Shown piece by piece: positions 1 through 37,269 of a stretch of DNA of 37,269 nt (position 1 is the first letter of the stretch; each line of letters opens with the position of its first letter). Made by a program: the position numbers and the translations under genes. Below the pieces are notes generated by a model, which was not told the DNA's origin, did no database searches, and saw only the letters and a program-made list of their open reading frames with translations. Origin of the DNA: a bacterium (GTDB taxonomy: Bacteria; UBP15; UBA6099; DSWB01); the NCBI GenBank assembly GCA_020061125.1, contig JAGUYV010000165.1, positions 1 to 37,269 on the forward strand, in the 5' to 3' direction.

Positions 1-1
1 A

Positions 2-625
2 TGGAGCGGCGCGGTGTCGCACTCTGCGCGCGCCATTGCCGAATACCGCTATTACCGCGACTTCACCGCCGCGCACAACAACCCGCCGCGTTATCTGGGC
101 CGCTCCGGGGGCAACGGTGAAAACGAGAAAAGCTATCACCTGCGCCTGGAATGGACCGGCGGCCGCCGCTGGGCCTACATCCTGGCCAGAGACCACGCCC
201 ACACGCCGGAAAACGGGTCCAGAACCAATGTGTTCTTCGCCCAGGAATTCAGACCCTCGAAAATTTGGGCCTTGGCCTGGAGCATGGAAAAGGAAACAGG
301 CGCCGGGGCCGCGGACACAGAACGCGGCGTGCGCGCGCGCTACACCGGTTTTCGCGGCGTAACCCTGGCGGGGTCCTGGAAACGCGCGGTGCGGCCCGGT
401 TCTCCGTCCAGCACTACCCGGTTGGACATCACCACTCCCATTCTTGACGAAGTCGCGCAACTGCTCCTGTCGTTCACGCGGCGCAAGGCCTCCACGACCC
501 GAACGCACTCGTATCGCGCGCGCTTGAGTCGCCGCCTCGCGCGCGGCGATTCTCTGTCCGTGTCCTACGATTACACCGCCACTGCGGCCAACAGGATGGA
601 TTTGAGCTACACATGGAAGTATTGA
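2..625 (+). CDS. C-terminal part of a probable outer-membrane beta-barrel protein (5' end outside window)
   Basis: The reading frame is open from base 2 and ends at the TGA at 623-625, so only the last 207 codons are visible. The sequence alternates short polar and aromatic stretches as amphipathic beta strands do (for example YHLRLEWTGG, RWAYILARD, SLSVSYDYTA), and it ends in DLSYTWKY. A terminal aromatic residue on a last beta strand is the usual BamA recognition signal of outer-membrane barrels. No enzymatic motif is seen. The last 13 bases overlap the start of the FecR-like gene, which implies co-transcription and translational coupling with the signalling genes that follow. The barrel assignment is an inference from strand pattern and C-terminus; the family is not recognised. 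Confidence 0.6.
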   Translation, partial: WSGAVSHSARAIAEYRYYRDFTAAHNNPPRYLGRSGGNGENEKSYHLRLEWTGGRRWAYILARDHAHTPENGSRTNVFFAQEFRPSKIWALAWSMEKETGAGAADTERGVRARYTGFRGVTLAGSWKRAVRPGSPSSTTRLDITTPILDEVAQLLLSFTRRKASTTRTHSYRARLSRRLARGDSLSVSYDYTATAANRMDLSYTWKY

Positions 626-1644
626 ATCGCAAAACGCGCCTGGCGAACGCCGCCGGATCCTTCGGCCTCACGGCGCTGATTCTGTGCCTGTGCGCGGGAC
701 TGGCTTTTCTGGCCGTGCGCCAACAGGAACTGGAACGATACGGGCGCGAGCCAGAGTCACGCGCAAAGTCCGCGCCCGCCGCCACTCTGGTCGAAAAGAC
801 CGGCGCCGTGCTCGCTTCCCGCGCCCAGACAATCAAAGACATCACATTGCGGATTAATGACAAACTGTTCGCCGGCGATCGCATACAAACCGGCGCGGGC
901 GCTCGCGCCGTGCTCCAGTTCCATGGCGGCGCGCGACTCACCCTCGAGCAGAATTCGCTCCTGCAGCTTCCCGGCGTACAAAACGGACAAGAGCCTGGAA
1001 CCCTGCATCTCACCGCAGGCGCCGTTCATCTGGACAGCGCTGATCTCGCGGGTGTTTCCACCCTTGTCACACCCCAGGCCGTGATTGCGCTGAACGCCCC
1101 TGACCTAGCCCTCATCCGGCCGCCGGAGAACCGGCGCACCGAATTGGCTTACATCCAGGGTCTGGCCGCCGCCTGGTTTCCTGATACCAGATCCCAATCC
1201 GCGCACAAAGCGGAGCGACTCCTGGAACAAGCTCGGAAAGTCTGTGAAGACATGCGTCGGAACACATGCCGCGACGCATCCGCGAAGGCCTGGCGCGAAC
1301 TGATCGCTCTTCGAAATTCCTCACAGCGCTTACAGCGCGTGGAACTGGACATCACCATCGAGAAATCCGGCAAAGAGCGCATTGCAGTGAAAAGCGGCGC
1401 CGTGAATGTCACCACGCAGTCACGCACCCTGCGCGTGGCCCAGGGAGGCGGCCTCGAACTCGACGGCGCAATGCCCACGCGCAAAAGCATAACCGCCGAA
1501 TCATTGCTCGCCATGGTTCCGCGCATGCCCGAAAAAGCCAAAACGCCGCAGCCCGAACCCGAACCGCCGCAGCCCACCCCTGCAAGGCAGCCGGACAGGA
1601 GCAACGATGTGTTTTTTGAAATCGAATCCATGCAGTGGCAGTGA
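613..1644 (+). CDS. FecR-domain membrane-anchored protein
   Basis: A 343-residue protein with a single N-terminal membrane segment at about residues 16-35 (LTALILCLCAGLAFLAV) and the rest presumably periplasmic. Residues about 55-160 match a FecR-type domain: a stretch predicting 'V..KTGAVL', then 'AGDRIQTGAGARAVLQFHGG', 'LTLEQNSLLQL' and 'LTAGAVHLDS', the usual FecR core of a quantity tested against a threshold. A second FecR-like half recurs at about 255-300 (IAVKSGAVNVTT...LRVAQGGG). Between them lies a charged alpha-helical stretch, and near the C-terminus a proline/glutamine-rich linker. The ATG overlaps the previous stop (ATGGAAGTATTGA), and the next gene begins 24 bases after the stop. 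FecR domains commonly relay envelope signals to sigma-factor regulators; here the neighbour is a phosphatase/kinase sensor, so a periplasmic partner role is inferred. Confidence 0.75.
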   Translation: MEVLNRKTRLANAAGSFGLTALILCLCAGLAFLAVRQQELERYGREPESRAKSAPAATLVEKTGAVLASRAQTIKDITLRINDKLFAGDRIQTGAGARAVLQFHGGARLTLEQNSLLQLPGVQNGQEPGTLHLTAGAVHLDSADLAGVSTLVTPQAVIALNAPDLALIRPPENRRTELAYIQGLAAAWFPDTRSQSAHKAERLLEQARKVCEDMRRNTCRDASAKAWRELIALRNSSQRLQRVELDITIEKSGKERIAVKSGAVNVTTQSRTLRVAQGGGLELDGAMPTRKSITAESLLAMVPRMPEKAKTPQPEPEPPQPTPARQPDRSNDVFFEIESMQWQ

Positions 1645-1668
1645 ACACGCCGCTGAACGGAGACCCGC

Positions 1669-4600
1669 ATGAAGCTGAACACGAAACTCATGATCATGTC
1701 CGGACTGATCGGCATCCCCCTTGTCGTGATTACGGTTGTGTTCATCATGAGAACCCAGGTAACACTGGAGCGCAGAATCCGCGACCGGCACATGGACCTG
1801 GCCACGCACCTCGCAGAGCGCGCGGGCGCTTTTGACACCGAAAACGAGCGCTTCATTACCACATTCCTTTACAACTTCTCCGATGAAAACGCTGCCGTTG
1901 ACGGCAATGGAAAGGATCCGGGCGAGCAGCTCCTGTTTCTGCGTCAGCAGGCCGGACATTTCCGCATCATGTCCGTGATGGATGAGCGCTCGCAGGTTCT
2001 GGCTCATGTGATCGCGCCCGGAGACATCGGTCCCGATGAAGTGGCCGCGCATGTGCGATCCGTGCCCGCAAAATCCGTGATTCGAAACAACAAAGCGTTC
2101 CGCGGCCAACCGTATCCCGCGGGCGGCGGAAAATTTCTGGCGCGCACAATCGCGTTTCCTTTCGGCGACGGTAAAAGACTGCTCGCCGTGGAAATCAGCC
2201 TCGAACCCGTGCAGGACATGTTCAAGGATGTATCCTTCGGGCGCAACGGCACGGCCTTTCTTCTGGATGCTCAACTGCGCGTGGCGGCACACCCGGACCC
2301 GGCCCGCGCCCTGGCGCGCGAGGACATGGCGCGCATCGCATTCATGCGCGACGCCATGGCCTCGAAAACCAGCGGCGTGGCAAAAACCGCGAATTTCAGG
2401 GACGGCTCGGGCCAGGCCATGCTGGGCGCGTACAGGCACACGCCCGGCGGATGGCTCGTGGTAGTGCAGGAGCCGGTGCGGGACGCCTACTTCACCTCAA
2501 ACAGCATGAAGAACCTGGCTGCAATCGCTGTACTGTCGAGCGCCCTCTTCGCCCTGCTCGCGGGCGTTTTCATCGCGCGCAGCATCCTCAAGCCCATGAA
2601 CGCGCTGGTGCAGGGCACAGAGCGCATCAGCCAGGGCGACCTGGATTACACCGTGCCCATCGAATCCGGCAACGAAGTCGGGCGCCTTGCCGGAGCGTTC
2701 AACCGCATGACCCGCTCCCTGTCCGAACGCGACCGCGCCATCGCGCGCATCAATCTCAACGCCAAGGAACTGACCTCCATTTTGGACCGCGAATCTCTCG
2801 CGTCCGCGGCTCTGAACACACTGGGCGAAATCGCAAACGCCAACACGCTCGGCATTCTGATCGCGGATCGCAACGAGGGTCGCATGCGCATAACCCTGCA
2901 CTCGCAAAACGCGAGCCATGACAATCTGCCGCCGCACCTCGACACCGCCGCACAAAGGGCCATGGCCGGCCGCGCTCTTGTTAATGAGACAGGCCCCGGC
3001 GGTCCGCTTCTGGCTGCGCCTCTGATGTTCGAAGATGAGGTCAAGGGCGCGCTTCTCGCCGATGACCGGCTCGGCGCCGCCCCGTTCTCGCAAACCGAAC
3101 TCGACTTGTTCGGCATCATCGCATCCTCGGTCGCCATCTCCGTTCAGAACATCGAGCTGATTGAGGACACTGTCGAGAAAACCCGCATGGAGCAGGAACT
3201 GCACACCGCCGAACTGGTGCAGAAAACTCTGTTTCCCAAAGAGCCGCCCGAAATTCCGGGACTGGATCTCGAGGGCTTCGTGGAGTCCGCGTCCGAAACC
3301 GGCGGCGACTGGTACGGGTTCGTGCATGAGCCGGAAAACCGGCGCGTAGCCATCGTAATCGCGGATGTCACCGGACACGGCGTGCCCGCTGCTCTGGTCA
3401 CCGCCACCACAAGCAGCTTCTTCAAGACCCTCGAAATTTTCCGGTCTTACGCACACAAGGGCGCGCGCCCGGGCGCACATAGAGCCATATCGGACGGATA
3501 CCGCACGGCATTCGACCCGCTGTCCCCGGACTTCATGCTCCGATGCCTCAACCGCATCATCCGCGACTCCACGGACGGCAAGCTCGTTATGACGCTGTTC
3601 GCCAGCGTGTATTACTACGACGAACGCCGCCTGGTGTACGCCAACGCCGGGCACAACATGCCCATGGTGTTCCGGGAATCGGGCCTGCCCACAAAAAAAT
3701 CCAAGGCCAAAAAACTCGGCTACCTGATCAGCAAAGGCGTGCGCCTCGGCGACGAACCTGATGTGAGCTACAAGGAACACGAATTCATCATGGAACCGGG
3801 CGACGCCATTCTGTGGTATACGGACGGGCTGACCGAATGCGAAAATCCACGAGGCGAAGAGTTTGGCGAAACGCGCCTCAAGGCGCTTTTCGAGGAATGC
3901 GCACATGCGGATGCAAGGCATATAAAGGACACAATCCTTGAGCGCACCGGTGAATTCTTTCAGGACAGGCCGCACAAGGACGACATCACATTTGTCACAG
4001 GCAAATGCACCGCCGTTGCGGCCGTGGCGGCGCGAAAACGCACGGGCGCGGAACCCATGCATGACCTGGGCATCCGACGCGCCCTGCTGGTCAGCGCCGA
4101 CCCGCGCTTCTCCAAACAGCTCTCCTGGTTCCTCACCGGGCATGGCGCGGAGGTCGCATGCCACGAATCCGCGGCTCGCGCCCTCAAGCATGCGCCCCTG
4201 GATTCCCTGGACCTGTGCATCGCGCCCATCGGCGGCGGACTCGAACAGATCTCGCTCATCACACTGCTCAAGGAAAAGAACCCGGACGCCAGCTTCATCT
4301 TCATATGCCAGTCGCCGTTCGACACCATGATCCCCGTTCTCCTTGAACTCGAACTGCCCCTTTGCCTGCTTCATGCGGAAAGTGAAAACCTGCTTGCAGC
4401 CGTGCAGACCGCGGCATCAAAATTTTCATCCGGCCCGTTCTGGGGCATCCGCGAATACCTGTCCCGCGGCGCGCAAGCCCACAGCATGAAAATCCGCAAC
4501 ACGGACTCGCGCCTCAAGGACGCCTCGGGCCTCCTGGATTTCGGCGCGCGCATCGGCCTTTCGGACCACATGCTCCAGACACTGGCCAACATCGCCGACG

Positions 4601-5034
4601 AACTGCTCATGAACGCTATGTTTGACGCTCCCACGGACGGCAAAGGCCGCTGCAAATATGCGGACCTGCCGCGAACCAGGCAAATCCTCCTCAACGAAAT
4701 GGAAGCGCCTGTTCTGGAATACGGAAGCGACGGCCGCCGGCTCGCCATTGGCGTGTCCGACCCCTTCGGAGGCCTCTCGCGCCGCACCATCCTCACTTAC
4801 CTCGAAAAATGCCTGTTCAACGACAACGGCCAGATTGACGACAAGCCCGGCGGCGCGGGCCTTGGTCTGTTCCAGATCTACAAAGCCGCAGACGCTCTCA
4901 TTTTCAATGTGCAGCCCGGCGCGCGCACCGAGGTCATCTGTTTGCTGAAACTGAAATTGGATGTAAAATACAGCAAGCGGAATATCGAAACGCTGTGTTT
5001 TTTCGAAAGGAAGGCGTATCGTGACAGCCAATGA
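1669..5034 (+). CDS. Membrane sensor with HAMP, GAF, SpoIIE-type PP2C phosphatase, degenerate receiver and GHKL kinase domains
   Basis: This 1,121-residue protein starts at an ATG behind GGAG. Order of parts: transmembrane segment at about 8-27; an extracytoplasmic sensory region, probably dCache, to about 275; second transmembrane segment at about 282-303; HAMP at about 304-357; GAF-like region at about 370-500; a short coiled coil; PP2C/SpoIIE phosphatase at about 507-780 with IADVTGHGVPAAL, NAGHN, YTDGLTE and HKDDITFVTG, which carry the metal-binding aspartates; a receiver-like region at about 795-915 that lacks the expected phospho-acceptor aspartate pattern; and a GHKL ATPase at about 950-1095 with N-box ADELLMNA and the glycine box GGAGLGLF. 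Phosphatase and kinase of a partner switch are normally separate proteins. The following STAS gene overlaps by 14 bases and is the likely substrate of both activities. Domain calls are by motif; the partnership is inferred. Confidence 0.85.
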   Translation: MKLNTKLMIMSGLIGIPLVVITVVFIMRTQVTLERRIRDRHMDLATHLAERAGAFDTENERFITTFLYNFSDENAAVDGNGKDPGEQLLFLRQQAGHFRIMSVMDERSQVLAHVIAPGDIGPDEVAAHVRSVPAKSVIRNNKAFRGQPYPAGGGKFLARTIAFPFGDGKRLLAVEISLEPVQDMFKDVSFGRNGTAFLLDAQLRVAAHPDPARALAREDMARIAFMRDAMASKTSGVAKTANFRDGSGQAMLGAYRHTPGGWLVVVQEPVRDAYFTSNSMKNLAAIAVLSSALFALLAGVFIARSILKPMNALVQGTERISQGDLDYTVPIESGNEVGRLAGAFNRMTRSLSERDRAIARINLNAKELTSILDRESLASAALNTLGEIANANTLGILIADRNEGRMRITLHSQNASHDNLPPHLDTAAQRAMAGRALVNETGPGGPLLAAPLMFEDEVKGALLADDRLGAAPFSQTELDLFGIIASSVAISVQNIELIEDTVEKTRMEQELHTAELVQKTLFPKEPPEIPGLDLEGFVESASETGGDWYGFVHEPENRRVAIVIADVTGHGVPAALVTATTSSFFKTLEIFRSYAHKGARPGAHRAISDGYRTAFDPLSPDFMLRCLNRIIRDSTDGKLVMTLFASVYYYDERRLVYANAGHNMPMVFRESGLPTKKSKAKKLGYLISKGVRLGDEPDVSYKEHEFIMEPGDAILWYTDGLTECENPRGEEFGETRLKALFEECAHADARHIKDTILERTGEFFQDRPHKDDITFVTGKCTAVAAVAARKRTGAEPMHDLGIRRALLVSADPRFSKQLSWFLTGHGAEVACHESAARALKHAPLDSLDLCIAPIGGGLEQISLITLLKEKNPDASFIFICQSPFDTMIPVLLELELPLCLLHAESENLLAAVQTAASKFSSGPFWGIREYLSRGAQAHSMKIRNTDSRLKDASGLLDFGARIGLSDHMLQTLANIADELLMNAMFDAPTDGKGRCKYADLPRTRQILLNEMEAPVLEYGSDGRRLAIGVSDPFGGLSRRTILTYLEKCLFNDNGQIDDKPGGAGLGLFQIYKAADALIFNVQPGARTEVICLLKLKLDVKYSKRNIETLCFFERKAYRDSQ

Positions 5035-5518
5035 ACACCAATTCCAGGCGCGAAGGGAAATGCGCGGCGGCGACACCGTGATCTTTCTCGAAGGCGTCAT
5101 CAACGAACGCACCGAACTCAACGGCATCTTCAAGGACATTGACACCGGCACGCTCATCATCAATCTCAAGGGCGTCACGCGCATCAATTCCTGCGGCGTG
5201 CGCGACTGGGTCAACGCCGCAAAACCCCTGGCCGGAAAATTCAGAATCATTTACGAGCATTGCTCCCGCGCCATTGTCGAGCAGTTGAACATGATTGTGA
5301 ACTTCCTCAACTCCGGCACAATCGTTTCCTTTTATGCGCCTTACTATTGCGACGCCTGCGAAGCCGAACACGAAATGCTTCTGGACATCGCGCAGCATTT
5401 CACGGACTCCGCAGACTCGGACGAGCCGGAAGCTCCGGACTTCGACTGCCCGCAGTGCGGCAAAACCATGGAGTTCAACGAAGACGAAGACAAGTACTTG
5501 AGTTTTCTCACCGAATAA
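5021..5518 (+). CDS. STAS-domain anti-sigma-antagonist-like protein with C-terminal zinc ribbon
   Basis: A 165-residue protein. The GTG start is chosen because it lies behind AAAGGAAGG at a good spacing and the frame overlaps the end of the sensor gene. Residues 1-105 fit a STAS fold: a beta strand DTVIFLEGVI, then LIINLKGVTRINSCGVRDWV, where Ser57 sits at the usual phospho-acceptor position (normally in a D-S/T-S-G-L/V context). The C-terminal 60 residues add a zinc ribbon, Cys110-X2-Cys113 and Cys143-X2-Cys146, followed by an acidic tail. In the SpoIIAA/RsbV family the unphosphorylated form binds an anti-sigma kinase. Here the partner kinase and phosphatase are probably both in the preceding protein. 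The zinc ribbon is unusual for the family and may bind another protein or nucleic acid. No sigma factor gene is visible nearby. Confidence 0.75.
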   Translation: MTANEHQFQARREMRGGDTVIFLEGVINERTELNGIFKDIDTGTLIINLKGVTRINSCGVRDWVNAAKPLAGKFRIIYEHCSRAIVEQLNMIVNFLNSGTIVSFYAPYYCDACEAEHEMLLDIAQHFTDSADSDEPEAPDFDCPQCGKTMEFNEDEDKYLSFLTE

Positions 5519-5560
5519 TGCGCGCTTTGGAGCGCGTACCGCACGGGGACCCGTTCACGG

Positions 5561-6499
5561 ATGAAGATCTCGTTCTGGGGGGTTCGAGGCTCGATTCCCT
5601 CGCCTGCCTCCGCACAGGAAATCAAATCCAAAATCAAACGCATTCTGCGCGGCGCCTCTGGCGTGGATCTGGAGGACAGGGCCGCGGTGGACGATTTCGT
5701 GGACAGCCTTCCGCCGCTGCTGGCAGGCGTGGCGGGCGGCAACTCCGCCTGCGTGGAACTGCGCATACACGACTCCCATTTCATCTTTGACGCAGGCTCC
5801 GGCATTCGCCCACTCGGACAGCGCCTCATGCAGCAGGAATTCTCCGAGGGCAAGGGAACGGCCCACATCTTCCTCGGCCACACGCATTGGGACCACATCA
5901 TGGGCTTCCCGTTCTTCGCGCCCGCTTATGTTCCGGGCAACCAGATCCATTTCTACTCGTGCTTCGACGACCTCGAAGAGCGCATCGCGGACCAGCACGA
6001 TCCGCGCCACTTCCCCGTGCCGCTTGACGCCATGGCCGCGGACAAGCATTTCCATACCCTGGTCCCGGACGAGCCGCACGAAATCGCGGGCGCGACCGTG
6101 TTCCCATTCCCCATGTTCCACCCGGGCAAGTCTTTTGGATACCGCGTGGAACACGATGGCCGCGTGTTCGTGTACGCCTCGGACACCGAGTTTAAAACCA
6201 CCCGCGAAGAGGACACCATGTACCTTGAAAACGCGGATCTGCTTGTGCTCGACACCATGTACACCTTCGAGGAAGCCCTGTCCAAAACCGACTGGGGCCA
6301 CTGCTCACCATTCATCGGCGTGGACATCGCCCTTGCGGAAAAAGTCAAAAAACTGGCCCTGTTCCACCACGAGCCGACCTACGACGACAGGAAGCTCGAA
6401 CGCCTTCTCGAAAAAACAATCCGCTATAAAGAAAAAATGGACCCCGAGTCCGCACTGGAAATCATCCTCGCCATAGAAGGCCAGACCGTGAGCCTGTAA
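5561..6499 (+). CDS. Metallo-beta-lactamase-fold hydrolase
   Basis: A 312-residue protein with no signal peptide, so cytoplasmic. It opens with MKISFWGVRGSIPSP, typical of a subgroup of MBL-fold proteins related to PhnP and often found beside signalling modules. The metal-binding motif HTHWDH spans residues 107-112, and further ligands are likely in MFHPGKS (about 186-192), ASDTEF (about 206-211) and the late HH pair in LFHHEPTYDD. About 40 extra residues (SAQEIKSKIKRIL to VDSLPPLLAGVAGGN) are inserted before the first strand pair. The gene follows the STAS gene after 42 bases and may be its last operon member. MBL-fold subgroups hydrolyse cyclic nucleotides, phosphodiesters or thioesters; the substrate cannot be told from sequence. 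The ribosome binding site (GGGGAC) is weak. Confidence 0.8.
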   Translation: MKISFWGVRGSIPSPASAQEIKSKIKRILRGASGVDLEDRAAVDDFVDSLPPLLAGVAGGNSACVELRIHDSHFIFDAGSGIRPLGQRLMQQEFSEGKGTAHIFLGHTHWDHIMGFPFFAPAYVPGNQIHFYSCFDDLEERIADQHDPRHFPVPLDAMAADKHFHTLVPDEPHEIAGATVFPFPMFHPGKSFGYRVEHDGRVFVYASDTEFKTTREEDTMYLENADLLVLDTMYTFEEALSKTDWGHCSPFIGVDIALAEKVKKLALFHHEPTYDDRKLERLLEKTIRYKEKMDPESALEIILAIEGQTVSL

Positions 6500-6511
6500 A
6501 ATCGCTACATT

Positions 6512-6642
6512 CGTTTTCAAAATATGAGAATCTTCTGAAATCCAGGACGAACTCCGGATTACTTGCATTTACGGCGCATGATCGTCATCTGCGGGACTGC
6601 AACCCTTCTGCTCCGTGATGACGGCATTGCGTTTTCAAAATA
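6512..6642 (+). repeat. 13-bp direct repeat pair in the MBL downstream gap
   Basis: CGTTTTCAAAATA occurs at 6512-6524 and again at 6630-6642, 118 bases apart. The first copy lies just after the MBL gene and the second just upstream of the region that precedes the first micro-ORF. It could be chance in an AT-rich gap or paired binding sites. No gene is seen between the copies. Confidence 0.4.
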
Positions 6643-6679
6643 ACCGATTGAATTTTCCTGACAACGCCTTACACTAATG

Positions 6680-6695
6680 TGTGAATAATGTCACA
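6680..6695 (+). promoter_or_regulatory. Perfect CRP/FNR-type dyad upstream of the 41-aa ORF
   Basis: The 16 bases TGTGAATAATGTCACA form TGTGA-N6-TCACA, the consensus dyad of the CRP/FNR superfamily. In anaerobes, related regulators such as HcpR bind similar dyads. It ends 30 bases before the ATG at 6726 and lies between a TGACA-N11-TAATGTG element (6659-6681) and the ribosome binding site, so it could overlap or follow the promoter. The family consensus is established; occupancy here is inferred. Confidence 0.5.
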
Positions 6696-6725
6696 AACCC
6701 TTCTGCGAAGGGAGGAGTGAATGTG

Positions 6726-6851
6726 ATGAAGGTTATCTACGCACTTTGGGGATGCGGGGCAAGGTTCGCAGAAGACGCGGAAAAGGCTCTGGACAGGCTT
6801 CTGGATATGCTGGTTCCCATCCAGCCCATTCAACTGGAAGACGAAGTCTGA
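6726..6851 (+). CDS. Micro-protein 1 (41 aa), paralogue of the next ORF
   Basis: A 41-codon frame, ATG to TGA, too short for most gene finders. It is supported by a strong ribosome binding site (GGGAGGAG about 7 bases upstream), an upstream CRP/FNR-type dyad and clear similarity to the ORF at 7005. Aligned without gaps at an offset of one residue, the two share 13 identical positions over 31 columns: Ile4, Ala6, Leu7, Gly9, Gly11, Asp17, Ala21, Arg24-Leu25-Leu26-Asp27, Pro31 and Pro34. The N-terminus is hydrophobic (IYALWGCG), the middle is an amphipathic helix (AEKALDRLLDML), and the tail is proline-containing and acidic (QLEDEV). It has one cysteine (Cys10). No family is recognised; a peptide signal, toxin-like peptide or small regulatory subunit are all possible. 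Confidence 0.6.
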   Translation: MKVIYALWGCGARFAEDAEKALDRLLDMLVPIQPIQLEDEV

Positions 6852-7004
6852 CCCGCCGCGAGCCAGGCCCTCACACTCTCGGCACATTCGCATCAGGCGC
6901 TGCCTGCAAGGCGCAATTTCAAGCCATTTTAATGGATTTCTCATGAAATTGTGACACAAGCGCGCCATAATGTGCCAGGGCCATTCGAAAGGAGTTGATT
7001 TCCG

Positions 7005-7148
7005 GTGGAGAACACGATTCTTGCGCTCCTTGGGTTCGGCAAAATCCTGTCCGCGGACACGCACCGCGCATGGCGGCGGCTGCTGGACAAGATTTCGCCC
7101 GTGGAGCCCATGTTCATCAGCGACTATCTCTGGGATTACGATCTGTAA
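7005..7148 (+). CDS. Micro-protein 2 (47 aa), paralogue of the preceding ORF
   Basis: A 47-codon frame from GTG to TAA behind AAAGGAG, 10 bases before the start. It repeats the pattern of the ORF at 6726: a hydrophobic start with Ala-Leu-X-Gly-X-Gly at residues 7-12, Asp18, Ala22, Arg25-Leu26-Leu27-Asp28, Pro32 and Pro35. It differs by a longer aromatic and acidic tail (ISDYLWDYDL). Its upstream region also contains TGACA-N11-TAATGTG (6952-6974), as in the first copy, so the duplicated unit seems to include control DNA. The strong terminator at 7189-7220 follows and would end the transcript. GTG is used as start because no in-frame ATG lies near the ribosome binding site. The function is unknown. 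Confidence 0.6.
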   Translation: MENTILALLGFGKILSADTHRAWRRLLDKISPVEPMFISDYLWDYDL

Positions 7149-7188
7149 CCGTCCATTCCGTTCCACACCACATATCACCCTGTTATGC

Positions 7189-7220
7189 ATCCGCGGTCAA
7201 GCGCCGCGGATCTTTTTTTT
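7189..7220 (+). terminator. Rho-independent terminator after the micro-ORFs
   Basis: A perfect 8-bp stem (ATCCGCGG at 7189-7196 and CCGCGGAT at 7204-7211) with a 7-base loop is followed by C and eight T residues (7213-7220). It closes the micro-ORF transcript and shows that the glycosidase-like gene cannot begin upstream of it. Confidence 0.9.
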
Positions 7221-7328
7221 GTCCCTCGACATGAACAGCGAAAGCGCATCGCGAGCAAATCCCCGCGCCCGCCGCGCCGGTATATGTTATACTCGAATGA
7301 GCGCCCTGTTGCGGAAAGGATGATTTAT

Positions 7329-9626
7329 ATGCGCCCAGGCCTCAATGTTGTTCTCGCCAAACTTGCGATCCTGTTGTGCGGAGCGCTGTGGTACGCCCTG
7401 CCCGCGCGCGCGGAGTCCGCGCCATGGCCGCAAACGGAGCTTTTTGTGAAATATCCCTGGCTCGCCCCGCCCTCCGACGGTTGGCTCGTGCAGGAGCTTG
7501 ATCTCACAAAGGGCAATCCCAAAACCAGCCTGGGCGCCGTGGGCGTGGGCAACGGCACGGTGTTCGGCCTCATGGGTCTGGACATGCCCCAGAACGCCAT
7601 CAGCAACCTGATCGGCCCGGGCTACGAAACCAGCGAACAGTTCTTCGGCCCGGTGTGGCACGAACCGGTGAAAGTTGACTCACGGGGGAATGTTGTTGAA
7701 CAAATCAAATTCAAACGAAGCAGACTCTATCGTGTTCCGGAAACCGGCATCGTTGTGGTGCAGGAAATCAACGATGATTTTCTGATGACGACGGTGACAT
7801 TCGCGCTTCCAGGAAGACAATTTTTCTATAGAATTGTCTGTTTGAAAACTCTTTCAGATGAATCCTTATCTAATATCGACATTCAGATAAAGGAAAAAGG
7901 AACTGACATTCAGGGCGAGCCTATTCCCGCGTGGCTGCAACCCTGTTCCGATATAAGTGTTCTTCATCGCATTCAGAATAGATCGTTATGTATCACTATT
8001 AACAATGAGAGCTTAAAGAACACAGGAGTCTTATCTAAAAAATTGTCTTCATCTGAACGATACGGATTAATTAATCTGTCGTTTTGGGATACATTAACAC
8101 CCCTAAGCAGAGATCCCCTTGAATTTGCAACAATTGATCATTTGGATGTTTCGCGCACAGCTTCCTTAGCATTGACTAAGGATGCATTAAGCATAATATC
8201 CGACGCCCCACGAATCGGGGCCTTCATTGAGAACACTTTGTCCATGCTGAACACGCAGACCGTGCCGCTGAACGGCGCGGTGGCGGTCATGGCGCGGTAC
8301 TCGGGCGCGTGGTGCCGGGACGCGTTCGGCCCGATCCTGTTTTATCTCAAGGCCGGGAAATATGAAGACGCAAAACGCGTGGCGTCGTTCTATGATTACG
8401 CATCGCGGCTCCTCGGGTTCAGAAACAGATATCCCGTTAACCTTGACCTGCGCAAAGCGCCCAAGGAGTTCGACTGGGAATCCATCGCGCCGCAGCAGGG
8501 CGACGATCCCAACATACTGATCCTGCACATTTATAATGTGTGGCGCGCCATGGGCGATGATACTCTAATCCGCGAACACTATGGCTTCATGAGGCGCAAC
8601 CTGCTCGGGCAGGTCACCGGAGACTGGCATCTTCCGTTCCACGGGGACGAGACCTATCAGGTGTATGTGATGATGCAGGAAGGCGCGCCCATGAAGGATT
8701 TCTACTCGGTGGACACTTCGTTCTGGTACGCGGTGGCCGCGGAAAGTCTGGCGGAGATGGCGGACGCCATCGGCGAAACCGCGGACGCGGCCGAGTTCCG
8801 CAAGCGCGCGCAGCAGTGCCGCGAACACGCGGAAAACTATTACTGGGACGAGAACAATGGCCATTATATTCCATTCGCAAAAAAGAGCGATCTGTCGCCG
8901 GCATCGGCCCCGTTCGGGGACATCAACCTGCACGCACTGTGGACCGGGTATGCATGCGCCGCGGACCCGCGCCAGCGCGAGAATGTGATCAACACGGCCA
9001 AACAGCTCATGAAGAAAAACGGGCTGATGAAGACCTCGCCGCGCGTGGCGTACTACACGGGAATGCTGCCCGGATACCTGCTGTGGAACCTCAAGGCCAT
9101 CGGACTTACAGACAGAGCGGACAGAGCCTTCGACGGACTGTTCAATGTGGCCATGTCCCCGCTCGGCGAATTCGCCGAAGCGTACGACGGCAATGACCGG
9201 TGGCTCGATTACTCGCACATGCCCAATGTGTACCGCCCGTGGGAAACGGCCATCAACGCGGACGCTGTTTTGTATTATTTGACAGGATACCATTACGACC
9301 ACCGCGTCCCGCGGCTCACCCTGCAGCCGCACCTGCCGCCGGGCGCGAATAACATGACGATCAGCAATCTTCACGCCGGGCCGCACAAAATCGCGCTTGC
9401 CATGAACCGCGACCCGGACAACCCCGCGCGCATGGTCGTGTCCGTGACAAACACAGGCGGCAAACCCGTGGAGATTGAACTGCTGCTGGAAATCATTGAG
9501 GGCGAGCCTGCACCCGCCGGGTTTGAGGCGTTCGAGTATGCGAATTACCAGCGGACCATGTGGCGGAAATCAGCCGCACTCCAGCCTGGAGCGGCCATAG
9601 AGGGTCGCGGGGGGCTGACGCAGTAA
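7329..9626 (+). CDS. Exported (alpha/alpha)6-barrel glycosidase-like protein
   Basis: A 765-residue protein. The frame is open further upstream, but through the terminator at 7189-7220, so I choose the ATG at 7329, 8 bases behind GGAAAGGA. The N-terminus is a signal peptide (LAKLAILLCGALWYALPARA, cleavage probably after ARA). About residues 30-290 form an N-terminal beta-rich domain. From about 300 the repeated helical pairs and motifs such as YSGAWCRDAFGPILFYLKAG, WYAVAAESLAEMADAIG, YYWDENNGHYIPF and YRPWETAINADAVLYYLTGY match six-hairpin glycosidases related to glucoamylase and GH15-, GH37- or GH63-like enzymes. The last 90 residues are a beta domain. A sugar-chain-degrading role in the periplasm or outside the cell is likely; substrate and exact family are not clear. 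The segment 7680-8210 is AT-rich with different codon use from the flanks. Confidence 0.8.
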   Translation: MRPGLNVVLAKLAILLCGALWYALPARAESAPWPQTELFVKYPWLAPPSDGWLVQELDLTKGNPKTSLGAVGVGNGTVFGLMGLDMPQNAISNLIGPGYETSEQFFGPVWHEPVKVDSRGNVVEQIKFKRSRLYRVPETGIVVVQEINDDFLMTTVTFALPGRQFFYRIVCLKTLSDESLSNIDIQIKEKGTDIQGEPIPAWLQPCSDISVLHRIQNRSLCITINNESLKNTGVLSKKLSSSERYGLINLSFWDTLTPLSRDPLEFATIDHLDVSRTASLALTKDALSIISDAPRIGAFIENTLSMLNTQTVPLNGAVAVMARYSGAWCRDAFGPILFYLKAGKYEDAKRVASFYDYASRLLGFRNRYPVNLDLRKAPKEFDWESIAPQQGDDPNILILHIYNVWRAMGDDTLIREHYGFMRRNLLGQVTGDWHLPFHGDETYQVYVMMQEGAPMKDFYSVDTSFWYAVAAESLAEMADAIGETADAAEFRKRAQQCREHAENYYWDENNGHYIPFAKKSDLSPASAPFGDINLHALWTGYACAADPRQRENVINTAKQLMKKNGLMKTSPRVAYYTGMLPGYLLWNLKAIGLTDRADRAFDGLFNVAMSPLGEFAEAYDGNDRWLDYSHMPNVYRPWETAINADAVLYYLTGYHYDHRVPRLTLQPHLPPGANNMTISNLHAGPHKIALAMNRDPDNPARMVVSVTNTGGKPVEIELLLEIIEGEPAPAGFEAFEYANYQRTMWRKSAALQPGAAIEGRGGLTQ

Positions 9627-9632
9627 GGCGCT

Positions 9633-9765
9633 ATCGAAGGACACCGCGGTGACGCGGAGTCGCGGAGAAAAAGCAAAGGCCCCTGCCGACGAAGCGGCAG
9701 GGGCCTTTGCTTTTGGAAAATTTTTTTTGTGCGTTCTTTGCGGTCCTTGCGGCTTCTGCGTCAAT
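9633..9765. repeat. Nested palindromic repeat element in the convergent gap
   Basis: Between two convergent genes lies a short element with purine-rich outer parts: GGACACCGCGGTGACGCGG and TCGCGGAGAAAA on the left, and TTCTTTGCGGTCCTTGCGG and TTCTGCGTC on the right. Read inwards, the two ends resemble each other. They resemble the GCAAAGAC/GTCTTTGC-type dispersed repeats common in environmental genomes. The terminator hairpin sits at its centre. No protein is encoded. Confidence 0.4.
9669..9714. terminator. Strong bidirectional terminator
   Basis: A perfect 19-bp inverted repeat (left arm 9669-9687, right arm 9696-9714, loop 9688-9695) begins with AAAA and ends with TTTT, so it can end transcripts from both sides. 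It serves the glycosidase-like gene (+) and the metallophosphoesterase gene (-), whose stop codons flank it. Confidence 0.9.
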
Positions 9766-9777
9766 ATTTTGAACATT

Positions 9778-10578
9778 TCAAAACTTAATCTTGTCCAATT
9801 GCGCGTCCGTGAGCCAGTCGCGCAGTTTGAGAGTTTTGGGCGTCATCTCCACGAAAGTGGAATGCGTGTACCAGTCTCCGGTGTTGACATAGAACTGGCC
9901 TTTGGACTCCATGCGGGTGATGCCCGGTGCGTGGGTGTGGCCGAAGAACACAATGTTGCAGCGCATGCGCTTGAGAATCTGTTCGGCCGCGGATTCCCAG
10001 ATTTTGAGAAAGCGCTCGGGCACACCCACCTCGGCCTCCTCGTGCTTGAGGGGCAGGCCCGCATCCTTTTTGCTGGGCCGATCCTGCATCAGGCGCTTGA
10101 GGTCCTTGAGAAAGTCCAGGGTCATGACATCCACGGCCTTGCCGGTCACGGCCTTGAGGAAATCCACGGCGTCATAGATGCTGCTCTGGAACAGCGGATC
10201 GTAATCGTGCCCGTGCTCCATGTAAAGCTCCTGCCCGAACAAGGTTTTCAGGAACGGGCGGCGGCGGTCCCTGTAGGTCATGGTAAAATGCTTCTGCTCG
10301 ATTTCAATGCCGCGCAGAGACACATCGTGGTTGCCGATTATGTATGTCACATTCACCCCTTTTTTGGGGAGCCTTCGGATGGCGTTTATTAAATCCCTGT
10401 GCTTGGGCCAGATATTCTCGCCGCGCAGCGCGGGGAAATCGAAAATGTCCCCGAGAATGAACACCTCGGCGGCTTCGAGTTCCACGAATCGCAAAAACTC
10501 CTGGAACCGCTCCGTGCGCTCCCAGTCCCAGCGGTCTATGTGCAGATCGGAAAACAGAATGATTTTTTGCCTGGCCAT
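9778..10578 (-). CDS. LpxH-like calcineurin-type metallophosphoesterase
   Basis: A 266-residue protein starting behind GGGAG. It has the five conserved blocks of calcineurin-like phosphoesterases: SDLHID (D-x-H, residues about 10-15), GDIFD (about 43-47), GNHD (about 82-85), HGHDYD (about 121-126) and GHTHAP (about 219-224). These bind the two-metal centre. Length and the HGHDYD block fit UDP-2,3-diacylglucosamine diphosphatases (LpxH and relatives), which make lipid X in lipid A synthesis on the inner face of the membrane. There are extra helices (about 130-190). A general membrane-associated phosphoesterase is an alternative, as no lpx neighbour is present. The gene is convergent with the glycosidase-like gene. 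Confidence 0.75.
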   Translation of the reverse strand: MARQKIILFSDLHIDRWDWERTERFQEFLRFVELEAAEVFILGDIFDFPALRGENIWPKHRDLINAIRRLPKKGVNVTYIIGNHDVSLRGIEIEQKHFTMTYRDRRRPFLKTLFGQELYMEHGHDYDPLFQSSIYDAVDFLKAVTGKAVDVMTLDFLKDLKRLMQDRPSKKDAGLPLKHEEAEVGVPERFLKIWESAAEQILKRMRCNIVFFGHTHAPGITRMESKGQFYVNTGDWYTHSTFVEMTPKTLKLRDWLTDAQLDKIKF

Positions 10579-10708
10579 GGCGTCTCCCGAGCAGAATGTT
10601 CACGGACAATCCATTCGTGTGCATTATAACCCCAATCACAATCAGTTCGCCACACCCTGGCTTGAAAACACACAAAACTAACAAATCCCTGCCTTTACAG
10701 CAATAAAG

Positions 10709-10725
10709 CAACGCATCATGCGTTG
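10709..10725. promoter_or_regulatory. 17-bp palindrome, possible operator
   Basis: CAACGCAT and ATGCGTTG are exact reverse complements separated by one base. There is no T-tract, so it is not a terminator. It lies between divergent genes (130 bases from the phosphoesterase start), where an operator is plausible. No regulator is identified. Confidence 0.4.
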
Positions 10726-11133
10726 AAATGATTACACCTTTCTCTGTACAGAATGCAATACGCTAAAATGAGAACCGTATAGAATAGCATACATAGCAGG
10801 AAAAACGACTGCGGCGCGGACGGTAGAACATGACGCATTAGAAATTTTCTTTGACTTGGTTTGAGTCAGGAATTGCATGAGTTGGTTTTGAGTGTCGAAC
10901 TGGAACTTTGATTGAGCGAACCAATGCTTGCCGTTAAGCGCCGTCCACAGGGGTGTAGAGCATAAAAACTCCTTTATTATAAACTATTTTGCGAAGTATC
11001 TCGCCGCGCGGGTTGACAAACCATGCGCAAAGGAATAGGCTATGTCCGGAAATGGAAAAATTGCGATCACTAAAAGAATTTTCACAAAACCCGAACACAG
11101 GCAAACAACAAAAAGGTATATTTTATTACACAC

Positions 11134-11172
11134 TTGACTTTGAATATTGGCCATGTTATACACATTCAAAGT
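11134..11172 (+). promoter_or_regulatory. sat promoter overlapped by a 9-bp dyad
   Basis: A sigma-70-like promoter: -35 TTGACT (11134-11139), 17-base spacer, -10 TATACA (11157-11162). An exact 9-bp inverted repeat, ACTTTGAAT (11137-11145) and ATTCAAAGT (11164-11172), has one arm over the -35 box and the other just after the -10 box. A regulator bound there would block or control transcription of sat. HcpR-type regulators control sat and apr genes in some sulfate reducers, but this motif is not their published one as I recall it. Confidence 0.5.
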
Positions 11173-11322
11173 TGAAAATATGATTCGGGTGGCTGACGGA
11201 ACACATTGAACAGGCCGATTGTGAAACAAAACACGAACTCCATGCTATCAACGCTACTTTTTGCATTTATAAACACCAATGACGGCGCACGGCGCCAATA
11301 ACTGTTAAAGGAGAGTGGACCT

Positions 11323-12549
11323 ATGGCACTGGTTCCCCCGCATGGAAAAGAAAGAAAACTGAAGCCCCTGCTGCTCGAGGGCGACGCCCTCAAGGCGGAA
11401 CTCAAGAAGGCGGAAGGCTTGAAGAAGCTCGCCATGACCTCCATGGAAACATGCGACTGCATCATGATGGGCATCGGCGCGTTCACCCCGCTGGATGGCT
11501 TCATGTCCAAGGCCGACTGGCAGGGCGTGTGCGACAACATGCAGCTTGCCGACGGCACATTCTGGCCCATCCCCGTGACCTTGAGCGCAAGCCAGGAAGA
11601 CGCGGACGCCATCAATGTGGGCGACGAAATCACCCTCATCAACCCCGAAGAGGGCAATGAAATCATCGCCACCATGAAAGTGACCGAGAAGTACAGCATT
11701 GACAAGGTGCACCAGTGCAAGACCATCTACACCACGGATGATCCGGAACACCCCGGCGTGGCCAAGGTCATGGCCCAGGGTCCGGTGAATCTGGCTGGCC
11801 CAATCAAGGTTTTGAGCGAATCCGTGTTCCCCGAACAGTTCAAGGGCATCTACCAGACCCCGGCGCAGTCCCGCGCCATCTTCGAGGAAAAAGGATGGAG
11901 CCGCGTGGCCGCGTTCCAGACCCGCAACCCCATGCACCGCTCGCACGAGTACCTGGCCAAGATCGCGGTCGAAATCTGCGACGGCATCTACATTCACCAG
12001 ATCATCGGCAAGCTTAAGGCCGGCGACATCCCGGCGGATGTGCGCACCGAGTGCATCAACCTGCTGGTTGACAACTACTTCGTGAAGAACACCTGCGTGG
12101 TGGGCGGCTATCCCATGGAAATGCGCTACGGCGGCCCCCGCGAAGCCCTGCTTCACGCCGTGTTCCGCCAAAACTACGGCTGCAGCGACCTGATCGTGGG
12201 CCGCGACCACGCCGGCGTGGGCGACTACTACGGCCCGTTCGACGCGCAGACCATCTTCGACAAAGTGCCCGAAGGCGCACTGCTCACAAAGCCCCTCAAG
12301 ATTGACTGGACCTTCTGGTGCAACAAGTGCAACGGCATGGCTTCCATGAAGACCTGCCCGCACGGCAAGGAAGACCGCGTGCTGCTGTCCGGCACCGTGG
12401 TGCGCAAGACATTGAGCGAAGGCGGCGACCTGAACCCCAACTTCAGCCGCCCCGAAGTGCTCGAGGTGCTCAAGAAGTACTACGCGGGTCTCGAAGAAAA
12501 AGTCGAGATCAAGCTGCACGGCGCCGCCACCGGTGATGCCGGCAAATAA
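11323..12549 (+). CDS. sat: Sulfate adenylyltransferase (ATP sulfurylase)
   Basis: A 408-residue enzyme, the usual length for a homomeric Sat. It catalyses ATP + sulfate to adenosine-5'-phosphosulfate (APS) + diphosphate, the activation step of sulfate reduction, in the cytoplasm. Key signatures: [10 protein letters not shown] (residues 199-208), the nucleotide-binding HxxH-type motif with [12 protein letters not shown] (293-301); and a zinc-binding set Cys333, Cys336, Cys345 and His347. It starts with ATG behind AAAGGAG. Downstream, aprB follows after 200 bases in the same orientation, and aprBA and qmoABC complete the pathway branch. The enzyme also works in reverse in sulfur oxidisers, but the qmoABC context favours reduction or disproportionation. 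Transcription likely starts at the promoter at 11134-11162. Confidence 0.97.
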
Positions 12550-12749
12550 GTAAGGAATAATAATACACACACTGGAGAAGCGCACCGGGCCGCATGTGAG
12601 CGGCCGCACGGGCAGCTTTCTCCGCCGAGGCCGGGGGATAAAAATCCTGGCCGGAAGGGGGTGAAGGAACCGAACCAAGCAGCAGCAAAAAGCAATCAAC
12701 AGAAGTTGGCATTCTGTAAATCTAATGTTAACAGGAGGTGTATCTCTAA
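12550..12749 (+). promoter_or_regulatory. 200-base structured sat-aprB spacer
   Basis: Between sat and aprB lies a 200-base non-coding stretch. A hairpin GGCCGC (12588-12593) with GCGGCC (12600-12605) and a second, imperfect one around GGGGGATAAAAATCC can form. Neither has a T-tract, so they are processing or stabilising structures rather than terminators. The aprB ribosome binding site AGGAGGTG is at the end. A separate aprB promoter cannot be excluded. Confidence 0.4.
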
Positions 12750-13187
12750 ATGCCAAGCTTTGTCAAAGTTGATAAGTGCGACGGTTGCAAAGCGCTCGAC
12801 AAGACGGCCTGCCAGCACATCTGCCCGAACGACCTGATGGCGCTGAACAAGGAAATCTCGAAGGCGTACAACCTCGAACCCGAAATGTGCTGGGAATGCT
12901 ACAACTGCGTTAAGATCTGCCCGCAGGACGCGATCGAAGTGCGCGGTTACGCAGACTTCGTGCCCATGGGCGCGAATGTCATCCCGATGCGCTCGTCTGA
13001 CTCCATCATGTGGACCGTGAAGTTCCGCAGCGGACAGATCAAGCGCTTCAAGTTCCCCATCCGCACCACCCCGGAAGGCTCCGCAGTGCCCGACGGCGGT
13101 TTCGAGACCGGAACCGACGATCTGAAGAGCGCCACGCTCTTCACCGAGCCCGCTTCCGCCGGTCTCCCTGCAATCTGGACCAAATAA
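12750..13187 (+). CDS. aprB: APS reductase beta subunit, ferredoxin-like
   Basis: A 145-residue iron-sulfur subunit of dissimilatory adenylylsulfate reductase. It transfers electrons from the Qmo complex to the FAD of AprA. Two [4Fe-4S] motifs are visible: Cys10, Cys13, Cys21 and Cys25 (with the family's unusual long spacing between the second and third cysteines), and Cys47, Cys50, Cys53 and Cys57. A C-terminal tail (from about 85) wraps around AprA in known structures. It starts behind AGGAGGTG. aprA follows 36 bases later. Confidence 0.96.
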   Translation: MPSFVKVDKCDGCKALDKTACQHICPNDLMALNKEISKAYNLEPEMCWECYNCVKICPQDAIEVRGYADFVPMGANVIPMRSSDSIMWTVKFRSGQIKRFKFPIRTTPEGSAVPDGGFETGTDDLKSATLFTEPASAGLPAIWTK

Positions 13188-13223
13188 CGACCACAACAAA
13201 AGAAGAGAGGTGACTCACACACA

Positions 13224-14750
13224 ATGGCAGATTTTCAGGATGTTAAAGTCGTAACGGATCTTCTCATCGTCGGCGGCGGCATGTCCGCATGCGGCGCTGC
13301 TGTGGAAGCGGCGTACTGGGCGAAGAAGAATAATGTCAAGGTTACCCTGATTGACAAAGCCGCCATGGACCGCTCCGGCGCCGTGGCCATGGGCCTGTCG
13401 GCCATCAACCAGTATGTGGGCCTCAAAGACGGACAGAACACCGTCGAGGACTACATCAACTATGTGAAGCAGGACCTCATGGGCATCGCCCGCGACGACC
13501 TGGTCGCGTCCATCGCGCGCCATGTGGACTCCACCGTGCACCTGTTTGAAAAATGGGGCCTGCCCATTTGGAAAGACGAAAACGGCGGATACGTTCACGA
13601 AGGCCGCTGGCAGCTCATGATCAACGGTGAATCCTACAAGGTCATCGTTGCCGAAGCCGCCAAGAACGCCCTCAAAGAAATCAACGCCGAGATTTACGAA
13701 CGCGTCTTCATCGTGGAGCCCCTGCTCGACGGCGACAAGATTGCCGGCTGCGTGGGCTTCAGCGTCCGCGAGAACAAATTCTACACCTTCCAGTGCAAGG
13801 CTCTCATGGTCTGCATGGGCGGCGCCGTGCATGTGTTCCGCCCCCGCAGCACCGGTGAAGGTCTGGGCCGCGCCTGGTACCCGCCCTGGAACTCCGGTTC
13901 CTCCACCTACTTCACCCTCAAGGCCGGCGCAGAGCAGACCTGCCAGGAAATCCGCTTCATCCCCGTTCGCTTCAAGGACGCGTACGGCCCGGTGGGCGCA
14001 TGGTTCCTGCTGTTCAAATCCCGCGCCACCAACGCCCTGGGCGGCGAGTACATGGTCGAGCGCAAGGCCGAGCTTGAAAACTGGGCTCCCTACGGCCTCG
14101 TGAAGCCCATCCCCGCCAACCTGCGCAACTACCTGGGCATGCTGGACGTCAACGAGGGCAAAGGCCCGATCTACATGCGCACGGAAGAAGCCATCCAGAA
14201 CATCGCCAACCAGTACAAGGACGACGAGAAGGCCTTCAAGAAAAAAATGAAGGAACTCGAAGCCGAAGCATGGGAAGACTTCCTGGACATGACCATCTCC
14301 CAGGCCATCCTGTGGGCCGCGTCCGACATTCAGCCCGAAGAGAAGTCCTCTGAAATCGCCGCTGCCGAGCCGTACTTCATCGGCTCTCACTCCGGCGGTT
14401 CCGGCTGCTGGGTCTCCGGCCCGCAGGACATCGCTCCGGCCGAATACTTCTGGGGCTACACCAACATGTCCACGGTCACGGGCATGTTCTGCGTGGGTGA
14501 CGCCTCCGGCGCGTCCTCGCACAAGTTCTCCTCCGGCTCCCTGACCGAAGGCCGCATCGCCGGCAAGGAAGCCGTCCGCTACTGTGTCGATAACCCGGAT
14601 CTGCCCAAGATTGACGACGCCAAAGTCGCCGAACTTAAGGCCGCCATCCTGAAGCCCCTGGATATTTTCGAAGCCAACAAGGGCCTCACCACGGACCCGA
14701 ACATCAACCCCAACTACATCCGCCCCAAGATGTTCATGTTCCGCCTGTAG
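13224..14750 (+). CDS. aprA: APS reductase alpha subunit, N-terminal 508 residues up to an in-frame TAG
   Basis: Dissimilatory APS reductase flavoprotein: APS + 2 electrons to sulfite + AMP. FAD-binding starts with LLIVGGGMSACGAA (residues 13-26), and the fumarate-reductase-type fold continues with FRPRSTGEGLG, WYPPWNSGSS, FCVGDASGASSHKFSSGS and EGRIAGKEAVRY. These match the family closely along the length. It starts behind GAGAGGTGA, 36 bases after aprB. The frame stops at TAG (14748-14750), although the AprA family is normally about 620-660 residues. The frame then resumes after two codons and gives the rest of the family sequence, so the true product is interrupted, split or read through. 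The codons to the stop look normal, with no sign of decay. Confidence 0.93.
   Translation: MADFQDVKVVTDLLIVGGGMSACGAAVEAAYWAKKNNVKVTLIDKAAMDRSGAVAMGLSAINQYVGLKDGQNTVEDYINYVKQDLMGIARDDLVASIARHVDSTVHLFEKWGLPIWKDENGGYVHEGRWQLMINGESYKVIVAEAAKNALKEINAEIYERVFIVEPLLDGDKIAGCVGFSVRENKFYTFQCKALMVCMGGAVHVFRPRSTGEGLGRAWYPPWNSGSSTYFTLKAGAEQTCQEIRFIPVRFKDAYGPVGAWFLLFKSRATNALGGEYMVERKAELENWAPYGLVKPIPANLRNYLGMLDVNEGKGPIYMRTEEAIQNIANQYKDDEKAFKKKMKELEAEAWEDFLDMTISQAILWAASDIQPEEKSSEIAAAEPYFIGSHSGGSGCWVSGPQDIAPAEYFWGYTNMSTVTGMFCVGDASGASSHKFSSGSLTEGRIAGKEAVRYCVDNPDLPKIDDAKVAELKAAILKPLDIFEANKGLTTDPNINPNYIRPKMFMFRL
14748..14750 (+). other. In-frame amber (TAG) codon 509 in aprA
   Basis: The TAG lies between Leu508 (context KMFMFRL) and KLMDEYAAG on the same frame. 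From memory, AprA sequences read RLQKIMDEY here, so the TAG stands where glutamine (CAG) is expected, one base different. It is not TGA, so selenocysteine is excluded. An in-frame ATG follows six bases later (14757). Confidence 0.9.
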
Positions 14751-14756
14751 AAACTG

Positions 14757-15104
14757 ATGGACGAATACGCGGCCGGCGTGACCGCAACATTCTCCACCAA
14801 CAAGAATCAGCTCGAGCGCGCTCTGGAACTCATCGCCATGCTGCGCGAGGACTCCGCCAACCTGGCGGCCGAAGACCTGCACGAACTCATGCGCTGCTGG
14901 GAAAATGTCCAGCGCATGTGGCAGGCCGAAGTCCATGTCCGCACCATGCTGTTCCGCGAAGAGACCCGCTGGCCCGGTTACTACTTCCGCAGCGACTTCC
15001 CGAAGATGGACCAGGAAAACTGGAAATGCTTCGTGAACGCAAAGTGGGATCCCAAGTCCGGCGAGTGGGAAATGAGCAAGAAACCCGTCATCGAACTCAC
15101 CTGA
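14757..15104 (+). CDS. aprA: APS reductase alpha subunit, C-terminal part (115 residues) after the in-frame TAG
   Basis: This frame is in register with the previous one (1533 bases between starts, a multiple of three). It encodes the conserved AprA C-terminus: MDEYAAGVTATFSTNKNQ, DLHELMRCWENVQRMW, EVHVRTMLFREETRWPGYY and NWKCFVNAKWDP. Selection seems to have kept it, with no extra stop or frameshift. It could be made by reinitiation at the ATG 6 bases after the TAG or by readthrough, or the TAG is not real. The strong terminator at 15129-15156 follows, so the mRNA covers both parts. Without this part, the helical C-terminal domain of AprA would be absent. Confidence 0.85.
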   Translation: MDEYAAGVTATFSTNKNQLERALELIAMLREDSANLAAEDLHELMRCWENVQRMWQAEVHVRTMLFREETRWPGYYFRSDFPKMDQENWKCFVNAKWDPKSGEWEMSKKPVIELT

Positions 15105-15128
15105 TGACGATCCTTTCCACGCAATTCA

Positions 15129-15156
15129 CCTCCGAGCGCCTTCGGGCGCTCGGAGG
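15129..15156 (+). terminator. Terminator after aprA
   Basis: A perfect 12-bp stem (CCTCCGAGCGCC at 15129-15140 and GGCGCTCGGAGG at 15145-15156) with a TTCG tetraloop, followed by ATTTTCTT. It separates the sat-aprBA transcript from the genes leading to qmoABC, at least in part. Confidence 0.85.
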
Positions 15157-15236
15157 ATTTTCTTAAATCCGCCTGGTTTTCGTGTTTTTCTTGAAACGAG
15201 TTCCAGCAGTTCCTATAAGAAATCTGGTGATTTGAA

Positions 15237-15533
15237 GTGAGCGAAGAACTGAAAAAAAACCCCGACGCAGACGATTACACCTGCCCGTACTGCGATTCCA
15301 AACTGAAAAAATGGAGTTCTCCTCCGGATTCCACATGGGCCGTCGAGTACCAGTATGTATGTTTCAACGACGACTGCCCCTATTTCGTGCGCGGCTGGCA
15401 GTGGATGGAGGAAAAATACAAGGCCACAGCGTCTTACAGGCACCGGTTCAACCCGTTCACCGGCGAAAAAGGCCCCCTGCCCGTGTGGTCGCAGAACGCC
15501 CTCAAGGAAAATATCATTGAAGAGGACGAGTAA
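15237..15533 (+). CDS. Small zinc-ribbon protein of the apr-qmo locus
   Basis: A 98-residue protein starting with GTG. Two cysteine pairs, Cys16-X2-Cys19 (CPYC) and Cys42-X4-Cys47 (CFNDDCPYF), form a probable zinc ribbon; a basic stretch between them (SKLKKW) and aromatic residues (VRGWQWMEEKY) follow. It resembles Ogr/Delta-type zinc-finger proteins found beside Apr and Qmo genes in some sulfate reducers, but the function is unknown. The ribosome binding site is weak. It sits 39 bases upstream of the YkgJ-type gene, between aprA and qmoA, which suggests a role in regulation, assembly or electron transfer of the complexes. Confidence 0.75.
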   Translation: MSEELKKNPDADDYTCPYCDSKLKKWSSPPDSTWAVEYQYVCFNDDCPYFVRGWQWMEEKYKATASYRHRFNPFTGEKGPLPVWSQNALKENIIEEDE

Positions 15534-15571
15534 TCCCCCTCGGAAAACCTCTCGACGGCAAGGAACCAGAC

Positions 15572-16420
15572 ATGGCAAAAGACAACACCGGCAACATGAA
15601 ACTGGAACAGGACACGACATTCAAATTCGGATGCAATAAAGGCGCGGGCTGCTTCACTGAATGCTGCGGCGATGTAATCATCTTCTTGTCTCCCTATGAC
15701 ATCGTTCGCATTAAGAACCGCCTCGGCATGCCCTCTTACGAATTTCTCGAAAAATACACAATCCTTCCAATTCACAAGGAAATGCGGTTCCCGATCCGCA
15801 TCCTCAAGATGAACGACGACGCGAAGAAACGCTGCCCGTTCGTCACGGATGACGGGTGCAACATCTACGACGAACGCCCCTGGCCGTGCCGCATGTACCC
15901 GGTGACCGAGGATGCGGACCCCAGCGGCGCCACAGACAAAATTTACGCGCTGCTTCGCGAGGACCGGTGCAAAGGACACGACAGCGCGAATTGCCAGGCT
16001 TACACTCTGGGCCAATGGCTCGACAACCAGGGACTGCGCGAATACGAAGAATTCAACGCTCTTTACGCCAAAGTCACGGACAACTCATACTTCGATGCCG
16101 GCGGCGTGCTGAACGAGCAGAAAATGCACATGTTCCACACCGCGATATACGACATTGATCGGTTCCGCATGTTCGTGTTCGAAACCAAGTTCCTCAAAAT
16201 GTACGAGGTGGACGAGGCGCGGCAGGAAAAGATGAAGGCCGACGATATGGAACTGCTGCGCTTTGGATTCGACTGGCTCCGGTTTTCTCTGTTCGGCGAA
16301 GACACGGTGAAACCCCGGGAAGAGGCTGTTCGCGAATTCAAGCAGGGCGCGGACGCGGCCCAGGAAGCCAAGGAAAAAGCCGGCCTGCCCGACGATCGCG
16401 GCTGGCACAAGAAGGAATAG
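15572..16420 (+). CDS. YkgJ-family cysteine-cluster protein
   Basis: A 282-residue protein with the pattern of YkgJ-type iron- or zinc-cluster proteins: FKFGCNKGAGCFTECC (Cys21, Cys27, Cys31, Cys32), then LSPYDIVRIKNRLGM, and Cys88, Cys96 and Cys106 in CPFVTDDGCNIYDERPWPCRMYP. The C-terminal half is helical and rich in charged residues (EARQEKMKADDMELLRFG, AAQEAKEKAGLPDDRG) and is not recognised. The family is thought to bind a metal cluster, but no reaction is established. It ends in TAG (16418-16420), with an in-frame TAA 11 codons later. The gene lies 62 bases upstream of qmoA and is probably cotranscribed with it. An assembly or maturation role for Apr or Qmo is an inference from position. 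Confidence 0.8.
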   Translation: MAKDNTGNMKLEQDTTFKFGCNKGAGCFTECCGDVIIFLSPYDIVRIKNRLGMPSYEFLEKYTILPIHKEMRFPIRILKMNDDAKKRCPFVTDDGCNIYDERPWPCRMYPVTEDADPSGATDKIYALLREDRCKGHDSANCQAYTLGQWLDNQGLREYEEFNALYAKVTDNSYFDAGGVLNEQKMHMFHTAIYDIDRFRMFVFETKFLKMYEVDEARQEKMKADDMELLRFGFDWLRFSLFGEDTVKPREEAVREFKQGADAAQEAKEKAGLPDDRGWHKKE

Positions 16421-16482
16421 CGCATCACGCAAGGCTTTTGCTTGTGGCAATAAACAAAATTCAGACAGAGGCGGGAAAAGAC

Positions 16483-17730
16483 ATGGCAGACATTTCAAAA
16501 CCCATCCTGGTCATCGGAGGCGGCATCAGCGGCGTGACCACAGCGGTGGAAGCGGCCGAGGCCGGCGCCAAAGTCGTCATCGTCGAGAGCAACCCCTATC
16601 TCGGCGGCCGCGTGGCCCAGCTTCACCAGTACTTCCCCAAGCTGTGCCCACCCAACTGCGGCCTCGAAATCAATTTCAAGCGCATCAAGTTCAACCCCGA
16701 CATCACCTTCTACACGGACGCCAAGGTCACGAGCGTGTCCGGCTCCAGAGGGAATTTTGATGTCACCATCACGCTCAATCCGCGCTTCGTGAATGAAAAA
16801 TGCACGGCGTGCGGCGAGTGCGAAAAGGTTTGCGCGACCGAAGTTCCCAGCAAGTTCAACTACGGCCTGAACAAGGTCAAGGCCATCAGCCTGCCGCACG
16901 AGATGGCGTTTCCGAACCGCTACTGGTTCGACGCTTCCGCGGCATCACTCGATGAGCTGAAAAAATGCGCCGCCGCCTGCAAGTACGGCGCCATTGACCC
17001 CGACGCCAAGCCCGAGACCGTAACCGTGAACGCGGGCGCCATCGTGGTCGCCACGGGCTGGAAGCCATACGACATGGCCAGCCTGGACCTGCTGGGCGCC
17101 GGGCAGTTGCCCAATGTCATCAGCAATGTTCAGATGGAGCGCCTGGCCGCGGAGAACGGACCCACCAAGGGCAAAATCCTGCGCCCGGCCGACCAGAAGG
17201 AACCCGAAAGCATCGCCTTCGTGCAATGCGCCGGATCCCGGGACGAGAACCACCTTAAACAGTGCTCGTCCATCTGCTGCCTGGCCTCGCTCAAGCAGAT
17301 CAATTATGTGCGGCAGCAATATCCCGACATCCCCATTTACATGTTCTACATTGATGTGCGCGCCAACGGCCGGTACGAGGATTTCTTCGTGAAAGTGGCC
17401 AAGGACGACGCCAACCTCACGCTCGTCAAGGGCAAGGTGGCGAGCATCAAACAGGACGGTCCCGACCTGCTGCTCGAGGCCGAGGACACGCTCACCGGCA
17501 AAAAGACGTCCCAGAAAGTGAACATGGCTGTGCTCGCAACCGGCATGCAGCCCGCCAGAAACGGCCTGTCGATCCCGGGGCTTGACTACGACGATATGGA
17601 CTTCGTGATTTCCGAACCGGACACCACGGGCATTATCGGCGTGGGTTGCGCCAAAAGCCCCGTGGAAGTGGTCCAGTGCATGCGCAACGCCACCGGCGCC
17701 GCGCTTAAAGCCATCCAATGTTGCAAATGA
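16483..17730 (+). CDS. qmoA: QmoA, HdrA-like flavoprotein of the Qmo complex
   Basis: A 415-residue cytoplasmic subunit of the quinone-interacting membrane-bound oxidoreductase. The ATG at 16483 is preferred over the TTG at 16438 because GGCGGGAAAAG precedes it and MADISKPILVIGGGISG puts the FAD fold at its normal place. The FAD motif is at residues 10-17 (VIGGGISG). Cys107, Cys110, Cys113 and Cys117 (CTACGECEKVC) form a [4Fe-4S] motif, and Cys54, Cys59 and CSSICC add HdrA-type cysteines. The complex couples menaquinol oxidation to APS reductase. qmoB starts 20 bases later. Confidence 0.95.
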   Translation: MADISKPILVIGGGISGVTTAVEAAEAGAKVVIVESNPYLGGRVAQLHQYFPKLCPPNCGLEINFKRIKFNPDITFYTDAKVTSVSGSRGNFDVTITLNPRFVNEKCTACGECEKVCATEVPSKFNYGLNKVKAISLPHEMAFPNRYWFDASAASLDELKKCAAACKYGAIDPDAKPETVTVNAGAIVVATGWKPYDMASLDLLGAGQLPNVISNVQMERLAAENGPTKGKILRPADQKEPESIAFVQCAGSRDENHLKQCSSICCLASLKQINYVRQQYPDIPIYMFYIDVRANGRYEDFFVKVAKDDANLTLVKGKVASIKQDGPDLLLEAEDTLTGKKTSQKVNMAVLATGMQPARNGLSIPGLDYDDMDFVISEPDTTGIIGVGCAKSPVEVVQCMRNATGAALKAIQCCK

Positions 17731-17750
17731 CTTGAGGAGGATATACCGAA

Positions 17751-19985
17751 ATGGCAGATAAAATGGTGAAAAAGACAGGCGTATACCTCTGCAGCGGCTG
17801 CGACATCGGCGGCGCTCTGAATATGGAAGCGCTCGAAAAGATGGTCAACAGCGAAGTCAAGCCCGCAGTGTGCAGAACCAGCGAAGCCCTGTGCTTGCCC
17901 GAGGCATGGGCCGCGGTGGAAGCCGACATGAACAACGAGGGCGTGAACTGCGTGCTGCTGTGCGCTTGCTCCTCGCGCGACAAAACTGATGTGTTCGCTG
18001 TGGATCTCGACAAACTCATCGAGCGCGTGCCGATCCGCGAGCAGGTGGCGTGGGTCTCAAAACCCAATGACGAAGACACGCAGATGCTGGCCGAGGACTA
18101 CATCCGCATGGGCGCGTCCAAGCTCAAGGACATGGAGCCGCCCGTGCCCTGGTTCCAGGAAGACGAAAAAGCCGAACCCATTGACAAGACCATCCTGGTC
18201 ATCGGCGGCGGCATCGCTGGCATGACTGCGGCCCTCGAAACCAGCAAAGCCGGTTACAAGGCAGTGCTCGTGGAAAAGGAATCCCAGCTCGGCGGTTTCG
18301 CCAACAACTTCAAGAAACAGACCCCTACCAAATCCCCTTGGACCGATCTTGAGGATCCCGGCGTTGCCGCCCTTGCTTCGGCTGTTCAGGGCGATGGCAA
18401 CATCACCGTACTCACTGGAACTACCGTGGAAAAGATCAAGGGTGGCCCCGGCCTGTTCGACTGCTCATTCACCGGCGGCAAGGAAATGCGCGTGGGCGCC
18501 ATCGTGCAGGCATCAGGCTGGAAACCTTACAAAGCCGAAAAGCTGGATCACCTGGGCTATGGCAAATCCTCCGATGTGGTCACCAACATCGAGTTCGAGA
18601 AAATGGCCAAGGCCGGCGCCATTAAGCGCCCGTCCGACGGAAAATCGCCGGACAGCGTGGCGTTCATCCAGTGCGCCGGATCGCGCGACGCCGAACGCTT
18701 GCCCTACTGCTCCAGCGTGTGCTGCGCGGTCAGCCTCAAGCAGGCCAAGTATGTGCGCGAGACCAACCCGGACGCCAAAGCGTACATCATCTACAAAGAC
18801 ATGCGCACACCCGCGCAGATGGAGAATTTCTACAAAGCCATGCAGGCAGACCCCGGCATCATGCTCACCAAGGGCGAAATCCGCTCCATCGAACTGGACG
18901 CGGACAAATCCCTTGGCATTGAAGTGGGCGAAACCATCCTGGGCGGCGACATCAAGCTGAACGCCGACATGGTTGTGTTGGCCACCGGAATGGTGCCCAG
19001 CACCCTTGTTGAGGACGACGACGCCGCAGGCACCGGCCTCACCGAAGACGGAAAGAAAGCCGCGGCCAGCGCCGAAGCCGGCGCCATGATTCTCAACCTC
19101 GGCTACCGCAAGGGCACGGATCTGCCCACCCTTAAGTACGGGTTCCCGGACTCGCACTACATTTGCTTCCCCTACGAAACCCAGCGCACGGGCATCTTCG
19201 CATGCGGCACGGTACGCGCTCCCATGAGCGTGGCGCAAACCGTATCCGACGCCACGGGCGCGGCCCTCAAAGCCATCCAGTGCGTGGAACTCACGGCAAA
19301 GGGAAATGCCGTGCACCCGCGCAGCTACGACAATGCCTACCCCGAGTTTTTCTTGAGCCGCTGCACCCAGTGCAAACGATGCACCGAGGAATGCCCGTTC
19401 GGCACCCTGGACGAGGACGAAAAAGGCACTCCCAAGCCCAACCCCACTCGCTGCCGCCGCTGCGGCGTGTGCATGGGCGCTTGCCCCGAGCGCATCGTGT
19501 CCTTCAAGAACTACAATGTGCCCATGATCGGCAACATGATCAAATCCGTGGAAGTGCCGGATGAAAGCGACGAAAAGCCCCGCATCATCGGCCTCATCTG
19601 CGAGAACGACGCCCTGCCCGCCCTGGACATGGCCTGCAAACTCAAAACCCAGATCAGCCCCTGGATCCGCTTCGTGAACCTGCGCTGCCTGGGTTCGGTC
19701 AACACCGTATGGGTGGCCGACGCCATGAGCAAGGGCATGGACGGCATCCTGCTCTTCGGCTGCAAGTACGGCGATGACTACCAGTGCCACTTCATCAAGG
19801 GCAGCGAGCTGTGCAACCGCCGCATGGAGAACATCTCCGAGACCCTCGACAAACTCGCTCTGGAATCCGATCGCATCAAGATGGTTGAGGTAGCCATTTC
19901 CGACTACCAGAAACTGCCACAAATCATAAACGACTTCTGTGCGGAAATCGAAGAACTCGATCCCAACCCGTACAAGGGGTTCTAA
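17751..19985 (+). CDS. qmoB: QmoB, HdrA/MvhD-like flavo-iron-sulfur protein of the Qmo complex
   Basis: A 744-residue subunit behind GAGGAGGATA. Residues 1-140 resemble the HdrA N-terminal domain (GVYLCSGCDIGGAL, then Cys41 and Cys48, LLCACSSRD). FAD-binding (VIGGGIAGMTAAL) is at about 150-162. A two-cluster ferredoxin domain has Cys538, Cys541, Cys544 and Cys548, then Cys568, Cys571, Cys574 and Cys578. A MvhD-like C-terminal domain (from about 600, with FGCKYGDDYQCHF and CNRR) is typical of QmoB and would contact a redox partner. It works with QmoA and QmoC to deliver quinol electrons to AprBA; electron bifurcation has been proposed for the family. Confidence 0.95.
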   Translation: MADKMVKKTGVYLCSGCDIGGALNMEALEKMVNSEVKPAVCRTSEALCLPEAWAAVEADMNNEGVNCVLLCACSSRDKTDVFAVDLDKLIERVPIREQVAWVSKPNDEDTQMLAEDYIRMGASKLKDMEPPVPWFQEDEKAEPIDKTILVIGGGIAGMTAALETSKAGYKAVLVEKESQLGGFANNFKKQTPTKSPWTDLEDPGVAALASAVQGDGNITVLTGTTVEKIKGGPGLFDCSFTGGKEMRVGAIVQASGWKPYKAEKLDHLGYGKSSDVVTNIEFEKMAKAGAIKRPSDGKSPDSVAFIQCAGSRDAERLPYCSSVCCAVSLKQAKYVRETNPDAKAYIIYKDMRTPAQMENFYKAMQADPGIMLTKGEIRSIELDADKSLGIEVGETILGGDIKLNADMVVLATGMVPSTLVEDDDAAGTGLTEDGKKAAASAEAGAMILNLGYRKGTDLPTLKYGFPDSHYICFPYETQRTGIFACGTVRAPMSVAQTVSDATGAALKAIQCVELTAKGNAVHPRSYDNAYPEFFLSRCTQCKRCTEECPFGTLDEDEKGTPKPNPTRCRRCGVCMGACPERIVSFKNYNVPMIGNMIKSVEVPDESDEKPRIIGLICENDALPALDMACKLKTQISPWIRFVNLRCLGSVNTVWVADAMSKGMDGILLFGCKYGDDYQCHFIKGSELCNRRMENISETLDKLALESDRIKMVEVAISDYQKLPQIINDFCAEIEELDPNPYKGF

Positions 19986-20009
19986 TCAGGATTCCGAGGA
20001 GGTTATTGC

Positions 20010-21263
20010 ATGTCACACCACAAACCCGAAGTCATTAAGCCGGACCTCAAGTTCGCCACCGAGGTCATCGGCATGGGCGCGGACGACATGGAGAAGTGCT
20101 ACCAGTGCGCCACCTGCTCGGTGGTGTGCCCCATTTCTCCGGCCGACTCACCCTTCCCCCGCCGCGAAATGCTCTGGGCGCAATGGGGCCTCAAAGACAA
20201 GCTCATGGGCGACCCCAATGTGTTCCTGTGCCACCAGTGCGGCGACTGCTCGGACAAGTGCCCGCGCGACGCCAAGCCCGGCGATGTGCTCGGCGCCATC
20301 CGCGCCTTCGCCTACAGGCACTTCGCCACGCCGTCCTTCATGGGCACGGCCTTGAGCGACCCCAAGTTCCTGCCTGCGCTCATCCTGTTCCCGGCCGTGC
20401 TCCTGCTCGCCATCATGGGCGTACTCTCCACAGGCATCCCCGCGGACATAGCCGCGAGCATCCTGCCCGAACGCCTCGCGCACCTCGAACACGAGTTCCA
20501 GATCGCCTTCTTCCCCGCAGGCAAAATCGTGTTCGCCAAGATGTTCCCGCATCTGGGAATGGTTGACGCTGTCTTTGTAACTCTATCTCTGCTCGTATTC
20601 CTCTCGTTCTTCGCCAGCATCAAAAAGTTCTGGTCCGCCATGGAAACCACGGTGGACCTGCCGAACAAGAAGTCCGTGGGCGAAGCGTTCAGCGAAACGC
20701 TGTCCGAGTTCCTGCCGCACAAGAAGTTCACCGAATGCGGCGACAACAAGGATCGCGCCCAGCCGCACATGCTCCTGTTCTGGAGCTTCGTGATCCTGTT
20801 CGTGGTCACGGCTTTCGTAGCCGGCGGCTTTTGGGTCTTCGATGTGCTCATTCCGGCCGTGGGCGCGGAGGTTCACAACCCGTTCCTGTCACCGCTGGAC
20901 TTCAAGAGCGTGTCCCACATCATCCTCAAGATCATGGCCGCCGCGGGCGCCGCACTTCTGATGTACGGCATCATCAAGATCATCCAGAACCGCAGCAACC
21001 CGGACAAAAAAATGAACACCAGTTACGCGGACTGGTTCTTCATCGGCGTGGTGTTCGCCGTTGGCGCCACGGGCATCCTGTCCTGGGCCTTCCGCCTTGC
21101 GGGCATCGGTATCCTGGCCTACAGCGTGTACTTCCTGCACCTCGTGGCCGTGTTCATGCTTCTGGGCTACTTCCCGTTCTCTAAGTTCGCGCACATGGTC
21201 TACCGCTTCACCGCCATCATGTTCGCCAAAGTCAAGGACATTGATGTGAAACTGGCCGCGTAA
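20010..21263 (+). CDS. qmoC: QmoC, membrane subunit of the Qmo complex
   Basis: A 417-residue fusion of an HdrC-like ferredoxin part with a NarI/HdrE-like membrane part. The first part has two [4Fe-4S] sets: Cys30, Cys33, Cys36, Cys40 and Cys74, Cys77, Cys80, Cys84. The second has five or six transmembrane segments from about residue 113 to 410 (LPALILFPAVLLLAIMG, AVFVTLSLLVFLSFFA, LLFWSFVILFVVTAFVAGG, IMAAAGAALLMYGII, WFFIGVVFAVGATGILSW and AVFMLLGYFPFSKFAHM), with histidines placed to bind heme b. It oxidises menaquinol. The start follows GAGGAGG, 24 bases after qmoB. A terminator follows. Confidence 0.95.
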   Translation: MSHHKPEVIKPDLKFATEVIGMGADDMEKCYQCATCSVVCPISPADSPFPRREMLWAQWGLKDKLMGDPNVFLCHQCGDCSDKCPRDAKPGDVLGAIRAFAYRHFATPSFMGTALSDPKFLPALILFPAVLLLAIMGVLSTGIPADIAASILPERLAHLEHEFQIAFFPAGKIVFAKMFPHLGMVDAVFVTLSLLVFLSFFASIKKFWSAMETTVDLPNKKSVGEAFSETLSEFLPHKKFTECGDNKDRAQPHMLLFWSFVILFVVTAFVAGGFWVFDVLIPAVGAEVHNPFLSPLDFKSVSHIILKIMAAAGAALLMYGIIKIIQNRSNPDKKMNTSYADWFFIGVVFAVGATGILSWAFRLAGIGILAYSVYFLHLVAVFMLLGYFPFSKFAHMVYRFTAIMFAKVKDIDVKLAA

Positions 21264-21298
21264 CAATGCGGCTTGCGCAAGACATAATGCAACTCCGG

Positions 21299-21330
21299 GC
21301 CGGTCGTGCAAACCGCACGGCCGGCTTTTT
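21299..21330 (+). terminator. Terminator after qmoC
   Basis: An 11-bp stem with one G-T wobble pair (GCCGGTCGTGC at 21299-21309 and GCACGGCCGGC at 21315-21325) and loop AAACC, followed by five T residues. It ends the qmo transcript. Confidence 0.85.
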
Positions 21331-21359
21331 CTTTCTGGTCCGTATTATCCGATCTTCCC

Positions 21360-21389
21360 TTGATCTTTGGATATGAAAAAACATTAAAT
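21360..21389 (+). promoter_or_regulatory. Possible promoter of the CoADR-rhodanese gene
   Basis: TTGATC, 18 bases, TTAAAT in the AT-rich stretch after the qmoC terminator. It is a weak sigma-70-like match about 135 bases before the start. A separate promoter is expected because a terminator lies between, but this one is not certain. Confidence 0.3.
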
Positions 21390-21523
21390 ATGAATATGTG
21401 CGAAGCTTTTGTTACCAGTTGCATACCAAGCCATATTGATAATGCTTACAACCGGGTGGAATGGAGTCCGTCCGCGCCCATGAAGGCGCGGGCACATCGT
21501 TTTTGAAAGGATGGCCAATACAC

Positions 21524-23254
21524 ATGACGGAAACTGGAAAACGCATCGTTATCATCGGCGGCGTGGCGTGCGGACCCAAAGCGGCGGCGCGCGCGCGGCG
21601 CTGCGATCCTCACGCGCACATCACCATGATTGAGCAGGGGGAATTCGTGTCCTTCGCGGGCTGCGGCATGCCCTACTACATCGCGGGCGCAGTGCCGGAA
21701 AAAGAAGGCCTCATGACAACCACCACCGGCTATGTGCGCGACCCCGAATACTTCAGGCTCATGAAGGAAGTGACCGTGCTCACCGGAACGCGCGCGGACC
21801 GCATTGACCGGGAAAATAAGCTCGTTCATGCAACAAACCTCAAAACCGGGGAAACTTCGGCGTTCCAGTATGACAAACTCGTTATTGCCACGGGCGCGCG
21901 GCCCATCGTTCCGCCGCTCGAAGGCATCAATCTCAAGGGCATCTACACCCTGCGCAGCCTCGAGGAAGCCATTGAAATCCGCAAGACCATCGAAGAGAAC
22001 ATGGAACTTGAAAACGCGGTCATCGTTGGCGGCGGCCGCATCAGCCTGGAAGTAACCGACGCATTCGCCAATCAGGGCGTGGACGCCACTATTGTCGAGT
22101 TGCTCGACTCCCTGCTCGCCACAATGCTCGACCCCGAGCTGGCTCTCTATCTCGAAAACACGCTCAAAAAGCACGGCATGACCATACTCACAAGTGAAAA
22201 AGTGCTGCGCTTCGAGGGAGACTCCGACGGGCGAGTGGCGAAAGTGGTCACCGACAAGCGGGAAATTGATGCGCAAATGGCAATAGTGGCCGTTGGCGTG
22301 CGCCCAAATGCGGATCTCGCAAAAGCCGCCGGACTTGAAATCGGGGAATCAGGCGGCATCAAGGTCAACGAACATATGCAAACCAGCGACCCCGACATTT
22401 TTGCGGGCGGCGACTGTGTGGAGACCGATAATCTCGTCACCGGCAGAAAGTGCCTCATGCCCCTCGGATCCGTTGCCAACCGGCAGGGCCGGGTGATCGG
22501 CGACAACATCACCGGCTTCAGCAGAGACACCTACCCGGGCGTGGTGGGAACCTCCATGCTCAAGGCCCTGGATCTCAATATCGGAAAAGTTGGCCTCACA
22601 GAATCCGAAGCGTCAAGGATGGGGTACGACGCCGTATCCATGATCAGTCCAGGCGCGGACAAATCGCACTTCTACCCTGGCGGGAAGACCTTGATCATCA
22701 AGCTCGTGGCCGAACGCGCATCCCAGCGCCTGCTCGGCGTACAGGTCATAGGGCCAGGAGACATGCCCAGGGTTGTGGACACCGTGGCTGCGGCGCTTAC
22801 CGCCAACATGACCCTGCATCAACTCGCCAATCTTGATGTAGGCTACGCCCCTCCCTATGCGTCCGCCATCTCGCCACTTGCGCACTGCGCCAATGCGCTT
22901 CGAAACAAAATCAACGGACTGGCGGAATCCCTTTCTCTTCCCGATTTCAAAAAACGGCTTGATACACGGGACGATTACATGCTTCTCGATGTGCGCAAGG
23001 AGAACGAAGCCGCCAATGCAACAATTGACGATCCGCGATACCTGATGATTCCCCTTCACGAACTGCCGGAGCGCATGCAGGAAATCCCGTCTGACAAAAA
23101 GATCATTTCCATCTGCCAGGTCGGCGGCCGTTCCTACGAAGCCGTTCTCACGCTCAAGGGCAAAGGCGTACGCAACGCATGCTATGTTGAAGGCGGTATG
23201 TCGGCATGGAGCAAAACTTTCGGCGCTGGACAAGACGACGGGCACGATGAATGA
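21524..23254 (+). CDS. CoA-disulfide/NAD(P)H-dependent polysulfide reductase-like flavoprotein with C-terminal rhodanese
   Basis: A 576-residue cytoplasmic protein. The ATG at 21524 is used because GAAAGGATG lies upstream and the FAD motif IIGGVACGPKAAARARR then sits at the N-terminus. The active-site cysteine Cys47 lies in SFAGCGMPYYIAG, as in CoA-disulfide reductases. An NAD(P)-binding GGGRISLE is near residue 170, and FAD contacts in AGGDCVE. The C-terminal rhodanese domain (about 475-565) keeps its sulfur-carrying cysteine (Cys531, ICQVGGRS). Npsr-type enzymes with this layout reduce polysulfide, elemental sulfur or CoA persulfide. Position next to qmoABC and a DsrK-like gene points to sulfur-intermediate handling. 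Reductase substrate is inferred from family, not shown. Confidence 0.85.
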   Translation: MTETGKRIVIIGGVACGPKAAARARRCDPHAHITMIEQGEFVSFAGCGMPYYIAGAVPEKEGLMTTTTGYVRDPEYFRLMKEVTVLTGTRADRIDRENKLVHATNLKTGETSAFQYDKLVIATGARPIVPPLEGINLKGIYTLRSLEEAIEIRKTIEENMELENAVIVGGGRISLEVTDAFANQGVDATIVELLDSLLATMLDPELALYLENTLKKHGMTILTSEKVLRFEGDSDGRVAKVVTDKREIDAQMAIVAVGVRPNADLAKAAGLEIGESGGIKVNEHMQTSDPDIFAGGDCVETDNLVTGRKCLMPLGSVANRQGRVIGDNITGFSRDTYPGVVGTSMLKALDLNIGKVGLTESEASRMGYDAVSMISPGADKSHFYPGGKTLIIKLVAERASQRLLGVQVIGPGDMPRVVDTVAAALTANMTLHQLANLDVGYAPPYASAISPLAHCANALRNKINGLAESLSLPDFKKRLDTRDDYMLLDVRKENEAANATIDDPRYLMIPLHELPERMQEIPSDKKIISICQVGGRSYEAVLTLKGKGVRNACYVEGGMSAWSKTFGAGQDDGHDE

Positions 23255-23355
23255 CGCGCAATTGTGCGGTGGCTTGCCGCACATTAAAATTGTGAATAAC
23301 AAGATTAGAGTCGCACTCAAACATGGTGGAAATCCAACAAGGGAGGACATTCTCA

Positions 23356-24732
23356 ATGTCCGATTCACAAGAACAGGGATCAGCATCACAGGAGCCAGCT
23401 GTCCCGAATCCCTTACCTTTCAGCGTGGAAACGCCCTGCGGCCCCGGGTGCGCGGAAAAATTTCTCGATGCGTTCAGGGCAATCCTCAAACATTCGAACT
23501 ACGCTGCCATGCTGGATCAGTACGCACGCGTGGACATGCGCTGCGGGCACTGCGCGGACATGTGCCAGATCTACAAAACAACGAAAGATCCCAAGGACAG
23601 TCCCTGCTACCGCACCCAAGTGCTGCTCAACATCTACCGGAACTACTTCATGCTCGACGCAGGCAAAAAGTCCGCCTGCAAAAAAGGGCCGTTGCAGGAC
23701 AGGGACATCATCGAATTCGTGGACTCGTACTACCGCTGCACCACATGCAGGCGCTGCACACAGGAATGTCCGGCCGGCATTGACCATGCGCTGGTCACGC
23801 ACCTGGGCCGCTATATCCTTTCTGAAATGGGCGTCATCCCCAAACCGCTTCAGGCCGCAGTGCGCAACCAGATCGAGGGCGGACACAACAACATCATGAA
23901 CATGTCCCTGCCCGCGCTTCAGGACACGGTCGAATTTCTAGAAGAGGATCTGCAGGACCTGACGGGACAGGAGATCAGGATTCCGATCGGCAAACGAGGC
24001 GTGGATTACATTTTCTACCCGCCAGTCAGCGACTTCATGTCAGAAGCCGAAACCCTCATGGGACACGCCGCAGTTTTTCATGCCATGGGTCTCGGAGACA
24101 ATTGGACCATCAGCGATCAGGTCTATGATTCAAAAAACTACGGGTATTATTACAGCGACTGGATTTTCGAACGCGTGATGAAGACCATGGCCGAAGACAT
24201 CAAGCGGCTTGGCGGCAAGTTCATCGTGATTGGCGAATGCGGGCACGCCACCAAAGCGTCAAAAATCGGGATGGCTTCATGGCACGGACCTAAAGCTCCG
24301 CATGTGCTGAACAGCATCGAATTGCTTTATGACGGCGTGGTGTCCGGCAAGCTCAAGCTCAACCCGGACGCGGTCACGGAAAAAGTCACTTACCACGACC
24401 CCTGCAACATCGGGCGCAACTACGGCCTGTTCGACGAACCGCGCTACATCCTAAAACAGTTCTGTAGGAACTTCGTGGAACTCAAGCCGAACCGCGCCAT
24501 GAACTGGTGCTGCGGCGGCGGCCCGTCGTCCATGGACGACACCAAAGAATTCCGCATGGACATTTCCGGCAAGCTCAAAGCAGAGCAGTTGAAGAATTCA
24601 GGCGCTGATATCGTGGTCAGCCCCTGCGCAAACTGCAAGAAGCAAATCAGCGAACTCATCGCCCATCACGGGCTGAACATGCAGCGCAGCGGCTTGCATG
24701 ATCTGGTCCTCAAAGCTATCGTCTGGGATTAA
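23356..24732 (+). CDS. DsrK/HdrD-like iron-sulfur protein with a CCG domain
   Basis: A 458-residue protein; the ATG at 23356 follows GGGAGGA, and the longer frame from 23323 has no ribosome binding site. Two [4Fe-4S] sets are seen: MRCGHCADMC with a further cysteine in DSPCYR, and RCTTCRRCTQECPAG. The C-terminal half has the cysteine-rich motif of HdrD/DsrK/TmcB proteins: HDPCNIGRNYG, then NWCCGGGPSSM and VSPCANCKK (Cys-X34-CysCys-X37-Cys-X2-Cys), which binds a noncubane cluster acting on disulfides. No transmembrane segment or heme motif is seen, so it needs a partner, and DsrM- or TmcC-like membrane subunits are not in this window. Of DsrK, TmcB and HdrD I cannot choose firmly. The gene follows the CoADR-rhodanese gene by about 100 bases. 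Confidence 0.8.
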   Translation: MSDSQEQGSASQEPAVPNPLPFSVETPCGPGCAEKFLDAFRAILKHSNYAAMLDQYARVDMRCGHCADMCQIYKTTKDPKDSPCYRTQVLLNIYRNYFMLDAGKKSACKKGPLQDRDIIEFVDSYYRCTTCRRCTQECPAGIDHALVTHLGRYILSEMGVIPKPLQAAVRNQIEGGHNNIMNMSLPALQDTVEFLEEDLQDLTGQEIRIPIGKRGVDYIFYPPVSDFMSEAETLMGHAAVFHAMGLGDNWTISDQVYDSKNYGYYYSDWIFERVMKTMAEDIKRLGGKFIVIGECGHATKASKIGMASWHGPKAPHVLNSIELLYDGVVSGKLKLNPDAVTEKVTYHDPCNIGRNYGLFDEPRYILKQFCRNFVELKPNRAMNWCCGGGPSSMDDTKEFRMDISGKLKAEQLKNSGADIVVSPCANCKKQISELIAHHGLNMQRSGLHDLVLKAIVWD

Positions 24733-24781
24733 TGAACTGGAGATTTCCATTCACCCCTCTGCCGAAAATGCGTAAAAGCGA

Positions 24782-24810
24782 ACAGCCCCGGTGACAATCA
24801 CCGGGGCTGT
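24782..24810. terminator. Terminator between the DsrK-like gene and ppdK
   Basis: A perfect 12-bp stem (ACAGCCCCGGTG at 24782-24793 and CACCGGGGCTGT at 24799-24810) with loop ACAAT, followed by ATATTTTGTG. It lies between convergent genes and can serve both. Confidence 0.8.
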
Positions 24811-24840
24811 ATATTTTGTGCAAATTATTCAGTTGCTGCA

Positions 24841-27588
<2,748 letters not shown>

Positions 27589-27643
27589 AAGTACCTCCAT
27601 TAAGATAAATTGGCTATGTTGAAACTGCGATGCAACTTAAAAA

Positions 27644-27672
27644 AGCATATCAAAACATAAAGCCAGCGTCAA
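27644..27672 (-). promoter_or_regulatory. ppdK promoter
   Basis: On the minus strand: -35 TTGACG (27672-27667), a 17-base spacer and -10 TATGCT (27649-27644), about 55 bases upstream of the ppdK start. Both boxes are near sigma-70 consensus. Confidence 0.6.
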
Positions 27673-27799
27673 CGAAACATGAGGGGCAAGCGGCAAGAGA
27701 GTAATCCGCTCTACGCATAAATCCAACGGACTTGAAACAATCATTTGCGGACAAAAGCACACGGCGCACTCGCAAAACCGCTCAATTTCAAATACTCAC

Positions 27800-27828
27800 T
27801 TGAAGCAGTATAGTGCGGGCGATATAAT
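27800..27828 (+). promoter_or_regulatory. tRNA-Ser promoter
   Basis: -35 TTGAAG (27800-27805), a 17-base spacer and a perfect -10 TATAAT (27823-27828), ending 42 bases before the tRNA. This is the best promoter match in the window. Confidence 0.75.
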
Positions 27829-27869
27829 TACAACGCAAGCCGAACGGCAAAGACCGGTGGAATCATACT

Positions 27870-27956
27870 GGAGAGGTGGCCGAGTGGCTGAAGGCAGGCG
27901 CCTGCTAAGCGTCTAGGGGTTAACGCCCCTCGCGGGTTCGAATCCCGCCCTCTCCG
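27870..27956 (+). tRNA. tRNA-Ser (anticodon GCU)
   Basis: An 87-base class II tRNA with a long variable arm (TAGGGGTTAACGCCCCT). The acceptor arms GGAGAGG (27870-27876) and CCTCTCC (27949-27955) pair perfectly and the discriminator is G. Anticodon stem GGCGC/GCGTC flanks loop CTGCTAA, so the anticodon GCT (27904-27906) reads serine codons AGC and AGU. T-arm: GCGGG-TTCGAAT-CCCGC. No CCA is encoded. Confidence 0.96.
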
Positions 27957-28095
27957 TTTCCTTTAATCAATTTTCAACTTTCGAAAATCGTTGGATATTC
28001 TTCTTAGTATTATTGAGCTACAAATTACGAATATCGGTCTTAACACTTTCAACAACATGACTATGTGTTTCTACATATTTTTCATTGTGCATGAA

Positions 28096-28200
28096 TCAAG
28101 GCAACCGATAGAAATGGCAATTCTTCATCAGGCATGGACTGCCCCGGTGTCCGAATGCATCATCGGGATCAATTTCAGCCGCGCATTCTTCACATTTCAT
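28096..28200 (-). CDS. Possible 34-aa zinc-ribbon mini-protein
   Basis: On the minus strand, an ATG behind AAGGAG at a spacing of 8 starts a 34-codon frame ending in TGA. The four cysteines pair as Cys3-X2-Cys6 and Cys23-X4-Cys28, a compact zinc-binding layout like the spacing in the 98-aa protein near aprA. Other residues include DPDDAFGHRG and HFYRLP. The frame lies in an AT-rich region where long ORFs are absent, and its composition is protein-like. Good ribosome binding site and cysteine spacing favour a real gene; no family is recognised. Confidence 0.5.
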   Translation of the reverse strand: MKCEECAAEIDPDDAFGHRGSPCLMKNCHFYRLP

Positions 28201-28738
28201 TTTCCTGGCTCCTTGTATGCAAACAAGCTCCGGGGGCTACTCTCACCCCGCAAGTCCGCATATTCCTGATTCACTGCATCCTGCGTGTTACCTGAATTGC
28301 ATTCGCGGCCTTGAGACCGTTTACGCTCTGATTTTCATAAGCCAAGTATTTTCCTCAAATCAATCCCCTGCAATGCTTTTTTTTGCACTAATCCCGTGCA
28401 AATAAACGCATTGGCGCACTGAATTGCCCGTGTACAAGGCGATTGATGCGGTGTGCAATTGTGTTTTTTCTGTTAGCTTGGCTGGCGTATCCAATCTTTG
28501 ATTTGATTTTCTAATTACAAAAAAAATATCTACAGAAGTTACATTCACAGAAAAATCAAGTAAAATAATGTAATTTTCAGATTTATGGTTGATTATAAGC
28601 ACATTTTAGCATATTTATTGATTGAGTCAATCACAATTACGAATTATGTCCGACCTGGCTAATAATATTGCCTATATGTTACATTTGTTTGGCATATAAA
28701 TTGTTGTTAATAACACAAAAAATGCAATTCAAGGCAGT
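28201..28738. other. AT-rich intergenic region upstream of the giant gene
   Basis: About 540 bases with low GC and no convincing gene. It contains the 15-bp palindrome TGATTGA-G-TCAATCA (28619-28633), a possible operator, and AT-rich runs. The frames found here lack ribosome binding sites. A promoter for the giant gene should lie here, but no clear sigma-70 match was found. The ribosome binding site AAGG is 8 bases before the ATG at 28739. Confidence 0.5.
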
Positions 28739-31700
28739 ATGAAACTTTCAGAAACAACGAGATTCCTAAAGATTGCGGCGGCCAGTCTGATTATGGCGGC
28801 GTTTGTGGCGTGTTCCGCGGTTGCTCAAACCAAGGACTGGCCGTTCACAGTTCCAGGAAATTACACTTATGACAGCACAAAAATTGATGTGTCCGGCGGC
28901 ATGGCGGGCCTCATCACCCAGGGCTGGTACAACGATTGTTACAAGTACCGCAGAGAGATTGTGATAGACAACACCACCGGGGGCGCGCAAGCCGATTACC
29001 AGGTCAGAATTCAGCTCGATTCCTCAAATTTCGATTTCGCCAGCGCCGCAGCCAACGGGTTTGACATCCGGTTCACCAATTCCGACAAAGTCACACCCAT
29101 AGATTTCTGGCGCGAAGGCTACAACTTCGGCGCATCCACCGCCACTTTCTGGGTTGAAATTCCGGTTTTGAACGCGGCGGCCACGCAATCCATATGGATT
29201 TATTACGGCGATGCGTGCGCCGCACCCACGGACGGCAGCGTATATACAAATGTCTTTTTCCATGTCGGTGAATACGGCACAATGACCCAGAACCCCATGG
29301 GCACTACATGGGACGCCGTAAATTTCACCGCGGCTATGGATGTGAATCCCGTTGTGGTGTCCAGCATCCAGACTGCGGTGGATTCACCCAATGCAAACGA
29401 CCGCCTCCTTCCGCCCGGAGGCAACAACTGCGGCGGAGCCGACGGTTACGCCGATGGTACCGCCGTGCCCGTAGTGAGAAATGTGACCACAAACGGGTTC
29501 CAGATGAATTCTATGACCAAATCCATAGATTGCGATGCTGTTCACGGCGTGGAAACCATTGGCTGGCTTGCGATGGAACAGGGAACCTATTATGTGGGCG
29601 ATCGCCTGTTTCGAGTATTTACGCAGACCATGAACAAACCCGCAGCTGCGGAGAATTTTGCGAATGTCAATTTCGGCTACACATTCCCCGATGTCCCCGT
29701 GATTCTACCCCAGGTGCAGACATACAATAACACCGCCACCAACAGCGTACGCATGCGCAACGGTGGAGTGAGCAGCATCCAGGCTTTTATTGAGGGTGAG
29801 CAAGATAACACCACATTTGCAAACAATGAAACCGTGGGGTTCATCGTCGCCGATCAGGCTGGCGCCGACGACATTTTGGGACTGAATCTTTCAGATGCAC
29901 AGATTGAAGGAGAGTTGGGCAGCACTCCCGAAGGCGGCATGCAGCATATCTGGCAGATACAGAATCTGCAAAATGTGTTTTTCGAACCTCCCGTGGTGAT
30001 TCTCAAAGCCCAAACAAATAATGGCGGCGATAACGGCCACGAACGCCTGCAAAGCATAACAACCACGAATTTTGAGCAGAGGTTTTCAGAAAATTTTTAC
30101 GCATACACAAATAGTTATGACGGCAATCACTTCAACGACGAGGGCGGTTCATTCATTGCACTGGGACGGCAGTTCGCGGGCGCATCGCGGCTGATATATG
30201 CGCGCAAATACGCAGCCAGCGAACCGTCAACCACCGTGGCTGCGACCTTCGAGGAATACAATCTGGACCCGGCCATCAGACCCGTGACGGTTGATGGCGT
30301 TTCGTTCGCCGAGGTCACGGCGTTTTCCCATACCCTCGGGCCGGGCACGGGCAGCGTGCAATATCAGATCAGCAACGACGGCGCGGTCTGGCATTACTGG
30401 AACGGCGCCAACTGGGTGGTTTCCAACCTGTCCTACGCGCAGTCCAACAGCGCGGCCGCGGTGAACGCCAACATCGCGCAGTACGACAACGACCAGGGCC
30501 AGGGCACTTTTTACTTCCGCGCCATTCTGCACGCACCCACGGTCACGGACGACATCGCACTTGATCATGTGAGCATCACATACACAATTCCGCCGCCCGC
30601 GCCGGACATTTTCGGAATCGCCCCCAACCCCGGCCTCATCGGCGGAACCGTGACCATCACCGGCGGCGACTTCGGCGCAACCCAGGCGGGCGTTGGCGGC
30701 AAGGTGTATTTCAACGGGTGCGACGCGGGCGCGGCATCGGCCTGGAGCGATAATTCCATCACGGTCACCGTGCCTACCTGCGCCACCAACGGCCCGGTCA
30801 CGGTGTTCGCCAACGGGTATCTGTCCAACGAATTCAACTGGACCATCGCCGTTCCCAGCATCACCTTCCTGGACCCGGCCAGCGGCGACTTCTATCAGCT
30901 CGTGTGGATATACGGCGACAATTTCGGACATGTTCAGGGCAATTCTTATGTGACTTTCCAGAGCGGCCTGTATGCGCAGGTGCTTTCTTGGAGCAACGGC
31001 GCCATCCGCATTGTGGTGCCCGCGGGTGCGGTATCCGGCGATGTGGAAGTGGTCACGGCCGGAGGCGCGAGCAACGGAGTGACCTTCAACATCACCCCGG
31101 ACCAGTCGCGCTGGCCGTTCACCTATGCGGCGAACTATTCCTATAATTCCGCGCTCATCACCGTGACCGGCGGACAGGCCGAACTCAAGCCCATCAATGT
31201 GCCCACCTGGTACGACAGGCGCTGGCTCTACCGCCGTCTTATCACCATCAACAACACAACAGGCGGCCCGCTCACGAATTTCGTGGTGGATCTGAACCTC
31301 AACAACACGAATTTCAGCTTCGCCAATGCGCGCACCAACGGCGAGGACATCCGCCTCATGACCTCGGACGGCACAACACTCCAGAACTATTGGGTGGAAT
31401 CCTGGAATCAGGCGGGACAAACCGCGCGCGTGTGGCTGCGATGCGGAACCCTGGCCGCAGGCACGAATTATTTCTACATTTACTACGGCAACAGCGCTGC
31501 CCCGTCCCTGTCCGATTACACCACGACCCTGCACCAGATCGGCGAGGTGCAGAAAAATGCGACCACCAACGCCAACAACTGGACAAACAATGTCGCGTTC
31601 ACCAACGCATTCCCCAGCGCGCCCGTGGTGTTCGCGCACATGCAGACCCGCAACAACTCCAATGAAGCGCACACGCGCGTGCGCAACATCACCACCACCA

Positions 31701-34700
31701 AATTCGATGTGGCGGTGGAAAGCTCACGCACCATCACGCACAGCGGGAACGAAACCATGGGCTGGATCGCGCTTCGGCCCGGCGCCTGGGAAATCGGCGG
31801 TGCGCGCATCATGGCCGGCACGCAAGCCAATGTGGACGAAGACGCCTGGGCCACCGTCAATTACCCCTTCAGCTTCAGCGCCGCGCCTGGCGTCATCGCC
31901 ATGCAGCAGACGGTGAATATCTACAGTTCAGCTCAAGATAGCAACGACAAGTCCCAAGTGCGAATGCGCAATATCGGCGCCAACAACTTCCAGATCCGAA
32001 TCGAACCCGATGACGATGCGGCATTCGATTACGATCCCCGAACTGAAACCATCGGATACATCGCCGCGGACCTGGCCACTTTCGACACAGCCCTGCCTCT
32101 GCTCAAGGGCCAGATGCAGCAAAGCACCGTGGAAACGCCCAATGTGTTTTATTACGAGTGGATTGACATCACCTCGGCGCACACCGCGGCGCCCGTGGTT
32201 CTGCCCGCCATCGGCACGGCGAACGGGTGGGTCGGCTCATCGGTCGAGAACACCGCGCACTCGCGCATCAAGTCCGTGACCACTTCGCGGTTCCAGTTGC
32301 AGCTCGAAGAATGCGACGACTGCACCGAGGGGCACGCGTTCGAGGATGTGTCCTGGCTGGCCATGGACTCGGGCCTGATCTGGGGCCGCCAGTACATCAA
32401 TCCAATGCCCGCGGCGGCCGTGGGCGGCGAGCAGGTCATTCTCTACAGCACGGCCGCACCCACTATCGAGCCGGCAACGGACGGCGAATACTTTGATGGC
32501 CTGGCCGGTTTCTACCAGCTCGAAGGATACGAGAATGTAGGCAGCATCCGCTACCAGATCACCAACGATCCCGCCACAAGCACTTTCTACTGGTACGATG
32601 GCGCAAACTGGGCCACGGCCACAGTGGGAAACACCGCGCAGACAAACACCTCCATTGATGTAAACGACTACATCCCGCTGTTCGATGCGCAGTACGGAAC
32701 GGGCACATTCTTCTTCAAGGCATATCTGATCAGTGACGGCTTCCAGCTCGTGCAGGTTGACGGCATCGGCATCATCGAGCGCTCCGAGATCTTGAGCAAC
32801 TACAACTGGGCCACCTCAACCACGCCGCCGCCAATCTTCTTCGGCGATTTTGTAAACGCGGGAATCAATCCGAATCAGGAATTCCTGCTCGCCATTCAGG
32901 TCGCGCACGACGGCGCAACCGGAACCTACAACTTCCAGTTGCAATACCAGGAAGACCCGTTTGGAACACCGGGGCCATGGACCAGCATCAATCTGGCATC
33001 GGCCAAATGGAAAGCCGTGAACGGCGCCTGGGGCGCTCATGACGACACAGTGTTTGTGGCGGACTTCGCCAATTCGCCCTATACCGGCACAGCGATTGAC
33101 GGCGTGTATTCGGAAACAGGCATCGTCAACACATTCGAATTCGCCAGCGGGCAGTTCTACGCGGAATTCTGGTACGCCATCATCCCAGACGCCACAACCG
33201 CGAACAAGGAATACCAGTTCCGCGTGGTCAACGGCACAAGTTCCGCAAACTTCGCGTACAAAATCTATCCAAAGACCGGTCCGCCGCCCGATCCCATCAC
33301 ATTGTTCATTGACGCGCCTTACACATCCGCGGGCGTGAAATACACGGACACGCCCATCCTGGACCTGCAGTTCACCTGCACGGACCAGCCCAACGCCCTG
33401 TACGGCGACTGCGACGCATCGGACGGCATGCGCCTGGGCTGTTCCCTGCTCGGCGTGAACAGCGTGGCCACGCAAAGCTATGTGGTCACGCCGCCCGCAT
33501 ACAGCTTCAACCTGGGCGCGCCGCCCGTTGCCGCGGAATGCACCGCCGCCGATGGACAGAAAAACATCTACCTTCAGGCGCAAAACGAACGCACTTACCT
33601 TCAGGTGAACCCGGCAACGGACACCATCATCCTCGACACCACGGCCCCGGACATCAGCACGGCCACGCTATTCGTGACCAGCAGCCAGGACGATTATCTC
33701 AAGGGCACCACCGACGGCGTGGTGTGCGACCCCTCGCTTGCGCCCGCGTGCACGGTGTGGTTCAACAGCAACGCGGGCCAGGGCGCGGGCCAGTTGATTT
33801 ATGTACTCGTGGACGCACTGGCCGGCGGCAATATTGACCAGAACCCTGACACCTTCGGCGGCTCCGCGGCTTTCAACGACACGCCGCCCATGGATACCAG
33901 CGCGGCCGCGGACTGGCTCGTGGACAACTACAGCGTGGAAGCCGGACACGGCGACGAGCTTGGCGTGACCTTCACATTCACGGACAAGGTCACGAAAACA
34001 GACACATTCACCATTGATTTCCAGTGGGACGGCCAATCCCCGGACACCATCGCGTCCGCGCAGGTCACGGCCTGGGACGCCGCGGCCAAGAACACGAATT
34101 TCAGTTATTATCAATGGATCAATTATTCCAATCCCTATTTCGAGTGGGCCAACCCCGCGGACCGGCCCTACGGTGCGCTCCAGAGCAGCGGCTTCTGGCG
34201 CTACCAGTCCTGGTTGAGCACGGATCCAACCTTCGTGCCCAGCACCGCCACTCTTGCCAATTTCCTTGAAGCCACTGGCCCGCTCGAAAACGGAACCCAG
34301 TATTATGTCGTGGTCACCACGAACGACTATGTTACGAACTCCTCCACACCCACCGTGTCCTATGCGTTCCGTTACGACGGCGTGGACCCGATCTTCGATT
34401 ACAACTCTCCGGCCACGGGAACACAAACCATCTGGTACAGCCAGGACCCGGGAGCAATCACAGACATTGATGTCTTGTGGTCCAGCGGCTCGCCCCTTGT
34501 GGATTACAACTACCGCATCAACGCAGGCGCATGGCAGAGCGTCTTCTCCGGTTCGCAATCCTCGGATTACACCAATGATTGGGCACTGAACTGGGCGCTG
34601 CTCCCCGAGGGGCCGAACAGCATCTCCATCTCCGCGCATGACGAATCCACGAACGGCGCCACGGAAACATACGCCGCCACAACAAGCGGGTTCCAGTTCC

Positions 34701-37269
34701 GCAAAGACATCAGCCCGCCCAACAACCCGGCCGCGCCCGTGAACGCCTGGGACCTGCCCGCGAAAGTCACGGCTTTCATCAACGGCGGAACCTACAATGT
34801 GCCGCAGCCTTACTTCGAGTGGGCCGCTCCCACGGACAACCCCGCAGGCGTTGACACCGTGGACAACGCAGGCGTCGCTGGCTACTATGTTGGCTTCAGC
34901 ACAGACCCGAACTACAACCCGGCAACCGCCGAATACCAGACCGCGGCCACCTACACCGCAGCCACCGCGGCCGTTGAATGCACAACTTATTATTTGCGCA
35001 TCCGCACCGGAGACAACGCCGTGCCCACCAACGGCTCCGCAGCCGCCACCGCGTTCCAGTTCCTTTATTCCCAGGCGCCGGTCATCAACGACAATCAGGC
35101 CGGCGACGACACCTGGTACAGCGCCAACCCCGGCGCGATTTACGATGTGGACGCCGAAGTCAATCCGCTGTGCGTTGGCAATCTGGATTATGGCCAGTAC
35201 ACCATATTCAGCGCGGCCGCGGGCGGGGGCGCGCTCATCAAGGACTGGACCAACTTCTACGGCCCAGGTCTCGGCGTGCAATCGTTCACATCCGCCTGGG
35301 GCATTACGGCCGGAGATTTCGCCCTGCTCCAGGAAGGCATCAACAATTACATATCCGTGCGCGCCAACGACGACATCGGCTCGTTCATTTCCTACAGCAC
35401 CGATGTGTTTTACATTCGCAAGGACATCAGCGCGCCGGATCTGGTCGCCGCCGGAACCGTGGGAGCGTGGAAGGACGACTCCAAGACCGATGTTATGGTC
35501 AGCGGTAACATTTACGATTACGAGAACCCCTATTTCGAATGGGGCGAACCGGACGACAATCCCAACCCCGGAACGGCCATGAACGCGGGCGTGGCCATGT
35601 ACTACGCCACGCTGTCCCTGGACCCGGCCGCGGACCCGTCCGTGGATCCCGATTCCGCAACCATGACCACCCGCGCATTTTACGCCACGCCCACTTCCTG
35701 CGGCGCGACTTACACGCTTATCATCGTGACCGAGGACGCGGCCACGCCCACGCCCAATCTGTCCGCGCCCGTGGCGCTCTTCGATTACTACCTCGAATGC
35801 AAGGCCAAACCCGATTACTTCGTGGTGCGTGCCGAGGAAGACGGCGCCATCACCGAGGACGCCGCCGTCACGGAATGGTGCGCGGGCGGCGCGTGCTCTC
35901 CGGCCTGCACGGGCAACTACTGCTCCAACACAACCAAAGCCATCACCGCAAAACCCGAATATGTAAAATTCGACAACGGCGGCCCCATTCAAGAGACGCT
36001 TACAAAACTCGCCGACAACACAGGCCCAGGCAATCTGCAGTGGTCATGGGACGCGGTCAACAACCGCATCATGCTGTTCAACGACCCCTCCGCAGCCACG
36101 GTGACCTATACGCCCGCGAACGGCAGCGAAAAGGTGTGCGCCTACATCTACGACGACACCGACACGCTCATTGCCACGGGCAAATATGCCAATGCGGATT
36201 TTGTCCTCGAACTGTCCCAGGCCCCGGGCAGCGGCAGCGACATCACCGAAAACCTGTCCTCCGCGGACACAGGCTTCAGTTCCATAAGCCTTGTGCCCGG
36301 CGGGAACATCAAATATCTCGACACCACTTATATCGGCGGCAAATTAAAGAAAGGCGCGGCGTGCGTGCGCCTCACCGCAGACAGCCTTCCAACGGACAGC
36401 CCCATGACCCCGTTGCGCGTGGACGGAACCCTGATTGATCCCGACACCAGCGCCACATATTCGCTCACACTCACCGCTGGCGCGTCCAGTCCCGCTTTCG
36501 TCACGATCCGCGGCAACGAAGGCGTGTCCGCCACGGACACCTCGTTCAGCGCGGTCACTGCGGTCACGGACATCTGGAACCCGTCGCCCAACGACCCGGA
36601 CCTGACCATCACGCTCAATCCGGTTTGGGGCTTTGGCGGAGACCGCGTGGCTTTCGTGTCGCGACAGAACAATCCCTGCGGCGGCGCCGCGGCCACGGGC
36701 ACCACACCCTTCGACAACTTCAATATTTACATCCGCACGCACAACGCGGGCGTGTGGACCGATTGCATCCGCCTCACGCGCAACACCACGGACGGCGCTA
36801 CCTATTACGGCCCGCTCGCGGCCAGCGAGATCGCGTTCAGCCCGTCCGACGACAAGGTGGTGTTCGCGGCCACGGACATCGGCGGCACGGGCGCAGACCG
36901 GCTCTACTGGGTCAGCGCCACCAGCGCGTTCGCGGGTGCGGCCACGGGCACGCAGTTCGACATCGCGGTGAGCGACCCGCTCATGGCTCTCACCAACCTG
37001 GCTGCAGACGCCAACCCCGGCGACAACACCGTGACCGTCACCTTCCTGGACCCGGTTTTCGCCATTGGGCAGACCGTTTTCATCGGTGAGCAGGATTTCA
37101 TGACAGGCGAATACACCGGCGGCGAAACCGCGGTCATCCAAGCGCTGGGCGCGGACACCATCACCTTCGACGCGCCGCTTGCCGGCGGCTACAGCGCGTT
37201 CACCGCGTCCACGCTCGGCATCGTGCAGTTCCCGGTCACCTACGACGCCGTGGGCCAGGCCCTGTCCCC
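28739..37269 (+). CDS. Giant secreted modular surface protein (3' end outside window)
   Basis: One frame is open without a stop from the ATG at 28739 to the end of the window, 2,843 codons. The N-terminus is a signal peptide (FLKIAAASLIMAAFVACSAVAQ); VAC could also be a lipobox. Domains in order: WPF-type lead-in (about 33); DUF2341-like (about 60-165, WYNDCYKYRREIVIDNTTGG); H-type-lectin-like beta repeats (about 178-490); YQISNDG module (about 518-618); two IPT/TIG domains (about 618-786); a second copy of the WPF, DUF2341, lectin-like and YQISNDG block (about 791-1345); then Ig/Fn3-like repeats with NPYFEW-type motifs at residues about 1798, 2023 and 2263 and RKDIS(P/A)P twice. From about residue 2700 a TolB/PD40-like propeller begins (FSPSDDKVVFAA). 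It is probably an outer-surface adhesin or glycan-binding protein. The last residues are not seen. Confidence 0.9.
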   Translation, partial: MKLSETTRFLKIAAASLIMAAFVACSAVAQTKDWPFTVPGNYTYDSTKIDVSGGMAGLITQGWYNDCYKYRREIVIDNTTGGAQADYQVRIQLDSSNFDFASAAANGFDIRFTNSDKVTPIDFWREGYNFGASTATFWVEIPVLNAAATQSIWIYYGDACAAPTDGSVYTNVFFHVGEYGTMTQNPMGTTWDAVNFTAAMDVNPVVVSSIQTAVDSPNANDRLLPPGGNNCGGADGYADGTAVPVVRNVTTNGFQMNSMTKSIDCDAVHGVETIGWLAMEQGTYYVGDRLFRVFTQTMNKPAAAENFANVNFGYTFPDVPVILPQVQTYNNTATNSVRMRNGGVSSIQAFIEGEQDNTTFANNETVGFIVADQAGADDILGLNLSDAQIEGELGSTPEGGMQHIWQIQNLQNVFFEPPVVILKAQTNNGGDNGHERLQSITTTNFEQRFSENFYAYTNSYDGNHFNDEGGSFIALGRQFAGASRLIYARKYAASEPSTTVAATFEEYNLDPAIRPVTVDGVSFAEVTAFSHTLGPGTGSVQYQISNDGAVWHYWNGANWVVSNLSYAQSNSAAAVNANIAQYDNDQGQGTFYFRAILHAPTVTDDIALDHVSITYTIPPPAPDIFGIAPNPGLIGGTVTITGGDFGATQAGVGGKVYFNGCDAGAASAWSDNSITVTVPTCATNGPVTVFANGYLSNEFNWTIAVPSITFLDPASGDFYQLVWIYGDNFGHVQGNSYVTFQSGLYAQVLSWSNGAIRIVVPAGAVSGDVEVVTAGGASNGVTFNITPDQSRWPFTYAANYSYNSALITVTGGQAELKPINVPTWYDRRWLYRRLITINNTTGGPLTNFVVDLNLNNTNFSFANARTNGEDIRLMTSDGTTLQNYWVESWNQAGQTARVWLRCGTLAAGTNYFYIYYGNSAAPSLSDYTTTLHQIGEVQKNATTNANNWTNNVAFTNAFPSAPVVFAHMQTRNNSNEAHTRVRNITTTKFDVAVESSRTITHSGNETMGWIALRPGAWEIGGARIMAGTQANVDEDAWATVNYPFSFSAAPGVIAMQQTVNIYSSAQDSNDKSQVRMRNIGANNFQIRIEPDDDAAFDYDPRTETIGYIAADLATFDTALPLLKGQMQQSTVETPNVFYYEWIDITSAHTAAPVVLPAIGTANGWVGSSVENTAHSRIKSVTTSRFQLQLEECDDCTEGHAFEDVSWLAMDSGLIWGRQYINPMPAAAVGGEQVILYSTAAPTIEPATDGEYFDGLAGFYQLEGYENVGSIRYQITNDPATSTFYWYDGANWATATVGNTAQTNTSIDVNDYIPLFDAQYGTGTFFFKAYLISDGFQLVQVDGIGIIERSEILSNYNWATSTTPPPIFFGDFVNAGINPNQEFLLAIQVAHDGATGTYNFQLQYQEDPFGTPGPWTSINLASAKWKAVNGAWGAHDDTVFVADFANSPYTGTAIDGVYSETGIVNTFEFASGQFYAEFWYAIIPDATTANKEYQFRVVNGTSSANFAYKIYPKTGPPPDPITLFIDAPYTSAGVKYTDTPILDLQFTCTDQPNALYGDCDASDGMRLGCSLLGVNSVATQSYVVTPPAYSFNLGAPPVAAECTAADGQKNIYLQAQNERTYLQVNPATDTIILDTTAPDISTATLFVTSSQDDYLKGTTDGVVCDPSLAPACTVWFNSNAGQGAGQLIYVLVDALAGGNIDQNPDTFGGSAAFNDTPPMDTSAAADWLVDNYSVEAGHGDELGVTFTFTDKVTKTDTFTIDFQWDGQSPDTIASAQVTAWDAAAKNTNFSYYQWINYSNPYFEWANPADRPYGALQSSGFWRYQSWLSTDPTFVPSTATLANFLEATGPLENGTQYYVVVTTNDYVTNSSTPTVSYAFRYDGVDPIFDYNSPATGTQTIWYSQDPGAITDIDVLWSSGSPLVDYNYRINAGAWQSVFSGSQSSDYTNDWALNWALLPEGPNSISISAHDESTNGATETYAATTSGFQFRKDISPPNNPAAPVNAWDLPAKVTAFINGGTYNVPQPYFEWAAPTDNPAGVDTVDNAGVAGYYVGFSTDPNYNPATAEYQTAATYTAATAAVECTTYYLRIRTGDNAVPTNGSAAATAFQFLYSQAPVINDNQAGDDTWYSANPGAIYDVDAEVNPLCVGNLDYGQYTIFSAAAGGGALIKDWTNFYGPGLGVQSFTSAWGITAGDFALLQEGINNYISVRANDDIGSFISYSTDVFYIRKDISAPDLVAAGTVGAWKDDSKTDVMVSGNIYDYENPYFEWGEPDDNPNPGTAMNAGVAMYYATLSLDPAADPSVDPDSATMTTRAFYATPTSCGATYTLIIVTEDAATPTPNLSAPVALFDYYLECKAKPDYFVVRAEEDGAITEDAAVTEWCAGGACSPACTGNYCSNTTKAITAKPEYVKFDNGGPIQETLTKLADNTGPGNLQWSWDAVNNRIMLFNDPSAATVTYTPANGSEKVCAYIYDDTDTLIATGKYANADFVLELSQAPGSGSDITENLSSADTGFSSISLVPGGNIKYLDTTYIGGKLKKGAACVRLTADSLPTDSPMTPLRVDGTLIDPDTSATYSLTLTAGASSPAFVTIRGNEGVSATDTSFSAVTAVTDIWNPSPNDPDLTITLNPVWGFGGDRVAFVSRQNNPCGGAAATGTTPFDNFNIYIRTHNAGVWTDCIRLTRNTTDGATYYGPLAASEIAFSPSDDKVVFAATDIGGTGADRLYWVSATSAFAGAATGTQFDIAVSDPLMALTNLAADANPGDNTVTVTFLDPVFAIGQTVFIGEQDFMTGEYTGGETAVIQALGADTITFDAPLAGGYSAFTASTLGIVQFPVTYDAVGQALS

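Follow-up and report, generated by a model that had tools for sequence, protein, structure and literature searches.

The aprA gene and the sulfate-reduction locus

The aprA gene, encoding the alpha subunit of adenylylsulfate reductase, is located at positions 13224..15104 of the forward strand of the window (the whole stretch of 37,269 nucleotides that was analysed), where its frame runs from the ATG at 13224 through 508 codons to an in-frame TAG at 14748-14750 and then through a further 117 codons to a TGA at 15102-15104. When the entire assembly was searched with profiles, TIGR02061 matched the gene with 902.5 bits (curated cut-off, 641.75 bits) over positions 1-615 of 616, spanning the stop and recording '1 TAG' inside the match, and phmmer pairs the product with 1jnr_A at an E-value of 1.5e-237. 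PF00890 matches the upstream piece and PF02910 the downstream piece, with the latter beginning at residue 508 when the TAG is read through. Membership of the dissimilatory AprA proteins is indicated by this full-length match above the cut-off, with one TAG read through, as well as by the adjoining aprB within a sulfate-reduction cluster; what the gene lacks is an uninterrupted frame, owing to the TAG at 14748-14750. The chance that 117 residues of conserved family sequence would follow a random stop is nil.

The frame, together with the profile match across the stop, confirms the position of the TAG given in an earlier reading of the window from sequence alone (hereafter the sequence-only reading). 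The 115 codons which that reading placed after the stop are indeed undamaged, but the number counts from the ATG at 14757, whereas 117 codons follow the TAG itself. The same reading held that a second intact aprA elsewhere in the genome would tell against it; the profile search of the assembly finds one aprA only, and the gene is single-copy. Repeats within aprA are limited to short two-copy ones, and a literature search found no published reports of in-frame stops in aprA.

The genes surrounding aprA form an operon-like cluster in the same orientation, comprising an intact sat for sulfate adenylyltransferase (11323..12549, forward strand; PRK04149, 518 bits, and TIGR00339, 383 bits), an intact aprB (12750..13187, forward strand; TIGR02060, 208 bits, above cut-off) and intact qmoA-, qmoB- and qmoC-like genes (16438..21263, forward strand), which are identified by HdrA2-like matches and, for QmoC, by NF038018 with 434.5 bits. 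In addition, dsrA and dsrB are both intact on another contig. Since aprA is present as the only copy and sat, aprB, the qmo genes and dsrAB are intact, loss of aprA would abolish an otherwise intact pathway. Directly after qmoC, at 21461-24732 of the window, lie two genes, the first for a CoA-disulfide-reductase-like protein that carries a rhodanese domain at its C-terminus and the second for a DsrK/HmcF-like iron-sulfur protein. Towards the end of the window, two long open reading frames on the minus strand (30227-31672 and 33668-35992) are without a Pfam match, and the stretch from 28000 to 37269 may be little characterised, or may not code for protein in the frames of the long open reading frames.

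Both aprA and dsrAB are present in two of the seven genomes of the phylum examined, namely the source genome and one other, and the aprA stretch of the latter is identical to JAJRTR010000091.1 (isolate Dive96_bin1.91). The top genome matches of the window's aprA have 77-79% identity, and by DNA the window AprA is closest to Acidobacteria sequences (~79% identity). Together with the distribution among the seven genomes, this affinity suggests that transfer or loss of sulfate reduction may have occurred within the phylum.

The stop codon replaces an invariant glutamine

The TAG (14748..14750, forward strand) stands at an invariant Gln codon, which corresponds by alignment to Gln522 of A. fulgidus AprA. 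Gln occupies the interrupted column in all 82 relatives with at least 62% identity, and none of the neighbouring residues R, L, K, M, D, E and Y varies among the 83 sequences. Within a wider set, the codon at this position is CAG in 71 cases, CAA in 13 and another in three (Asn, Asn and Ile), besides the TAG of the window, and no AprA relative compared carries TAG there. The remaining Gln codons of the window's aprA are CAG throughout (17 of 17). Because the close relatives have Gln without exception, mostly encoded by CAG, one C-to-T change explains the stop, which on this alignment is best described as a single C-to-T transition from CAG to TAG. Both the missing glutamine and the sufficiency of one base had been proposed by the sequence-only reading, and both proposals hold. 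Compared with the dissimilatory AprA of sulfate reducers (A. fulgidus 1JNR; 3GYX), the window AprA matches over its full length across the stop and retains all of the near-invariant C-terminal residues, such that one codon differs, TAG in place of the CAG or CAA for the Gln of RLQK(I/L)MDEY.

The region downstream of the stop is conserved

The sequence following the TAG (14751..15104, forward strand; PF02910, E-value 2.1e-9) encodes the conserved C-terminal part of AprA, that is most of the helical domain, and ends with the TGA. None of the 39 near-invariant columns after the stop is violated by the window AprA, compared with 6 of 246 before it, and the ratio of downstream to upstream identity (0.888) falls inside the 5-95% range of the relatives (0.848-0.912). 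From these comparisons, we infer that full constraint on aprA either persists or ended only very recently, in keeping with the earlier view that the intact flanks argue against old decay.

The helical domain of A. fulgidus AprA comprises A488-A643, and it has been suggested that two alpha-beta heterodimers touch each other mainly through this domain; Arg265 and His398, residues of the active site, are located upstream of it (PMC2211403). Alignment to the A. fulgidus protein places the break in the window AprA ~34 residues inside this domain. Ordinary termination at the TAG would leave a 508-residue AprA, probably inactive, in which the FAD domain and the capping domain are retained but roughly three quarters of the helical domain are missing.

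TAG usage and single-base defects in the genome

Stop codon usage was surveyed in ~1.2 Mb, corresponding to 29% of the draft assembly, using a dicodon model and a best-of-frame scan. TAG is an ordinary working terminator in this genome, since it ends 108 of the 857 putative genes in the sample (~13%). Two non-tandem stops break a strong coding signal on both sides within the 1.2 Mb, and both are TAG, one in aprA and the other in an acyl-CoA dehydrogenase gene; no strong in-frame TAA or TGA was seen in the sample. Four weaker candidates for in-frame stops were rejected as tandem genes on the basis of their Pfam matches (AIRC with DegV, Radical SAM with TPR, M28 with Radical SAM, and VapB with PIN).

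The second in-frame TAG splits an acyl-CoA dehydrogenase of the short-chain type within its C-terminal domain (TEI*AARNLLYKA; L284:1959-1961, G000:C217, minus strand), and PF00441 matches at positions 1-64 before the stop and 66-149 after it. The five best solved homologues have H, Q, E, E and N at this position, and thus the stop is not at a conserved Gln. A probable deletion of one T within a T-run also breaks the gene for a DUF255/thioredoxin-domain protein (L199 near 11734, G000:C41, minus strand), between ...WLVPH and FEKMLYDQ. PF03190 covers the upstream piece of the protein, whereas the downstream piece is without a Pfam match and is presumed from its motif to be the continuation. The acyl-CoA dehydrogenase TAG and the T-run deletion point to a low background of isolated single-base gene breaks in the sample. 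Given the codon usage of the genome, 50-56% of random single-base nonsense changes are predicted to produce TAG, with CAG-to-TAG as the largest or second-largest single class, and therefore two of two in-frame stops would be TAG by chance with a probability of ~0.25-0.3.

Origin of the in-frame TAG

The TAG in aprA is a real feature of the sequence, and its biology is most likely ordinary. We lean, with some reservation, towards a consensus error or a minority-strain base in a fragmented metagenome-type draft, rather than a fixed mutation, as its source. A C-to-T difference would have converted the CAG of the invariant Gln to TAG and left the rest of aprA sound, the wrong or minority base would have entered the consensus of a draft of 513 contigs that is 79% complete, and most cells of the species would carry an intact gene. 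This explanation is favoured because the codon is one change away from that of every close relative with no decay elsewhere in the gene, because other isolated single-base defects occur in the assembly and because inactivation of aprA would disable the pathway as a whole. Counting against an error, the occurrence of TAG at both strong in-frame stops hints mildly at a TAG-specific cause, and the defects in the acyl-CoA dehydrogenase and DUF255 genes could be real mutations.

A less probable explanation, but one to be taken seriously, is a very recent and real nonsense mutation, such that a strain carrying the TAG would produce AprA cut at 508 residues and would have lost, or be losing, sulfate reduction. 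A single transition is enough for such an event, its youth would fit with the lack of any trace of decay, and further single-base gene breaks are found in the assembly. However, the mutation would have struck a single-copy gene while the other genes of the pathway are intact, and a consensus error is more likely than the capture of a null allele still free of other damage.

The sequence-only reading also raised the possibility of a split AprA, in which the 508 residues would be complemented by a C-terminal piece of 115 residues made by reinitiation at the ATG six bases past the TAG (14757..14759, forward strand). The ATG is present as described, and the two pieces would meet near a domain border, given that the helical domain starts at A488 in A. 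fulgidus. Rather than an added start, however, the codon encodes a Met that the alignment reveals to be invariant in the family (83 of 83 sequences), so that it is not an adaptation, and no Shine-Dalgarno-like motif precedes it. Moreover, the break falls those ~34 residues within the helical domain rather than at its border, and a split aprA occurs in no relative compared. Together, these observations make a split protein improbable.

Decoding of the TAG

Decoding of the UAG as Gln or another residue, whether by a suppressor tRNA or by natural readthrough, would yield a full-length AprA, and both the conservation of the C-terminal part and the presence of a TAG in a second conserved gene, next to no strong in-frame TAA or TGA in the sample, would be consistent with this. 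We nevertheless consider such decoding highly improbable. The Gln suppressor tRNA suggested from the sequence finds no counterpart in the source assembly, although its draft state (513 contigs, 79% complete) weakens negative results for decoding machinery: no tRNA(CUA) is present among the 40 tRNA genes matched by RF00005, ARAGORN also finds none, the tRNA-Gln anticodons found are TTG and CTG only, and a BLAST search with the CTG gene detected no further copy resembling it, including any tRNA-Gln(CUA)-like gene. A genome with UAG reassigned to Gln would avoid TAG as a terminator and carry many in-frame TAGs at Gln positions, whereas here TAG regularly ends genes, the second in-frame TAG is at a variable E/Q/N/H position and none of the AprA relatives compared shares the first. 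Nor is there a stimulatory RNA structure 3' of the TAG, where folding resembles that of shuffled sequences (z 0.13). The identity of the interrupted residue recalls the TAG-to-Gln reassignment of genetic code 15 phages (PMC9523058); in contrast to these, TAG is a normal terminator here, no tRNA-Gln(CUA) was found and the genome is cellular. Similarly, it is very doubtful that the phylum tolerates a low level of TAG-specific suppression, by which the TAGs of conserved genes (aprA and acyl-CoA dehydrogenase) would be read as Gln or a similar residue while TAG elsewhere terminates.

Insertion of pyrrolysine at the aprA TAG, also among the suggestions of the sequence-only reading, is exceedingly improbable. 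Some known sulfate reducers use pyrrolysine as well as selenocysteine, and the pyrrolysine-coding Deltaproteobacteria-bbl resemble the present case as sulfate reducers with an in-frame TAG (PMC8318568), but in this 79%-complete genome no pyl genes or tRNA were found (PylS, best match of 26 bits, with the cut-off at 178; PylD, no match; one control genome above cut-off for each), the pylT anticodon-arm pattern occurs at about the level of a reversed control without a match at 0 or 1 mismatch, two MttB-family genes are free of in-frame TAG, and the TAG replaces an invariant Gln that belongs to a structural domain, outside a methylamine methyltransferase and not in the active site of a corrinoid methyltransferase. 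A '1 TGA' flagged in an MttB match was rejected as a recoded stop, since this codon terminates the gene before it in the tandem. The tandem pair at L248:14964-17768 (forward strand, G000:C464) consists of two MttB-superfamily methyltransferase genes without pyrrolysine, and the small gene that follows resembles one for a corrinoid protein.

Implications

Taking all routes together, decoding of the aprA TAG is a slim prospect, and it is unlikely that this codon reveals a novel reading of the genetic code. The interpretation offered by the sequence-only reading is partly supported, being right about which gene is affected, where the stop lies, the Gln that it replaces and its origin by a single base, and fair in the alternatives that it listed, although those of its suggested checks that could be made on the assembly speak against the more exotic ones. 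Decoding of the TAG would amount to amber suppression, either leaky or programmed, acting on a core respiratory enzyme in an uncultured phylum of bacteria. As matters stand, the locus is mainly a warning: automatic annotation would break aprA in two or omit it, and the organism would then be wrongly classed as incapable of sulfate reduction.
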